DNA of 64,000 nt from positions 62,001-126,000 of the forward strand of contig NZ_CP121464.1 in the NCBI RefSeq assembly GCF_029690045.1, given 5' to 3'. The DNA comes from Janthinobacterium rivuli (GTDB lineage Bacteria; Pseudomonadota; Gammaproteobacteria; Burkholderiales; Burkholderiaceae_D). Positions 1 through 64,000 of the stretch are shown in pieces; the first letter of the stretch is position 1, and each line of letters begins with the position of its first letter. The translations under genes and the position numbers were made by a program. The notes below the pieces were generated by a model, which was given only the letters and a program-made list of their open reading frames with translations, did not search any database and had not been told where the DNA came from.

Positions 1-271
1 TGATAGCGTGGTAAAAACGAAGAGTGACCGAAGGGGGCCGGGAGACTGAACGAGTAGAACGTCTTGAAATTCCCGAGGCGTAATTGCGCTATGCCGATGC
101 GCGCGGGCGCCAGGGGTAATACCTGAGAAGATGGGGGATAGGGATAATAAAATATGAAGAGCATGAACACCCCTTGGCGAGTTGCCAAAGAGCGCTCCGG
201 GACAGCGGTGCCAGTGCGCGATTCGCGACCGAATAGTCGCCAGCCTCAATCAGCTGTAAAATTTTGAGGGA

Positions 272-418
272 CTAAGTTGTACAGTCTATTCTCTCTAAGC
301 CCGCAATTACGGAACTTGCTGCGGAAGGGAACCACCCCTCATCCCGTTTTAATTCTAGCATAGCTTCGTCGTGTATCAATTGTCGTTTTTCAATGTCCCA
401 TATCGGTGACTTCATCAT
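272..418 (-). pseudogene. Short low-GC ORF, possible remnant of a foreign gene
   Basis: This is a 48-codon frame starting with two adjacent ATG codons (418 and 415) and ending in TAG at 272-274. The peptide begins MMKSPIWDIEKRQLIHDEAM and is rich in charged residues, which looks protein-like. The same frame stays open about 19 codons upstream of the ATGs (to a stop near 475), and beyond the TAG it reads on for roughly 50 codons. That pattern fits the tail of a larger decayed gene. I do not recognise a family. It could also be an intact small gene or chance. Confidence 0.3.
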
Positions 419-595
419 CCCCAAGCGCCTGCACAACTTGGACTGCAGGTCGTTAGCTTGACGAATCCTCCATCAAGCGGCCCTAAAAGCAACCCATGTT
501 ACATAAGGCACAAACATGGGGTATCAAACCCACAAAGTCTTTCAACTAGTAGTTCAGTTAAATAGGTAGCAAGCCACAAAATATTGTGTGGGTAA

Positions 596-630
596 AGAAA
601 AAGCCCGCTCTCACTAAGAGAAACGGGCCT
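596..630 (-). terminator. Rho-independent terminator of ssb
   Basis: Read on the minus strand, the stem GCCCG-tt-TCTC pairs with GAGA-GCGGGC around a short loop and is followed directly by TTTTTC. It lies 30 bases past the ssb stop codon. Confidence 0.8.
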
Positions 631-659
631 GCATCAACAAAACTGCGATTTAGTACGAA

Positions 660-1169
660 TTAGAACGGGATATCGTCGTCCATGTCCGAGAAGTTCGGTG
701 CTGGCTTCGGTGCCGGGCGTGGCGCCGGCGCCGGGGCTGGACGCGGGGCTGGCGCCTGGCGCGGGGCCGGGGCTTCGTAGCCGCCGCCACCGCCGTAGCT
801 GTCATCGCCACCGCCGGCGTCGCCGCCCATGCCGGAACGGCCGCCCAGCATTTGCATCTGTTCCGCGATGATGTCGGTTGCGTACTTCTCGACGCCGTCC
901 TTGTCCGTGTATTTACGGGTTTGCAGACGGCCTTCGACGTAGACGGACGAACCTTTTTTCAGGTATTGGCCGACGATTTCCGCCAGGCGGCCGAAGAACG
1001 AGATACGGTGCCACTCTGTCAATTCTTTTTGTTCGCCCGTGTTGCGGTCCTTCGATTTGTACGAAGTGGCCACGGCGATGTTGGCGATCGCGTCGCCGCT
1101 AGGCATGTAGCGGATTTCCGGGTCACGGCCCAGATTGCCGACGATGATGACTTTGTTGACTGATGCCAT
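660..1169 (-). CDS. ssb: Single-stranded DNA-binding protein
   Basis: SSB coats single-stranded DNA during replication, recombination and repair and recruits partner proteins. The 169-residue product has the OB-fold at residues 1-110 ([20 protein letters not shown] start; [27 protein letters not shown]). A Gly-rich then Pro/Ala-rich linker follows at about 112-160. The protein ends in the acidic tip DMDDDIPF, the conserved peptide that docks repair and restart proteins. The linker is a repetitive AP/PAPA run. The gene diverges from uvrA across about 380 bases that hold a LexA-type box, the classical ssb/uvrA arrangement, so SOS control of one or both genes is likely. Confidence 0.98.
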
Positions 1170-1341
1170 GAATAACTCCTGATGAACTGCAGCGGGAGCC
1201 GGTGTCCCGCGCGTTAGTTTAGTGTACTAAACGAGGATTATAAGCGACCACGCGGCGCAAAGCATCCGCTTTCTGGCGGACGCCCTCTCCTGCGCGACAG
1301 CACGTTTTTTTCACGGCAGGTGAAAACAAGAAACTTGAATA

Positions 1342-1357
1342 CTGGTATTATATACAG
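1342..1357. promoter_or_regulatory. LexA (SOS) box between ssb and uvrA
   Basis: The 16-mer ctggtattatatacag has the CTG-N10-CAG form of the proteobacterial LexA operator with an AT-rich core, flanked by TA and TG. It lies about 190 bases before each of the divergent ssb and uvrA starts. The same motif appears upstream of dinB in this window, which supports it as the species' SOS box. No other feature was seen in the remaining intergenic sequence (1170-1550). Confidence 0.85.
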
Positions 1358-1550
1358 TGTTTAAACGTCTGCACGCATCTGTATCAAACTTTGTCGGGGC
1401 ACGTTCGCCTGGCGGCGCAATCCGCCCGTGACTGCCTCAGGCATGCAGAGCAAAACCCGGCTATAGTTACAGGTTGACCCGTTGTGGCTCCTCATCCGCA
1501 CCCAGGCACAATGCGCCGGCCGCACCACTCACTGAAAGCAAGGCAATCAC

Positions 1551-4400
<2,850 letters not shown>

Positions 4401-4419
4401 GAGTGGCAGCACAATAAAA

Positions 4420-4464
4420 AACGGCGCGGATTGCTCATGCAATCCGCGCCGTTTCTCTTTTTGA
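4420..4464. terminator. Bidirectional terminator between uvrA and pckG
   Basis: A 13-base-pair stem (ACGGCGCGGATTG with its complement, loop CTCATG) is preceded by AAAAAA and followed by TTTCTCTTTTTG. It can therefore terminate uvrA on the plus strand, and pckG on the minus strand where the T-run is even better. Confidence 0.85.
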
Positions 4465-4472
4465 TAGCACCC

Positions 4473-4523
4473 CAGTCATTGCCGGCGTGTCATTTATCGC
4501 ACGCCAGTCTTTGCCAGCGTGTT
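4473..4523. repeat. Two imperfect 19-bp direct repeats
   Basis: CAGTCATTGCCGGCGTGTC (4473-4491) and CAGTCTTTGCCAGCGTGTT (4505-4523) match at 16 of 19 positions with a 32-base period. Two copies only. A separate inverted repeat CACCTGAC / GTCAGGTG sits at 4546-4575, just past the pckG stop. Both may be transcript-end structures; no function is evident. Confidence 0.5.
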
Positions 4524-4594
4524 TCTCCCCCACTACAACTCTCAACACCTGACAAGCTACTGCGCTGGTCAGGTGCCGCTTTACGCTAACTTAG

Positions 4595-6466
4595 TTATGC
4601 ACTCAGCCGCTTTTCCAGCGCAGCCTTGTGATCTGCCAATTCCTGCGGCAGATGATACGCGAGTTTTTCAAACAACTCCGTATGCAATTTCAACTCTTCC
4701 ACCCACGCGGCCTTGTCGATCGAGGTGATGGTGTCGAACTGTTGCTGCGTGAATGGCAAGCCATCCCAGTTCAGGTCGCCATACTGCGGCGTCGTGCCGA
4801 ACAGGTTTTCCACGCCGCCCGCCTTGCCTTCGATACGCTCGAGCATCCACTTGAGCACGCGCATATTGTCGCCGAAGCCAGGCCAGACGAATTTGCCAGC
4901 CTCGTCCGTACGGAACCAGTTGACGCAGTAGATCTTCGGCAGGGCGGCCGGGTTGACCTTGCCCACCTTGACGCCCATGTCCAGCCAGTGCTGGAAGTAA
5001 TCGCTCATGTTATAGCCGATAAATGGCAACATGGCAAATGGATCGCGGCGCACGACGCCCATCTGGCCCACGGCCGCGGCCGTCGTTTCCGAGCCCATGG
5101 TGGCGGCCATGTAGACGCCTTCGACCCAGTTGCGCGCTTCGGTGACCAGCGGCACGGTGGTCGAGCGGCGGCCGCCGAAGATGAAGGCCGAGATCGGCAC
5201 GCCGGCCGGATCGTCCCAGGCAGCATCGATCACCGGGTTTTGCGTTGCCGCCACCGTGAAGCGCGCGTTCGGGTGCGCCGCCTTGGTGCCGGACGCCGGC
5301 GTCCAGTCCTTGCCCTGCCAGTCGATCAGGTGGCTAGGCGCTTCTTTCGTCAAACCTTCCCACCACACGTCGCCGTCGTCCGTCAGCGCCACGTTGGTGA
5401 AGATCGTGTTGTCGCGCATCGAGGCCATGCAGTTGTAATTGGTTTTTTCGTTGGTGCCCGGCGCCACGCCAAAATAACCGGCTTCCGGGTTGATGGCGTA
5501 CAAACGGCCATCGGCACCTGGCTTGATCCAGGCGATATCGTCGCCGATGGTGGTCACTTTCCAGCCGTTAAAACTTGCCGGCGGGATCAGCATGGCGAAG
5601 TTGGTCTTGCCGCAAGCCGACGGGAACGCCGCCGCCACATAATGCTTCTTGCCTTCCGGCGATTCCACGCCGAGGATCAGCATGTGTTCGGCCAGCCAGC
5701 CCGGATTGTTGTCCGATGCTTGCGCTTCCTGGTAGCCCATGTTCGAGGCGATGCGCAGGGCGAAACATTTCTTGCCCAGCAAGGCGTTGCCGCCGTAGCC
5801 GGAACCGAAGGACCAGATTTCGCGCGTTTCAGGGAAATGCACGATGTACTTGGTGCTGTTGCACGGCCATTTCACGTCGGCCTGGCCAGCGGCCAGCGGT
5901 GCGCCCACGCTGTGCACGCACGGCACGAACTCGCCATCCGTGCCCAGCACGTCGTACACGGCACGGCCCATGCGGGTCATGATCTTCATGTTGACGGCGA
6001 CATACGGCGAATCGGACAGTTCCACGCCGATGTGCGCGATCGGCGAGCCCAGCGGGCCCATCGAGAATGGCACGACGTACATGGTGCGGCCACGCATGCA
6101 GCCGTCGAACAGGCCGTTCAAGGTGTGGCGCATTTCGCCAGGTTCGGTCCAGTTGTTCGTCGGGCCAGCCGCTTCTTTCGTTGCCGAGCAGATATACGTG
6201 CGGTCTTCGACGCGGGCCACGTCGCTCGGATCGGAGCAGGCCAGGTAGGAATTCGGGCGCTTTTCGGCATTCAGTTTTTTCATGGTGCCGCTGGCAACCA
6301 TTTCAGCGCACAGGCGCTCGTACTCTTCTTGCGAGCCATCGCACCAGTAAATACGCTCTGGCTTGGTCAGCGCGGCAATGTCGGCCACCCAGTTGATCAG
6401 TTTCTGTTGTTTAATATAAGCTGGGACGTTGAGTGCGGCGACGCCACCCATGACGGGCTGATTCAT
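4595..6466 (-). CDS. pckG: Phosphoenolpyruvate carboxykinase (GTP)
   Basis: PckG converts oxaloacetate and GTP to phosphoenolpyruvate, CO2 and GDP, the entry step of gluconeogenesis from organic acids. The 623-residue protein is normal in length for the GTP-dependent cytosolic family. It carries the P-loop with reactive cysteine FPSACGKTN (Cys285, Lys287), the nucleotide-site stretch [20 protein letters not shown] and the [10 protein letters not shown] segment. The ATG is preceded by TTGGAGGTAAT, a strong ribosome binding site. It is a single gene with a long upstream region (6467-6794) shared with the divergent dehydrogenase gene. Confidence 0.97.
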
Positions 6467-6705
6467 ATTACCTCCAATACCAATAAAAGAAATTCTGGTC
6501 GTTCCGGCAAGACAGGCAGCATCGTTGAGAAGTGGCTGCGGCTCACTGCGGGCGGTGTGTTCACGCGGGCAGGGCTCTGGTGTCGTGTACCTGGATCATG
6601 CACCCAGGCTGCAGGAACAGTTTGCGCTATAACTATAATTAGGAAGCTTCAAAAGTGCCGGCGATTGTACACCCGCGTAACAGCTATTCTCGCAAAAATG
6701 TAGGA

Positions 6706-6735
6706 GAATAGCCTGACTAATGTAGTAGGCTATTC
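6706..6735. promoter_or_regulatory. Inverted repeat in the pckG / dehydrogenase spacer
   Basis: The perfect 8-base arms GAATAGCC (6706-6713) and GGCTATTC (6728-6735) lie 60-90 bases before the dehydrogenase start. The 328-base spacer (6467-6794) otherwise shows only AT-rich promoter-like stretches. This could be an operator for either gene; no regulator is encoded next to it. Confidence 0.4.
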
Positions 6736-6794
6736 AGCATTTTCCGTATCCTGTTATTTCCCTACCAAATCCTCACTAAAATCGGCCATCCACC

Positions 6795-7808
6795 ATGAAA
6801 ATTGCCATACTTGATGATTACCAGGATGCCGTGCGCGGCCTCGATTGCTTCCAGTTGCTCGATGGCCACGAGGTCAAAGTGTTCAGCAATACGGCGCGGG
6901 GCCTGGGCCAGCTGGCGATCCGCCTGGCGCCGTTCGACGCCCTGGTGCTGATCCGCGAACGCAGCAGTTTCAACCGCGCCTTGCTGTCGAAGTTACCGAA
7001 CCTGAAACTTATTTCGCAAACGGGCAAGGTCAGTGGACACATCGACGTGCCGGCCGCCACCGAGCTGGGCATCGCCATCGCGGAAGGCATCGGCTCGCCC
7101 ACGGCGCCGGCCGAACTGACGTGGGCGCTGATCATGGCGGCGCAGCGCAAGATCGTGCCCTACGCGCAACATTTACAGGAAGGGCTGTGGCAGACGTCGT
7201 CGCTGGAGCCAACGCGCAACACGCTCGGCACGGTATTGAAGGGGCGCACTCTGGCGATCTGGGGCTACGGCAAGATCGGTCAATTGATCGCCGGCTATGG
7301 CCGCGCTTTCGGCATGACCATCCTCGTGTGGGGCAGCGAAGCGAGCCGAGCGGCGGCCGTGGCGGCCGGCGATACGGCGGCAACATCGCGCGAGGCCTTC
7401 TTTGAACAGGCAGACGTATTGACCTTGCACCTGCGCCTGTCCGACGCCACGCGCGGGCTGGTAACAAGCGAGGACCTGGCGCGCATGAAGCCCACTTCCC
7501 TGTTCGTCAACACGAGCCGCGCCGAGCTGGTCGCCGATGGCGCGCTGGAAGCGGCGTTGCCGCAGGGGCGCCCGGGCGCCGCCGCGCTGGACGTGTTTAC
7601 GGACGAGCCGCTGCCACCAGGCTCGCCATTGCTGCTGCTGCCGAACGTGCTGGCCACGCCACACCTGGGCTACGTCGAGCGTGACAGCTATGAGCTGTAT
7701 TTCCGCTACGCCTTGCAAAACATCGTTGATTTTACGCAGGATCAATGCACGCGCCTGCTCAATCCCGAAGCATTGCAGCATGCGCGGCAAGCCCCTCAGG
7801 AACGCTGA
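6795..7808 (+). CDS. D-2-hydroxyacid dehydrogenase family protein
   Basis: This is an NAD(P)-dependent oxidoreductase of the D-isomer 2-hydroxyacid family, which interconverts 2-oxoacids and D-2-hydroxyacids; the exact substrate cannot be read from sequence. The 337-residue protein begins MKIAILDDYQDAV. It has the Rossmann motif GYGKIG near residue 157, and the catalytic Arg (NTSRAELV), Glu (FTDEPLP) and His (TPHLGYVE) of the family are all present. It is closest in style to the 'family protein' group related to phosphoglycerate dehydrogenase, without a C-terminal ACT domain. It overlaps the next gene tail to tail by 13 bases. Confidence 0.88.
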   Translation: MKIAILDDYQDAVRGLDCFQLLDGHEVKVFSNTARGLGQLAIRLAPFDALVLIRERSSFNRALLSKLPNLKLISQTGKVSGHIDVPAATELGIAIAEGIGSPTAPAELTWALIMAAQRKIVPYAQHLQEGLWQTSSLEPTRNTLGTVLKGRTLAIWGYGKIGQLIAGYGRAFGMTILVWGSEASRAAAVAAGDTAATSREAFFEQADVLTLHLRLSDATRGLVTSEDLARMKPTSLFVNTSRAELVADGALEAALPQGRPGAAALDVFTDEPLPPGSPLLLLPNVLATPHLGYVERDSYELYFRYALQNIVDFTQDQCTRLLNPEALQHARQAPQER

Positions 7809-8569
7809 AACCCCTTAAGCAAGTCCGGCTCGCCCGTGATGCGGATGGCTGGCGCGGGCAGCACGTGGCGGCCACGCCACAGGCCGGCCCAGCCGGGCGG
7901 CCAGGCGATGTCCGGCCCACGGTACGGCGCCACGCCGGCGCGCACGGCGACGACCGGCACGGGCGGCACGTCGGGCAAGGGTTCGCCTGGCGTGCGCTGC
8001 ATGTCCAGGCTGTACATGTAATTGGGTAATAAAGCGTCGCAGACACGGCCAAACCACGCGCTATGGTCGTCGTCGCGTCCCAGCGCCTGCGCCAGGCCTT
8101 GCGGGTCGAAACGGGCCAGGGCGTCGATCAGCTCGCCAGTGGTGGCGCCGGGCGTATCGCCCCAGCCCATCACGGGGTTGACGTTGTAATCGGCGCCCGA
8201 ACCGTACCAGCCTTCGCGCCAGGGCCGCTGCATCCAGTCGCGCGGCCCCGTAAACAAATGCCAGCGCCAGTGCAGGCCCGACGGTTTCGGCCACGAATAC
8301 AGATACAGTTTTTGATAACCGGCCTGGTGCAGCTCGCGCACCATGGCCATCAGGCGCGCGTGCGGCATGCGGTCCGGTGGCGCGCGCCTAAACAGGATCG
8401 CTTCGCCATCGGCAAATTGCACGTCGTCGGTCGACAGGTTCAGATCCAGGGTGCGCGCTTCGCTGCCGAAACGGGCGGCGATCCAGCCCGTCAGCAAATT
8501 GACGGACGTGATCACCCCGTAACCGCGGTGGCGGTGAAAAATGACGGTGCCGGGAGCGAGCGCTTTCAT
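7796..8569 (-). CDS. Hypothetical protein with Tudor/SH3-like N-terminus
   Basis: I do not recognise the full family. The frame is open further upstream, but the ATG at 8569 gives MKALAPGTVIFHRHRGYGVI, 257 residues. Residues 5-55 (PGTVIFHRHRGYGVI, then TGWIAARFGSEARTLDL) resemble the small beta-barrel of CarD/CdnL, Mfd and UvrD C-termini, which has a G-x-V-x-H-x-x-x-G-x-G-x-V pattern and a later V/A-x-F. The remaining ~200 residues are rich in Trp, Pro and Gly (WPKPSGLHWRWHLF; WREGWYGSGADYNVNPVMGWG) with no obvious catalytic motif and no signal peptide, so the product is probably cytosolic. A role in nucleic-acid or polymerase binding is only an inference. Confidence 0.7.
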   Translation of the reverse strand: MKALAPGTVIFHRHRGYGVITSVNLLTGWIAARFGSEARTLDLNLSTDDVQFADGEAILFRRAPPDRMPHARLMAMVRELHQAGYQKLYLYSWPKPSGLHWRWHLFTGPRDWMQRPWREGWYGSGADYNVNPVMGWGDTPGATTGELIDALARFDPQGLAQALGRDDDHSAWFGRVCDALLPNYMYSLDMQRTPGEPLPDVPPVPVVAVRAGVAPYRGPDIAWPPGWAGLWRGRHVLPAPAIRITGEPDLLKGFQRS

Positions 8570-8730
8570 ACGGAGTCGGGGTGGCAGGCAAACAAAGAAA
8601 CCAGTGTACTCACAGATGGCCAAATTTTCCAGATGCGATCCGCAACGGCCCGACGCGGCCCGCCATTCACGCAAGGCACACAATCCACGCTATCATGCGC
8701 GTCATTCTCCACTGACATCGTGACCACATC

Positions 8731-9216
8731 ATGACTTTGCGCATACTCGCCACTGGCGGCACTTTCGACAAACACTACAACGAATTGAACGGTACCCTGG
8801 GCTTTTCCGACAGTCATTTGCCGGCAGCGATTGCCCGCGCGCGCATGACGGCGCCCGTGGCGCTGGAGCAATTGCCCCTGCTCGATTCACTCGACATGCA
8901 AGATGCGGACCGTCAGCGCGTGCTGGCCTCGTGCCGCGCGGCGCAGGAGAAAGCCATCGTCATCATCCACGGCACCGACACCATGCGCGAAACGGCGCAA
9001 GTGCTGGGCGCGGCGAACCTGCAGCAAACGGTGATATTGACGGGCGCCATGATTCCCTACGAAATCGACAATTCCGACGCCCTGTTCAACCTCGGCTTTG
9101 CCTGCGGCGTGGCGCAAACCTTGCCAGCCGGCGTGTACGTGGCCATGAATGGCCAGATCTTCGCCTGGGACAATGTGCAAAAGAACCGCGCCGCCGGCGT
9201 ATTCCAGCCTTTGTAA
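8731..9216 (+). CDS. Half-length asparaginase-domain protein
   Basis: The 161-residue product is the N-terminal domain of the L-asparaginase family only; full enzymes are about 330 residues. The catalytic signatures are intact: ATGGTFDK at 7-14 (nucleophile Thr) and HGTDTM near 84 (second Thr and Asp). A Lys in NVQKNRAAG near the end may be the active-site Lys. The C-terminal domain that completes the substrate pocket in the dimer is missing. There is no sign of a frameshifted second half downstream: the stop is followed at once by hairpins. Such short asparaginase-domain proteins exist in proteobacteria. Activity is uncertain. It is cytosolic, with no signal peptide. Confidence 0.85.
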   Translation: MTLRILATGGTFDKHYNELNGTLGFSDSHLPAAIARARMTAPVALEQLPLLDSLDMQDADRQRVLASCRAAQEKAIVIIHGTDTMRETAQVLGAANLQQTVILTGAMIPYEIDNSDALFNLGFACGVAQTLPAGVYVAMNGQIFAWDNVQKNRAAGVFQPL

Positions 9217-9238
9217 GCCGATGCCGGACAGGACGCGG

Positions 9239-9265
9239 CAGTCAGACCGGCACACGGTCTGACTG
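9239..9265 (+). repeat. Perfect inverted repeat after the asparaginase gene
   Basis: Arms CAGTCAGACC and GGTCTGACTG enclose a 7-base loop, 22 bases past the stop codon and ahead of the T-tailed terminator. It is probably part of the transcript end. Confidence 0.6.
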
Positions 9266-9286
9266 AGACGCTGTCACAATTGGACC

Positions 9287-9312
9287 AGCCCGTTTTCAAC
9301 GGGCTTTTTTAC
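9287..9312 (+). terminator. Rho-independent terminator
   Basis: The stem AGCCCGTT / AACGGGCT with loop TTC is followed by a T-run. It ends the asparaginase-domain transcript. Confidence 0.85.
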
Positions 9313-9736
9313 GTTTTTCTGCCTTTCAAAAATTCTGCAATGTGACAGATTTCGTCGAATTATTGCAGGTAAAACATCGAATTGCCAATACAATAATTTT
9401 ATGTTGTAAAAAAACGCCATTCATCATTTTTAAAAACACCGATATTATTAAATATAAAACTGCAATTTAACAATTAACTTAAATATTCTTCTGTATCCGT
9501 AATTTATTGCCAAATCCGACACGGTTGATATGCATTTTTTCTTGCTGAGACGACATAATGTTCGCCTCGACAAGTCAAAAGTGCATTTATAACAATATTG
9601 CGCTAAGTAGTCTTCCACCTCCCACCGACGTGGTTCCGCCTACCGTACACGAGCACCGCTGGTCATCTATCCGATGGCTTATACGTGCTCGTGTACTGCT
9701 TGTCGTTATTAAAACTACTACGGAGTAATTGTTACA
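9313..9736 (+). promoter_or_regulatory. AT-rich leader of the TonB receptor with long hairpin
   Basis: About 420 bases without a gene. Bases 9320-9560 are strongly AT-rich for this genome and probably hold the promoter. At 9645-9656 and 9685-9696 there are perfect 12-base arms, GTACACGAGCAC and GTGCTCGTGTAC, around a 28-base loop. This hairpin ends 40 bases before the receptor ATG, so it would lie in the 5' untranslated region. It could be an RNA regulatory structure or a protein operator; nothing in the sequence chooses between them. Confidence 0.55.
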
Positions 9737-12505
9737 ATGGCATTTAAAGAAAAAATTGGCGTACGCAGCGTACGCCTGGCCCTGACCGTTCTGGCAGGTA
9801 GCGTCTTGTTCTCTGGCCAATCCATGGCGGACGAAGCAATTCAAAAAGTTGAAATTACCGGTTCGAGCATCAAGCGTATCGCTGTCGAAGGCGCCTTGCC
9901 TGTGCAGCGTCTGTCGCAAGAAGCAATCGCCAAATCGGGCGCCACTTCGGTAGCCGACCTGATCCAGGCTCTGCCAGCCATGCAAGGCTTCACCATCGGC
10001 GCAGTTGCTGCCGGTTCTGATTCGGGCGGCAATACCAGTGCATCGCTGCACGGTATCGGCGAGTCCTACACCCTGGTGCTGTTGAACGGCCGCCGCATCG
10101 CGCCACAAGGTTCCGGCACCACGGTCAACCTGAACGCCATCCCGATGAGCGCCGTTGAGCGCGTCGAAATCCTGACCGACGGCGCTTCGGCCCTGTACGG
10201 CTCGGACGCCATTGCCGGTGTACTGAACTTCATTCTGAAGAAAAACCAGCAAGGCGCCACCCTGGAAGCCACTTACAGCGCTCCGGAAGCCAAGGGCGGT
10301 AACGCCTGGAACACCAGCGTCACCTACGGTTTCGGCGACCTGGAAGAAGACCGCTTCAACGTGCTGTTGTCGTACCGCCACGACGAGCAGTCGAAACTGA
10401 TCGCGACCGACCGCAAATTCGCCGATACCTCGTTCCTGAAATTCAACCGCGGCGGCAAGAACTATATCTGGGACCGCACCAGCCCCTCGGCTTCGGCAGC
10501 AGGTGCCACTGTTGCCTACAATGATAATACTTCGACCTCGTTCACCCCATATCTGAAGCAAAACAACGGAAATTGCCCTGACAATTCCTACGTCACGCCC
10601 AAAAATCGCAACAGTTGCGGCTTCGACACGGGTTCCACCGTGGAAATCGTGCCGCAATCGAAACGCGACAGCCTGTTCTCCAAAGCAACCTACAAGCTCA
10701 ATGACAGCCTGAACGCGTTCGCCGAACTGGCCTACTCGCGCTACGACCTGACGGCCCGTATCGCCGCCAACCCGATCCCCATCTCGATCGCGCAAACGGT
10801 AAAAAACCCTGTCACCAACGTTGACGAGCTGGTGTTCAACAATCCAGCTGCCTACGCGAAATACGTGCAACCTTACCTGTCGCCAGCGCAACAGGGAAAC
10901 ATCAAATCGGTCACGGCCAACTACCGCAGCAGCGACTTCGGTTTGCGTGCAAGCCAGACCGTTACCCAAACCAAGCACATGGTGGTTGGCGTGGAAGGCG
11001 AACTGGGTGCATGGAACTTCGAAAGCGGCCTGACCTGGTCGCAAAACTCGATCGACGAGCGTTACACAGGCGGCTACGCGACAAATCAGGGCTTCAATGA
11101 CATCCTGGCCAATCCGGATTTCGATGCGTTCGCGTTGAACAAAAAGCCATCCGTGCAAGCGCAAGTCGCCGGCGCGCAGTTCGTCGGCTCCGTGCGTACC
11201 GCATCGACCACCATGCGCGGCATCGACACGCACGGTTCGCGTGAATTGTTCTCCTTGCCAGGCGGCAAGGCCAGCCTCGGTATCGGCGGCGACTACCGCA
11301 CCTACCGCTATGAGCAGTCGCCAGGCGCCACCAGTGACGACATCTACAGCTTCAACACCAAGGCTACCTACGACATGAGCCGCGACACCTACGGCGCGTT
11401 TGTCGAGTTGCTGGCACCGTTGACCAAGTCGTTCGAAATGACCGTTGGCGGCCGTTACGATGCTGTCAAGGCGATCGATGACAAGCGGAACAGCAAAACT
11501 GTCGGTAAAAAAGACAGCGCCAATACCTACAAGGTATCGGCACGCTGGCAGCCGGTACAAACCGTGCTGATCCGCGGCTCCTACGGCACGGGCTTCAAGG
11601 CGCCAAGCATGCTGGACATCGCTCAGCCACTGGTCAACGCCGGCTTTACTGCCAAGGCATTTGACTGCCCACACCCGGGTAACGCACTGTGCCGCGGCGA
11701 ACCAATTCAATACAACGCCGTATCGGAAGGCAATCCAGAACTGCAATCGGAAAAGTCGAAACAGTTCACCCTGGGTTTCCGTGTCGAACCTAGCTCGGCC
11801 TTCTCGTTCGGCGCCGACCTGTGGGATGTGAAACTGCGCAATGCCGTCTCGGAAATCACCGAAGAGCAGGCATTTGCCGATCCGGACAAGTACGCTGCAA
11901 GCTTCTCGACCTACAAGGAGCCTACGACCGGCAACGTCTACTACGCGTTCAAGAAGCGCTCGGTCAACATCGGCAAGAAGGAATACCGTGGTATCGACTG
12001 GGATCTGTCGGCCAACCACAAGTTCTCCTTCGGCAAGCTGACCGCCCAATTGAGCGGTACGCACATGTTGCACGCCAACTACACCAAAGCAGGCAGTGAC
12101 AGCGTCTACACCAGCAACATGGACTTCTTCGGCGATACCAACGAAGTCACGTTCCGCAACCTGATGAAGCTGACGACGACCCTGGATACGGGCCGCCTGA
12201 GCAACACGGTAACGGTCAACTACCGTAACGGTTACACCGATGCGGCAGCAACCGTGTACAACGAGGACACCAAAGCCAAAGTAGAGGACTTCCGCCTGCA
12301 AGTACCGTCGTACACGACGTTCGACTGGCAAGCACGTTTCGCCTTTGACAAGCAAACCACGATCCGCGCAGGCATCAAAAACCTGTTCGACCGTGCACCG
12401 CCGCTGTCGCTGCGCGCTTCGTCGGGCCACCAGGTTGGTTTCGACCCACGCTACGCCGATCCGATGCTGCGTTCGTTCTACATCACCGGCAACTACAAGT
12501 TCTAA
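9737..12505 (+). CDS. TonB-dependent outer-membrane receptor
   Basis: A 922-residue outer-membrane active transporter driven by TonB-ExbBD. A signal peptide covers about residues 1-31 (cleavage near SMA-DEA). A TonB-box-like IQKVEITGSSIKR follows. The plug runs to about 170 (ALPAMQGFTIG, LNGRRIAP, VERVEILTDGASALYGSDAIAGV), then the 22-strand barrel to the C-terminus, which ends in YITGNYKF with the terminal Phe used for BAM insertion. There is no FecA-type signalling extension. The VEITGS/YGSDAIAGV subclass is common in oxalobacters and xanthomonads for carbohydrate or peptide uptake, but no substrate gene adjoins it. It is a single gene with its own terminator. Confidence 0.93.
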   Translation: MAFKEKIGVRSVRLALTVLAGSVLFSGQSMADEAIQKVEITGSSIKRIAVEGALPVQRLSQEAIAKSGATSVADLIQALPAMQGFTIGAVAAGSDSGGNTSASLHGIGESYTLVLLNGRRIAPQGSGTTVNLNAIPMSAVERVEILTDGASALYGSDAIAGVLNFILKKNQQGATLEATYSAPEAKGGNAWNTSVTYGFGDLEEDRFNVLLSYRHDEQSKLIATDRKFADTSFLKFNRGGKNYIWDRTSPSASAAGATVAYNDNTSTSFTPYLKQNNGNCPDNSYVTPKNRNSCGFDTGSTVEIVPQSKRDSLFSKATYKLNDSLNAFAELAYSRYDLTARIAANPIPISIAQTVKNPVTNVDELVFNNPAAYAKYVQPYLSPAQQGNIKSVTANYRSSDFGLRASQTVTQTKHMVVGVEGELGAWNFESGLTWSQNSIDERYTGGYATNQGFNDILANPDFDAFALNKKPSVQAQVAGAQFVGSVRTASTTMRGIDTHGSRELFSLPGGKASLGIGGDYRTYRYEQSPGATSDDIYSFNTKATYDMSRDTYGAFVELLAPLTKSFEMTVGGRYDAVKAIDDKRNSKTVGKKDSANTYKVSARWQPVQTVLIRGSYGTGFKAPSMLDIAQPLVNAGFTAKAFDCPHPGNALCRGEPIQYNAVSEGNPELQSEKSKQFTLGFRVEPSSAFSFGADLWDVKLRNAVSEITEEQAFADPDKYAASFSTYKEPTTGNVYYAFKKRSVNIGKKEYRGIDWDLSANHKFSFGKLTAQLSGTHMLHANYTKAGSDSVYTSNMDFFGDTNEVTFRNLMKLTTTLDTGRLSNTVTVNYRNGYTDAAATVYNEDTKAKVEDFRLQVPSYTTFDWQARFAFDKQTTIRAGIKNLFDRAPPLSLRASSGHQVGFDPRYADPMLRSFYITGNYKF

Positions 12506-12532
12506 TTTGACGTTGTGAATTAGCTTGTCCGA

Positions 12533-12570
12533 AAAGCGCCTTGCACCTCACCGTGCAAGGCGCTTTTTTT
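12533..12570 (+). terminator. Terminator of the TonB receptor gene
   Basis: The stem AAGCGCCTTGCAC / GTGCAAGGCGCTT is followed by a run of T. It starts about 28 bases after the receptor stop. Confidence 0.9.
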
Positions 12571-12593
12571 ATGCACCCGCATATTGCATAGGC

Positions 12594-12620
12594 GAAAAAA
12601 AAGGAGCCGCAGCTCCTTTT
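12594..12620 (-). terminator. Terminator of rdgC
   Basis: On the minus strand GGAGC-tgcg-GCTCC runs into eight T residues, 20 bases past the rdgC stop. Confidence 0.85.
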
Positions 12621-12640
12621 CCGTACCGGCATGACTACAC

Positions 12641-13537
12641 TTATGCAGTCGCTTCGCCACCGAGGGCTTCGACCACGTCGGCCATCAGCTTGGCGAGCTC
12701 GCCCGTCATCAGCATCACGTCGCCGTCGAAACGCTCTTCGTCGTTCTTCGTGCTCGATTCCGTTTCCTTGATCACGTCCAGCGGCTTGACGCTCTTGATA
12801 GCCAGGGACTCCGTCAGCACGAACGAGATCTTGTCGTTCCACGTCATGGCCAGGCGCGTGCACTGCTTGCCGGCCGCGATGTGGCGGCGCACGTCGTCCG
12901 CTTCCAGCGTGTGGCGCACGTAGCGCACGGTGGCCTTGCTTTCGCCCGTGGCGCGCAATTCCGTGTCCATGTCGACCGTGAAGCCGGCCGGCGCATCGTC
13001 CGCTTGCAGCCATTCCGTCATCACCGCCACGGGCGAGCGCTGCACGCGCAGGCTTTCCAGCGGCAGTTTGTCGACGGCTTTGAGCAGCAGCTTGATGACT
13101 TCATCGGCCTTTGCCGGGCTGGCGGCATCGACCACCAGCCAGCCATTGACGGGATCGATCCACGTCCAGACGTTGCTGCGGATGCTGAAGGCGCGCGGCA
13201 GCAGCTCGTCGGCCACGCGTTCCTTCAATTCCTTCATGGCCTTTTTACCAGGCGCAAACCCTTGCGCTTCTTCCATCTCGGCAGCGCGGGCCTTGGCCAC
13301 CTGGTTGATGACGGTCGCTGGCAAGAGTTTCTTTTCCGTGCCCAGCAGGATCAGCATCTGCTTGTTGACCACATGGACCAGGCCGCCGTTCGGGCGTGGC
13401 GTATCCCAGCCCTGGCGCATCAGATCCATGCTGGTCGCCGGCGTAAATTTGTTCGAGGACAAGGCCTCTTCCAGTTGTTCTGGCGTATAGGCCCATGGTG
13501 CGGGCAGGCGGTAAATCTGAAGATTCTTGAACCACAT
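12641..13537 (-). CDS. rdgC: Recombination-associated protein RdgC
   Basis: RdgC is a ring-forming double-stranded-DNA-binding protein that dampens RecA activity and is associated with the nucleoid. The 298-residue protein starts [11 protein letters not shown], the family's usual N-terminus, and keeps the [28 protein letters not shown] and [16 protein letters not shown] blocks. Length matches E. coli RdgC (about 303). It is separated by 118 bases from dinB, which lies downstream of it in transcription order reversed (dinB is upstream on the minus strand). It may be read through from dinB, which would link it to SOS. Confidence 0.97.
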
Positions 13538-13655
13538 AGTTTTTGTCTTCCGTTTGTTTCAGTAGTGCCAGGGGAACGCCATTCTACACTTTCGACACGG
13601 GAATGCCGTCAAAAGCGCGGACTGGCGCGGTGTTGTTGATGCGTGGGGAATGCCG

Positions 13656-14837
13656 CTACAGGGCGGGAAACAGCTCCGCCTGGGCTGGGGCCTGCCGCGT
13701 CACGATGGCCGGATCGGACAAGGTCGAAATGCGCACGCCCAGCAGGCGGATTTTCTTTTCAAATGGCACGCGCCGCAAGCAATCGCGGCTGGCGCGCAGG
13801 ATGGCGGCGGCGTCCGCCGTGGCGCTGGGCAAGGTGATGTCGCGCGTGACGGTGCTGAAGTCCTCGAAGCGCAGCTTGATGCCCACCGTGCGCCCCGCCA
13901 GCGACTGTTTGTCGAGGTCGCCCGCCACGCGCGTGCACAGGCTTTCCAGCTTTTCCGACAGGGTGGCGCGGTCGCGCACCACCTGCAAGTCGCGCTCGAA
14001 CGTCGTTTCGCGGCTGACGGACTTGGTTTCCCGGCTCGTCTGCACGGGCCGCTCATCGATGCCCAGCGCCGCCTGGCGCAGCCAGCCCGTGTACAGGTCG
14101 CCAAACTGCGTGCGCAGCATGGCCATGTCGGCCTGCGCAAGCTCGCCGATGGTGACAATGCCCAGCGCTTCCAGCTTGGCCGTCGCCTTGGGGCCGATGC
14201 CGTTGATTTTTTTCGCCGGCAAGGGCCACACGCGCGTGGCGATATCTTCGGGCGACAAAATGGTCAGCCCGTCGGGTTTTTCCAGGTCGGAACAGATTTT
14301 GGCCAGCAATTTGTTCGGCGCCAGGCCGATCGAGCACGACAGACCCGTCGCCTCGGACACGGCCGCCTTCAGGCGCGCCGCCATGGCCGGCGCCTGCTCG
14401 CCGTATTCGGTCAGGTCGACATAGATTTCATCGATGCCCACGTTCTGGATGATGGGGCACAACTGGGCCACGGCCTGCTTGAAGCGGGCCGAATAGTCGC
14501 GGTAAGCCTCGAAATCGGCCGGCAGCAGGATGCTGTCGGGCGCCAGCTTGGCCGCCTTCATGATGCCCATGGCGGAAAACACGCCAAACGCGCGCGCCGC
14601 ATAGGTCGAGGTGGTGACGACGCCGCGCCCCACATAGTCGCGCATGCGCGCAAACTGCCGCGTGCCATCTTCCTGCAGCACGGGCTGCTGCAGGCGCCCG
14701 CCGCCGATGACGACGGCTTCGCCGCGCAGTTCCGGATATTTCAACAGTTCCACGGAGGCGAAAAAGGCGTCCATGTCCAGGTGGGCTATCCAGCGGCGGG
14801 ATTCAGGCAATGTAGGGGCAGATGCGGTCAAGGACAC
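13656..14837 (-). CDS. dinB: DNA polymerase IV (Y-family)
   Basis: DinB is an error-prone translesion polymerase. The 393-residue product has DMDAFFASVE (metal-binding Asp and steric-gate Phe region), STYAARAFGV, the second catalytic block GIDEIYVDLTEYG, NKLLAKICSDLEKPDG, the helix-hairpin-helix GIGPKATAKLEALG and the little-finger domain after about 255. The C-terminus ends AQAELFPAL, a QxxLF-like clamp-binding peptide (QAELF). An extra ~12 residues precede the conserved WIAHLDMD. A LexA box sits 25-40 bases upstream of the start, so it should be SOS-induced. Confidence 0.96.
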   Translation of the reverse strand: MSLTASAPTLPESRRWIAHLDMDAFFASVELLKYPELRGEAVVIGGGRLQQPVLQEDGTRQFARMRDYVGRGVVTTSTYAARAFGVFSAMGIMKAAKLAPDSILLPADFEAYRDYSARFKQAVAQLCPIIQNVGIDEIYVDLTEYGEQAPAMAARLKAAVSEATGLSCSIGLAPNKLLAKICSDLEKPDGLTILSPEDIATRVWPLPAKKINGIGPKATAKLEALGIVTIGELAQADMAMLRTQFGDLYTGWLRQAALGIDERPVQTSRETKSVSRETTFERDLQVVRDRATLSEKLESLCTRVAGDLDKQSLAGRTVGIKLRFEDFSTVTRDITLPSATADAAAILRASRDCLRRVPFEKKIRLLGVRISTLSDPAIVTRQAPAQAELFPAL

Positions 14838-14861
14838 CTCGCGGCGGGATGCTGTCGGATA

Positions 14862-14877
14862 CTGTAATTATATACAG
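14862..14877. promoter_or_regulatory. LexA (SOS) box upstream of dinB
   Basis: ctgtaattatatacag (CTG-N10-CAG, flanked by TA and TA) is a near-perfect match to the LexA operator consensus. It lies 25 bases before the dinB ATG, where repressor binding would block transcription start. It is also about 120 bases upstream of the divergent peptidase gene. Confidence 0.9.
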
Positions 14878-14995
14878 TATCGCTGCAAATGCCAGTGGAC
14901 GCAAGCGCCAGGACGGTATTGATTGAAATCATGATTGGCTTTTCTATTTAGCAAGAATAGAATCGCTGCACAACAACGAAACCTAGGGAGTTGCC

Positions 14996-17158
14996 TTGTC
15001 CACAGTACCTCACGTCTTACGCCGACTGGCCGTCTGCTCATCCATCGTGCCGGCCCTGCTGCTGTCCACCTTGGCGCCATCCGCGCTGGCCGACACCACC
15101 ACCATAGCCGCCAGCGCACCTGTCGCCGCCAAAACGGCCTGGCAGGAAACGCGCCACGGCACGGTCGTCACGGATGACTACCGCTGGCTGCAAAAGAAAA
15201 CCGATCCTGCCGTCATCGACTACCTGAATGCGGAAAACGCCTACACGGCCGCCGTCACGGCGCCGATCCAGCCGCTGGCCGACAAGGTGACTGCGGAAAT
15301 CAAGGGCCGCATGCAGGAAGTGGACTTGTCCGTGCCCGCGCGCCAGGGCAATTTCTACTATTACACGCGCGTGGAAGCGGGCAAGCAATACCCGATCCAT
15401 TGCCGCCGCCCCGTCGGCGCCAGCGGCGCCTACGATGCGCAGGCGGCTGAAGAAATCCTGCTGGACCAGAATCAATTGGCCGAAGGCCACAAATTCTTTG
15501 CCGTGCGCGCCTTCAGCGTCAGCCCGAACGAACAGTTGCTGGCCTACACCACCGACACGACGGGTTTCCGCCAGTACGAGCTGCATGTCAAGGATCTGAA
15601 AACGGGCAAATTGCTGGGCGACAGCATGCCGCGCGTGACATCGCTGGCGTGGGCGGCCGACAACGCCACCCTGATACTGACGCAGGAAGACGCCACCACC
15701 AAGCGCGCGGACCGATTGTTCCGCCTGCCGCTGGGCGGCACCTTGCAGCAGGTCTACCACGAGCCGGTGGAACAGTTCGCCATCGGCGTGAGCCGCACGC
15801 GCGACCATCGCTACTTTGTGCTCACCGCGCGCAGCACGGATACCAGCGAAGTGCTGTTGCTGCCAACTAGCACGCCGCAAGGCAGTTTCCAGAGCGTGCT
15901 GAAACGCGAAAAAGGCCACCGCTACGGCATCGAGCACCGCGACGGCCAGTTGTATATTCTGACCAACAAGGAGGCGAAGAATTTCCGTGTCGTCAGCGCG
16001 CCGGTGGCTGCCCCGCAGCCGAAGAACTGGAAGAGCGTCGTGCCGCACAACAAGGATGCCGTGATCCAGTCCATCGACGTCTTCCAGGGCTACCTGGTGG
16101 TGATGGAAAAGGCGCGCGCCCTGAACCGCGCCCGCATCCTTGATTTTGCGCAAAAGAATTGGAAAACGGTGCAGTTCGACGACCCCGTCTACCTGGCCAC
16201 GGCGGCCGGCACGCCCGAGTTTTCCGCCACACAATTTCGCATGTCTTACCAGTCTCCCGTCACGCCGCCCACCGTCATCGACGTCAGCATGCAAGATGGT
16301 AAGCGCACGGTGCTCAAGCAGCAGGAAATCGTCGGCGGCTTTGACGGCAGCCGCTACACGACGCAGCGCCTGTGGGTCAAGGCGCGCGATGGCGTGCAAG
16401 TGCCGCTGTGGATCGTCTACAAGAAGGGCGTGAAACTCGACGGTTCCGCGCCGCTGCTGCTGTACTCGTATGGCTCGTATGGCATCTCGACGGAAGCCAG
16501 TTTTTCCATCAGCCGCATCAGCCTGCTGGAGCGGGGCGTCATCTATGCGCAGGCGCATATCCGCGGCGGCACGGACATGGGCGAAGCGTGGCATGAAGAC
16601 GGCATGCTGATGAAGAAGAAAAACACCTTCAATGACTTCATCGACAGCGCCGACTATCTGGTGCGCGAAAAATGGACCAGCCCGAACCGCCTCATCATCC
16701 AGGGTGGCAGCGCGGGCGGCTTGCTGATGGGCGCCGTCGTCAACATGCGCCCCGACCTGTTCCACGCCGTGCACGCGGCCGTGCCGTTCGTCGACGTGAT
16801 GAACACCATGATGGACGCCAGCCTGCCGCTGACCACGGGAGAATATCTGGAATGGGGCGACCCGAACCAGAAGGCCGCCTACGACTACATGCTCAGCTAC
16901 TCGCCTTACGACAACATTGCGCGCAAGAATTATCCCGCCATGCTGGTGACGACGGGCCTGAACGACAGCCAGGTCATGTACTGGGAGCCGGCAAAATACG
17001 TGGCCAAGCTGCGCGCGTATAAAACGGACGGCAATCCCCTGCTGTTGAAAACGAATATGGGTGCAGGCCACGGCGGTGCCTCGGGCCGCTATAACGCCAT
17101 CGCCGAGAACGCATTCAATATGGCGTGGATGCTGTCGCAGTGGAATATCACGGAATAA
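14996..17158 (+). CDS. Exported S9 prolyl oligopeptidase (oligopeptidase B-like)
   Basis: A serine peptidase that cleaves short peptides, most like S9A protease II (PtrB). The 720-residue product starts at TTG 14996, chosen because AGGGAG lies six bases upstream and the frame then opens with a signal peptide (cleavage near SALA-DT, residue 32). So it is exported, unlike cytosolic E. coli PtrB. A seven-bladed propeller (about 40-430) precedes the alpha/beta-hydrolase with GGSAGG (Ser near 571), the Asp in LNDSQVMYWEPAKYVAKLR and the His in GAGHGGASGR. The tRNA cluster follows. Confidence 0.92.
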   Translation: MSTVPHVLRRLAVCSSIVPALLLSTLAPSALADTTTIAASAPVAAKTAWQETRHGTVVTDDYRWLQKKTDPAVIDYLNAENAYTAAVTAPIQPLADKVTAEIKGRMQEVDLSVPARQGNFYYYTRVEAGKQYPIHCRRPVGASGAYDAQAAEEILLDQNQLAEGHKFFAVRAFSVSPNEQLLAYTTDTTGFRQYELHVKDLKTGKLLGDSMPRVTSLAWAADNATLILTQEDATTKRADRLFRLPLGGTLQQVYHEPVEQFAIGVSRTRDHRYFVLTARSTDTSEVLLLPTSTPQGSFQSVLKREKGHRYGIEHRDGQLYILTNKEAKNFRVVSAPVAAPQPKNWKSVVPHNKDAVIQSIDVFQGYLVVMEKARALNRARILDFAQKNWKTVQFDDPVYLATAAGTPEFSATQFRMSYQSPVTPPTVIDVSMQDGKRTVLKQQEIVGGFDGSRYTTQRLWVKARDGVQVPLWIVYKKGVKLDGSAPLLLYSYGSYGISTEASFSISRISLLERGVIYAQAHIRGGTDMGEAWHEDGMLMKKKNTFNDFIDSADYLVREKWTSPNRLIIQGGSAGGLLMGAVVNMRPDLFHAVHAAVPFVDVMNTMMDASLPLTTGEYLEWGDPNQKAAYDYMLSYSPYDNIARKNYPAMLVTTGLNDSQVMYWEPAKYVAKLRAYKTDGNPLLLKTNMGAGHGGASGRYNAIAENAFNMAWMLSQWNITE

Positions 17159-17172
17159 TGTGAAAAAAGCGC

Positions 17173-17201
17173 TTGCAGAAGGATTTTAGCCGTCCTATAA
17201 T
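17173..17201 (+). promoter_or_regulatory. Promoter of first tRNA-Val/Asp cassette
   Basis: TTGCAG (17173-17178), 17-base spacer, TATAAT (17196-17201). This is a near-consensus sigma-70 promoter, followed by a GC-rich CGCCTC discriminator-like stretch typical of stable RNA genes. Confidence 0.8.
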
Positions 17202-17257
17202 AGCGCCTCTTCCAGACGTGGTGACAAACGTCGGGATGGTTTTCTGAGACAAGCAAC

Positions 17258-17333
17258 GGGTGCTTAGCTCAGTTGGTAGAGCGGCGCCCTTACAAGGCGT
17301 AGGTCGGGAGTTCGAGCCTCTCAGCACCCACCA
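17258..17333 (+). tRNA. tRNA-Val (UAC), copy 1
   Basis: 76 nt with encoded CCA. Acceptor GGGTGCT pairs with AGCACCC; the anticodon loop is CTTACAA with anticodon TAC; the T-loop is TTCGAGC. Confidence 0.97.
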
Positions 17334-17387
17334 AATCAGAAAACTGTCCAGTGCTTCATGGATCAGCAACACAGATCATACGAGCTT

Positions 17388-17464
17388 GGAGTGGTAGTTC
17401 AGTTGGTTAGAATACCGGCCTGTCACGTCGGGGGTCGCGGGTTCGAGTCCCGTCCGCTCCGCCA
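17388..17464 (+). tRNA. tRNA-Asp (GUC), copy 1
   Basis: 77 nt with encoded CCA. Acceptor GGAGTGG opposite CCGCTCC, anticodon GTC in CTGTCAC, T-arm GCGGG-TTCGAGT-CCCGT. Confidence 0.97.
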
Positions 17465-17472
17465 ATAAAAGA

Positions 17473-17507
17473 AAAGCCCTTTGGTTCTCTGAACCGAAGG
17501 GCTTTTC
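17473..17507 (+). terminator. Terminator of tRNA cassette 1
   Basis: AAGCCCTT-(t)-GGTTC pairs with GAACC-(g)-AAGGGCTT and runs into TTTTCCC, right after tRNA-Asp. Confidence 0.85.
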
Positions 17508-17598
17508 CCATTTCAGAAGCCAAAAACACGCCAATCCCCCCTCGCCCGAACATTTTTGCGTTTTTCAGCAAAAAAATGCTTTTATCCCATAAGAATAG

Positions 17599-17628
17599 TT
17601 GCACAACGGGGAAAGCGCCCCCTATAAT
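17599..17628 (+). promoter_or_regulatory. Promoter of second tRNA cassette
   Basis: TTGCAC (17599-17604), 18-base spacer, TATAAT (17623-17628). The -10 belongs to the duplicated segment but the -35 lies in the unique spacer, so the second copy acquired its own -35. Confidence 0.75.
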
Positions 17629-17680
17629 AGTGCCTCTTCCAGACGTGGTGACAAACGTCGGGATAGTTTTCTGGGTATGC

Positions 17681-17756
17681 GGGTGCTTAGCTCAGTTGGT
17701 AGAGCGGCGCCCTTACAAGGCGTAGGTCGGGAGTTCGAGCCTCTCAGCACCCACCA
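17681..17756 (+). tRNA. tRNA-Val (UAC), copy 2
   Basis: Identical to the copy at 17258-17333 over its 76 nt, anticodon TAC, CCA encoded. Confidence 0.97.
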
Positions 17757-17813
17757 CCAATACAGAAAATTATCCAGTGCTTCATGGATCAGCAATACAG
17801 ATCATACGAGCTT

Positions 17814-17890
17814 GGAGTGGTAGTTCAGTTGGTTAGAATACCGGCCTGTCACGTCGGGGGTCGCGGGTTCGAGTCCCGTCCGCTCCGCCA
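17814..17890 (+). tRNA. tRNA-Asp (GUC), copy 2
   Basis: Identical to the copy at 17388-17464, anticodon GTC, CCA encoded. Confidence 0.97.
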
Positions 17891-17898
17891 ATAAAAGA

Positions 17899-17933
17899 AA
17901 AGCCCTTTGGTTCTCTGAACCGAAGGGCTTTTC
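17899..17933 (+). terminator. Terminator of tRNA cassette 2
   Basis: The same hairpin as at 17473-17507, followed by TTTTCCC. Confidence 0.85.
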
Positions 17934-17991
17934 CCATTGTGGGGCCGCAAATGCTCTAGAATCAGCGCTACCCTGACTCCACTCCTGCCTG

Positions 17992-19095
17992 ATGCGCCTG
18001 CCCCGCAGCTTTTCCCCCTATCTTGCCCTGCGCTTGCGCCTGGCCCATCATGCTTTGCTGCAATTCGCCGCCAGCCTGACGAGTTCCATGGAGATCTTCT
18101 TTTTCCTGGCCGCTCCCGTCTTGCTGGGCCTGCTCAGCGTCATCGCCCTGCCCGGTTTTCTCGCCATGACCTTACCCTGGCCCGCCGCCCTGGGCCTGCT
18201 GGGTGCGCAAGTGCTGCTGACGTGCATGCCCACCTGGCTGCTGCGCAAGCGATTGTTGCCGGCCAATACCGCCGCCTGGCTGCGCCAGCTGCCCTTGCCG
18301 CCGCACCTGCGCTGGCAAGCCGATATCGCCGTGGCCAGCCTGCTGATGCTGCCGCTGGGCTTGGCCTATGCCGTCTCGACCAGCATCTGGCTGGCGCAGT
18401 CGCCACCCTGGTTGCGTCCGGTCGTCGCGCCCGGCATTGCCGCCACCATCGCCGTCTGGCTGCTGACCTGGCTGTTGACGACGCTGATCGTGGCGCAGCG
18501 CCTGCGCGCGCCGCGTCCCGCCCAAGCGGCGCGCCCGTCAACGATGACGGCATACGTGCCGCAAAGGCTCCGCTGGCGCACTATGTTCCTGTGGCGACAG
18601 CTATTCTGGCTGCCGTTCTGGCGCAACGAAAATGTGACCGGCCTGCAGCAAAGCGTGCTGCTGGCCACGGCTGGCGCCAGCATGCTGGCCTGGCTGCTGC
18701 GCACACCGCTCGTGCCCGCGCCGCTGCTTGGCTTGCTGGCCAGCGCCAGCCTGGTCATCGTGACGGACCGCGGCGACAAGGCCGTGCGCGAGCAGATCGC
18801 CGTGCTGCGTCCCGTGCTCAACGCCTGGCCCCTGGCCAGCGGCAACCTCATCCGCCTGGCCTGCGCGGCCAGCCTGCTGCCGGCGTTGACCGTGCTGCTG
18901 GGCGCCGGCGTCTTGCTGTACATCATCGATCCGGCAACCTTGCAGCAGCGCGTGACCAGCGTCTACGCCATCACGGCCTGCGCGGCCCTGCTGGCCATCG
19001 TCGGCCTGCCCCGCCTGACGGCACGCGGACGCGTCGCCCTCGTCGTTTTCTCCATCCTTGCCTTGAGCGCCATCGGAAGCGAATTATGGAATTGA
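17992..19095 (+). CDS. ABC transporter membrane subunit, unassigned
   Basis: A 367-residue, very hydrophobic protein with about eight to ten membrane segments (FFFLAAPVLLGLLSVIALPG; ALGLLGAQVLLTCMP; SLLMLPLGLAYAV; the last near VALVVFSILALSAIG). A cytoplasmic Arg-rich stretch lies at about 165-200. It has no signal peptide or periplasmic-binding motifs. Its last four codons overlap the start of an ATP-binding subunit, so the two are translationally coupled and form one exporter-like complex. I do not recognise the substrate family. The start is the ATG at 17992; no clear ribosome binding site precedes it. Confidence 0.75.
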   Translation: MRLPRSFSPYLALRLRLAHHALLQFAASLTSSMEIFFFLAAPVLLGLLSVIALPGFLAMTLPWPAALGLLGAQVLLTCMPTWLLRKRLLPANTAAWLRQLPLPPHLRWQADIAVASLLMLPLGLAYAVSTSIWLAQSPPWLRPVVAPGIAATIAVWLLTWLLTTLIVAQRLRAPRPAQAARPSTMTAYVPQRLRWRTMFLWRQLFWLPFWRNENVTGLQQSVLLATAGASMLAWLLRTPLVPAPLLGLLASASLVIVTDRGDKAVREQIAVLRPVLNAWPLASGNLIRLACAASLLPALTVLLGAGVLLYIIDPATLQQRVTSVYAITACAALLAIVGLPRLTARGRVALVVFSILALSAIGSELWN

Positions 19096-19712
19096 ATGCC
19101 ACCTCTCCCGTGCTGCACATCGAGCACCTCGATTTTCACTTCCCCACGCACAGCGTGTTCCAGGGATTCAATCTGCAATGCGGTCCCGGCATCAGCTGGC
19201 TGCGCGGCGCGAACGGGGCCGGCAAGACGACCTTGCTGAAGCTGGCGGGCGGCGCCCTGCTGCCCGCGCGCGGCACCATCCGCCTGGACGCTATCGACAG
19301 TGGCTGCATGCCGCTGGCCTACCGCGCGCAAGCCTTCTATTGCGGCGGCGACCTACCCGCCCTGCCCTGGCTGCAAGTGCACGAGTTTCTCGACCTGCAC
19401 CTGGCCCTGTATCCGGGCTGCGACCAGTCTCTGCTGAACGACGAGTTGAGCGCGTTTGCCCTGACGTCCACCCTGCAGCAAAGCATCAACGCCCTGTCCC
19501 TGGGCCAGCACAAAAAGCTGCAACTGGCGCTGGCACTGGCCTTGCCCGTGCGCCTGCTGCTGATCGATGAACCGTTCAACGGCCTCGATGCATCCGCCAT
19601 GGCGTACCTGCGCCAGTGCCTGTCCGACCCGTCCCGCCTGGCGCGCCAGTGCATCGTGCTGACCAGCCATCTGGCGCCGGACGTGCCGCTGGCGGCGACG
19701 GTGGAAATATAG
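19086..19712 (+). CDS. ABC transporter ATP-binding subunit
   Basis: A 208-residue nucleotide-binding subunit: MELNATSPVLHIEHLDFHFP start, Walker A GANGAGKTTL near residue 41, signature-like LSLGQHKKLQLALAL (LSLGQ in place of LSGGQ), Walker B LLLIDEPFNGLD, H-loop LTSHLA. It is short for the family. The segment between Walker A and signature holds an unusual pair of Cys residues (DSGCMPLAYRAQAFYCGG). ATG 19086 overlaps the permease stop by 10 bases. The frame is open upstream to 17937, but that part is the shadow of the permease gene. Confidence 0.88.
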   Translation: MELNATSPVLHIEHLDFHFPTHSVFQGFNLQCGPGISWLRGANGAGKTTLLKLAGGALLPARGTIRLDAIDSGCMPLAYRAQAFYCGGDLPALPWLQVHEFLDLHLALYPGCDQSLLNDELSAFALTSTLQQSINALSLGQHKKLQLALALALPVRLLLIDEPFNGLDASAMAYLRQCLSDPSRLARQCIVLTSHLAPDVPLAATVEI

Positions 19713-19844
19713 ACAGGAAATACAGCTTTGCAGATCGGCCAAGGACAGCTTACGATGCCGTGTTGCAAAAACCGGTGATCCCGGTGCAACCACCATAAAA
19801 CGGCGCGGTTATTCACCGCGTCCAGTCTATTCTTGGAGATCAGC

Positions 19845-20183
19845 ATGTTGAACACCCACCGCCGCGCCCTGGCCATCCTGTGCGCCACCCTTGCCACCTC
19901 GGCCATCGCGGCCGGCCCCACGGGCACGGCCGCCGACTATGGCAGCAGCGCCCCGCACGCCGCCGCCCAGCGCGGCATCGAGCTGCAGCCCGACACGCGC
20001 CACATCAACGTTACGCGCGGCGAAACCGTCACCATCGCGCGCGCCGGCCAGCGTTTTACGTGGCACGTGCAAACTTTTAACAACAAGACCGTCTTCGCCC
20101 TGAGCGACATCGCGCCGAAGGACATGCCCGTCGATGGCATCCAGGTGTATGTGGCCGCCAATCCCCTGTACGCGGGCAGCTAA
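19845..20183 (+). CDS. Small periplasmic protein, CzcE family-like
   Basis: 112 residues beginning MLNTHRRALAILCATLATSA, an obvious signal peptide cleaved near AIA-AG (about 24-26). The mature part has YGSSAPHAAAQRGIEL, TRHINVTRGETVTIARAGQRFTW, FALSDIAPKDM and VQVYV-like IQVYVAANPLYAGS. This order resembles the CzcE heavy-metal-binding family of Cupriavidus. ATG 19845 is preferred over TTG 19833 because GGAG lies eight bases before it. No metal-efflux genes adjoin it, and the mature protein lacks Cys, so copper binding like CzcE is uncertain. Confidence 0.7.
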   Translation: MLNTHRRALAILCATLATSAIAAGPTGTAADYGSSAPHAAAQRGIELQPDTRHINVTRGETVTIARAGQRFTWHVQTFNNKTVFALSDIAPKDMPVDGIQVYVAANPLYAGS

Positions 20184-20198
20184 GTTTCTTCTACGTAT

Positions 20199-20239
20199 AA
20201 AAAAACCGGAACCACCTCGCGGCCGTTCCGGTTTTTTTT
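20199..20239. terminator. Bidirectional terminator between czcE-like gene and ahpF
   Basis: AAAAAAACCGGAAC / GTTCCGGTTTTTTTT with a 12-base loop. It serves the convergent genes on both sides. Confidence 0.9.
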
Positions 20240-20251
20240 CGGCGTAAAGAT

Positions 20252-21847
20252 TTACGCCGTCAATGCTTCTTTCGCTGCCGACGTATCGACCACTTCCTCG
20301 TCATCCGAGCGGATCAGGTGGTCAAAGGCGGACAGGGCTGCCTTGGCACCTTCGCCCGTGGCGATGATGATCTGCTTGTACGGCACCGTGGTGACGTCGC
20401 CGGCCGCAAACACGCCGGGGATCGAGGTCTGGCCGCGGGCATCGACTTCGATTTCGCCGTGGCGCGACAGCGCTACCGTGCCTTTGAGCCATTCCGTGTT
20501 CGGCACCAGGCCGATTTGCACGAAGACGCCTTCCAGCTCGACCTTTTTCGATTCGCCGCTGACCCGGTCCGTGTAGGAGAGGCCATTGACGATCTTGCCG
20601 TCGCCGTGGATTTCGGTCGTTTGCGCCGACGTAATCACGGTCACGTTAGGCAAGCTGTGCAGCTTACGTTGCAGCACCGCATCGGCGCGCAGTTCCGCAC
20701 CGAATTCGATCAGGGTCACGTGTTTCACGAGACCGGCCAGGTCGATCGCCGCTTCCACGCCCGAGTTGCCGCCGCCGATCACGGCCACGCGCTTGCCCTT
20801 GAACAAAGGGCCATCGCAGTGCGGGCAGTAGGCGACACCGTGGTTGCGGTATTCCTTCTCGCCCGGCACGTTGATTTCGCGCCAGCGGGCGCCGGTGGCC
20901 AGGATGACGGTCTTGGCTTTCAAGATGGCGCCATTTGCCGTTTCAATCTGCACCAACTTGCCCGGCGTCAATTTCGCGGCGCGCTGGGTGTTCATGATGT
21001 CGACTTCGTATTCCTTGACGTGCTGTTCCAGCGCCATGGCGAACTTCGGACCATCGGTTTCCTTGACCGAAATAAAGTTTTCGATGGCGAGGGTGTCGAG
21101 CACCTGGCCGCCGAAACGCTCGGCCAGCACGCCCGTCTTGATGCCTTTGCGGGCCGCGTAGATGGCCGCTGCCGCGCCGGCTGGGCCGCCGCCGACGATC
21201 AGCACGTCAAACACGTCTTTCTTGTTCAACGCTTCCGCTTGGCGTGCGCCGGCGTTGGTGTCGAGCTTGGCGAGGATTTCCTCGACATTCGTGCGTCCCT
21301 GGCCAAAGTGCTGGCCATTGAGGAACATCATCGGCACGGCCATGATTTGCCGCTCTTCCACTTCTTTCGGGAACACGCCGCCATCGATGGTGGTGACCTT
21401 GATGCGCGGATTGATGACCGACATGGCGTTCAGGGCCTGCACCACTTCCGGGCAGTTATGGCAAGAGAGCGAAATAAACGTTTCAAACTCGTAGTCGCCG
21501 TCGAGGTTGCGGATCTGCTCGATCACGGCCTCGTCGAACTTGATGGTGTGGCCGCCCACTTGCAGCAGCGCCAGCACCAGGGAGGTAAATTCGTGGCCCA
21601 GCGGCACACCGGCGAAACGCACGCCGATGTCGGAGCCGGTACGGTTGATGCTGAACGACGGGGCCCGTACGCCAGCGTCAAGGCGCTCGACCAGCGTGAT
21701 CTTGTCGCTCAACAGGACTATCTCCTGGAGCAACTCCTTCATCTCGCGGGCTTTTGCGCTGTCATCGAGAGAAGCGACCAGCTCAAGCGGATACACCACT
21801 TTTTCCAGGTAGGATTTCAGTTGGGTTTTGAGGGTTGCGTCTAACAT
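20252..21847 (-). CDS. ahpF: Alkyl hydroperoxide reductase subunit F
   Basis: AhpF is the NADH:disulfide flavoprotein that re-reduces AhpC. The 531-residue protein has the N-terminal tandem-thioredoxin domain with SLSCHNC (Cys129, Cys132), FAD site [18 protein letters not shown] at about 218, the second CxxC ACPHCDG-like YCPHCDG (Cys341, Cys344), NAD site [16 protein letters not shown], and C-terminal [16 protein letters not shown]. Length is typical (about 520). It lies 98 bases after ahpC on the same strand and is almost certainly cotranscribed. Confidence 0.97.
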
Positions 21848-21945
21848 GATTTTTTCTTCCTTTACAAATATTTAGGCGAATGCCGGGCCGGACGCCCGGT
21901 CCGGCATCGCGGTAACTACTTGTTTGCTACGTCGTGCATCGAGAC

Positions 21946-22509
21946 TTAGATCTTGCCGACCAGGTCCAGCGATGGGGTCAGGGTTGCTGCGCCTTCCGTC
22001 CATTTGGCTGGGCACACTTCGCCTGGGTGAGCGGCAACGTATTGAGCTGCCTTCACTTTGCGCAACAGTTCCGATGCGTCACGGCCGATACCGTTGTCAT
22101 GCACTTCCAGCACTTTGATGAAGCCGTCTGGATTGATGACGAAGGTACCGCGCAGTGCCATGCCTTCTTCTTCGATCATGACTTCGAAATTGCGCGACAG
22201 GGTACCGGTTGGGTCGCCGATCAGTGCGTATTGCACTTTCTTGATCGCGTCCGAGGTGTCGTGCCATGCTTTGTGCGCGAAGTGCGAATCGGTCGAGATG
22301 CCGTAGACATCGACGCCCAGCTTCTGGAATTCAGCGTGGTGATCGGCCAGATCTTCCAGTTCGGTTGGGCAAACGAAGGTGAAGTCGGCTGGGTAGAAGA
22401 CGAATACCGACCACTTGCCTTTCAGCGACGCTTCCGTCAAGTCGACGAATTTGCCATTGTGGTATGCGGTTGCCTTGAATGGTTTAACTTGGGTATTGAT
22501 CAGCGACAT
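21946..22509 (-). CDS. ahpC: Alkyl hydroperoxide reductase subunit C (peroxiredoxin)
   Basis: AhpC is a typical 2-Cys peroxiredoxin that reduces H2O2, organic peroxides and peroxynitrite in the cytosol. 187 residues, starting [20 protein letters not shown]. Peroxidatic Cys47 is in [10 protein letters not shown] and resolving Cys166 in [10 protein letters not shown]. Residues [11 protein letters not shown] and the C-terminal PSLDLVGKI are family-typical. It is upstream of ahpF, and an OxyR-type site lies 66-102 bases before the start. Confidence 0.98.
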
Positions 22510-22574
22510 TTCATTTCCTCTCGTGTGGTGAATCAGTAAGACTCTAGTGTAAGGGGTTTTAACCCATATGCAAA

Positions 22575-22611
22575 ATTGATTGTCACAATAGTTTCAATTG
22601 GTTTTAGCTAT
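22575..22611 (-). promoter_or_regulatory. OxyR-type binding site upstream of ahpC
   Basis: Read on the minus strand, four tetranucleotides ATAG, CAAT, ATTG, CAAT are each separated by exactly seven bases. That matches the OxyR pattern of contacts in four successive major grooves (ATAG-N7-CTAT-N7-ATAG-N7-CTAT, degenerate). The distance and position fit activation of ahpCF. Confidence 0.7.
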
Positions 22612-22696
22612 CACGACATCATGGGAACTCCATGATAGGCAGTTCCCACGCGATTGGATAGCGGTGACAGTGGATACCCCTGCCGCCGCCAGGTGT

Positions 22697-23095
22697 TTAG
22701 TTCTTCAGTTCGTCCGGTACTTTGCCGCCGTTTTCCGCCAGCTTGATCATCACCTGGCGATGCAACCAGATATTCATGCTGGCCGAATCGTTGGTGTCAC
22801 CCGTGAAATGCAGCTCTTGCGCCAGTTCCTTGCGCGACGCCAGGCTGCTGTCGAGTTGAAGCAGTTTCATCAGGTCGACGATGGACGTGCGCCAATTGAG
22901 TTTTTCCGCGTTCTTGCTGGCCAGGTCGACCAGCACCACTTCCACGTCCACCACGGGCGCGGCAGCCGCTGGCGCGGCAGGTGCGGCCGCCGGTGCTGCG
23001 GCAGCTGCGGTCGTGGCGGCGGCCGGCGTGGCGGCCGGTGCGGCGTCGGATGAATGGTGGAAGATTTTATTGTAGATATTGCTGAAAATGCCCAT
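22697..23095 (-). CDS. DUF3597 domain-containing protein
   Basis: 132 residues. The N-terminus MGIFSNIYNKIFHH is followed by a 45-residue Ala/Pro run (about 17-48), then the compact DUF3597 domain (VDVEVVLVDLASKNAEKLNW; SIVDLMKLLQLDSSLASRKELAQEL; NIWLHRQVMIKLAENGGKVPDEL). Start chosen at ATG 23095 with GAGGTGACCTC just upstream. The domain is found as a small soluble protein, sometimes with phage-like LysM-linked relatives; its function is unknown. No signal peptide. Confidence 0.85.
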   Translation of the reverse strand: MGIFSNIYNKIFHHSSDAAPAATPAAATTAAAAAPAAAPAAPAAAAPVVDVEVVLVDLASKNAEKLNWRTSIVDLMKLLQLDSSLASRKELAQELHFTGDTNDSASMNIWLHRQVMIKLAENGGKVPDELKN

Positions 23096-23264
23096 GAGGT
23101 CACCTCGAGTTGAGTGAATGGAAGAAATATTGCCTGCGCACCCCGTTAGCTACCGGTGACAGCAAAGCCGGGCGCAGGCGCCAGCCCGTCGAGTATAAGC
23201 CCGTTCAAGCCGGGAGCCCCGTCCCGCAGGCCTGGATGAAATCTGGTGGCGGGCGATGCCTGTT

Positions 23265-26066
23265 TCAAGGGTGCAAGGGCCGCTGCGCGTGCAGCAGCGC
23301 ATCGAACGCTTCGATGGACAGCGGCGGCGCAAACAGCTCGCCTTGCGCAAAATCGCAGCCGATTTCCAGCAGCAGCGCGCGCTGTGCTTGCGTCTCCACC
23401 CCTTCGGCGATGACTTGCAAACCCAGTTTATGCGCCATGGTGACGATGGCTTCGCACAGCACCAGCTCGCTACTACCGTCCGCCAGCTTGCGTACCAGCA
23501 TGCCATCGAGCTTCAGGTAATCGATGCCGCACTGCTGCAGCTGCGTCAGCGAGGCATGGCCGCTGCCAAAATCGTCCAAGGCGATCTGCAAGCCCGCTTC
23601 GCGCAGGTGCTGCAGGCGTGGCGCCATGCTATTGCCGTTGGGTAAAAGTACATCTTCGCGCATGTCCAGCACAATGGCCGAGGCCGGCACATCGAGCGCC
23701 ATCAGCTGGCGCAGCCAGGTGCCGGGCGCCTCCACTTCGCGCTGCAATTCCAGCGGCGACTGGTTCAGGCACAGTTGCAGCCCCGGCAAGCCGATGGCCT
23801 GGCCTTGCGCGCGCCAGCGCAGCAGTTGCGCAGCCGCCGTGTGCAGCACCCAGTCGCCGATCTCCACGATCAGGCCGCTGCTTTCGGCCAGCGCCAGGAA
23901 ATCCGGCGGGCATACCACGCCCCGCTGCGGATGCTGCCAGCGCAGCAGGGCTTCCGCCTTGGCAAGTTTACCGCTGTGCAGCTCGACGATGGGCTGGTAA
24001 TACAGCTGCATCTGCTGCTCGCGCAAGGCCGTGCGCAAGTCCGCCCCCAGGCGCATGCGGTTGACGGCCGCCACCTGCATGGCGGGCGTAAAGTAGCTGT
24101 AGCGGTTGCGCCCCGCCCCTTTCGACACATACATGGCCTGGTCCGCCTGCTTGAGCAAGTCCTCGATATTGCCCGCGTCGTCCGGATACAGGGTGATGCC
24201 GATCGAGGCCGAGACGAACGCCTGCTCCTGCCCCAGCAGGAACGGCGCCAGCAAGCCGTCGAGTATCTGCCGCGCGATGCGGTCGACTTGCTGCAGATCA
24301 TCAAGGTCGGACAGGATCACCGTGAATTCATCGCCGCCCAGGCGCGCCACCGTGTCCGTCTCGCGCACGCCCACGCGGATGCGCCGCGCCGCCTCGATCA
24401 GCAGGATATCGCCCTGGTGGTGGCCGAGCGTATCGTTGACTTCCTTGAAATGGTCGAGGTCGATGAACAGGATGGCCACGCGGCTCGCATCGCGCCGGCC
24501 CTGGGCCAAGGCCTGGCGCAAGCGTTCGTGGAACATGCGCCGGTTCGGCAATTGCGTCAGGGTATCGAAATTGGCTTGCTGCCAGATCAGCGCTTCCGTT
24601 TGCCGCTTGTCCGTCACGTCTTCCAGCATGCACAGGTGGTGCGGTTCGCCATGGCGCGCCGTGGCGATGGCCGTCACCGACGCGTCGACCCACACCACGC
24701 CGCCATCGGGCCGCACGATGCGCTTGGCGTGGCGAAAGCCGTGCAAGCTGCGCGCCAGCAACTGCGCCACCTGCTCCAGTTCGCCAGCCACATCATCGGG
24801 ATGGCTGATCTCCATCCAGCTCGTTTGTTTCATGTGTTCCAGGCTGCGCCCGCTGATGGCCAGGTAGCGTGGATTGATGTCGAGAAACTGTCCGCTCACG
24901 GTATCGATCAGGGCGATGCCCATGGGCGCTTCCTCGAACATGGTGCGAAAGCGCAATTCCCCCTGGCGGATGGTTTCCTCGGTACGGCGGCGCTCGCGGG
25001 CCAGGTTGTTGAAGTGAAAGGCGGCCGATACGGCCAGCAGGCTGCCCGCCAGGCCCAGCGACAGATACAGCCAGCCCAGGTCGGCGCCCGGCACGGGGCG
25101 GTACAGAAAACCCTTGTAGGCGCGGCTGTCCGTGGCATGGCGCGGCAGCACCCCCATGCTGGCATAGGTGTCGGCGATGTGCTGCCAGCGCTGGGGATTC
25201 ATGTAGCCGAGCTCCACCAGCACGGGCTGCAGCAGCAATTCCATCTGCTGCGCCTCGTACAGCAGGTGCGCACGGTCGTGGCGCTGGCTGTATTTGGCGT
25301 GGATCAGTTGCGCCATTTCCTCGCGGTGCGCCATCGCGTATTGCCAGCCGCGCAGGCTGGCCGCGCGGAACGCTTTCACGCGCTCGGGATGGCGGCGCAG
25401 TTCCTGCTCGCTGGTAAACAGGTTGTCGCCGTAGAAATCGATGCCGGCCGTGCGCGGCGTAAATTGGTAGTAGGGAAAGCCCGCCCGGTCCAGGTAGTCC
25501 GGTTCATTGGTGGAGTACGCGGCAATCGCATCGACCTTGCCATTGATAAAATCCTCGATCCGGTAGCTGGGCGGCAAGTGGCGCATCTGCTGCGGCGCGA
25601 CGCCCATTTTCGCCAGGAACAGCGACACTTCATCGGAGGCAAGGGCCACGTCGCTGGCCGCACCGATCATCACGGGCGCCCCCACCAGTTTGCGCACGTC
25701 GGGCGCGCCGCCCTGCTGGCGCATCAGCAGCACGCTGGGCGAATGCTGGAACACGACGGCCAGCACCACCACGGGCTTGCCCGCCAGGCGGCTGAGCAAC
25801 AAGGTGCTGTTGCCCACGCCATACTCGGCCCGCCCCGCCAGCACGGCTGCCTCGGCGAGTTGTCCGCCACCGCCTTCGACCAGTTTGACCTCCAGCCCCG
25901 CCTCGCGGTAATAGCCTTGCTCGATGGCTGCGTAATAGCCGGCGAACTGGAACTGGTGCGTGAAATTGAGGTGCAGGGAGACGGGTTCCAGCGCCCGCGC
26001 GGGCGTGACCAGGCACAGCAGCAGGAAGAAACAGCAGCGGAAAGCGTCGGGGGCTTTCATCGGCAT
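23265..26066 (-). CDS. Sensor diguanylate cyclase/phosphodiesterase with NMT1-like periplasmic domain
   Basis: A 933-residue c-di-GMP signalling protein. The signal peptide (1-26) leads to a substrate-binding domain of the NMT1/ThiY type (about 29-260: HLNFTHQFQFAGYYAAIEQG, NEPDYLDRAG). A membrane segment lies near 325-347 (LGWLYLSLGLAGSLLAVSAA), then PAS (about 370-490), GGDEF (LGGDEF near 575, intact) and EAL (AEALLRW near 703). EAL ligands Asn (LCLNQS), Glu (DMRED), Asp-Asp (LDDFGSG), Lys (YLKLD), Glu (AEGVET) and Gln (FAQGELF) are all present, so both activities may be real. The ThiY-like fold suggests sensing of a pyrimidine or similar small ligand. Confidence 0.9.
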   Translation of the reverse strand: MPMKAPDAFRCCFFLLLCLVTPARALEPVSLHLNFTHQFQFAGYYAAIEQGYYREAGLEVKLVEGGGGQLAEAAVLAGRAEYGVGNSTLLLSRLAGKPVVVLAVVFQHSPSVLLMRQQGGAPDVRKLVGAPVMIGAASDVALASDEVSLFLAKMGVAPQQMRHLPPSYRIEDFINGKVDAIAAYSTNEPDYLDRAGFPYYQFTPRTAGIDFYGDNLFTSEQELRRHPERVKAFRAASLRGWQYAMAHREEMAQLIHAKYSQRHDRAHLLYEAQQMELLLQPVLVELGYMNPQRWQHIADTYASMGVLPRHATDSRAYKGFLYRPVPGADLGWLYLSLGLAGSLLAVSAAFHFNNLARERRRTEETIRQGELRFRTMFEEAPMGIALIDTVSGQFLDINPRYLAISGRSLEHMKQTSWMEISHPDDVAGELEQVAQLLARSLHGFRHAKRIVRPDGGVVWVDASVTAIATARHGEPHHLCMLEDVTDKRQTEALIWQQANFDTLTQLPNRRMFHERLRQALAQGRRDASRVAILFIDLDHFKEVNDTLGHHQGDILLIEAARRIRVGVRETDTVARLGGDEFTVILSDLDDLQQVDRIARQILDGLLAPFLLGQEQAFVSASIGITLYPDDAGNIEDLLKQADQAMYVSKGAGRNRYSYFTPAMQVAAVNRMRLGADLRTALREQQMQLYYQPIVELHSGKLAKAEALLRWQHPQRGVVCPPDFLALAESSGLIVEIGDWVLHTAAAQLLRWRAQGQAIGLPGLQLCLNQSPLELQREVEAPGTWLRQLMALDVPASAIVLDMREDVLLPNGNSMAPRLQHLREAGLQIALDDFGSGHASLTQLQQCGIDYLKLDGMLVRKLADGSSELVLCEAIVTMAHKLGLQVIAEGVETQAQRALLLEIGCDFAQGELFAPPLSIEAFDALLHAQRPLHP

Positions 26067-26175
26067 GGCGCAACACCACAGGAAGCTGCCAAGCTGGCAG
26101 GGGTAAGGCTATTGTAGCCGCCCCTTTTGCCAATGGATAACTATTTCAGTGAGGACAATAGCGATGATGTTTTTG

Positions 26176-26199
26176 GCAAACAATGTCGCCATTGTTTGC
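26176..26199. repeat. Inverted repeat just past rbsD
   Basis: GCAAACAATG and CATTGTTTGC, perfect 10-base arms with a four-base loop, end one base before the rbsD stop codon. There is no T-run on the minus strand, so it may stabilise the mRNA end rather than terminate it. Confidence 0.6.
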
Positions 26200-26200
26200 G

Positions 26201-26593
26201 CTAGAACACGACGCCGGCCACCAGAATGATGTTGGCATACGGACTGCACTCGCCCGTGCGCACGATGGCGCGCGCGCCCTTGCTCAATTGCTTGAACTCC
26301 TCGTGCGTCACCTGGCGCGCATCGGGCAAGGCCAGGGCCGCCACCTGCGCCGCCATGGCCGGATTATGCTGCGGCAACTCGCTGGCGAGCAAATGGTATT
26401 CCACCTGCATTTCGCTCAATACCGTGTTGACGGTATCGATGAAGCCGGGGATGCCGCGCGTCAGGGCCAGGTCGATCAGGGGCACGCCCGGCTGCGAGGG
26501 CAAGCCCGCGTCGCCGATGACGAGCATGTCGCCATGGCCCAGCGACGCGATTAGTTGCGACAGTGCGATATTAAGCAGCGGTGATTTTTTCAT
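26201..26593 (-). CDS. rbsD: D-ribose pyranase
   Basis: RbsD speeds the conversion between pyranose and furanose forms of ribose so that RbsK receives its substrate. 130 residues starting MKKSPLLNIALSQLIASLGH, with the catalytic His in LGHGD and the DAGLP block, and the C-terminal TGECSPYANIILVAGVVF. The frame is open far upstream, but that is the rbsK shadow; ATG 26593 lies four bases after the rbsK stop. It is the last gene of the rbs operon, an unusual place since E. coli has rbsD first. Confidence 0.95.
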   Translation of the reverse strand: MKKSPLLNIALSQLIASLGHGDMLVIGDAGLPSQPGVPLIDLALTRGIPGFIDTVNTVLSEMQVEYHLLASELPQHNPAMAAQVAALALPDARQVTHEEFKQLSKGARAIVRTGECSPYANIILVAGVVF

Positions 26594-26597
26594 GGGT

Positions 26598-27506
26598 TCA
26601 GAACAGCTCGTGCAAGTGGGGAATCGAGGTTTGCGCGCCGGGCTTGGTGACGCTCCAGGCGGCCGCGCGCTGACCTTGGCCGATCGCTTCCGCCTCGTCC
26701 ATGCCGGATGCCAGGCCCGCCACAAAGCCGCCAATGAAGGTGTCGCCGGCGGCCGTCGTGTCGACGGCTTGCACCACCTCGGCCGGGAAGGTGTAATCGC
26801 CGCCATACAGGGCCGCGTGCACGCCCTTGGAACCCAAGGTGATGATGACGTTGTCGCTGCCCAGCTTTTGCAGCGCGGCGGCCAGCGCCTTGGCGTCCGC
26901 GCCTTCCGGGCTGACGCCGGCCAGCATGGCCGCTTCGATTTCATTCGGAATCAGGTAGTCGACCAGTTCCAGCACGCCTGCCGGCAAGCCGGCCGCCGGA
27001 GCGGGATTGAGCACCACGGTCTTGCCCAGCGAACGGGCCAGTTTGATCGCATGCACGACGGTGGCCATCGGCGTTTCCAGCTGCAGCACGACGATGTCGG
27101 CCTGTTCGATCAGCTCTTTTGCCGCGTCAATGTGCGCGGGGCTGAGCAGATCGTTGGCGCCGCCGGCGATGACGATGCTGTTCTGGCCATTGTCATCGAC
27201 CAGGATGGAAGCGATGCCCGAGGCCACGCCCGGCAAGGTGGTGATGTGGCTGTCGATGATGCCGTCGCCCACCAGCGCCGCGCGCAAGGTCGCGCCAAAC
27301 GCATCGTCGCCCACGCAGCCGACCATGGCCACTTGCTGGGCGCCCGCCACCTTGCCGCTCAAGCGCGCGCAAGCCACGGCCTGGTTGGCGCCCTTGCCGC
27401 CAGGAATCGTACGGAAAGCGCCGCCCGTCAGGGTTTCGCCGGGGAGGGGCATGCGCGGCACGCGCAAGACCAGGTCCATATTGATGCTGCCGATAACCAC
27501 GATCAT
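26598..27506 (-). CDS. rbsK: Ribokinase
   Basis: RbsK phosphorylates D-ribose at O5 with ATP. 302 residues of the PfkB fold: MIVVIGSINMDLVLRVPRMP start, substrate-site GGKGANQAVACARL, monovalent-cation and ATP residues, and the PfkB signature DTTAAGDTFIGGFVAGLA with catalytic Asp. The start overlaps the end of the LacI-family gene by four bases, so translation is coupled. Confidence 0.96.
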   Translation of the reverse strand: MIVVIGSINMDLVLRVPRMPLPGETLTGGAFRTIPGGKGANQAVACARLSGKVAGAQQVAMVGCVGDDAFGATLRAALVGDGIIDSHITTLPGVASGIASILVDDNGQNSIVIAGGANDLLSPAHIDAAKELIEQADIVVLQLETPMATVVHAIKLARSLGKTVVLNPAPAAGLPAGVLELVDYLIPNEIEAAMLAGVSPEGADAKALAAALQKLGSDNVIITLGSKGVHAALYGGDYTFPAEVVQAVDTTAAGDTFIGGFVAGLASGMDEAEAIGQGQRAAAWSVTKPGAQTSIPHLHELF

Positions 27507-28558
27507 GATGTCATTCCCATCAGTTCAGTTGCAGGTAAAGAAGTAGGTACAGAAGCAGGCACTGCGGCGACACTGGAGCCGCGCACGTGCAGCTCGGGTG
27601 CGATGCTGCGCTGCTGGCGCGGCAAGGCGGGGTCGGCGATGCGCGCCAGCAGGCAGGCGGCCGTGATGTGGCCCAGCTCGCGCGTATTTTGCGCCACGCT
27701 GGTCAAGGCCGGATGCACGAAGCTGGCCAGGTCGATATCGTCGAAGCCGACAACGGCCAGTTCACCGGGCACGGCAATGCCGCGCTCGGCGGCGGCGCGC
27801 AGGGCGCCAAAGGCCATCAAGTCATTGCAGCAGAACAAGGCGTCCGGGCGCTGGCCTGGCGGCAGCGCCAGCAAGTCCAGCGCGGCCGCATAGCCGCCCG
27901 CGCTCGTAAAATCGCTATGCACGCACAGGGTATCGGCCAGGGCCAGACCCGCCTCCGCCATGGCGCTGCGCACGCCAGCGATGCGGTCATTGGAAATGCT
28001 CACTTCGCGCGGGCCGGCGATGCAGGCGAGGCGCCGGCGTCCCAGCCCCAGCAGATGGCGCGCGGCCAGCGCACCACCGGCGCGGTTGTCGACGGCCACG
28101 GCATCGATGGACAGGTCGCTGGGCGCGCGGTCGAGCAGTACGGCCGGTACCTTCATCTTGCGCAGCAATTCGCCATCGCTGTCGGCCAGCGCGGACAAAA
28201 TCAGGCCGTCGCAGCGCTTGGTCAAGAGCACATTTAAATAGTCGCGCTGCTTGACGGGGTCGTCATCGGAATTGCACAAAATGACGCTGTAACCGGCCGC
28301 GTAGCAACTGTCTTCGATGCCGCGCGCCACTTCCGAAAAATACGGATTCGTATTATTCGGAATGATCAGGCCAATGGTGCCCGTGCTGCGGCTGCGCAAG
28401 GAACGCGCCAGCGCGCTGGGCACGTAATGCAGTGCCTCCGCCGCCGCCAGCACGGCGCGGCGCGCCTCGTCGCTGACGGGGCGGGTATTGTTGAGGACGT
28501 GCGACACGGTGGTAAACGACACCCCCGCCGCCTGCGCCACTTGTTTGATGGTTGCCAT
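27503..28558 (-). CDS. rbsR: LacI-family ribose operon regulator
   Basis: 351 residues. The N-terminal LacI helix-turn-helix reads MATIKQVAQAAGVSFTTVSH with hinge helix PSALARSLRS. A periplasmic-binding-protein-like sensor follows (GLIIPNNTNPYFSEVARGIE; GFDDIDLASFVHPALTSV). By position inside the rbs operon it is the ribose repressor. The 18-bp palindrome upstream of rbsB is a GCAAACGTTTGC-centred site of the kind bound by RbsR/PurR. Encoding the repressor inside the operon it would control implies autoregulation. Confidence 0.92.
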   Translation of the reverse strand: MATIKQVAQAAGVSFTTVSHVLNNTRPVSDEARRAVLAAAEALHYVPSALARSLRSRSTGTIGLIIPNNTNPYFSEVARGIEDSCYAAGYSVILCNSDDDPVKQRDYLNVLLTKRCDGLILSALADSDGELLRKMKVPAVLLDRAPSDLSIDAVAVDNRAGGALAARHLLGLGRRRLACIAGPREVSISNDRIAGVRSAMAEAGLALADTLCVHSDFTSAGGYAAALDLLALPPGQRPDALFCCNDLMAFGALRAAAERGIAVPGELAVVGFDDIDLASFVHPALTSVAQNTRELGHITAACLLARIADPALPRQQRSIAPELHVRGSSVAAVPASVPTSLPATELMGMTS

Positions 28559-28567
28559 GGGCCAGTA

Positions 28568-29539
28568 TTATGAACGTTCACCGCGGCGGCGGTAGGTATC
28601 GAGCACCACGGCCGCGACGATCACCAGGCCCGTGACGATGCGTTTCACGGGTTCGGACACGCCCACTTGCGCCAGGCCCGCTTCCAGCACGGAAATGATC
28701 AATACGCCAATAAACGTGCTGATGACGGAACCGCGTCCGCCCATCAGGCTCGTGCCGCCGATCACGACGGCGGCGATCACTTGCAATTCCATGCCCACGC
28801 CGCCGTTCGGGTCGGCCGCTTCCAAGCGCGAGACCTGGAACAGCGCGCCCACGCCGGCGAGAAAACCCATCAAGGCAAACACCAGCACTTTCGATGGTTT
28901 TGTATTGATGCCGGACAAACGCACGGCTTCTTCATTCGTGCCGATGCCGATCCAGTGGCGTCCCAGCACCGTGCGCGTGAGCACCAGGTGGCCGATGACG
29001 ACGATGGCGATCGAGGCGATGAAGGCGGGCGACAGGCCGAAGGCGATCGGCGAGCTGATGCCGTCAACGGCGCTGCCGATGTATTCCGTGCGCGAGTTCG
29101 TCACCTGATACGCCATGCCGCGCGCCATTTCCAGCACGCCCAGGGAGACGATGAACGAGGGAATGCGCCAGCCGACGGAAATGAGGCCCGTCGTGGCACC
29201 GCACAGGGCGGCAACGAACATGCCCAGCAGGGCCGCGCTCCACACGGGCCAGCCCCAGTGCACGACGGCCAGCGACAGCACGGACGCGGCCAGCGCCATC
29301 ACGGAACCGACCGATAAATCGATGCCGCCGATGATCAGGACAAAGGTCATGCCAACGGCCATCACGACGAGGGTCGGGATGTTGTTCGACAGGGTGCTGA
29401 GGGTGGCGAGCGTGAAAAAGTTTTCGCTGGCAAACGAGAACAGCACGCACATGGCGACCAGGGCGCCGATCAGGCCCGCATAGTTTTTCAGGTCGGCCAG
29501 GCTGCGCTGCAGATACGATGGGGAAGAGGTAGTGGTCAT
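28568..29539 (-). CDS. rbsC: Ribose ABC transporter permease
   Basis: The inner-membrane channel subunit of the RbsABC importer. 323 residues with roughly ten membrane segments and the family signature blocks FVLIIGGIDLSVGSVMALAA and AAVVIGGTSLMGGRGSV (EAA-like loop). Length equals E. coli RbsC (321). It is 18 bases after rbsA and nine before rbsR. Confidence 0.96.
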   Translation of the reverse strand: MTTTSSPSYLQRSLADLKNYAGLIGALVAMCVLFSFASENFFTLATLSTLSNNIPTLVVMAVGMTFVLIIGGIDLSVGSVMALAASVLSLAVVHWGWPVWSAALLGMFVAALCGATTGLISVGWRIPSFIVSLGVLEMARGMAYQVTNSRTEYIGSAVDGISSPIAFGLSPAFIASIAIVVIGHLVLTRTVLGRHWIGIGTNEEAVRLSGINTKPSKVLVFALMGFLAGVGALFQVSRLEAADPNGGVGMELQVIAAVVIGGTSLMGGRGSVISTFIGVLIISVLEAGLAQVGVSEPVKRIVTGLVIVAAVVLDTYRRRGERS

Positions 29540-29557
29540 GGGAATCTTTCCGGCGGA

Positions 29558-31111
29558 TCAGGCCGCAGCTGGAGTGGAAGTGGGGGTCAAATAGCCGGAG
29601 AAGGCGGCCGACAGCAGCGCGTCCTGGCTCCAGGCGCCGCGCTCGAAGGTGTCGACGATGCTGCCCGCGCTCATGACGGCGATGCGGTCGCAGATCAGCA
29701 TCAGTTCGCGCAAGTCGCTCGATACGATGACGAGGCCCTTGCCCTGGCGCGCCTGTTCGGCCAGCACCTGATAAATATCAAACTTGGCGCCGATATCGAT
29801 GCCGCGCGTAGGCTCGTCAAACAGCATCACGGGGCAGTCGCGGTACAGCCAGCGGGCGATCACCACTTTTTGCTGGTTACCGCCGGACAATTCAGCCACC
29901 GTTTGCGCGCTGTTGCGCGAACGGATGCCCAGGCGTTGAATATAATCGTCGGCCACCGACGCTTCGGACGCGTCGTTGAGCCAGCCCGCGCCACTGACCG
30001 TGTCGAGCGCAGCCAGGGTCGTGTTGACGGCGATGGACTGGCGCAACAACAAGCCTTGTCCCTTGCGGTCTTCCGTGATCATGGCGATGCCGGCCTTTAC
30101 CGCTGCCTGCGGCGAGGTCAGAGCGGCCGGCGTTTCGCTGTCGCCAAGGAACACGTCACCGGCATCGGCACGGTCGGCGCCGAAGATCAGGCGCAGCAAT
30201 TCCGTGCGGCCAGAGCCGATCAGGCCGGCGATGCCGAGGATTTCGCCGGCGCGCAAGTCAAACGAAGTCGAGTTGACGACCTTGCCGCGCGCCAATCCCC
30301 GCACGCGCAGCAATGGCGCGCCGATGGTGCGACCGCTCAGGTCCACCGCGTCGTCGGCCGAACGGCCCACCATCAGGCTGACCAGGTCGGCGGCGGAATG
30401 GCCCGCGATATCGTCATCGCAGACGAGCTGGCCATCGCGCAGCACGGCGATGCGGTCGGCCACGCGCTTGAGTTCTTCCAGGCGGTGGGAAATATAGATG
30501 ATGCACACGCCTTCGGCTTTCAGGCGCTCGATTTGCAGGAACAGCAATTCCACTTCGCGGTGCGTCAGCATGGCCGTCGGCTCATCTAACACCAACAGGC
30601 GGCAGGCGCCGATCAAATTGCGCGCGATCTCGATCATTTGCTGGTGGCCGATGCCCAGTTCGCCCACGAGGGTCCACGGGTCGAGACCGCCCAGGCCCAC
30701 TTTTTCCATCTGTTCGCGCGCATCGCGTTCGAGGCGCGTACGGTCGATGAAGCCGAAGCGCTGCGGCAGGTTTTTCAGGTACAGGTTTTCCGCGATCGAC
30801 AGGGTGGGAATCAAATTGAGTTCCTGCATCACCATGCGGATACCCAGCGCCTCGGCGGCGCCGCGCGAGGCGGGCTGGTAGGGCTTGCCGTCGAGCAGCA
30901 TCGTGCCCGTGGTGGCTTGCTCCAGGCCGCAGATGATCTTCGACAAGGTACTCTTGCCCGCGCCGTTCTCGCCCGTCAGCGCCAGCACCTGGCCAGGGGC
31001 GAAGCGCAGGCCCACGCCGCCCAGCACGGGGCCGACATAGGATTTGCCGATGTTATCCAGGGTCAATAGAGGGGTGGCGGCTGATGGCGCCGGGGGGATG
31101 TCGATGGGCAT
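29558..31111 (-). CDS. rbsA: Ribose ABC transporter ATPase (double NBD)
   Basis: 517 residues, two fused nucleotide-binding domains. The first has Walker A GENGAGKSTLSK and Walker B LLVLDEPTAML. The second has GLIGSGRTELLR (degenerate Walker A, normal for this sugar family) with signature LSGGNQQKVVIARWL and DEPTRGIDIGAK. The frame is open to 31243; ATG 31111 was chosen because GCGGAG precedes it by eight bases and the conserved core begins 20 residues later (PLLTLDNIGKSY). Confidence 0.96.
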   Translation of the reverse strand: MPIDIPPAPSAATPLLTLDNIGKSYVGPVLGGVGLRFAPGQVLALTGENGAGKSTLSKIICGLEQATTGTMLLDGKPYQPASRGAAEALGIRMVMQELNLIPTLSIAENLYLKNLPQRFGFIDRTRLERDAREQMEKVGLGGLDPWTLVGELGIGHQQMIEIARNLIGACRLLVLDEPTAMLTHREVELLFLQIERLKAEGVCIIYISHRLEELKRVADRIAVLRDGQLVCDDDIAGHSAADLVSLMVGRSADDAVDLSGRTIGAPLLRVRGLARGKVVNSTSFDLRAGEILGIAGLIGSGRTELLRLIFGADRADAGDVFLGDSETPAALTSPQAAVKAGIAMITEDRKGQGLLLRQSIAVNTTLAALDTVSGAGWLNDASEASVADDYIQRLGIRSRNSAQTVAELSGGNQQKVVIARWLYRDCPVMLFDEPTRGIDIGAKFDIYQVLAEQARQGKGLVIVSSDLRELMLICDRIAVMSAGSIVDTFERGAWSQDALLSAAFSGYLTPTSTPAAA

Positions 31112-31190
31112 GATAAAACTCCGCGGGAAAAGACGGCGGGGCCGGCGCCAGCAAGGTTGCGATGGCGCTGGCCCCGGCGGGATCAAACGA

Positions 31191-32150
31191 TCAGGACTTG
31201 GCGCCCTTGGCGACCAGTTCGACCTTGGTTTCGATGACGCCACCCAGATCGGCCTGTTTCTTCTTCTGCGCCAGCGCTTTCAGCACGGTCTCGATGCCGA
31301 ACACGGCTTGCTGCGAACCGAACTGGTCGGCGGTAGCCAGCACGCGGCCATCGGCCAGCATCGGCTTGATGGCGTTGATGTTGTCGTAGCCGACGACGAG
31401 CACTTTGCCCGTCTTGCCGGCCGCCTTGATGGCGGAAATGGCGCCGATGGCCATGTTGTCGTTACCGCACAGCAAAGCCTTGATGTTCGGATTGGCGTTC
31501 AGCATGGCGGCCGCGACCGTGTTGGCAGGAGCGATTTCCCACTGGCCCGACTGCACGCTGACGACCTTGGCGCCGGCCGCGTTCATGGCGTCCTGGAAGC
31601 CCAGGGTGCGCTGCTGCGCGTTGTAGGTGGTCGAGACGCCTTCGATGATGCCGACAGGATCGCCCTTCTTGATCTGCTTGGCCAGGAAGTCGCCGACGAC
31701 CTTGGCGCCCTTGCGGTTGTCCGGGCCGACGAACGGTACGGAAATACCCTTCTCTTTCAGGGCGCCTTCGTCGAGCTTGTTGTCGATATTGACGACGATG
31801 ATGCCCGCGTCGATGGCTTTCTTCAGTACCGGCACCAGCGCTTTCGAGTCAGCCGGGGCGATCACCAGCGCGTTGACGCGCGAGACGATCATTTGCTCGA
31901 CCAGCTTGATCTGGCTCGACGTATCCGTTTCATCCTTGATGCCGTTCGACAGCAAGTCGTACTTGGCGGCATTGGCCTTCTGATGCGCCTTGGCGCCATT
32001 TTCCATGGTCAGGAAAAATTCATTGGCGAGCGACTTCATCACCAATGCGACCTTCGGTTTGGCAGGTGTCTGCGCCATCGCCGGCACGGCGGGCAAGGCA
32101 CACACGAGGACAGCGGCGGCAATCATTTTCAGGCGAATACGGGATGTCAT
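31191..32150 (-). CDS. rbsB: Ribose-binding periplasmic protein
   Basis: 319 residues with a signal peptide (MTSRIRLKMIAAAVLVCALP, cleavage near AMA-QT, residue 26). The mature protein is a type I sugar-binding protein (PKVALVMKSLANEFFLTMENGAK; NIDNKLDEGA; LLCGNDNMAIGA; VVGYDNINAIKPML). It is the first gene of the operon and has the strongest upstream control region. Binding of ribose is inferred from the linked rbsK and rbsD. Confidence 0.95.
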   Translation of the reverse strand: MTSRIRLKMIAAAVLVCALPAVPAMAQTPAKPKVALVMKSLANEFFLTMENGAKAHQKANAAKYDLLSNGIKDETDTSSQIKLVEQMIVSRVNALVIAPADSKALVPVLKKAIDAGIIVVNIDNKLDEGALKEKGISVPFVGPDNRKGAKVVGDFLAKQIKKGDPVGIIEGVSTTYNAQQRTLGFQDAMNAAGAKVVSVQSGQWEIAPANTVAAAMLNANPNIKALLCGNDNMAIGAISAIKAAGKTGKVLVVGYDNINAIKPMLADGRVLATADQFGSQQAVFGIETVLKALAQKKKQADLGGVIETKVELVAKGAKS

Positions 32151-32210
32151 GAGCGTCTCCAGAGTTGTTGGTCAAGCACGTGTACTGCATGCTTTTTAGG
32201 AAATTCGTTG

Positions 32211-32228
32211 CGCGCAAACGTTTGCGCG
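32211..32228. promoter_or_regulatory. Perfect 18-bp LacI/GalR-type operator upstream of rbsB
   Basis: CGCGCAAACGTTTGCGCG is fully palindromic with the central CG that LacI-family hinge helices recognise, and it matches the GCAAACGTTTGC core of RbsR/PurR sites. It sits 60-78 bases upstream of the rbsB ATG, where it could block transcription. Confidence 0.85.
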
Positions 32229-32357
32229 AAGCGAATAGTGCCTCAATGCCCTATTACAGTGCAAGCAAAACTGTATGTGCGGTGCAGCAAAAAGGCAGCG
32301 TCCAGAGGGAAACATCCAGGCTGATGCGATCAGCCTGGCGAGGGGAAATGCGTGGAT

Positions 32358-33239
32358 TCAGGACTTTGTTGCGGGACGGGCGCTGGCCCATTGCACGGCC
32401 AGCACGCTGGCCAGCACCAGCAGCAAGCCCAGCATCGACCAGCCCGTCATGGCCTGGCCCAGCAAGGCCCAGCCCAGCACGACGGCCATCAGGGGACTGA
32501 GCAGTCCCAACGAAGAGACGGCCACGGGCGACAGCCTGGCGATGCCGCGGAACCACAAGGCGTACGCCAGCAGGGCGCCGGCCAGGCACAGGTAGGCGTA
32601 GGCCAGCACTTGCTGCAGGGATAATGCAGGCAAGGGCGCGTCAGCCAGCCAGGCGACGGGCGCCAGCATCAGGCCGCCGAGCAGCAATTGCCAGCCCGTC
32701 AGCGCCAGCACGGGCAAGTCCGGCTTCCAGCGCCGCGTCAGATAGGTGCCGGCCGCCATGCAGGCCGTGCCACCCAGCGCGGCGGCGATGCCGACCGGTT
32801 CCCACACGGTGCGCGGCGACAGCAACAAAACACCCATGCCAGCCACGCCCAGCACGCTGGCCCCCAAGGCCAGGCGGGCCGGACGGCGCCCTTCCACGCC
32901 CCAGGCCAAGCCCATCACCAGCAGCGGCTGGATGGCGCCCACCACGGCCGCCAGGCCGCCCGGCAAGCGGTAGGCGGCGACGAACAGCAGCGCCTGGAAT
33001 ACGCCGATATTCAACGCGGACAGGATCAGCACGCGCATCCAGTCACGCCGCGCGGGCAGGCGCCGCATGACCAGCAGCAACAGCAAGCCGGCCGGCAGCA
33101 CGCGGATCAGGGCCGCCGTGAAGGGCCGGTCGGGCGGCAGCAGTTCGGACGTGACGATATACGTGGAACCCCAGATCAGGGGCGCCAGCGCCGTGAGCAG
33201 AATATCGCCCCAGGCGGGGCGGACGGAAGAAGAAGCCAT
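32358..33239 (-). CDS. EamA-family (DMT) exporter
   Basis: 293 residues with ten predicted membrane segments in two EamA repeats (about 12-140 and 150-285): LAPLIWGSTYIVTSELLPPDRP, VVGAIQPLLVMGLAW, LTGWQLLLGGLMLAP, SLGLLSPLMAVVLGW. This is typical of drug/metabolite efflux proteins. No substrate can be inferred. It is a single gene, read toward rbsB's promoter side, with two palindromes directly upstream that suggest control by a MarR-type repressor. Confidence 0.9.
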   Translation of the reverse strand: MASSSVRPAWGDILLTALAPLIWGSTYIVTSELLPPDRPFTAALIRVLPAGLLLLLVMRRLPARRDWMRVLILSALNIGVFQALLFVAAYRLPGGLAAVVGAIQPLLVMGLAWGVEGRRPARLALGASVLGVAGMGVLLLSPRTVWEPVGIAAALGGTACMAAGTYLTRRWKPDLPVLALTGWQLLLGGLMLAPVAWLADAPLPALSLQQVLAYAYLCLAGALLAYALWFRGIARLSPVAVSSLGLLSPLMAVVLGWALLGQAMTGWSMLGLLLVLASVLAVQWASARPATKS

Positions 33240-33244
33240 ACAAC

Positions 33245-33262
33245 TATCTCGACACTAAGATA
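33245..33262. promoter_or_regulatory. Palindromic operator 1 upstream of EamA exporter
   Basis: TATCTCGACACTAAGATA has five-base outer arms (TATCT/AGATA) and starts six bases before the exporter's ATG. It is a degenerate version of the second site 40 bases away. Confidence 0.6.
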
Positions 33263-33284
33263 AAAACTCAGTGTGGACGCGAAC

Positions 33285-33302
33285 TATCTTGATGTCAAGA
33301 TA
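33285..33302. promoter_or_regulatory. Palindromic operator 2 upstream of EamA exporter
   Basis: TATCTTGA-TG-TCAAGATA has perfect eight-base arms. It is spaced 40 bases centre to centre from operator 1, about four helical turns, so two dimers would bind on the same face. The TATCT(T/C)GA half-site is the style of MarR-family regulators. Confidence 0.7.
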
Positions 33303-33332
33303 AATGGGCGTGCGCGCCGCTGCCTGCGGACG

Positions 33333-33358
33333 TAAAAAAGCCCGGCATGGCCGGGCTC
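33333..33358 (-). terminator. Terminator of the zinc-ribbon cluster
   Basis: On the minus strand AGCCCGGC-cat-GCCGGGCT is followed by TTTTTT, about 40 bases after the last gene of the cluster. Confidence 0.85.
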
Positions 33359-33398
33359 GGGGAGCAGATCAGGCGGCAAGCTGCACCGCCTGACAGAT

Positions 33399-34499
33399 TT
33401 AATCGCGCACGCGCCGCAGGGTCGTTACCCGCACGCCGCCCATGCTGATCTGCGCCGTGCTGCCATCGTCGCTGACGATAATATCCATGGCCGCTTCGCC
33501 CGCGCCTTCCGGCGCGATCGTCACGGTATTGCCCTTGGTGGTGAAGGTGGCCTTGGTCGAGGTGCCGTTATTGATCACGCTGTCACTGGTAAATTCCAGG
33601 ACGTTGCCCATCGCCGCCTGCCATTTCCCCACCGCCGGGTGGCCGCCAAAGCTGAACACGCTTTTCAGCTTGTCCAGCATGCCCGCACCCTGCGCGGCTG
33701 GCGCTTTGCCTATCACACCGGTCATGGCCGCCTGGCTCATCTGTGTTTCGTCGATGACTTGCCATTGCTTGTCGACCAGCGCCATCGGCAGTCGCACTTG
33801 CAGGTCACCGTCCGGCAAGCGCTGCAGGATCAGTGCGCGATCCGCAGACTTGGCGAACCACGCCGCCTCATCGGTCAGCGTCAGGGTGGCCTTGGCCATC
33901 GCCACTTGCTGTGCGCCCAGGTCGCGCACCTGATCGTAGCCGCTGACCTTGGCCACTTTCACGCCCTTGGCCACGCACAGCTTGTCGCCGCGCAAGGCCG
34001 CCTTGCCCGGCGCGGCCAGCGCGTAGACAAATTGCGATTGCGCAACCCAGCCTCCGCTGCCTTGTTCGACGGGGGCGTTGTACAACCCGCTGCGCACGAG
34101 GATATCCAGCCATTGCCGAGTGGAACTGTCGTACGACGCCACGCGGATCTCTTCCTTCTGGTACGGCAAGTTGGTGAGGCACAGCAGCTTGTCGCGCACC
34201 GCCTCGTCAGCGGCCAGGTGGGCATCGATGGCGCGGCTGAAACTGCTGGCCGAGGCCGCCTCTGGCTTCAGCAGCCACGCCAGGGCGCCGCCAGCCACGA
34301 CGACCACCGCCAGCACGCTGCCGGCGATCACCACGTGGCGCCGCTTCACGCCGGACAGCGCCGGCGTCGCGGCTGGTGCGGATGCCGGTACAGGAGCGGA
34401 CGCGGGCGCCGGTGCGGCGTTGACGGCCTTGCCGCATTCATCGCAGAAGCGCGCGCCGGGGGCATGGGCGGTGCCGCATTTGGTGCAGAAGTGAGCCAT
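33399..34499 (-). CDS. Zinc-ribbon single-pass membrane protein, large extracytoplasmic domain
   Basis: 366 residues, family not recognised. An N-terminal zinc ribbon (HFCTKCGTAHAPGARFCDECG; Cys pairs at about 5/8 and 19/22) leads to a Pro/Ala linker and one membrane helix at about 56-76 (VVIAGSVLAVVVVAGGALAWLL). About 290 residues outside follow, containing LCLTNLPYQKEEIRVASYDS, RLPDGDLQVRLPMALVDKQW and a C-terminal beta-rich part (VGKWQAAMGNVLEFTSDSVI; VTIAPEGAGEAAMDIIV) that reads like a small ligand-binding barrel. The ribbon would face the cytoplasm. It is the last gene of a four-gene minus-strand run, eight bases after the previous gene. Confidence 0.85.
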   Translation of the reverse strand: MAHFCTKCGTAHAPGARFCDECGKAVNAAPAPASAPVPASAPAATPALSGVKRRHVVIAGSVLAVVVVAGGALAWLLKPEAASASSFSRAIDAHLAADEAVRDKLLCLTNLPYQKEEIRVASYDSSTRQWLDILVRSGLYNAPVEQGSGGWVAQSQFVYALAAPGKAALRGDKLCVAKGVKVAKVSGYDQVRDLGAQQVAMAKATLTLTDEAAWFAKSADRALILQRLPDGDLQVRLPMALVDKQWQVIDETQMSQAAMTGVIGKAPAAQGAGMLDKLKSVFSFGGHPAVGKWQAAMGNVLEFTSDSVINNGTSTKATFTTKGNTVTIAPEGAGEAAMDIIVSDDGSTAQISMGGVRVTTLRRVRD

Positions 34500-34507
34500 G
34501 GTGTGCC

Positions 34508-35632
34508 TTACTTGAGTTTATGCGCGCATTCACCGCAGAACACGTCATCGGACGCGACCGGCGCCTTGCAGCTCGGGCATTGCAGGCTGTCGGCCGGCGC
34601 AGCGGCCGAAGCAGCGGGAGCGGCTGGCGTGGCCGGTGCCGCAGCTTGCTCGGCCAGGGCGCGCGCACGGTCACGCGCTTCCTCGGCTTTTTTCTTGACC
34701 GTGGCCAGGCCGTCGTTCAGGCTCGCTTCCGAGGCGCTGAAATCGACATTGCGCGTGGCGTTCAGGTAAATGATGCACACGCCCTTGGTGAAGATCAGGC
34801 CAGGTACCACGGCCGCGGCCGCCAGCAGCAAGCCGCCGCCCAGGCCCGCTGCGATGATGTAGCCGGAACCGCCATTCAAACCCGAAGCCAGGGTGTACAT
34901 ATTCATCTGGCCGCCCAGGCCCAGGATGCCTGCGGACATGCCGCTGGTCAGCGATACGCCGGTACCGACCACGCCAAAGATCAGCAGCGCCACAAACGTC
35001 GTGATCAGGAACAGCAGCACTTCCAGCAGAATCACGGACACCAGCTTGGTGCGCACGATCAGGTTCAGGCGGGCAATGATCTGGAATATGGTGGCGCCCG
35101 ACCAGGCGGCAGGGCCGGCCAGCGGCAGCATCACGTAGAACAGCGCAAACACCAGCACGCCCAGCACGATGGCCGACAGCGGGAAGACGACCGTGTACAG
35201 CACGGGGCCGAGCACGGGAATCTTGCAGACAAACAAGATGATGGCGATGGTGATCATGGCCGCCAGCACGATTAAAAATTCAAGGAAGACGACCGCGATC
35301 AGGCGGTGGCTCGTGTACAGCGAAACGAGCATGGCATCAACCAGGCTCATGCCAGGCTGGCCTTGCGCATCGCGCATCAGCATGATGCCGACGGCGTTGG
35401 AGCCGTAAAACATCACGAGGAAAGCCATCAGGCCACCGACAAAGACCAGCAGCGGACTGCTCATGCCGCCGGCAAGCATCGTCAGCACGCCACCGACGAG
35501 CACGGCGCTGATGAAGGTCAGGGCCAGCAGCGCAATCGCGCGAAAGTTCCTGATGGCGTCGGTCGCTTCGATCAGCGAGCCCACGGCGGAGGAAAAGGGA
35601 AGAGGTTGATGTGTTTGTGTGGAAATGGTCAT
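34508..35632 (-). CDS. Polytopic membrane protein with C-terminal zinc ribbon
   Basis: 374 residues, not assigned to a family. Six or more membrane segments occupy about 30-300 (AIALLALTFISAVLVGGVLT; LVFVGGLMAFLVMFYG; AVVFLEFLIVLAAMITIAII; LLEVLLFLITTFVALLIFG; ILAAGL-like region near 262). A coiled, charged segment (about 313-340) and an Ala-rich linker end in a zinc ribbon, QCPSCKAPVASDDVFCGECAHK. The ribbon is at the opposite end from its neighbours' but also on the cytoplasmic side. A Gly-rich stretch lies near 225-290. Confidence 0.82.
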   Translation of the reverse strand: MTISTQTHQPLPFSSAVGSLIEATDAIRNFRAIALLALTFISAVLVGGVLTMLAGGMSSPLLVFVGGLMAFLVMFYGSNAVGIMLMRDAQGQPGMSLVDAMLVSLYTSHRLIAVVFLEFLIVLAAMITIAIILFVCKIPVLGPVLYTVVFPLSAIVLGVLVFALFYVMLPLAGPAAWSGATIFQIIARLNLIVRTKLVSVILLEVLLFLITTFVALLIFGVVGTGVSLTSGMSAGILGLGGQMNMYTLASGLNGGSGYIIAAGLGGGLLLAAAAVVPGLIFTKGVCIIYLNATRNVDFSASEASLNDGLATVKKKAEEARDRARALAEQAAAPATPAAPAASAAAPADSLQCPSCKAPVASDDVFCGECAHKLK

Positions 35633-35697
35633 GTCTGGCCTGGAAGGGGTGAATCGGGAGGGGACGGCCTGCCTGGCCGTCCCATGGTCATGCTGTG

Positions 35698-36423
35698 TCA
35701 GTAGGCGAGCGCCAGTTGCAACTCGTTCGCGGGCGCCTGGCGCTGGACGATCTGCAGCTTGACGTCCTGGCCGCCGACGCGCTTGCTATTCAGGTACAGC
35801 GCCGTGCGTACCGGGTAAATGCCCTGCGGCACGCCTTCAGGCATGGGAATCGAGAAGCCGCCCTTGTAGGCGCCGCTGCCGTTATTGCTGCTGACCACCT
35901 TGCGCACGGTTTTGATCAGGTCGCCATTTGGCTTGTACAGGCTCAATTCCTCTTCCACCAGCGGGTTCGGATCGCGCGTGCCGGCCGCCACTTCGATGTA
36001 CGAATTGGTCTGCGCCTTCTGGCCCGGACGCACGGAGGACGGCGTAAAGCCCGTCTCGTATTTCACCAGGGTCGACTGCTCGGGCAGCTTGCCCTTGTTG
36101 GCCACCTTGTAGTCCGTCTGCACCTGCTGCGCCGTCTTGACTTGCTGGCTTTGATAATTCAGGGCCACGCAGGCGAGCGCGCCCAGGCTGGCGCCCAGGG
36201 CCGCGCCGCGCACGGTGTTGTTGCCGCCACCCAGCAAGCCGCCCACGACGGCGCCGATGCCGGCCAGCATGGCCGTATTGCATTCGCCACTGGCCGCTTC
36301 CGTGCCTGCGGTGGTGGTATTGCCTGTGGCGCCAGGGCCGCCCGGCGCGGCGCAGCCGGCCAGCATCGACGACACGACCAGCATCGCCACCAGGGGCTTG
36401 GCCATTTGTTTCAAGTTTTTCAC
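35698..36423 (-). CDS. Glycine-zipper lipoprotein
   Basis: 241 residues from a GTG start at 36423, preferred to the upstream ATG because CGGAGAATAAC stands directly before it. Signal peptide with lipobox MLVVSSMLAGC-A gives Cys about 24 for lipidation. A glycine-zipper segment follows (MLAGIGAVVGGLLGGGNNTV, ALGASLGALACVAL), then a soluble domain with the sequence ELSLYKPNGDLIKTVRKVVS and GIYPVRTALYLNSKRVGGQ, which looks like a beta-sandwich. The Gly zipper resembles outer-membrane lipoproteins of the Slp/OsmB/17-kDa type. It is part of the zinc-ribbon cluster. Confidence 0.82.
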   Translation of the reverse strand: MKNLKQMAKPLVAMLVVSSMLAGCAAPGGPGATGNTTTAGTEAASGECNTAMLAGIGAVVGGLLGGGNNTVRGAALGASLGALACVALNYQSQQVKTAQQVQTDYKVANKGKLPEQSTLVKYETGFTPSSVRPGQKAQTNSYIEVAAGTRDPNPLVEEELSLYKPNGDLIKTVRKVVSSNNGSGAYKGGFSIPMPEGVPQGIYPVRTALYLNSKRVGGQDVKLQIVQRQAPANELQLALAY

Positions 36424-36470
36424 GTTATTCTCCGAAAGAATCAAAATAGGAATGGGCGGAAAGCTGCGGC

Positions 36471-37490
36471 TTACTCGATCTGAATTTGCGACAGCGCCTT
36501 GTCCTGCGCTTCCTTCGCCTTGCGCTTGATGTCCTGCGCAGGGCGGTTGCCCTTGTCCATGCGCAACACGGCATTCGCATTGGCAATGGCACAGTCGTAT
36601 TTGCGCTGGCTCATGCAGTGGCTCGCTTCCGACAGGCTGTCCGTGATCACGCTTTCCAGGCCCGTCGTCTGTTTGACAGGCGCCGGTGGCGGGGTCACCT
36701 TGACGGGCTTGGCCGGTTTTTCCACGACAGGGGCTGGGGCCGCTGCTGGAGCCGGCTCGGGTGCCGGAGCAGGCGCTGCCGCTGGCTCAGGCTCAGGCTC
36801 GGCAGCAGGTGTCGCGGCAAGGTCGCCCGCCGAGCCGCCATCGAGCGCAGCGTCATCGATGGCCAGCGGCTGCTCGGCGGCCGGCGCAGGGTCTTCCTGC
36901 ACTGCCAAGGTTGGCTCCGGTTCAGGCACGGCGACAGGCGGCTTGCCTGACAAGAAATAGTAAGCGCCCGCACCGCCCAGCAGCACCACCGCTGCGACGG
37001 CCGCGGCGATCAGTTTCATGCGCTTGCCAGCCGGTGGGCTGTCAGCCGGCGTGTCGGGAACGCTGTCTGTCACTGCTGCGGGAGCGGCTTCTGGTTCCCG
37101 TGCAGGGGTGGGCGCAGGGACAGGATCGGCACGGCGCTTTTCCAGCACGGGCGGTGGCGCAGGTGGCGCGACCGGTTCCGCCACCGGTACCGGGGCAGGC
37201 TCAGGCAAGGACACGGGTTCAATGACAGGTTCAATGACGGGCGCAATCTCCGGCGCGATGACCGGCTCTGGCAATGGCGGCGGCACCGCTGCCGCCACCG
37301 GCGCCACGGCAAAGCTGAACGCGCACTTGGGGCAGAACCGGGCGTCCGGCTTGCAGTCATGGCCGCACTGGCCACAGGATTTTCCCGGCACCGGCGCGGC
37401 AACGGTCGTGGCAACGGCAAACGTCGTGCCGCAGGAAGAACAGAATTTGGCGCCCGGCTTATTCTCGGCCTGGCAGGAAAGGCATTTCAA
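36471..37490 (-). CDS. Double zinc-ribbon, proline-rich membrane protein
   Basis: 339 residues from a TTG start at 37490 (AAGAGA eight bases upstream). Two zinc ribbons open the protein (CLSCQAENKPGAKFCSSC, Cys pairs at about 3/6 and 17/20; SCGQCGHDC...CPKC at about 39-56). A long Pro/Glu/Ala stretch follows, then one membrane helix near 158-180 (KLIAAAVAAVVLLGGAGAYY), a second Pro/Glu/Ala-rich region of about 100 residues (PEPEPAAAPAPAPEP) and a C-terminal domain of about 65 residues (LSEASHCMSQRKYDCAIANA) that is helical and TPR-like. The Pro-rich part outside the membrane could span the periplasm as TonB does. First gene of the cluster. Confidence 0.83.
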   Translation of the reverse strand: MKCLSCQAENKPGAKFCSSCGTTFAVATTVAAPVPGKSCGQCGHDCKPDARFCPKCAFSFAVAPVAAAVPPPLPEPVIAPEIAPVIEPVIEPVSLPEPAPVPVAEPVAPPAPPPVLEKRRADPVPAPTPAREPEAAPAAVTDSVPDTPADSPPAGKRMKLIAAAVAAVVLLGGAGAYYFLSGKPPVAVPEPEPTLAVQEDPAPAAEQPLAIDDAALDGGSAGDLAATPAAEPEPEPAAAPAPAPEPAPAAAPAPVVEKPAKPVKVTPPPAPVKQTTGLESVITDSLSEASHCMSQRKYDCAIANANAVLRMDKGNRPAQDIKRKAKEAQDKALSQIQIE

Positions 37491-37704
37491 TTGGCATCTC
37501 TTTTCATCTAAACGCTGGGAGCCGCGTACGCTGGCGATTGCCAGAATGGCAGTATTGTTGGCGTACGGCTAAATGTTCAACGAGTATATTTTCAAATACC
37601 AAGTTGCCACAAGGGAAAATTGCCTTTTGCTCTATTCAATTTTTAAATATTAGTAAAAATCCTGCCAGCATGGCGTGCTGCGCCCCAAGTTGGTGCGCAG
37701 ATGG

Positions 37705-37741
37705 CAAAAAACCCGGCAACGCTGTAGGCGTTGCCGGGTTC
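37705..37741 (-). terminator. Terminator of ygiQ
   Basis: On the minus strand AACCCGGCAACG pairs with CGTTGCCGGGTT around CCTACAG and runs into TTTTT, 30 bases after the ygiQ stop. Confidence 0.88.
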
Positions 37742-37771
37742 TCAGTCGATGCCGGGGACAGTGACGCTGGC

Positions 37772-40108
37772 TTACTTGCGTCCGCCCCGTGCCGGTGCGG
37801 CATGCGCGCCCTTGGCTGGCGGCTTGCCGCCACGGCCCATCGGCACGGCGGCCGGCTTGGCCTTCGTTTTGATGGTCGACAGGATCGATGGACGCACTTT
37901 CGATTCGACGGCTGTCGCCTTCGGCGCGGCGGCCGTGCCGCCCAGGGCGATGCGGTTCTTGCCCGGCGTGACCTTGAACTTGTCCGGCGTGCCGGCGCCA
38001 TGCGTCTGGCGGCTGCGTTCGCCTGCGGCCAGGCCGCCCGATTCGGACGAGGTCCAGGCGGGTATCAAGTGCTTGTCGCCATTGCCGATCAAGTCGCCAC
38101 GGCCCATGTTGACCAGCGCTTCGCGCAGGATCGGCCAGTTGGCCGGATCTTGGTAGCGCAGGAAGGCTTTATGCGTGCGGCGGATCTTGCCGCTGCGCGC
38201 CGTTTCCACCACTTCCGAATCCGCCGTGACCTTGCGCAAGGGATTCTTGCGCGTGTGATACATGGTCGTCGCCATGGCCATCGGCGTGGGCATGAAAGTT
38301 TGCACCTGGTCCAGCTTGAAATTGTTTTTCTTCAACCACAGGGCCAGGTTCAGCATGTCCACATCCGTCGTGCCCGGATGGGCGGCGATGAAATACGGGA
38401 TCAGATACTGCTTCTTGCCCGCTTCCAGCGAGAAACGGTCGAACATTTCCTTGAACTCGTCATACGCGCCGATGCCGGGCTTCATCATCTTCGACAAAGT
38501 CCCCTCTTCCGTGTGCTCGGGCGCAATTTTCAAGAGGCCGCCGACGTGGTGCGTCACCAGTTCCTTGACGTATTCGGGCGAACGTACGGCCAGGTCGTAG
38601 CGCAGACCTGAGCTGATCAGCACTTTCTTGATGCCGGGAATGGCGCGCGCCTTGCGGTACAACGAGATGAGCTTGCTGTGGTCCGTGCCCAGGTTCACGC
38701 AGATGGACGGGTACACGCAGGACAGGCGGCGGCACGACACTTCGATCTCTTTTTCCTTGCAGGCGAGGCGGTACATATTCGCCGTCGGGCCACCCATATC
38801 GGAAATGGTGCCCGTAAAACCTTTGGTTTTATCGCGGATATGCTCGATCTCGCGCAAGATCGACGGTTCCGAGCGGCTCTGGATGATGCGGCCTTCGTGT
38901 TCCGTGATCGAGCAGAAAGTGCAGCCGCCGAAGCAGCCGCGCATGATGTTGACGGAAAAGCGGATCATTTCCCAGGCGGGAATATGCGCCTTGCCATAGC
39001 TCGGGTGCGGCGCGCGCGCGTAATTCATGTCGTACACGCCATCCATCTCGTCCATGGCCAGCGGCAGCGGCGGCGGATTCAGCCACACGTCGCGTTCGCC
39101 GTGCGCCTGCACCATGGCGCGCGCATTGCCGGGATTCGATTCCAGGTGGAACACGCGCGAGGCGTGCGCATACATGACGGGGTCATCCTTGACGACGTCG
39201 TAGGCGGGCAGGCGCACGACCGTCTTGTCGTGCTTTTCCTTGGCCATGGCCAGACGCTCTTCGCGGCTCATGATGCGGATCGGCTTGATGACTTCGGCCG
39301 ATTTCGACGCATTTTCCGTGGCGCAGGCGGTCTTGTCTTCCTGCACCATCTCGTACGGGCTGTAGTGCGGATCGACCTTGCCGGGCACGTCGACGCGGGT
39401 GGAATTGTGCACGCCCCAGTCGTCGCCAGGCAACCAGCCGGACGGCACCATGAAGGCCGTGCCGCGCAAGTCGCGGATATCCTTGATGTGTTCGCCGGCG
39501 GCCAGGCGATGCGTCAGGTCGACCAGCGCCCGCTCGGCATTGCCGAAGATCAGCAAATCGGCCTTGGAATCGGGCAAGACGGAACGGCGGACCTTGTCCG
39601 ACCAGTAATCGTAATGGGCGATGCGGCGCAACGATGCTTCGATGCTGCCGATGACGATGGGCACGTCGGGATATGCTTCGCGCGCGCGCTGGGCGTACAC
39701 GGTGACGGCGCGGTCCGGGCGTTTATTCGGTTCCGCGTTCGCCGTGTAAGCGTCGTCGGAGCGGATCTTGCGGTCGGCCGTGTACTGGTTGACCATGGAA
39801 TCCATGTTGCCGGCGGTAATGCCGTAGTACAGGCGCGGCTTGCCGAGGATGCGGAACGCGTCGGCCGACAGCCAGTCCGGCTGGCTGATGATGCCGACGC
39901 GGTAACCTTGCGCTTCGAGCAGGCGACCAACGAGGGCCATGCCGAAACTCGGATGGTCGATGTAGGCGTCGCCCGTGACGAGGATGACGTCGCACTGATC
40001 CCAGCCCAGCGCGTCCATCTCGGCACGCGACATCGGCAGGAAAGGCGCCACGGCAGCGCGGGCAGACCGCTTGGGAACGGTCGCAAATAAATTGGTAGGG
40101 GAGCTCAT
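37772..40108 (-). CDS. ygiQ: YgiQ-family radical SAM protein
   Basis: 778 residues. An N-terminal cobalamin-binding-like domain (about 35-330: [21 protein letters not shown]) precedes a radical SAM core with the cluster motif [13 protein letters not shown] near 395, and a C-terminal extension (DUF3362 type) with a basic Ala/Pro-rich tail ending in [10 protein letters not shown]. The reaction is not established for this family; it probably modifies an RNA or small molecule. Length matches proteobacterial YgiQ (about 740) plus the tail. No operon partners are visible. Confidence 0.93.
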
Positions 40109-40221
40109 AGGGTACGGATTGTACCGGAATTGGCCATTTCCAACCTGACGGCCTGCTTTTTACTGTTGGATTTCAGTACAAAAAACGTTTATTTTTCAAT
40201 CACTTGAGGAAAAAATGCCCT

Positions 40222-40251
40222 TGGGGTCAGACCCTTCCGGGGTCTGACCCC
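40222..40251. repeat. GGGGTCAGACCC-type intergenic hairpin
   Basis: TGGGGTCAGACCC-ttcc-GGGGTCTGACCCCA forms a near-perfect 13-base stem. Read on the minus strand it is followed by AAGGGCATTTTTTCC, so it may terminate the DUF4404 gene upstream of it. The motif is a dispersed element frequently met in oxalobacter genomes; only one copy is in this window. Confidence 0.75.
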
Positions 40252-40270
40252 AGCTTTTCCCTGGGTTACA

Positions 40271-40549
40271 TCAGATCCCCATATTAGCTAAAATCTCACC
40301 CAATTCCCGCAACGCCGGCTCCAGTTTCGGATGCTTGACGGCAAACTTGGCCGACAATTCCTGGCTGCGCTCGGCCAGGCCATAGGTGATCGACTCTTCT
40401 TCCTGCTCCTGCGCGGCGCGCTTTTCCAGCAGTTGCTGAATATCGCCATTGAGCTTTTGCAGCAAACCATGCGTTTCTTCATCCACAGGATCGCCAGATG
40501 CGATGGTCGATTGCAGCTGTTGCAACGATTCCTTGAGTTTGCTATCCAT
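40271..40549 (-). CDS. Small DUF4404-like protein
   Basis: 92 residues starting at ATG 40549 (MDSKLKESLQQLQSTIASGD); the longer frame upstream is non-coding. It is almost all helical with heptads (LQKLNGDIQQLLEKRAAQEQ), so likely a short coiled-coil oligomer, with a C-terminal helix ALRELGEILANMGI. I assign DUF4404 from memory of this pattern; function unknown. It sits just after the VF530 gene and could be its operon partner (11-base gap). Confidence 0.75.
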   Translation of the reverse strand: MDSKLKESLQQLQSTIASGDPVDEETHGLLQKLNGDIQQLLEKRAAQEQEEESITYGLAERSQELSAKFAVKHPKLEPALRELGEILANMGI

Positions 40550-40560
40550 GTTTTTTCCTG

Positions 40561-40773
40561 TCAGTCGGTAAATTGCGTGTCCAGGAACAATTGTTCCACC
40601 TTGCTTCTGGCCCACGGGGTCTTGCGCAAAAACTTCAGGCTCGACTTGATGCTGGGATCGCTGATGAAGCAATTGATATCGATGTGCTTGGCCAGGCCAT
40701 CCCAGCCGTAATGGGCTTGCAGGCGCGTCACGATACCTTCCAGGGTAATGCCATTCAAATCTTGCTGACTCAT
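40561..40773 (-). CDS. VF530-family DNA-binding protein
   Basis: 70 residues ([60 protein letters not shown]). The HYGW...L...I.I.CF...[15 protein letters not shown] pattern is the VF530 family, a small helical protein with a proposed DNA-binding role. The gene partner downstream is the DUF4404-like protein. Confidence 0.88.
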
Positions 40774-40886
40774 AAACTCTTTCTTTCGACTGCCTTCTTG
40801 TTTACATCTTACTCAATTCTACGCCGCCGACACAGAAAGCTTGCGTGCGCCAGGTCAACGCAACGCAAGCTTCTGATGAGAACGTC

Positions 40887-43040
40887 TTACTTGGCGTTCA
40901 AGCCGCGGCGTTCCAGCAATGGTTCCACGGTGGCATCGCGGCCGCGGAAGTCGCGGAACAGTTGCAGCGCATCGACGCTGCCGCCGCGCGACAGCAGTTT
41001 ATTACGGAACCAGTCGCCATTCTTGCGCGTCAGGCCGCCGTTTTCCTTGAACCAGTTGACCGATTCCGCGTCCAGCTTTTCCGACCACAGGTAAGCGTAG
41101 TACGCCGCCGAATAGCCGCCCGAGAAGCTGTGCGAGAAATAACTGGTGCGGTAGCGCGGCGGCACGGGCGCGTAATCGACGCCCGCGTCTTTCAACGAGG
41201 CCGCTTCAAAGGCCAGCACGTCCGTCGGGATCTGGCTCGGCGCCAACTGGTGCCAGCGCTGGTCCAGCAGGGCCGCCGACAGGTATTCCGTCGTCATGAA
41301 CCCCTGGTTGAATTTCTTCGCCGCCGTCACCTTGTCGAGCAATTCCTGCGGCATGGCCGCGCCGCTCTGGTAGTGCTTGGCGTAGTTTTGCAGCACTTCC
41401 GGCCAGACGGCCCACATTTCATTGACTTGCGATGGATACTCGACGAAGTCGCTCGGCACGCTGGTGCCGGCAAAGCGCGGATATTTCACGTTCGAGAACA
41501 TGCCGTGCAGCGCATGGCCGAATTCGTGGAACATGGTCGTCACTTCATCGAACGTCAATAGCGTCGGCTGGCCGACGGGCGGCTTTGGAATATTCAACTG
41601 GTTGGCCACCACCGGATGCGTGCCCATCAAAGACGATTGCGACACGTATTCATTCATCCACGCGCCGCCATGCTTGTTGCCGCGCGCATAGAAGTCGGCG
41701 ATGAACAGGGCCAGCGGCTTGCCGTTGGCGTCCGTCACGTCGTAGACGCGCACGTCCGGGTTGTACACCGGCAAGTCCTTACGCTCCTTGAAGCTGATGC
41801 CATACAGTTTATTCGCGGCAAAGAACACGCCGTTGTTCAGCACGCTGTTCAATTCCAGATACGGTTTCAGTTCGTTTTCATCGAAATTGAAACGTTGCTT
41901 GCGCAGCTTGTCCGTGTAGATGGCCCAGTCGGCCGCTGCCACCTGGAAACCGCCTTTTTCCGCATCGACCACTTGCTGCAGGTCGGCCGCTTCGCGGCGC
42001 GCGTTGGCGACGGCTGGTTTCGCCAGTTCCGACAGCAAGGTGTTGACGGCCGTCGTGGTCTTGGCCGTCTGGTCTTCCAGGGAATACGCGGCGTAGTTGG
42101 CGTAACCGAGCAGGGTGGCCCGTTCGGCGCGCAGTTTGGCCAGTTTCAGCACGATGGCGCGGTTGTCGAACTCGCCGCCCTGGCTGCCGCGGTTCAGTGA
42201 CGCATCCATCAGGCGCTGGCGCGTCTTGCGATCCGTCAATACGGCCAATGGCGGCTGGCCGCTGGTGTTCACCAGGGCGATGACGAACTTGCCCGTCAAG
42301 CCGCGTTCCTTGGCGGCGGCGGCGGCCGTGTCGATATCGCTGTCCGTCATGCCGGCCAACTCAAGACGCGTGTCGACGACGATGCTCTTGGCATTCGTTT
42401 CCTTCAGCACGTTTTGCGCGAAGGCCGTTTCCAGGCCCGCCTGCTCGGCGTTGTAGGCTTTCAATTTTTCCTTGTCCGCATCGGACAGCTTGGCGCCGGC
42501 GCGCACGAAGTCCGTGTGGTAGCGCTCCAGCAGGCGCAGGGATTCGGCATCGAGGCCCAGCTTGTCGCGCTTGGCGTACAGGGTGTCGATGCGGATAAAC
42601 AGTTTTGGATTGAGGGTAATCGCATCGCCATGCGCGGCCAGTTTCGGCGACACGTCCACTTCCACCGCCTCCAGCACGGCATTGGTATTGGTCGAGGTCA
42701 TGTTGCTGAAGATGCTATTCACGCGGTGCAGCAACTGCCCCGTGCGCTCAAGGGCCACGATGGTGTTCTCGAACGTGGGCGCCTGGCGGTTGCTGGCAAT
42801 CGCGTTGACTTCGGCCAACTGGCGTTTCATGCCTTCGGCAAACGCGGGCGCATAGTGTTCATCCTTGATCAGGCCGAACTGCGGCATCTGGAATGGCAGC
42901 GGGCTCACTTTGAGCAGGGGGTTCTGGGCGCTGACGGCAGCGGCAGGCGCGGATTTTGCGGTGGCGGCAGCCATGGCGGATGGGGCGGCGTGGGCCAGCA
43001 TGACGCTGGCGGCGATGACGAGCAGTTGTGGACGGATCAT
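40887..43040 (-). CDS. Exported M3-family metallopeptidase, copy A
   Basis: 717 residues; start MIRPQLLVIAASVMLAHAAP chosen because it gives a clean signal peptide (cleavage near AMAAATA, residue 25). Zinc-dependent oligopeptidase/dipeptidyl-carboxypeptidase fold, with the catalytic HExxH in MFHEFGHALHGMF (about 505) and the third ligand in the following helix (PSQVNEMWAVW). It probably degrades short peptides in the periplasm. It shows roughly two-thirds identity by eye to copy B, and both carry the same C-terminus RRGLN-(A/G)K. Confidence 0.93.
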   Translation of the reverse strand: MIRPQLLVIAASVMLAHAAPSAMAAATAKSAPAAAVSAQNPLLKVSPLPFQMPQFGLIKDEHYAPAFAEGMKRQLAEVNAIASNRQAPTFENTIVALERTGQLLHRVNSIFSNMTSTNTNAVLEAVEVDVSPKLAAHGDAITLNPKLFIRIDTLYAKRDKLGLDAESLRLLERYHTDFVRAGAKLSDADKEKLKAYNAEQAGLETAFAQNVLKETNAKSIVVDTRLELAGMTDSDIDTAAAAAKERGLTGKFVIALVNTSGQPPLAVLTDRKTRQRLMDASLNRGSQGGEFDNRAIVLKLAKLRAERATLLGYANYAAYSLEDQTAKTTTAVNTLLSELAKPAVANARREAADLQQVVDAEKGGFQVAAADWAIYTDKLRKQRFNFDENELKPYLELNSVLNNGVFFAANKLYGISFKERKDLPVYNPDVRVYDVTDANGKPLALFIADFYARGNKHGGAWMNEYVSQSSLMGTHPVVANQLNIPKPPVGQPTLLTFDEVTTMFHEFGHALHGMFSNVKYPRFAGTSVPSDFVEYPSQVNEMWAVWPEVLQNYAKHYQSGAAMPQELLDKVTAAKKFNQGFMTTEYLSAALLDQRWHQLAPSQIPTDVLAFEAASLKDAGVDYAPVPPRYRTSYFSHSFSGGYSAAYYAYLWSEKLDAESVNWFKENGGLTRKNGDWFRNKLLSRGGSVDALQLFRDFRGRDATVEPLLERRGLNAK

Positions 43041-43198
43041 GACATCTTTCAGGAAGCGCGGGAAGAACCGCGATCGCGTCGCGGGCCAGTGGCAGATCAT
43101 AGCAGTCTGTCACACAGGCGTCATCCAACATGGGTGATCCTGTGGTGCATCACGCCAACTGCGCGGTTTACCACGGTCTACAATCAACATCGCCAAAT

Positions 43199-43232
43199 AA
43201 AAAAGGCTGCCAATCGCTTGGCAGCCTTTTTC
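43199..43232 (-). terminator. Terminator between the two M3 peptidases
   Basis: On the minus strand AAAGGCTGCCAAGCGATTGG folds with GCAGCC and is followed by TTTTTTATTT. It ends copy B's transcript, so copy A must have its own promoter. Confidence 0.88.
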
Positions 43233-43265
43233 ATGCACCCGGCTTTGACGCCGGAATCAGACGAT

Positions 43266-45401
43266 TTACTTGCCGTTCAGGCCACGGCGTTGCAGCAGCG
43301 GCTCGATCTTCGCATCGCGGCCGCGGAAGTTGCGGTAGATGTCGAGCGCATCGGCGCTGCCGCCGCGCGACAGCAGTTTAGTGCGGAACCAGTCGCCGTT
43401 CTTGCGCGTCAGGCCGCCGTTTTCCTTGAACCACTCGACCGTGTCCGCGTCGAGCTTTTCCGACCACAGATAGGCGTAGTAGCCGGCCGAGTAACCGCCC
43501 GCGAACGCGTGCGAGAAGTACGTGGTGCGGTAGCGCGGTGGCGCCGGGGCGAAATCGACGCCGGCATCCGTCAAGGCGGCTTTTTCAAACGCCAGCACGT
43601 CGGTCGGGATCTGCGCCGGGGTCAGCTGGTGCCAGCGCTGGTCCAGCAGAGCCGACGCCAGGTATTCCGTGGTTTTATAGCCCTGGTTGAAATTGTCAGC
43701 CGCCGTCACTTTCGCCAGCAGTTCGGCCGGGATGGCTGCGCCCGTTTGATAGTGCTTGGCGTAGTTTTGCAGCACTTCCGGCCACAGCGCCCACATTTCA
43801 TTGACTTGCGACGGGTATTCGACGAAGTCGCGCGGCACGCTGGTGCCGGCGAAGCGTGGATATTTCACGTTCGAAAACATGCCGTGCAGCGCATGGCCAA
43901 ATTCGTGGAACATGGTGTTGACTTCGTCAAACGTCATCAGGGTCGGCTGGCCCGCTTCCGGCTTTGGAATGTTGAGGTTATTCGCAATCACCGGCTTGCG
44001 GTTCAGCAAGGTCGACTGGCCCACGTAGGCATTCGCCCAGGCGCCGCCGCGCTTGTTGCTGCGCGCGTAAGGGTCAAGCGTAAAGATGGCCAGTTGGGTG
44101 CCGTCTTCATTGAAAACGTCGTACACCAGCATGTCGGACGTGTAGACGGGCAAGTCGGTGCGCTGCTTGAACGTGAGACCGTACAACTTGCCGGCAGCAA
44201 AGAACACGCCCTTGGTCAATACGCTGTGCATTTCAAAGTACGGTTTGAGTTGCGTCTCGTCGAAGTTGTAGCGTTCGGCGCGCACTTTGTCGCTATAGAA
44301 GGCCCAGTCGGCGGGGCCCACCTTGAAGCCGCCTTTGCCCGCATCGATGACCTTCTGGATATCGTCCGCTTCACGGCGCGCATTGACGACGGCCGGCTTC
44401 GCCAATTCGCCCAGCAGGGCGTTCACGGCGGTGGTGTCGTGCGCCGTCTGGTCTTCCAGCGAATAGGCCGCGTAGTTCGGGTAGCCCATCAGCGCGGCGC
44501 GTTCGGCGCGCAGTTTCGCCAGCTCCAGCACTTCCTGGGTATTGTCGAACTCGCCGCCACGGCTGCCGCGCGCTTGCGAAGCGGCCATGATGCGTTCGCG
44601 CACGGCGCGGTTGGTCAGCAGCGACAGCGGCGCCTGGCCCGTCGTGTTGACGAGGGCGATCACATATTTGCCATCGAGGCCGCGCTTCTTGGCCAGGCCG
44701 GCGGCCACTTCGATGGCGGCAGGCGACAGGCCATCCAGTTCTTCGCGCGTGTCGACAACGACGGCCGACGCGTTCAATTCCTTCAGCACGTTCTGTGCGA
44801 ACTTGGTCGACAGGGCGGCCAGCTGGCCGTTGTAGGCGCGCAGCTTTTCCTTGTCCGCTGCCGACAGCTTGGCGCCGGCGCGCACGAAGTCCGTGTGGTA
44901 ACGTTCCAGCAGACGTTTCGATTCGGCATCGAGGCCCAGCTTGTCGCGCTTGGCATACAGGCTGTCGATGCGCTTGAAGAGTTTGTCGTTGAGCATGATC
45001 GCGTCGCTGTGGGCCGCCATTTTCGGCGCCAGTTCGCGTTCCAGGCCCTGGATCGTCTCATTCGTATTCGAGCCGGACATCACGGAAAACACGGTGCGCA
45101 CGCGGCTCAGCAGCTGGCCCGAGCGTTCCATGGCGACGATGGTGTTGTCGAAGGTCGCTGGCTGCTTGTTGTTCGCAATCGCATTGATTTCCGCCAGGTT
45201 GGCGGCCATGCCTGCCGTAAAGGCGGGCGCGTAGTCCGCGTCCTGCACCTTGTCGAACGGTGGATAGTTAAAAGGCAGGCTGCTGGCCTGCGCAAACGGG
45301 TTCGAAGCAGGCAGCGCTGCGGCCGCGGTGGCGGCAAAAGCGGCGGCGGCTGGCGCCAGCATCAGGCTGGCGGCGATGACGAGCATTGTTGGACGGGTCA
45401 T
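43266..45401 (-). CDS. Exported M3-family metallopeptidase, copy B
   Basis: 711 residues from ATG 45401 (MTRPTMLVIAASLMLAPAAA, signal peptide to about residue 24). The upstream frame to 45593 is non-coding. It has the same catalytic block MFHEFGHALHGMF (about 500) and PSQVNEMWALW. Long stretches match copy A (ERYHTDFVRAGAKLS, FVEYPSQVNEMWA), so it arose by tandem duplication. Differences cluster in the N-terminal 150 residues and surface loops, which suggests divergence in peptide preference. Confidence 0.93.
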   Translation of the reverse strand: MTRPTMLVIAASLMLAPAAAAFAATAAAALPASNPFAQASSLPFNYPPFDKVQDADYAPAFTAGMAANLAEINAIANNKQPATFDNTIVAMERSGQLLSRVRTVFSVMSGSNTNETIQGLERELAPKMAAHSDAIMLNDKLFKRIDSLYAKRDKLGLDAESKRLLERYHTDFVRAGAKLSAADKEKLRAYNGQLAALSTKFAQNVLKELNASAVVVDTREELDGLSPAAIEVAAGLAKKRGLDGKYVIALVNTTGQAPLSLLTNRAVRERIMAASQARGSRGGEFDNTQEVLELAKLRAERAALMGYPNYAAYSLEDQTAHDTTAVNALLGELAKPAVVNARREADDIQKVIDAGKGGFKVGPADWAFYSDKVRAERYNFDETQLKPYFEMHSVLTKGVFFAAGKLYGLTFKQRTDLPVYTSDMLVYDVFNEDGTQLAIFTLDPYARSNKRGGAWANAYVGQSTLLNRKPVIANNLNIPKPEAGQPTLMTFDEVNTMFHEFGHALHGMFSNVKYPRFAGTSVPRDFVEYPSQVNEMWALWPEVLQNYAKHYQTGAAIPAELLAKVTAADNFNQGYKTTEYLASALLDQRWHQLTPAQIPTDVLAFEKAALTDAGVDFAPAPPRYRTTYFSHAFAGGYSAGYYAYLWSEKLDADTVEWFKENGGLTRKNGDWFRTKLLSRGGSADALDIYRNFRGRDAKIEPLLQRRGLNGK

Positions 45402-45479
45402 GTCTACTTTCAAGGAACGCAAGAGAGCCGCGATTGTGTCGCGGGCCAGCCTGAAATAATAACAGCCTGACATACTTGC

Positions 45480-45511
45480 GTCACCCGCAACGACTGACCT
45501 TAGCGGGTGAC
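45480..45511. repeat. Inverted repeat between slyX and M3 copy B
   Basis: GTCACCCGC (45480-45488) and GCGGGTGAC (45503-45511), perfect nine-base arms, no T-run. It could be a weak transcript-end structure of slyX. Confidence 0.5.
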
Positions 45512-45555
45512 CGGGTAATGAATGGTTTTCATGCGTCCGACACCCCAATGCCGAT

Positions 45556-45783
45556 TCAATAATGCGGCGGACGTTCGTTGACCAGTCCGCCATTCGCCTG
45601 CTGCGCCCCGTCGCGCACGTGTTCGCCCAGCTTGTGCAGCATCGCTTCGAGCTGGTCGATGCGCTTGCCCTGCTGGTACACCATCTGGTTCAGCGATTCG
45701 ACCAGGTCTTCCTGCTGCGCCAGCTTGATTTCGATATCGACGAAACGTACTTCCATCTGTTCTGCATTGTCCATGGTGCTCAC
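45556..45783 (-). CDS. slyX: SlyX family protein
   Basis: 75 residues from GTG 45783, chosen because AGGAG lies five bases before it; ATG 45774 would give 72 residues. A continuous coiled coil (VRFVDIEIKLAQQEDLVESL; QQGKRIDQLEAMLHKLGEHV) with the PPHY C-terminal tail (NERPPHY) identifies SlyX. Its role is unknown; it is a small cytoplasmic homodimer. Confidence 0.9.
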   Translation of the reverse strand: MSTMDNAEQMEVRFVDIEIKLAQQEDLVESLNQMVYQQGKRIDQLEAMLHKLGEHVRDGAQQANGGLVNERPPHY

Positions 45784-45935
45784 GGTGACTCCTGACTGAA
45801 AGCGGCATTCTACCGCCGTCACGGCGTGAGCCAGCACAAACCTCATCCATTCCCCATCGGCCAGGCGGCGATTTCTGCCTATTCTTCCCTTATGGCTGAA
45901 TCAAACCGCTTGACGAATGAGAACAAACGATTACA

Positions 45936-46322
45936 ATGGACGTATCCACTTTGCCTGACCTGATCGACACGCGCAAGACGGCTGAATACCGGCGCTGGGA
46001 AGACTCGCTGCACGACGTGGCGGCGGCCGCCATCGATGCGCGCATCAAGCATTTGCAGCACGGTAAAAAGGGCGACTGGCGGCCAGTGGGCGAAGGCGTG
46101 TGCGAGCTGCGCTTTTTACAGACGGGGCCCGGCTGGCGCGTGTATTTTCACGAAACGAATCTGGGCACCCTGATCTTGCTGCTGCTCGGTGGCGACAAAT
46201 CGAGCCAGCAACGCGATATCAAGCACGCGCAAGCAATTCTGAAAACATTGAAGGCCCAACAAGCGGCCATCCGGAAGCAAAAAGCAGCGGCAAGCCCATC
46301 GACAGGAGCACGAAAAAAATGA
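45936..46322 (+). CDS. RelE/HigB-like toxin of a type II addiction module
   Basis: 128 residues of the 'addiction module killer protein' type in the RelE/ParE superfamily, an mRNA interferase fold. The key blocks are EYRRWEDSLHDVAAAAIDAR, then GDWRPVGEGVCELRFLQ, PGWRVYFHE and LLLLGGDKSSQQRDIKHA. A basic tail of about 20 residues (KQKAAASPSTGARKK) extends past the normal end. The stop overlaps the antitoxin ATG by four bases, so the toxin is first in the operon. Confidence 0.88.
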   Translation: MDVSTLPDLIDTRKTAEYRRWEDSLHDVAAAAIDARIKHLQHGKKGDWRPVGEGVCELRFLQTGPGWRVYFHETNLGTLILLLLGGDKSSQQRDIKHAQAILKTLKAQQAAIRKQKAAASPSTGARKK

Positions 46323-46675
46323 ACGACCATACTGACGCTGACGGCTTTGACCTCGACGATCTGGAAGCATTAGGCCTGAGCAAATTTGATCCAACGCAAC
46401 ATCTGACCAGCAAGGCCACCGTGGCCGCCTACATGAGCGAAATCGTTGCCACCGGCAACGCCGAACTGTTCCAGTCGGCCATGAACGACGTGGTGCGCGC
46501 CTACGGCATGGGCAAGGTGGCGGCCCGGGCCGACATCACGCGTGAAGGCGCCTATAAAGCCTTGCGCGAAGGCAGCAAACCGCGCTTCGAAACCATTTTG
46601 AAGATGCTCGATGCGCTGGGCATGCAGCTGGCCATCGTGCCGAAAACCACGCCCGACGGCGCCGTGGAAGCGTGA
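46319..46675 (+). CDS. Antitoxin, HTH-type partner of the RelE/HigB toxin
   Basis: 118 residues from ATG 46319 (MNDHTDADGFDLDDLEALGL). The N-terminal acidic ~20 residues are longer than usual. The core is the 'addiction module antidote' fold: SKATVAAYMSEIVATGNAEL, FQSAMNDVVRAYGMGKVAAR (helix-turn-helix), ITREGAYKALREGSKPRFET, ILKMLDALGMQLAIV. It should bind the toxin and its own promoter. Coupled by an ATGA overlap. Confidence 0.88.
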   Translation: MNDHTDADGFDLDDLEALGLSKFDPTQHLTSKATVAAYMSEIVATGNAELFQSAMNDVVRAYGMGKVAARADITREGAYKALREGSKPRFETILKMLDALGMQLAIVPKTTPDGAVEA

Positions 46676-46682
46676 ACGCCGC

Positions 46683-48743
46683 TTAGCCCTTCGGCGCGGC
46701 CAGCAAGGCTTTCATGCGCGCCAGACGCTCTTTCGGCGAAATGACTTCCGCCTCCGTCGGCACGGCGTCGCCCACGTCGAGTTCCATTTCCTTGATGAAG
46801 CGCGACGGGTCGCAATGGACTTGCTCACCGGCCCGCTTGCGCTTCTTGCACCAGGTGATGTGCAAGGTGCGCTGGGCCCGCGTAATACCCACGTACATCA
46901 GCCGGCGCTCTTCCTGGATGCGTGCGGCGATGGTTTCGGCCGGCGCATCAGGATCGCCCTTGTGCGGCAAGATGCCCTCTTCCACGCCGACCAGAAACAC
47001 GTGCGGAAACTCCAGGCCTTTCGACGCGTGCAGGGTCGACATGCGCACGGCATCCTGCTCTTCGTCCTTGCCCTCGAGCATGGTCATCAGGGCCACCATC
47101 TGCGTCAGTTCCAGCACGTTCTTTTCTTCGCCGTCGCGGTCCTTGCCGCCCCGGCCCCGCTCCTTGAGCCAGTTGACGAATTCCAGCACGTTCTGCCACT
47201 TGCTTTGCGCTTGGCGTTCTTCGAAAGCATCGTACAGATACGATTCGTAGTGGATTTCCTTCATCATGTCGTCCAGCACTTCGGCCGCGTTGTCGCCGCT
47301 GCCGGCCGCACCGGGACGGCTGGCGCGCGATTCGAGGTCGTTGATGAAGTTGCAGAAGTCGCGCAGCGGCCCCAGCTGGCGGTCCGTCAGCTTGGCCTCG
47401 ATGCCGCCTTTGAACACGGCCTGGAACAGCGAGCACTGCCACTGCCCCGAAAACGCGCCCAGCACCTCCAAAGTCGACTGCCCCACGCCACGGCGCGGCG
47501 TCGTCACGGCGCGAATGAAGGCCGGGTCGTCGTCTTCATTGGCCAGCAGGCGCAGGTAGCTGATGATGTCCTTGATCTCGGCCTTGTCGAAGAAACTCTG
47601 GCCGCCCGAAATCGTGTACGGGATGCGTTCCTTGCGCAGACACTGCTCGATGATGCGCGCCTGGTGATTACCCCGGTACAGAATCGCGTAATCGGAAAAT
47701 TTGTTCTTGCGTTCAAAATGGTCGGCCGAAATCATGATGGCGACCTGTTCCGCCTCCTGCTCGTCCGTCTGCATGCCCAGCACCTTAATCGGCTCGCCCA
47801 GGCCATGTTCCGACCACAGCGACTTTTCAAACAGCTTCGGGTTGTTGCCGATGACGGCATTGGCCGCGTTGAGCACGCGCATGGTGGAGCGGTAATTCTG
47901 CTCCAGCTTGATGACGCGCAGATCGGGGAAATCCGTTTCCAGGGTCTTCAGGTTTTCCACGGTGGCGCCGCGCCACGCATAGATTGCCTGATCGTCGTCG
48001 CCCACGGCCGTAAACATCGGCTTCTTGCCAATGCCCGTCACCATCAATTTCACCAGTTCGTACTGGCACGTATTCGTATCTTGGTATTCATCGACGAGCA
48101 GGTAGCGCAAACGGCGCTGCCACTTGTCGCGCACGGGGCCGTTGTTGCGGAACAATTCCACGGGCAAGCGGATCAGATCGTCGAAATCGACGGCCTGGTA
48201 GGCGGACAGCGTTGCCACATAGCTGCGATAGATGCGCGCCGCGTTGGCCTCATCTTCATCCTTGGCTTGCGCCAGGGCCATATCCGGGTCGATCAAGCCA
48301 TTTTTCCACAGGGACATGGCGTTCTGGATGCCACGAATGACCTGTTTATCGGTGGTAATGGCGAGATCTTGCACGAGGGAAAAACAGTCATCGCTGTCCA
48401 TGATGGAAAAGCGGTCTTTCAAGCCCACGCCATTGGCTTCCTGGCGCAGGATTTTCACGCCCAGCGAATGGAAGGTCGACACCGTCAACTGCTTGGCCTG
48501 GCGTGGCTGTTTCAACAGCTTGGCGATGCGTTCCTGCATTTCCAGCGCCGCCTTGTTGGTGAAGGTCAGCGCGGCGATGGTGCGCGGGTCGTAGCCTCGG
48601 TCTTCGATCAAATGGGCGATCTTTTGCGTGATCACGCGCGTCTTGCCCGAACCGGCGCCCGCCAGCACCAGGCAAGGGCCGTCGAGGTAGGTAACCGCTT
48701 CGCTTTGGGGCGCATTCAGACCGAACTGTGGTGCTTTGGACAT
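46683..48743 (-). CDS. rep: ATP-dependent DNA helicase Rep
   Basis: 686 residues from ATG 48743 (MSKAPQFGLN). SF1A 3'-5' helicase motifs: Walker A LAGAGSGKTRVITQK, Ia FTNKAA, II DEYQDTN, III DDDQAIYAWRGA, IV QNYRS, V STLHASKGLEFPHV, VI GITRAQRTLH. The absence of a long C-terminal UvrD tail and the QSEAV start suit Rep. It clears proteins ahead of replication forks. It is convergent with the toxin-antitoxin pair. Confidence 0.95.
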   Translation of the reverse strand: MSKAPQFGLNAPQSEAVTYLDGPCLVLAGAGSGKTRVITQKIAHLIEDRGYDPRTIAALTFTNKAALEMQERIAKLLKQPRQAKQLTVSTFHSLGVKILRQEANGVGLKDRFSIMDSDDCFSLVQDLAITTDKQVIRGIQNAMSLWKNGLIDPDMALAQAKDEDEANAARIYRSYVATLSAYQAVDFDDLIRLPVELFRNNGPVRDKWQRRLRYLLVDEYQDTNTCQYELVKLMVTGIGKKPMFTAVGDDDQAIYAWRGATVENLKTLETDFPDLRVIKLEQNYRSTMRVLNAANAVIGNNPKLFEKSLWSEHGLGEPIKVLGMQTDEQEAEQVAIMISADHFERKNKFSDYAILYRGNHQARIIEQCLRKERIPYTISGGQSFFDKAEIKDIISYLRLLANEDDDPAFIRAVTTPRRGVGQSTLEVLGAFSGQWQCSLFQAVFKGGIEAKLTDRQLGPLRDFCNFINDLESRASRPGAAGSGDNAAEVLDDMMKEIHYESYLYDAFEERQAQSKWQNVLEFVNWLKERGRGGKDRDGEEKNVLELTQMVALMTMLEGKDEEQDAVRMSTLHASKGLEFPHVFLVGVEEGILPHKGDPDAPAETIAARIQEERRLMYVGITRAQRTLHITWCKKRKRAGEQVHCDPSRFIKEMELDVGDAVPTEAEVISPKERLARMKALLAAPKG

Positions 48744-48952
48744 CAGGGTATTTCCGCAGGGAACAGCAGCCCATTGTAACAGCGTCGCGTGGGCTATTTG
48801 CATGGCGGACCATGCCTGAAAAACAGGCAATGGCATTGATATATCGCCATATGCCGCCATCTTGACCGATGCAATGCGTGCGGCACGGCCACGCCTGGAG
48901 TACCATTCCGCCTATATCGCCCGTGCGCGCCCCCTTACCGAATGGCAGTCCC

Positions 48953-49438
48953 ATGAAATTTGAACATCTGATTGAAATCAACGATCCTTTGAACCCGCTG
49001 ATCGACACCTTGAGCCTGGAGCAAGTCTGGCGCGGCCTCGTCTTGCGCGCCGAGTCGCCCAAGCTGTTCGTGCCGCACCTCGATGAATGCCAGATCAGCG
49101 AGCGCAGCGATGCCGGTTTCGCGCGCAGCCTGCGCTATGGCGAGCTGGTCATCAACGACAGGGTGGTGCTGGTGCCGCAACTGCAGGTGCGCTACGAAGT
49201 GCCGGCGCAAAAGGACATCAGCGCCTCGTCATTGATCATGACCATCGAAATGCCCGATGAAGCGAGCATGTGGGTACGCTTCCAGTACGACGACGGCCAC
49301 GACGCGGCCACCGATGCGGCCAACGCCCTGTACGACGACTTCCGCCGTTCCGCCTACAAGGAATCCGACATCGATACCGTGCGCATCATGCGCGAACTGG
49401 CAGTCGAAGGACGGCTGGATGCGGGTCTGTTGAACTAA
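48953..49438 (+). CDS. DUF1857 / SRPBCC-like protein
   Basis: 161 residues from ATG 48953 (MKFEHLIEINDPLNPLIDTL). The pattern EHLIEINDP...LSLEQVWRGLVLRAESP...FVPHLDEC fits the AtaL-like DUF1857 group of the START/SRPBCC fold, a hydrophobic-ligand cavity. The acidic C-terminus ends LDAGLLN. Function unknown. Its stop lies one base from the end of the HD-GYP gene on the opposite strand. Confidence 0.8.
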   Translation: MKFEHLIEINDPLNPLIDTLSLEQVWRGLVLRAESPKLFVPHLDECQISERSDAGFARSLRYGELVINDRVVLVPQLQVRYEVPAQKDISASSLIMTIEMPDEASMWVRFQYDDGHDAATDAANALYDDFRRSAYKESDIDTVRIMRELAVEGRLDAGLLN

Positions 49439-49439
49439 A

Positions 49440-50561
49440 TTACGCTCGCGCGCTGCGGCCCCATAGCTGATCAGGGCGAAACTGCAGTCCCGCCTGCTCC
49501 GCACTGAGCACTTCGCGGATGGCATGCAAGTCCACGCGCGTGTCGCGCCGCAGCGGCACGTCCAGGCGCGCGCCACGCGGACCGATCAGCGACTGCACGT
49601 GCGGCGTGGTGGCATTCAAGCCCTTGCGCGTGACGACACCGATTTCCCCATTCAGCAATTTGACGAAGGTGCCGACCGGATAGATGCCCAGCTCGCGCAC
49701 CAGCAGCGACGCCAGCGGCGCATCGAGGGTGGCCTTGTCGGCCATCAGCATTTCGCGCAGGGCCACGTTGGGCAGCAAGGGCTGGCGGTAGCTGCGCTTC
49801 GAGACGCGCGCGCAATAGCGGTCGGCCAGCATGATCAGGCGGGCGCCGATGCCGATCGCCTCGCCTTGCGTGCCCAGCGGATAACCGCTGCCATCGATAT
49901 TTTCATGGTGCTGCAACACGGCCTGCAGCCAGACGGCGTCCGTCACGCCCGCCGCGCGCAGCAGGTCGACACCGGCTTGCGGATGGGCGCGCAAATAGGC
50001 CCGTTCCTGCGCGTCCAGCGGCCCCGCCTTGTGCTGAAAATCCGCATGGCGTTCCAGCATGCCCACATTCATGCTCAGCGCGGCCAGCACCACGCTGCGG
50101 ATCACGCCATCATCGAGCTTCAGGGCGCGCGCCAGCAAGGCCGTGATGACGGCCGTGTCGACGCTGTGGCGCACGGCAAAGTCGCCCGCGCCCTGGTTGT
50201 GCAGGATGCAGGCCAGCGCCACGTCGGCATCCAGCGCAACGGCCTCTTCCACCAGCTGCGCCAGCGGCGCGAGGGACAGGTGGCTGTCCGCCTTCCCGGC
50301 GGCAATGGCCGGCAAGACGAGGGCCAGGCCGGCCGTGACAAGGTTCAGCATGCGCAGCGCCGACGGCGCTTCCGTGGCCGTGCGCGGCACGTCGGCGCTG
50401 GTATCGGCGATGACGCCGCGCGCCAGCAGCAATGCGATCTGGTTCTCGCTGCTGATGACATGGCCCAGCCTGGCCAGCAAGCTGCCCGTTTCGCCATGCA
50501 CGTCCCAGGGCAAAGCCACGCCGAGGGCCAGTTCTCCCGCATAAATGCGCCGAATTTTCAC
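49440..50561 (-). CDS. HD-GYP-like protein lacking the HD metal pair
   Basis: 373 residues. The N-terminal ~70 residues (KIRRIYAGELALGVALPWDV) resemble the regulatory part of HD-GYP c-di-GMP phosphodiesterases. The GYP half is kept: HHENIDGSGYPLG, DAQERAYLRAHPQAG. But the HDIGK block reads SMNVG (LAALSMNVGMLERH), so both metal-binding His and Asp are gone, and the late Asp of the D-x-x-D-A element is Cys (LADRYCARV). So it is probably a ligand-binding pseudoenzyme. It has a C-terminal ~95-residue extension (VGTFVKLLNGEIGVVTRKGL). Confidence 0.85.
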   Translation of the reverse strand: MKIRRIYAGELALGVALPWDVHGETGSLLARLGHVISSENQIALLLARGVIADTSADVPRTATEAPSALRMLNLVTAGLALVLPAIAAGKADSHLSLAPLAQLVEEAVALDADVALACILHNQGAGDFAVRHSVDTAVITALLARALKLDDGVIRSVVLAALSMNVGMLERHADFQHKAGPLDAQERAYLRAHPQAGVDLLRAAGVTDAVWLQAVLQHHENIDGSGYPLGTQGEAIGIGARLIMLADRYCARVSKRSYRQPLLPNVALREMLMADKATLDAPLASLLVRELGIYPVGTFVKLLNGEIGVVTRKGLNATTPHVQSLIGPRGARLDVPLRRDTRVDLHAIREVLSAEQAGLQFRPDQLWGRSARA

Positions 50562-50727
50562 ATCGTCTCCGTGTCATCGCCTGCCGCTACCCTTTTTACC
50601 ATTACGGCATGGGCGGCATATACCAATTGAAATGTTTTTTGCTTTTAATCAATATTTCAATGTGGCAGCGATGATCGCGCAATCATGTGCGCTTGTCTAC
50701 AAAATTATGTAAATCATAAAGTTGCCT

Positions 50728-52176
50728 TCAAGGTCCCGGTGTGCAATCAGCGCAGCCGGGCGCGTGTTCCGGGTCTTTTTCCAGGTGCAGCGCCAGTTCG
50801 CGCAAGGCCGTGCGCACGCCTTCCTCGATGACGGGATGGTAGAACGGCATGTCAAGCATGGCCGGCACCGTCAGCTGCGCCTGGCATGCCCAGGCCAGCA
50901 AATGGCCCAGGTGTTCCGCCCTTGGGCCGATCAGCTCGGCGCCGAGAAAACGCTTGCTGCCAAATTCCGCATACACGCGCAGCAAGCCCTGGTTTTGCAG
51001 CATCACGCGGCTGCGGCCCTGGTTGCCGAACGACACGGCACCGACGGCGAAGCGGCCCGCGTGGCTCACGCACAATTGCTGGTACGTGGCGCCCACGGTG
51101 GCGATCTGCGGTTCCGTGAAGGCGATCGTCAACGGCGTGCGGCGCAAGCCAGGTTTGACGTCAGGAAAACGCGCCGCGTTCTCCCCGGCGATGCGGCCCT
51201 CGTCGGCCGCCTCGGGCAGCAGCGGCAGTTCGTTGTCGGCATCGCCGGCGATGAAGATGGCGCTTTTGCCGCACTGCATGGTGTGCGGGTCATGCCGGGG
51301 AATGCCGTGGCGGTCGAGCTCGATTTGCGCCGTTTCCAGGCCGATCTTGTCCACGTTTGGCGCGCGGCCGATGGCGGCCAGCACATACTCGAACTGCTCG
51401 GTTTTTTCCACGCCGGCGCCATCGCTGCTGGTCAGCAGGATACCGTTGCCGTCAGGCGTTTTTTCCATGTGCGCGACCTTGGTCATGAAACGGATATCGA
51501 GTTCGCGCGCCAGCACGGCATCGGCCTCGCGCAGCACCAGCGGGTCCGTCAGCTGGGCGACTTTATTGCCGCGCGCAAACAGGGTCACGCGCACGCCCAG
51601 CCGCGCCAGCGCCTGGCCCAGTTCCAGGCCGATGACGCCGCTGCCGACCACGGCCACCGAGCTGGGCAAATCCGTCCATTCGAACACGGCGTCGCTGGTG
51701 ATGACACGCTCACCGGCCGCTTGCCACTCGGGCGGCACGATGGGCGTGGAACCGGTGGCGATCACCACACTGGCCGCTTCCACCAGCGTGTGCTCATCCA
51801 CCTGCAATGTGCCGGGGGAAATAAAACGCGCATGGCCGCGCAGTTTTTCGTCGTCGGGGATGGCGTTGACGCCGTCGAGCACGAAGCCGACAAAACGGTC
51901 GCGCTCACTGCGCACCCTGGCCATCACTTGCCGGCCATCGATGCGCACGGGGCCCGGATGCACGCCAAAACCGGGCGCGGCAGCCACGGCATGGGCCGCC
52001 TCGGCCGCCGCGATCAAGAGTTTGCTGGGCATGCAGCCCACCCTGGCGCAGGTCGTGCCGTACGGTCCGCTTTCGATCATCAGCACGCGCTTGCCCTGCA
52101 TGCGCGCCGCCTTGTGCGCCGTCATGCCGGCCGTGCCGCTGCCGATCACGGCCACATCCACTTGTAGTGTTTTCAT
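50728..52176 (-). CDS. Dihydrolipoyl dehydrogenase-like flavoprotein
   Basis: 482 residues from ATG 52176 (MKTLQVDVAVIGSGTAGMTA); GTG 52206 and ATG 52188 are alternatives. Class I pyridine nucleotide-disulfide oxidoreductase: FAD motif GSGTAGM, redox disulfide GTTCARVGCMPSK, NAD motif VVGSGVIGLELGQAL, GDADNELPLLPEAADEGRIA, and the C-terminal FYHPVIEEG (His-Glu pair). No dehydrogenase-complex genes adjoin it, so it is not clearly the E3 of a 2-oxoacid complex; a stand-alone lipoamide or other disulfide reductase is possible. It diverges from argP. The C-terminal tail PGCADCTPGP is unusual. Confidence 0.88.
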   Translation of the reverse strand: MKTLQVDVAVIGSGTAGMTAHKAARMQGKRVLMIESGPYGTTCARVGCMPSKLLIAAAEAAHAVAAAPGFGVHPGPVRIDGRQVMARVRSERDRFVGFVLDGVNAIPDDEKLRGHARFISPGTLQVDEHTLVEAASVVIATGSTPIVPPEWQAAGERVITSDAVFEWTDLPSSVAVVGSGVIGLELGQALARLGVRVTLFARGNKVAQLTDPLVLREADAVLARELDIRFMTKVAHMEKTPDGNGILLTSSDGAGVEKTEQFEYVLAAIGRAPNVDKIGLETAQIELDRHGIPRHDPHTMQCGKSAIFIAGDADNELPLLPEAADEGRIAGENAARFPDVKPGLRRTPLTIAFTEPQIATVGATYQQLCVSHAGRFAVGAVSFGNQGRSRVMLQNQGLLRVYAEFGSKRFLGAELIGPRAEHLGHLLAWACQAQLTVPAMLDMPFYHPVIEEGVRTALRELALHLEKDPEHAPGCADCTPGP

Positions 52177-52305
52177 CGTGCTATCCATCCCACCGAGGTT
52201 GCTCACAGCGTTCGATACTACCCGTTTGCCGAAAATAAGGTTTTACTTTGCAGCAATATATGCATTAGTATAACTAATCATTTTCAAAATTTATAAGCTG
52301 AGCTA

Positions 52306-53196
52306 ATGGGATCACTCGATTATCGCGCGCTGGCCGTGCTGGACGCCGTTGCCAGCCATGGCAGTTTCGACAAGGCCGCCCTGGCGCTGGGCATCACCCA
52401 GTCGGCCGTCTCGCAGCGCATCAAGGCGCTGGAAGACGCCAGCGGGCGATTGCTGATCATCCGTGGCCAGCCAGCCGTGCCGACGGGCCTGGGCCAGCGC
52501 CTGATCGTGCATCATCGCAACGTCAAGCTGATGGAAGCGTCGCTCGACATCGACCTGGGCAACAGCGTCAGCATGCCGGAAATCGCCATCGCCATCGATG
52601 CCGACAGCCTGGCCACGTGGTTCCCCGACACCTTGTCCGCCCTGCTGGCGCCGCCGCGCTGCCAGCTCGATGTGCGCCTGGCCGACAGCGACAGCGCCTT
52701 GCAGATGGTGCGCGACGGCTCCGTGTTTGGCTGCGTGGCAGCCGAGTCCGGCACAGCGATCGACGCGGCGGCCGCCACCAGCGTCACGCCGCTGGGCACC
52801 TTGCGCTATGTGTGCGTAGCAACACCCATGTTTGCCGGCCACTGGTTCGGCGATGGTTTTATTGCCGAGGCGGTGCAACTGGCGCCGGCCGTCGTGGGCC
52901 AGCACGGCTTGCTGGCGCGTTTCCTCGCTGAACAATTAAACATGCGCGAACCGTTTCCGCACCATACTTTACCGGTGGAAGCGGCGCGCCGCGGCTGCGT
53001 CCAGGATGGCCTGGCCTATGGCCTGATGCCGCAGCGCCTGGCCGCGCAGGCGCTGGCAACAGACCGTCTCGTGGATCTGATGCCGGGCAGCACCCTGGAT
53101 GTGCCGCTGAGCTGGCATGCGTGGACCCTGGACACGCCGTTTACCAAGCTGCTGTCCGAGCAGATCGTCAAGTCGGCGCGCGACTACCTGATTTGA
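52306..53196 (+). CDS. argP: LysR-type regulator ArgP
   Basis: 296 residues. The ArgP pattern is clear: MGSLDYRALAVLDAVASHGS, helix-turn-helix AALALGITQSAVSQRIKALE, then a LysR sensor domain. ArgP controls lysine/arginine balance and in relatives activates the exporter gene argO, which is not adjacent here. The neighbour on the other side is a divergent Lpd-like gene; a shared regulatory region of about 130 AT-rich bases lies between them, so that flavoprotein is a candidate target. Confidence 0.92.
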   Translation: MGSLDYRALAVLDAVASHGSFDKAALALGITQSAVSQRIKALEDASGRLLIIRGQPAVPTGLGQRLIVHHRNVKLMEASLDIDLGNSVSMPEIAIAIDADSLATWFPDTLSALLAPPRCQLDVRLADSDSALQMVRDGSVFGCVAAESGTAIDAAAATSVTPLGTLRYVCVATPMFAGHWFGDGFIAEAVQLAPAVVGQHGLLARFLAEQLNMREPFPHHTLPVEAARRGCVQDGLAYGLMPQRLAAQALATDRLVDLMPGSTLDVPLSWHAWTLDTPFTKLLSEQIVKSARDYLI

Positions 53197-53197
53197 T

Positions 53198-55258
53198 TTA
53201 AATATCCAGCGGGTCGACTTCCAGCGACCATTTCACGCGCGACTTCATGGCGCGCAGTTCCGCCAGCCATTCTTTTAAAAACGCCTGCAGGGCCGGCCGC
53301 GAGGGCGATTCCAGCAGCAGCTGGGCGCGGTCCACGTTGTAGACGCGCGTCATGCTCATGGGAATTGGGTCATTGATGGTCACCTGCGGGTGTGCCATGC
53401 ATTCCTTGGCTGCCTGCAGGAACTCGATAGCGGTCGCCAACTCGGGCGCCTCGGCGCGCAGCAGGGCCTGGAACAGGTAGGGCGGCAGCGCCGCCTGCGC
53501 CCGCTCTTCCAGCAAGGTCGTGGCGAAATGGTCGTAATCGTGGTTGACGACGGCGTCGTACAGCGGATGGCGCGCATAGCGCGTCTGGATCAGCACCTCG
53601 GAAACGCTGCCGCCTTCCGTCTGCGCGGCGCGCCCGGCGCGGCCCGCCACCTGCATCAGTTGGGCGAACAACCGTTCGCTGGCCCGGTAATCCTGCGAAA
53701 ACAGGGCCGTATCCGGGTTCAATATGCCGACCAGGGTCAGCTTTTTGAAATCGTGGCCCTTGGCCACCATCTGCGTGCCGATCAGAATATCGACTTCGCC
53801 GCGGTGCACGGTGTCGAACGCTTCCTGCGCGCTGCCCTTCTTGCGCGTGGAATCGGCGTCGATGCGCAAAATGCGCGCCTCGGGAAACAATTGCTGCAAG
53901 CCCTCTTCCACCCGCTGCGTGCCGCGTCCCAGCGGCTGCAGGTCGACGTTGCCGCAGGTGGGGCAATGGCGGGGAATGCGCAATTCCAGGCTGCAATGGT
54001 GGCAGCGCAAGCGGTGTTCGGGCTTGTGCAGCACCATGAACGAGGTGCAGCGCGTGCAATTGCTGATCCAGCCGCACGATTCGCAGCAGATGACGGGCGA
54101 ATAACCGCGCCGGTTCAGAAACAGCAGCGACTGCTCCCCGCGCTCCATGCGCAGTTTTAATGCGGCTATCAGATGCGAAGTCAGGCCGTCTTTCGGCTTG
54201 TCGCGCTCCATGTCGAGGATCTTGACGCGTGGCAACACCGCATTTTTCACCGCCCGCTCGCGCAATTCCAGCTTGCGGTAGCGCCCCGTCTGCGCGTGGT
54301 GCCAGCTTTCCAGCGAGGGCGTGGCCGAACCGAGCACGATGGGAATTTGCAATTGCCAGGCGCGCCACACGGCCAGGTCGCGCGCGGAATAACGCAAGCC
54401 TTCCTGCTGCTTGTAGGATGGGTCGTGTTCCTCGTCGATGACGATCAGTTTGAGTTTCGGCAACGATGCCAGGATGGCCAGCCGCGTGCCGAGCACGATG
54501 CGCGCCTGGCCCTGGTGGGCGGCCAGCCAGTGCAGCATGCGCTCGCCTTCGGACAGGCTGCTGTGCAGGGTGGCCAGCATGACGCCGGGAAAGCGCGCGC
54601 GGATATTGCCTTCCAGCTGCGGCGTCAAATTGATTTCCGGCACCAGAATCAGGATTTGCGCATCATCCTCGCGCGCCAGCACCTGGGCGCAAGCTTGCAG
54701 ATACACTTCCGTCTTGCCGCTGCCCGTCACGCCGTACAGCAGGGTCGGCTTGAACCCCTGTGCGCCGCCGATGGCGTCCGCCGCTTCCTGCTGCGCCGGG
54801 TTGAGCGCCGGCATGTTCAACGGCGTGCCGTCATGCGCGTCGGCCAGCTTGCCCAGCTTCTTGATGGCGCGGTCGAGCGCCACAGTGGTCAGCACGCGCA
54901 AGTTCTTCGGCAGACCCGGCAGCGCCACTTCACCGAGCGGGCGCTGGTAATAATCGGCGGCAAAGGCGGCCAGCGCCAGCCACTGTTCCGACAGGGGCGC
55001 CAGCTGGCTGCGCACGGCCAGCACATCCTTCAGTTTCGCGGCGGGCACGTCGGTGCTGCTTGAGATGCCGACGATCAGTCCCATCACTTCGCGCCGGCCG
55101 AACGGCACCAGCGCCAGCTGCCCCACTTGCGGCAGCGGCGCGGCGACGTCCGCGCCGGCATCCGCCACCGCCGCGTTCCAGCGGTAGTCGAACAGAGCGT
55201 TCAAGGGCGTGTCGAGCGCGATTTTCAGGATGCACGACGTCAAAATGCACTGCGACAT
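53198..55258 (-). CDS. priA: Primosomal replication restart helicase PriA
   Basis: 686 residues from ATG 55258 (MSQCILTSCILKIALDTPLN); the upstream extension to 55354 lacks homology-like sequence. The N-terminal 3' binding domain (ALFDYRWN) leads to Walker A GVTGSGKTEVYLQA, DEEHDPSYKQQEGLRYSARD, and two zinc sites (CCESCGWISNCTRC; CHHCSLELRIPRHCPTCG). Motifs V-VI are VDILIGTQMVAKGHDFKKLT and QVAGRAGRAAQ. It restarts collapsed forks by loading the replisome. Two bases separate it from argP's end on the other strand. Confidence 0.96.
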   Translation of the reverse strand: MSQCILTSCILKIALDTPLNALFDYRWNAAVADAGADVAAPLPQVGQLALVPFGRREVMGLIVGISSSTDVPAAKLKDVLAVRSQLAPLSEQWLALAAFAADYYQRPLGEVALPGLPKNLRVLTTVALDRAIKKLGKLADAHDGTPLNMPALNPAQQEAADAIGGAQGFKPTLLYGVTGSGKTEVYLQACAQVLAREDDAQILILVPEINLTPQLEGNIRARFPGVMLATLHSSLSEGERMLHWLAAHQGQARIVLGTRLAILASLPKLKLIVIDEEHDPSYKQQEGLRYSARDLAVWRAWQLQIPIVLGSATPSLESWHHAQTGRYRKLELRERAVKNAVLPRVKILDMERDKPKDGLTSHLIAALKLRMERGEQSLLFLNRRGYSPVICCESCGWISNCTRCTSFMVLHKPEHRLRCHHCSLELRIPRHCPTCGNVDLQPLGRGTQRVEEGLQQLFPEARILRIDADSTRKKGSAQEAFDTVHRGEVDILIGTQMVAKGHDFKKLTLVGILNPDTALFSQDYRASERLFAQLMQVAGRAGRAAQTEGGSVSEVLIQTRYARHPLYDAVVNHDYDHFATTLLEERAQAALPPYLFQALLRAEAPELATAIEFLQAAKECMAHPQVTINDPIPMSMTRVYNVDRAQLLLESPSRPALQAFLKEWLAELRAMKSRVKWSLEVDPLDI

Positions 55259-55404
55259 GGAAGGTGGGCCTATCTGAATAAAAAAGCGCGCCGCAGGATC
55301 GATGGCGCGCGGGATGTCCGGCATCAAGCCAGCGGGCCATGATACTTGTTTCACCCATCAAACGCCTAACGCCAGGCGCGACAGCATGTCATCGTGCCTG
55401 AAGA

Positions 55405-56010
55405 AAATTCTGTGGATAACTTTGTGGACAAAGCAAAATTAACTTTCAGAAAAATGTGGATAGAAAATTTCGATCGCCGTCAAGAGCGGCACGCAAGAAA
55501 AATTAAGCATTTAAAATCAATGGCTTAAAAATTGATGCCCGGGAGGCTATAAATCCGGGGGGCATTTCCGCCGCTGTGCATAACTGAACCATTTGTAATG
55601 TATTTATACAGAAATCAGCAGCGTTTTTCGACGCCCGAGCGGGAAAAACAGCGGCAGCATGCGGCAAAGTTGACAATTGCCGGGCAAGCGTTCGTTTTTT
55701 GCTGCCGGGCGGCGAAACATTGTTCAATTATCATGCACTGCAACATGCACTTCAGGTGAAACCTGAACATCGACGCTAAGTATCGGTTAACAAAATACTT
55801 TTCAATTTTATCCACAGAATCTGTTGATAACTTTGTGGACAATGAAGGAATAAGGCAGGCGAACGAAAGAATAACCTTATCAATAGCAACAAAGTCCGCC
55901 GGACAATGCATTTTTTATGTCTTAATAATCAAGCACTTGCAGAGCGCCCCCGGGCATGGCTTTGACGCTGCCTCTTATTTCCGCAGCAAAAAAAATTGTG
56001 CATAAGTCGG
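55405..56010. promoter_or_regulatory. AT-rich spacer with multiple DnaA-box-like 9-mers
   Basis: The ~840-base priA-hemE spacer is AT-rich and codes for nothing visible. It holds TGTGGATAA (55411), TGTGGATAG (55455), TGTGCATAA (55575), TTATCCACA (55808), TGTTGATAA (55822) and TGTGCATAA (55997). Four match the DnaA consensus TTATNCACA or its complement exactly; two differ by one base. A 23-base segment at 55409-55431 recurs at 55820-55842 with one mismatch. A hairpin TTCAGGT/ACCTGAA lies at 55751-55767. This may be a DnaA-binding locus or a regulatory region; the replication genes dnaA, dnaN and gyrB are absent from the window. Confidence 0.65.
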
Positions 56011-56034
56011 TATTTCTTGCTAGGGCGAAGCAAA

Positions 56035-56070
56035 GAAAAAGGCAGGCTTCCGCTGGAAAGCCTGCCTTTT
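56035..56070 (-). terminator. Terminator of hemE
   Basis: On the minus strand AAAAGGCAGGCTT pairs with AAGCCTGCC around TCCAGCGG, followed by TTTTTC; it lies about 30 bases past the hemE stop. Confidence 0.85.
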
Positions 56071-56099
56071 CCGTCCCTGCGCCAGGGGAAAACGGATAC

Positions 56100-57194
56100 T
56101 TACTGGCCGCTGCGCATGGCGCGGCTCATGCTGTGCACGGCTTCCACCATGGCCTCCACGGATTCGGGCGGCGTGAACTGGGAAATGCCATGGCCCAGGT
56201 TGAATACATGGCCCGTGCCAGCCGATGGCGCGCCAAAGGCGTTGAGCACTTTCGCCACTTCGGCGCGGATCTGATCCGGGCTGGCGAACAGGATGGCCGG
56301 GTCGAGGTTGCCCTGCAAGCCCACTTTATGGCCGACCAGCTGGCGCGCGCGCGTCAGGTTGACGGTCCAGTCCAGGCCCACGGCATCGGCGCCGATGTCG
56401 GCGATCTGCTCGATCCACTGGCCGCCGCCCTTGGTAAACACGATGGCGGGAATCTTGACGCCATCCTTGTCGCGTTTCAATTGCGCCACCACTTGCTGCA
56501 TGTAGGCCAGCGAGAATTCCTGGTAGGCGCCATCGGCCAGCGCACCACCCCACGAGTCGAAAATCATCACGGCTTGCGCGCCGGCATCGATTTGCGCATT
56601 CAGGTACTGCGCCACAGAGGTGGCGTTAATCGCCAGAATGTGGTGCATCAGGTCCGGGCGGTTGTACAGCATCTTCTTGATGGTATGGAACTCTTTCGAG
56701 CCGCCGCCTTCCACCATGTAGCACGCCAGGGTCCACGGGCTGCCGGAAAAACCGATCAGCGGCACGCGGCCATTGAGTTCCGTGCGGATTTGCGTGACGG
56801 CCTTGAAAACATAGTCGAGCGACTCCAGGTCCGGCACCTGCAATGCCTTCACGTCCTGCTCCGTGCGCAGCGGACGCTCGAACTTCGGCCCTTCGCCATC
56901 GGCGAAATACAGGCCCAGGCCCATGGCGTCCGGCACCGTCAGGATGTCGGAAAACAGGATGGCCGCGTCGAGCGGGAAACGCTCCAGAGGCTGCAAGGTC
57001 ACTTCGGTCGCGTAATCGGGATTCTTTGCCAGGCCCAGGAAGGAGCCGGCCCGCTCGCGCGTGGCGCGGTATTCGGGCAGGTAGCGGCCCGCCTGGCGCA
57101 TCAGCCAGACAGGCGTGTGCTCGGTCGGCTGGCGCAGCAGGGCGCGCAGGAAAGTATCATTCTGGAGCGGAGCAAATTGTGGCATGGAAGGCAA
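56100..57194 (-). CDS. hemE: Uroporphyrinogen decarboxylase
   Basis: HemE removes four carboxyl groups from uroporphyrinogen III to give coproporphyrinogen III in haem synthesis. 364 residues starting [21 protein letters not shown]-terminal signature [16 protein letters not shown], catalytic Asp in the [15 protein letters not shown] block, [19 protein letters not shown], and [15 protein letters not shown] near the C-terminus. Length is typical. Cytoplasmic. It is a single gene with a terminator and the DnaA-box spacer beyond. Confidence 0.97.
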
Positions 57195-57385
57195 TCAATA
57201 GCTTGAAGAAGCGGTATTATCGCATCCAATCGCCGCCAAATCATTGATTCCGGTGCCGCTTTGCAGCATTTGCCACGCACACCGATGACTTTCGTTGTGC
57301 CAGCCCTTCCATTATGATGATGCACGCCGCCGCGCGCCCTGACCCTGCCTGGCGGCCCTTGATCCCCTCACTACACGGAGCCCGC

Positions 57386-59329
57386 ATGACCTCGACCGCA
57401 TCCAGCACCCCTTATGGCATCTGGCCATCGCCGATCAGCGCGGCCATCGTCGCCGCCGGCGCCTCGCCGCTGACGCAGCTGGCCCTGGGCGGTGCGGATG
57501 GGGCCGATGTGTTCTGGCTGGCCGGACGCGCCAGCGAGGCGGGCCGCAACACCTTGCTGCGCCAGCGCGGCGCGCGTGTCGATGAACTGACGCCGGCGCC
57601 CTTCAATGTGCGCACCCGCGTGCATGAATACGGCGGCGGCGCATATGCCGTGGCCGGCGATAGCGTGTATTTCTCGCATTTCGCCGACAACTGCCTGTAC
57701 CGCGTGGCTGGCGACGCCGTGCCCGAAGCGTTCACCACGGGCGGCAACACGCGCCATGCGGATTTCGTTGTTGACGCGGCCCGTTCCCGCCTGATCGCCG
57801 TGCGCGAGCAGCATCCGGAAGCAGGCCATGCGCAGCCGGAAAACTGCCTGGCCGCCGTCGGCTTCGACGGACGCGAAACGGTGCTGGCACGCGGCCACGA
57901 TTTCTATGCGGCGCCGCGCCTGTCGCCGGACGGCAGCCAGTTGGCCTGGATCAGCTGGGATCACCCGCGCCTGCCGTGGCAAGGCACGGAACTGTGGCTG
58001 GCCAACGTGCATGCGGACGGCAGCCTCGGTTCGCCGCGCCTGATCGCCGGCGGCGCGCGCGAGTCGATTTGCCAGCCGGAATGGTCGCCGAACGGCTTGC
58101 TGCATTTCGTCTCCGACAGCAGCGGCTGGTGGAATCTGTACCGCCTGCATGGCGCCGACATCGAAGCCCTGTGCCCGATGGAAGCGGAATTTGCCACGCC
58201 GCACTGGACCTTTGGCGGCAGCATGTACGGCTTCCTTTCCGACGACGAGATCGTCTGCACGTATATCCAGGCCGGCATCAGCTACCTGGCGCAGCTGAAC
58301 GTGGCGGCGGCCAAACTCGAGCCGATTCCCCACCCTTACCAGGAAATCCGCGAACTGCGCGTGGGCCCCGGCTTCGTCGCACTGCTGGGCGGCAGCCCCA
58401 CCATTGCACTGGAACTGGCGCGCATCGATTTGGCTAATCATGAGCTGGAAGTGCTGGCGCAGTCGATCACGGCGCTGCCCGCGCTCGCTTATCTGTCCGT
58501 GCCGCGCAGCTTGAGTTTTCCTAGCAGCAATGGCCGCACGGCGTACGCCTTCTTTTATGCCCCCACCAATGGCGAGGTGCAGGCGCCGACAGGAACCTTG
58601 CCGCCCGTCATCGTCATCAGCCATGGCGGCCCCACCAGCATGGCCAGCAATACATTAAAGCTGGCGACGCAGTACTGGACCAGCCGCGGTATCGGCGTGC
58701 TTGACGTCAACTATGGCGGCAGCAGCGGTTTCGGCCGCGAATACCGCGACGCGCTGCGCGGGCAATGGGGCATCGTCGACGTGGAAGACTGCATCGCCGG
58801 CGCGCGCTATCTGGCCGCCAACGGTCTGGCCGACCCCGAGCGCCTGATCATCCGCGGCGGCAGCGCGGGCGGCCTGACGACCCTGTGCGCGCTGACCTTC
58901 CACGACGTCTTCAAGGCGGGCGCCAGTTACTATGGCGTGTCCGACCTGAAGGGCCTGGACAACGATTCGCACAAGTTCGAATCGCGCTACACGGACTACC
59001 TGATCGCTTCGCAGCCGCAAGCCGAGGCGCTGTACCTTGAGCGCTCGCCCATCCACCACACGGATAAACTGTCGCGCCCGATGATCTTCTTCCAGGGCCT
59101 CGACGACAAGGTCGTGCCGCCACAGCAGTCGCAGCTGATGGTCGACGCCTTGCAGGCGCGCGGCGTACCCGTCGCGTATGTCCCGCTCGAAGGCGAGGGC
59201 CACGGCTTCCGCAAGGCGGAAAACATCGTGCGCACCCTGGACGCGGAACTGTATTTCTACCAGCGCGTGTTCGGCCTGCCCGTAGCGGCCGGCGAGCCTC
59301 CCGTGCATATCGCCAATTTGCCCGCATGA
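57386..59329 (+). CDS. S9-family prolyl oligopeptidase (S9C-like)
   Basis: 647 residues from ATG 57386 (CACGGAG upstream); MTSTASSTPYGIWPSPISAA has no signal peptide, so the enzyme is cytosolic. A seven-bladed propeller (to about 375) is followed by the alpha/beta-hydrolase with nucleophile Ser in GGSAGGLTTLCAL (about 492), Asp in GLDDKVVPPQQS and His in EGEGHGFR. This layout fits acylaminoacyl- or dipeptidyl-peptidase S9C enzymes. Its stop overlaps the next gene's ATG (ATGA), so it is coupled to the SNF2 helicase. Confidence 0.92.
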   Translation: MTSTASSTPYGIWPSPISAAIVAAGASPLTQLALGGADGADVFWLAGRASEAGRNTLLRQRGARVDELTPAPFNVRTRVHEYGGGAYAVAGDSVYFSHFADNCLYRVAGDAVPEAFTTGGNTRHADFVVDAARSRLIAVREQHPEAGHAQPENCLAAVGFDGRETVLARGHDFYAAPRLSPDGSQLAWISWDHPRLPWQGTELWLANVHADGSLGSPRLIAGGARESICQPEWSPNGLLHFVSDSSGWWNLYRLHGADIEALCPMEAEFATPHWTFGGSMYGFLSDDEIVCTYIQAGISYLAQLNVAAAKLEPIPHPYQEIRELRVGPGFVALLGGSPTIALELARIDLANHELEVLAQSITALPALAYLSVPRSLSFPSSNGRTAYAFFYAPTNGEVQAPTGTLPPVIVISHGGPTSMASNTLKLATQYWTSRGIGVLDVNYGGSSGFGREYRDALRGQWGIVDVEDCIAGARYLAANGLADPERLIIRGGSAGGLTTLCALTFHDVFKAGASYYGVSDLKGLDNDSHKFESRYTDYLIASQPQAEALYLERSPIHHTDKLSRPMIFFQGLDDKVVPPQQSQLMVDALQARGVPVAYVPLEGEGHGFRKAENIVRTLDAELYFYQRVFGLPVAAGEPPVHIANLPA

Positions 59330-62300
59330 CCGAGCAGCACGCAGAGCAGCACCTGCTGGACGAGTTCGCCGCACTGGAGCAGCACGAACGGATGATCCTG
59401 GCCTTGCTGGCGATCACGGGCGAACCGGTGGGCAAGCATGCCGTGTATGAACACTTGCAGCGCGCCAATGTCGTCGAGCCGGACGGCACGCCGTTTTCCC
59501 TGCTGGTGGTGACCAACATGCTGCAGCGGCTGACGCGTCTGGCGCTGGCCAGCGAGGTGGTGGGACGGGGTTTTGCCTGCGAAGCGAGGCTGCGCTGGCC
59601 TGCCATGCGCGCCGCCATCGAGCACCTGGTGTTTCGCGACCTGTGCCAGGCCATCGAGCTGATCAATCCCGTGCGCCGCAACTGGGATGGCTATGTGGAA
59701 TTGCGCAGCTACCGGCAAGGCGTGGCGCGCCTGCGCATCGCCCTCTTGCGCAATGACGAGGTGCGCCACGTGGCCGCCATCCTGGCTGCCTGCATGGCGT
59801 GCTATGAAGCGCAGCAGCTGCATCCGCTGATCGAGATTTTCGGCCGCCCGTTCGAACCGGAAATGTTGTCTTTCGTCATGCCGCAACTGCAGGATGACAT
59901 CCTGGCCGTACTACTGGGCAATGCGCCGCGCGAGCCGGCCACGGCGCACGCCATCCGCACGTACGCGCGCGCCCACCATGCGCGCCAGGCGGCCGCCGGC
60001 GACCATATCGGCGCTGCCTTGCCGCTGGCCCTGGCCGAAGACGCCCTGCTATGCGGCGAACTCGACGCGGCCGCCCGCTACCTGGCGGGCCAGCAGGGGC
60101 CGCAGGCGCTGTTTGTCGACAGCAGCATCGCTCTGTTGCGCGGCGAACATGCACACGCCGTGGCGGGCTTCGAGACAGCCTTGAAAGGACTGCGCAAGGA
60201 AGCAGGCAAGCGCAAGCTGTGCTTTACGGGCATCGGCGGCCACCTGTACGTGCTGGCCTTGCTGCGCGGTAACGACGCCAAGCTGCTGAAAAGCGCGGAA
60301 ACCTATCTCGATATTGCCCTGCACGCGCAGCCGAACCACGACAGCATCGTCTACCAGCAACTCAATACCTTGCGCCTGGTGCGCGCCGGCGTGCAACTGG
60401 CGGAAAGCATTCCCACGCGCAGCTGGGAAACGGCACTGCAGGCGCAACTGTTCCAGGGCTTGCTGTACTACTGGCTGGCGCTACCGCAATTGAGCGAACG
60501 CAAGGACCAGCTGCGGTCGCTGGTGCAGCAAGCGGACGCGGCCGGCTACGACCTGATCGCCGCGCAAGCGGCCGGCTTGCTGGGCTTGATGGGCGAGCCG
60601 CAGCAAGAGCGCTATGCCACAGCCAAGCGGGCGCAACATGGCTTGACGGACATGGCGCCGTGGTTCGAGCGCCAGGAAGCGTGGCAGCGCCAGCTGAGCG
60701 CGCTGATCAACCTGCAGCAGAACGCGCCCGCCGAAGCGCTGGGCGGCGTCTCGCGCCTCGTGTGGCTGGTGGCGTTCGACCCGCGCTTTGGCCTCACGGC
60801 CGTGGAAGTGCGCGAGCAGAAACGCGATGCACGGGGCGGCTGGAGCAAGGGCCGCGCCATGGGCTTGAAACGCCTGGCCGAAGAGGCGGGTGACATCGAT
60901 TTCCTCACGCCGCAAGACGCCCGCGCGGCGGGCAGCATCGCGCCGTTCAAACAATACTATTCGTCGGCGCCGCGCTATGAAATCGAACTGGACAAGGCCG
61001 CCGTCTTGCTGGTGGGCCACCCGCTCGTCTTCTGGCTCGATCACCCCGACACGAGAGTGGAACTGATCGCCGGCGCGCCCGAGCTCCTGATCAAGTCGCA
61101 CGAGGGACAGCTGTGGCTGGGCATGCAGCCGCCATTGCCCGACAACGGCAGCAATGTCGTGGTGCAGCGCGAGACGCCGACGCGCTTGCGCGTGGTGCAC
61201 ATCCTCGACGAGCACCGGCGCATCGGCGCCATCGTGGGCCTGGGCCTGTCCGTGCCCCTGCATGCGGAAAAACAGGTGATGCAGGCGATCGGCGCCATCT
61301 CGTCCATGGTCACGGTGCAATCCGATATCGGCGGCGGCGCCGGCGCCGCGGAAGCAATCACGGCCGACCACCGCCTGCACGTGCATTTGCTGCCCTACCA
61401 GCAAGGCCTGAAAATGCAGATTTTAGTACGCCCGCTGCTCGACAACGGCGCCTATTACGCGCCGGGCAGCGGCGCCGAAAGCGTGTTTGCCGATGTGGCG
61501 GGCCGGGCCGTGCAGGCGCGGCGCGACCTGAACGCGGAACGCGAGGCGCAGCGCCAGCTCATCGGGCGCTGCCTGGTGCTGGAAGAGGCGCAAGAAGAGC
61601 ATGGCGAATGGCTGCTGGGCCAGCCTGCGCTGGGCCTGCAACTGCTGGTCGAGCTGCAGGCGCTCGATCCCGCCGGCATGGTATTGGCGTGGCCCGAAGG
61701 CGAAACCATGCGCGTGTCGAAACGCATCGACAGCGGCCAGATGCGCTTGAACATCAAGAGCGAAAAAGACTGGTTTGCCGCCAGCGGCGAAGTGCAGATC
61801 GACGAAGACAAGGTGATGGATTTGCGCGCCCTGCTCGACTTGATGCAGAACAATAAAAGCCGCTTCGTGGCGCTGGGCGACAACCAGTTCCTCGCGCTCA
61901 GCGACGAATTGCACCGCCGCCTGTCCGAGCTGGCCGCGTATGGCGAGACACATGCCGATGGCGTGCACATCCACCCGCTGGCCGCCTTCGCGCTGGAAGA
62001 GCTGGCCAACGATGCGGGCGGCGTGAAGGCCGACAAATTGTGGCGCGAACACTTGCTGCGCCTGCGCGCCCTCGACGACTATCAACCGCAACTGCCTAGC
62101 ACCTTGCAGGCGGACTTGCGCGACTACCAACTGGCCGGCTACGAATGGCTGGCGCGCCTGGCGCACTGGGGCGTGGGCGCCTGCCTGGCCGACGACATGG
62201 GTCTCGGCAAGACTTTGCAGGCGCTGGCGCTGATCCTGGCGCGCGCGCCGAACGGCCCGACCCTGGTGGTCGCCCCCACGTCCGTCTGCATGAACTGGAT

Positions 62301-63507
62301 CAGCGAAGCGCAGCGTTTTGCGCCCACCTTGAACATCAAGCTGTTCGGCAGCGGCGACCGCGCCGACATGCTCGATACCTTGCAACCGTTCGACGTGGTG
62401 GTGGCCAGCTACGGCTTGCTACAGCAGGAAGCCACCCTGTTTGCCGGCGTGCGCTGGCATACGATCGTGCTTGACGAAGCGCAAGCCATCAAGAATGGCG
62501 CCACCAAGCGCTCGCAAGCCGTGATGGCCCTGCAAGGGGACTTCCGCATGGTGGCCAGCGGCACGCCGCTGGAAAATCATTTGGGCGAATTGTGGAATCT
62601 GTTCCGTTTTATTAACCCGGGCTTGCTGGGCACCCTCGACCAGTTTAATTTGCGCTTTGCCGGTCCCATCGAGAAGGATCAGGACAAGCGGGCGGCGGCC
62701 GGCGCGCGCTTGCGCTTGCGCCGCCTGATCGCACCCTTCATCCTGCGCCGGACCAAGACGCAAGTGCTGTCGGAGCTGCCATCGCGCACGGAAATCGTGC
62801 TGGAAGTGGAATTGTCGCCGCAGGAAACGGCACTGTACGAATCCTTGCGTCGCGAAGCGCTGGAAAAGCTGGCCATGGTGGAAGGGCCGGCATCCAAGAA
62901 GGCCATCCAGATCCTGGCCGAGATCATGAAGCTGCGACGCGCCTGCTGCAATCCGCAACTGGTGGCGCCGGAGCTGGGCCTGGCCAGCAGCAAGCTGGCG
63001 GCGTTCGCGCAACTGCTGTCGGGCTTGCTGGAAAACCGCCACAAGGTGCTTGTCTTCAGCCAGTTCGTCGACCATTTGACCCTCATTCGCCAGCACCTGG
63101 AGCAGCATGGCGTCAGTTACCAGTATCTCGACGGCAGCACGCCCATGCAGGAGCGCAAGCGCCGGGTCGACGCCTTCCAGGCGGGCGAAGGCGATGTCTT
63201 CCTGATCAGCCTGAAGGCGGGCGGCATGGGCATCAATCTGACGGCCGCCGATTACGTGATCCACATGGACCCGTGGTGGAACCCGGCCGTGGAAGACCAG
63301 GCCTCGGACCGCGCCCACCGCATGGGGCAATTGCGCCCCGTCACCATTTACCGGCTGGTGGCCAAGCACACGATCGAGGAAGGCATCGTCGAATTGCATC
63401 AGCACAAGCGCGACCTGGCCGACAGCTTATTGGAAGGCAGCGACGCGGCCGCGCGCATGTCGGCCCATGACATGCTAGGCATGCTGCAAGAGGGCTTGAA
63501 AAAATGA
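59326..63507 (+). CDS. SNF2-family DNA-dependent ATPase with long N-terminal extension
   Basis: 1,393 residues. The SF2/SNF2 motor lies at about 925-1380: LRDYQLAGYEWLARL, Walker A DDMGLGKTLQALAL (about 955), VLDEAQAIKN (about 1049), ASGTPLENHLGELW, PFILRRTKTQVL, LVFSQFVDHL (about 1244), and DRAHRMGQLRPVTIYRL. The ~900 N-terminal residues form an uncharacterised region: it begins with a winged-helix-like part (LLALLAITGEPVGKHAVYEHL) and a helical repeat stretch with PLALAEDALLCGELDAAARY, typical of TPR-like solenoids. It may remodel protein-DNA complexes; no partner is known. Its start overlaps the peptidase stop by four bases. Confidence 0.93.
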   Translation: MTEQHAEQHLLDEFAALEQHERMILALLAITGEPVGKHAVYEHLQRANVVEPDGTPFSLLVVTNMLQRLTRLALASEVVGRGFACEARLRWPAMRAAIEHLVFRDLCQAIELINPVRRNWDGYVELRSYRQGVARLRIALLRNDEVRHVAAILAACMACYEAQQLHPLIEIFGRPFEPEMLSFVMPQLQDDILAVLLGNAPREPATAHAIRTYARAHHARQAAAGDHIGAALPLALAEDALLCGELDAAARYLAGQQGPQALFVDSSIALLRGEHAHAVAGFETALKGLRKEAGKRKLCFTGIGGHLYVLALLRGNDAKLLKSAETYLDIALHAQPNHDSIVYQQLNTLRLVRAGVQLAESIPTRSWETALQAQLFQGLLYYWLALPQLSERKDQLRSLVQQADAAGYDLIAAQAAGLLGLMGEPQQERYATAKRAQHGLTDMAPWFERQEAWQRQLSALINLQQNAPAEALGGVSRLVWLVAFDPRFGLTAVEVREQKRDARGGWSKGRAMGLKRLAEEAGDIDFLTPQDARAAGSIAPFKQYYSSAPRYEIELDKAAVLLVGHPLVFWLDHPDTRVELIAGAPELLIKSHEGQLWLGMQPPLPDNGSNVVVQRETPTRLRVVHILDEHRRIGAIVGLGLSVPLHAEKQVMQAIGAISSMVTVQSDIGGGAGAAEAITADHRLHVHLLPYQQGLKMQILVRPLLDNGAYYAPGSGAESVFADVAGRAVQARRDLNAEREAQRQLIGRCLVLEEAQEEHGEWLLGQPALGLQLLVELQALDPAGMVLAWPEGETMRVSKRIDSGQMRLNIKSEKDWFAASGEVQIDEDKVMDLRALLDLMQNNKSRFVALGDNQFLALSDELHRRLSELAAYGETHADGVHIHPLAAFALEELANDAGGVKADKLWREHLLRLRALDDYQPQLPSTLQADLRDYQLAGYEWLARLAHWGVGACLADDMGLGKTLQALALILARAPNGPTLVVAPTSVCMNWISEAQRFAPTLNIKLFGSGDRADMLDTLQPFDVVVASYGLLQQEATLFAGVRWHTIVLDEAQAIKNGATKRSQAVMALQGDFRMVASGTPLENHLGELWNLFRFINPGLLGTLDQFNLRFAGPIEKDQDKRAAAGARLRLRRLIAPFILRRTKTQVLSELPSRTEIVLEVELSPQETALYESLRREALEKLAMVEGPASKKAIQILAEIMKLRRACCNPQLVAPELGLASSKLAAFAQLLSGLLENRHKVLVFSQFVDHLTLIRQHLEQHGVSYQYLDGSTPMQERKRRVDAFQAGEGDVFLISLKAGGMGINLTAADYVIHMDPWWNPAVEDQASDRAHRMGQLRPVTIYRLVAKHTIEEGIVELHQHKRDLADSLLEGSDAAARMSAHDMLGMLQEGLKK

Positions 63508-63562
63508 ACGGCGAAGCCGCGTTCCATGCGATGATCGTTTTTCCGTTTTTCTTTCCTGCCCC

Positions 63563-64000
63563 ATGACCGACTATATCGCCACCAGCGCCGGCCAGCGCGC
63601 CACTTTTTTGTGCGGCAAATCCTGGACCGCCTACGTCAGCACCTTCCTGATCGCCGTGCTGCTGTTTTTTGCCGCCCTGCCGCTGGCCTTCAAGTACAAC
63701 GCGCGCGCCGCCTTCGTCGTGCTGATCGGCTCGGCCCTGATCGTCGGCTACCGCCTGCTGACGATCCGCAGCTACCAGCTGTACCTCGATGAGGCGGGCG
63801 TGTGGCTGGCCTCCGGTATCTTGCCGTGGAAAAAGAAACTCACGGGCGTGAAATGGCGCGACATGGATGAAGCCGTCTATGAAACGAACTTCTGGAGCTG
63901 GCTGTTCCAGTCCTACACGGTGCGCGTCAGCCAGCGCTACACGCAGGAAACGGAAATCCACGCCACCGGCATGGCGCGCGGCAAGGATGCCGTGGCGGCC
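63563..64000 (+). CDS. Membrane protein, 3' end beyond window
   Basis: 146 codons are visible from ATG 63563, cut by the window end. Two membrane helices at about 24-45 and 50-68 (FLIAVLLFFAALPLAF; AFVVLIGSALIVGYRLL) come first. After them an extramembrane part LYLDEAGVWLASGILPWKKK reads like the start of a bacterial PH-type domain, whose usual pattern is membrane pair plus W-x-K/R strands. No signal peptide is visible. It follows the SNF2 gene by 55 bases, so it may belong to the same operon. Confidence 0.7.
   Translation, partial: MTDYIATSAGQRATFLCGKSWTAYVSTFLIAVLLFFAALPLAFKYNARAAFVVLIGSALIVGYRLLTIRSYQLYLDEAGVWLASGILPWKKKLTGVKWRDMDEAVYETNFWSWLFQSYTVRVSQRYTQETEIHATGMARGKDAVAA

Follow-up and report, generated by a model that had tools for sequence, protein, structure and literature searches.

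Do four consecutive genes, all on the minus strand at 33399–37490 of the window (the whole 64,000-nucleotide stretch of Janthinobacterium rivuli DNA that was analysed), belong together, and if so, what might their products do in the cell envelope? A preliminary description had seen in them a single operon closed by a terminator, and its guess at function was an envelope-spanning sensor or quality-control complex with a proline-rich arm bridging the periplasm. The open reading frames, here A, B, C and D, are present as it had claimed (Table 1), and terminator-like hairpins stand on both sides of the run. The hairpin that closes it is by itself unremarkable in its folding, and the one between A and the upstream radical-SAM gene is much stronger; the search returned 11 terminator-like sites where 7.3 were expected by chance, and that for promoter-like sites 3 where 1.2 were expected. 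Given the flanking hairpins and the promoter-like site upstream of A, A-B-C-D is predicted to be a separate transcription unit. No Rfam RNA element scored above its gathering score in 29000–41000.

Table 1. Positions in the window of the four genes and of the putative signals around them
Feature	Position	Strand	Basis
Gene A: double zinc ribbon, Pro-rich linker, one TM segment, predicted periplasmic arm, TPR-like tip	36471..37490	-	Pfam, arm lengths, hhalign
Gene B: lipoprotein with a Gly-zipper followed by an Ig-like/MG2-like domain at the C terminus	35698..36423	-	14-member alignment, Pfam
Gene C: polytopic membrane protein, CKIPxLGP motif, C-terminal zinc ribbon	34508..35632	-	
Gene D: zinc ribbon at the N terminus, a single TM segment, predicted extracytoplasmic domain, putative small lipocalin-like beta-barrel	33399..34499	-	
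Intrinsic-terminator-like hairpin at end of A–D run	33338..33358	-	folding z -1.8
Intrinsic-terminator-like hairpin after upstream radical-SAM gene, would insulate the cluster	37707..37743	-	folding z -7.1
Promoter-like site 5′ of A, 9/12 matches	37583..37610	-	consensus match only

Domains and families of the four proteins

Gene A has a TTG start and encodes one Cys4 ribbon at residue 3 and another at residue 39 (PF12773, 3e-9; PF13240, 2.8e-9), with a transmembrane segment near residue 158 and 24% proline within residues 61–285. The part predicted to be periplasmic consists of a Pro/Ala-rich arm of about 106 residues followed by a C-terminal TPR-like helical hairpin. For B, the GTG at 36423, which follows GGAG, is a more plausible start than the TTG at 36444 of the open reading frame list. 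Its lipobox, LAGC, is followed at +2 by Ala; under the usual Lol rule lipoproteins with that residue there go to the outer membrane, and B is, as had been proposed, probably an outer-membrane lipoprotein. Cys48 and Cys85 are invariant among the 14 aligned members of its family, which at E up to 0.1 match the Pfam families Gly-zipper_YMGG (11 members), Alph_Pro_TM (9) and MG2 (7). Weak similarity of the Gly-zipper region to TraT (0.089) and to a type IV secretion protein of the OmpA family (1e-4) was read as a common Gly-zipper only.

C has about seven hydrophobic segments, and its C-terminal ribbon matches PF13248 at E 1.7e-5 with 24.5 bits, slightly under the cut-off of 27. A profile match of C to a NorA-BRIL fusion (E 0.0015), confined to a single helical stretch, was taken as chance. 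In D the N-terminal ribbon (PF13240, E 2.9e-6) is followed by a single transmembrane segment near residue 56 and then by about 290 residues, in which Cys107 and Cys175 are invariant and residues 286–366 make up a putative lipocalin-like barrel. Among the structural matches listed for D this barrel fills the list, with none for the middle domain (about 85–250), and Foldseek gave no match below E 0.001 for C or D.

Curated Pfam cut-offs are passed, among the four proteins, by the zinc ribbons of A and D alone, and that of PF13240 by A and D only in the whole 6.3-Mb genome. As the layout also recurs across genera, it is confirmed, at the level of sequence, that the arrangement goes beyond chance. 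Searches of Pfam, NCBIfam, PADLOC and PDB sequences gave nothing solid besides zinc ribbons, Gly-zippers and the weak MG2/Alph_Pro_TM matches of B, so the earlier view that no described family is involved except zinc ribbons and Gly-zippers has held, and none of the four proteins fits a well-described unrelated family, an outcome that had been named as one that would remove the case for a system. Anti-phage defence was rejected, as PADLOC models matched none of eight proteins at E up to 0.01 (A–D, the products of gene E and FtsZl1, both considered below, and those of two genes upstream of FtsZl1). The unit is apparently without a name in the literature: in open-access publications nothing was found that combines zinc ribbon, glycine zipper, lipoprotein and operon, or zinc ribbon, lipoprotein and Janthinobacterium, nor any title on the cluster, though absence in print is not thereby proven.

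Conservation of the block

How constant is the company that these genes keep? C occurs in 12 of 19 genomes of the genus, and in all 12 A-B-C-D stand in that order, with the block divided over contigs in one (G203) and showing frame breaks in another (G424). Six genomes of the genus lack C and have the flanking YgiQ-type gene; in three of these YgiQ and EamA are joined and the block is absent. In these genomes A–D are present or absent as a block.

Further afield, 17 loci of the same or other orders were selected, a single one for each genus code or named record; not among them were L103/L104, where C stands alone, L167, where C has a short zinc-ribbon gene as companion, L089, and loci of genera already represented. 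Clustering of all open reading frames around C gave A in all 17, B and D in 9 each, a fifth gene, E, in 5 and an OmpA lipoprotein in 3; since the A group was joined largely via zinc ribbons, its 17 of 17 refers to zinc-ribbon genes of such build, orthology being unproven. The recurring families are A–E, the OmpA lipoprotein and antisense open reading frames, plus one loose component of seven loci. Order varies, for instance C-D-A-E-B in L096 and C-A-B in L097, and the genes still adjoin. The conserved synteny that had been anticipated is thus found, and the scattering in relatives that would have told against a system is not, although B and D are each absent from 8 of the 17 loci. E has no match in the window's genome, an empty result that by itself is weak, and presence of D and of E show no association on the tree. 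That A–D is a real, conserved unit with the architecture described is well supported, and the operon-like grouping first proposed stands, as a gene block between two terminator-like hairpins that is kept together in relatives. Gene E, the presence or absence of the block, the swapping of lipoproteins and a related pair of genes behind FtsZl1 go beyond that first reading.

An arm of steady length and a proposed exchangeable anchor

Within the genus the arm of A measures 106 ± 2.4 residues and the cytoplasmic linker 103 ± 15.3 (Brown–Forsythe p 0.004); in other genera, with L097 and L163 excluded from the measurements, the values are 114 ± 12.8 and 110 ± 44.7 (p 0.049). The place of the lipoprotein is taken by mutually unrelated ones (Gly-zipper, OmpA-type, others) or stays empty, and the end of A varies accordingly. 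Among 27 loci with A, whose tips were labelled by eye except that the label of L163 comes from its tail match, a TPR tip goes with B in 13 of 13 (four from Janthinobacterium), a coil tip with the OmpA lipoprotein in 4 of 4, a DDLLD tip with lipoprotein N in 2 of 2 and a tip of its own with lipoprotein N2 in the one case; where no lipoprotein was seen, the tip is Cys-rich in 5 of 7. On the tree that carries these labels, L097 and L088 are long branches of unsure placement. In part as the arm varies less than the linker, and in part as the tip changes with the lipoprotein, the idea of a periplasm-bridging proline-rich arm gains support.

On balance we lean to the reading that A tethers an inner-membrane core of polytopic C and single-pass D to the outer-membrane lipoprotein B as an envelope-spanning assembly. 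The zinc ribbons of A, C and D would face the cytoplasm, where they are probably contact points that join the three or recruit a cytoplasmic partner. A would pass the membrane once, send its arm of nearly fixed length across the periplasm and dock by its TPR-like tip on B, and the lipoprotein would be an exchangeable outer anchor, OmpA-type or other in relatives, with the tip of A altered to match. The core may handle a small or lipid-like molecule, for which the putative lipocalin-like barrel of D and the putative CysZ/CTL-like fold of C are the only hint.

Is there precedent for such a design? In Tol-Pal and TonB-ExbBD an inner-membrane anchor is followed by a Pro/Ala-rich periplasmic arm and a C-terminal tip that reaches an outer-membrane partner, and Pal is an OmpA-type lipoprotein. 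A resembles this in its predicted anchor, arm and tip, and OmpA-type lipoproteins occur in the related loci L099–L102; the differences are the predicted cytoplasmic zinc ribbons of A, C and D and that the four proteins have no Pfam or NCBIfam match to TolQR/ExbBD, nor the A tip a Pfam match to TonB_C/TolA. TcaA/YvbJ-type proteins of Firmicutes have an N-terminal zinc ribbon, a transmembrane segment and extracytoplasmic domains, a topology that D would share, while differing in its putative terminal lipocalin-like barrel and in belonging to a multi-gene unit. GltJ of the Myxococcus gliding machinery is a single-pass, Pro-rich protein with a cytoplasmic zinc-binding domain. A would be like it in these three respects; against the NCBIfam GltJ model it scores 12.9 bits, below the cut-off of 450, and other families of the Glt machinery (PMC3169522) have no NCBIfam match. 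The two-gene Skillet-2 Lipocone system pairs a Lipocone-domain protein with one that crosses the membrane once and has a zinc ribbon in the cytoplasm, and such coupling to another protein is what it would share with A–D; the description of Skillet-2 in PMC12419801 has, in the portion concerned, no lipoprotein or four-gene unit.

Other readings and the FtsZl1 connection

About 1.1 Mb from the cluster, at G000:C1:1193947, lies the sole PF13809 gene of the window's genome, encoding the tubulin-like FtsZl1 (Tubulin_2, 1.2e-60), with a zinc-ribbon single-pass protein and a B-family lipoprotein encoded in a row behind it. Could A–D then be a sister of the FtsZl1 machinery, a membrane organiser in which A-type proteins join a cytoplasmic polymer or GTPase to the outer-membrane lipoprotein? 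The tail of A is homologous to that of the FtsZl1-linked zinc-ribbon proteins (hhalign prob 98.1, E 8.8e-14, 56 columns), and a zinc-ribbon TM protein with TPR-like tip, not a published criterion, is common to both. Of 21 FtsZl1 genes, 11 are followed by a B-family lipoprotein and 16 by a zinc-ribbon TM protein, the latter according to a filter that missed L207, which has a zinc-ribbon gene, and L171, in which one was read by eye. FtsZl1 also carries a GYF_2 domain (1.3e-12), and GYF domains bind Pro-rich peptides. However, the homology of A is limited to the 56-residue tip, the unit itself has no FtsZl1 gene, and C and FtsZl1 co-occur poorly: in the order sample of 200 genomes they are found in 12 and 2, overlapping in the window's genome only; outside the genus, 15 genomes of the family have C (two by weak matches), and G338 alone among these has FtsZl1; and within the genus all 19 genomes have FtsZl1 and 12 have C. 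As C mostly occurs without FtsZl1 in the order and family samples, FtsZl1 is not needed, and we consider such an organiser improbable.

A plain transporter, with C as permease, D as periplasmic binding domain and A and B as scaffolding, is just as improbable. As to the putative CysZ/CTL-like fold of C, Z is not decisive for helical proteins, and neither CysZ nor CTL turns up in the list of 6 Pfam families for C (E up to 0.5), in the best 25 of 28 Pfam families for the 27-member C alignment or in the 48 PDB sequences matched by the C search to E 10; moreover, the unit has no energy-coupling protein and D is dispensed with in the 8 loci mentioned. Somewhat less unlikely, if still doubtful, is an envelope sensor, in which the periplasmic domain of D or the A–B tether would sense strain in the envelope or a ligand, and a partner encoded elsewhere would receive the signal from the zinc ribbons. 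The predicted link of cytoplasmic ribbons with a tether and an extracytoplasmic domain would suit it, as does the patchy presence in the genus, which befits an accessory function; against it stands the list of recurring families given above, though its loose component could conceal a shared signalling family. For the sensor or quality-control role first guessed at, no finding points towards a chaperone, a protease or the output of a signal.

The tether may, tentatively, exemplify a general class of trans-envelope adaptors, with a zinc-ribbon head, Pro-rich linker, one transmembrane segment, a periplasmic arm set in length and a tip that, like the outer-membrane lipoprotein matched to it, can be exchanged, one branch plugging FtsZl1 into the outer membrane and the A–D branch plugging in a C-D(-E) core without a cytoskeletal protein. 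If so, cytoplasm and outer membrane would be coupled with no motor of Tol/Ton type recognisable in the unit; the joint change of tip and anchor would be a natural experiment that makes the contact directly testable; and for the poorly understood FtsZl1 operons there would be a concrete hypothesis linking a cytoplasmic tubulin-like protein to outer-membrane proteins. How such a protein could relate to outer-membrane proteins was the objection of a reviewer of Makarova and Koonin (2010, PMC2875224), in whose main text the words ‘zinc’ and ‘lipoprotein’ do not appear. Compared with the operons as that text presents them, the A–D cluster lacks genes for FtsZl1, a vWA protein, a GTPase or a kinase (A–D and the two flanking genes gave no vWA match) and adds C and D, with E elsewhere. 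OmpA-like and membrane proteins are described there in FtsZl1 operons, and OmpA-type proteins, as lipoproteins, likewise feature among the relatives of the cluster.

Gene layout and the encoded proteins

The preliminary description saw an operon-like run of four minus-strand genes (here A to D) around zinc-ribbon membrane proteins, and this observation is borne out. The gaps A/B, B/C and C/D are 47, 65 and 8 bases; as the start of B, the GTG at 36423 was preferred over the first TTG at 36444 because GGAG precedes it. Two terminator-like hairpins delimit the run, which lies between a radical-SAM (YgiQ-type) gene upstream and an EamA transporter on the other flank. Elsewhere in the window (17258-17890) the tRNA pair Val(tac)-Asp(gtc) is duplicated in tandem.

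Features of the cluster in the window, and of gene E in loci of relatives
Feature	Sequence	Position	Strand	Remark
Cluster A-B-C-D	window	33399-37490	minus	four ORFs
Gene A	window	36471-37490	minus	
Gene B	window	35698-36423	minus	GTG start chosen
Gene C	window	34508-35632	minus	
Gene D	window	33399-34499	minus	
Terminator-like hairpin, strong	window	37743-37707		behind YgiQ-type gene; folding z -7.1
Terminator-like hairpin, weaker	window	33358-33338		behind D; folding z -1.8
Gene E	L087	9267-11048		
Gene E	L088	4343-6238		
Gene E	L096	9673-11418		
Gene E	L157	4641-6431		
Gene E	L164	5546-7363		

Protein A has two Cys4 zinc ribbons (PF12773, 3e-9), a Pro-rich linker, one TM, a Pro/Ala-rich periplasmic arm and, at its C-terminal tip, a TPR-type helical hairpin recognized by alignment only, Pfam giving no TPR match. 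B is a lipoprotein with Ala at +2, a Gly-zipper, an Ig-like/MG2-like domain and invariant Cys48 and Cys85. The polytopic C, whose closest named relatives are from Janthinobacterium (87-95% identity), has a CKIPxLGP motif and a C-terminal zinc ribbon, while D has an N-terminal ribbon on the basic side of a single TM and an outer part in which Cys107 and Cys175 are invariant, followed by a predicted small barrel. Zinc ribbons apart, no Pfam or NCBIfam model reached its cut-off with A-D, and in a whole-genome scan only A and D exceeded that of PF13240. A fifth gene, E, of varying position within the cluster in some relatives, encodes a polytopic protein of about 580-630 aa with a C-terminal zinc ribbon; two members gave nothing above cut-off in Pfam. 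One C (L102 7916-9793, genome G105) reaches 625 aa and carries an extended, repetitive run of Ala/Glu/Lys ahead of its ribbon.

Distribution and synteny

Do the four genes stay together? Of 200 genomes sampled from the order, 12 carry C (one match weak); of 245 from the family, 27 do (two weak). Within the family sample the genus contributes 12 carriers out of 19 genomes, and the order A-B-C-D is kept in all 12 of these. In G203 the cluster is spread across two contigs, and in G424 (L155 7742-9881) the C and D frames are both broken towards their 3' ends, either by sequencing error or in a decaying copy. Of the seven genus genomes without C, six have no match to D and the seventh a weak one of 58 residues. 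Six retain the YgiQ-type gene, with EamA directly after it in three (L232-L234), EamA absent as well in two (L231, L235), and no match to any other gene tested in L236. The block is therefore present or absent together. The case for a system is stronger than the preliminary description could know.

Label-free clustering of all ORFs around C at 17 chosen loci placed C (by construction) and A at all 17, B and D at 9 each, E at 5 and an OmpA lipoprotein at 3; the remaining larger groups were antisense ORFs and one loose component spanning 7 loci. Order differs by lineage: C-D-A-E-B (L096), C-D-A (L098), C-A-B (L097) and E-A-N2-C (L088), N2 being another lipoprotein type. It speaks against an obligate set that B and D are each absent from 8 of the 17 loci and that C in L103 and L104 has no zinc-ribbon neighbour. 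At L109 (G099:C21, minus strand, about 7300-9000) a D-like gene (25%) lies beside an A-like one, with no C match.

An exchangeable lipoprotein and the arm of A

Where B is absent, an OmpA-type lipoprotein (L099-L102; Pfam OmpA 1.6e-25 in L099) can occupy the slot next to A, as can the further types N (L089, L105) and N2 (L088); at other such loci none was seen. The last ~50 residues of A vary along with the occupant of the slot. Over 27 loci carrying A, a TPR tip accompanies B in 13/13 (four of them Janthinobacterium), a coil tip the OmpA lipoprotein in 4/4, a DDLLD tip N in 2/2, and a tip of its own kind N2 in 1/1; in seven loci without lipoprotein the tip is Cys-rich in five and TPR in two (L165, L166). 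On the C tree (29 loci) 8 changes are needed for the slot and 6 for the tip. Independent pairs on its well-supported branches gave, for B and the TPR tip, five pairs (4 agree, 1 neutral, 0 oppose; p 0.125) and, for any lipoprotein and the Cys-rich tip, four (3 agree, 1 neutral) or, in reverse, three (nearly always 3 agree), p 0.25. These counts suggest, but do not prove, that tip and lipoprotein type change together. The A-type proteins of L158, L159, L161, L098, L167 and L109 have a Cys-rich periplasmic tip and no lipoprotein seen adjoining.

From TM to tip the arm measures 106 +/- 2.4 residues in 12 genus members, against 103 +/- 15.3 for the linker from ribbons to TM in the same 12; the corresponding values from 9 loci in other genera are 114 +/- 12.8 and 110 +/- 44.7. 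Brown-Forsythe tests of the spreads, on logarithms, give p 0.004 for the genus, 0.049 for other genera and 0.079 once the genus is a single count and L166 is dropped. At this length a Pro/Ala chain could reach across a periplasm of normal width, and so the fixed arm length fits periplasm spanning.

The best-supported reading, from sequence comparison, is that the cluster would be a trans-envelope tether whose outer anchor is exchangeable. Sensing, which the preliminary description had guessed at alongside quality control as an alternative, is a less likely role for it, and transport and cytoskeletal linkage are each slightly less probable again. The putative tether may work similarly to Tol-Pal and TonB; the cluster is not assigned to these, nor to the Glt or FtsZl1 systems.

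Relation to FtsZl1 operons

For FtsZl1 (Tubulin_2) operons, the neighbours reported in Makarova and Koonin (2010; PMC2875224) include vWA, OmpA-like, GTPase and kinase proteins, and membrane remodelling is proposed there; the words 'zinc' and 'lipoprotein' are absent from its main text. In the window's own genome a paralogue of B (40%, E 2.7e-39) is encoded at L108 (G000:C1:1191000-1207000), where the order is FtsZl1, a zinc-ribbon single-pass protein and this Gly-zipper lipoprotein. The tips of A and of that zinc-ribbon protein are homologous (profile comparison: probability 98.1, E 8.8e-14, 56 columns), the alignment being confined to the tip. The FtsZl1 of L108 (1232 aa) has a C-terminal GYF_2 domain, and its neighbour a long Pro-rich cytoplasmic linker; since Pro-rich peptides are ligands of GYF domains, FtsZl1 may dock on this linker.

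FtsZl1 is present in 65 of 245 family genomes (19/19 of the genus) and in 2 of 200 from the order. Among 22 regions from those 65 genomes FtsZl1 was located in 21, with a zinc-ribbon TM protein downstream in 16 (by filter) and a B-family lipoprotein in 11. In the order sample C and FtsZl1 occur together in the window's genome only, and among the 15 family genomes with C that lie outside the genus, FtsZl1 is present in G338 alone; the cluster thus does not depend on FtsZl1, though one module is common to both.
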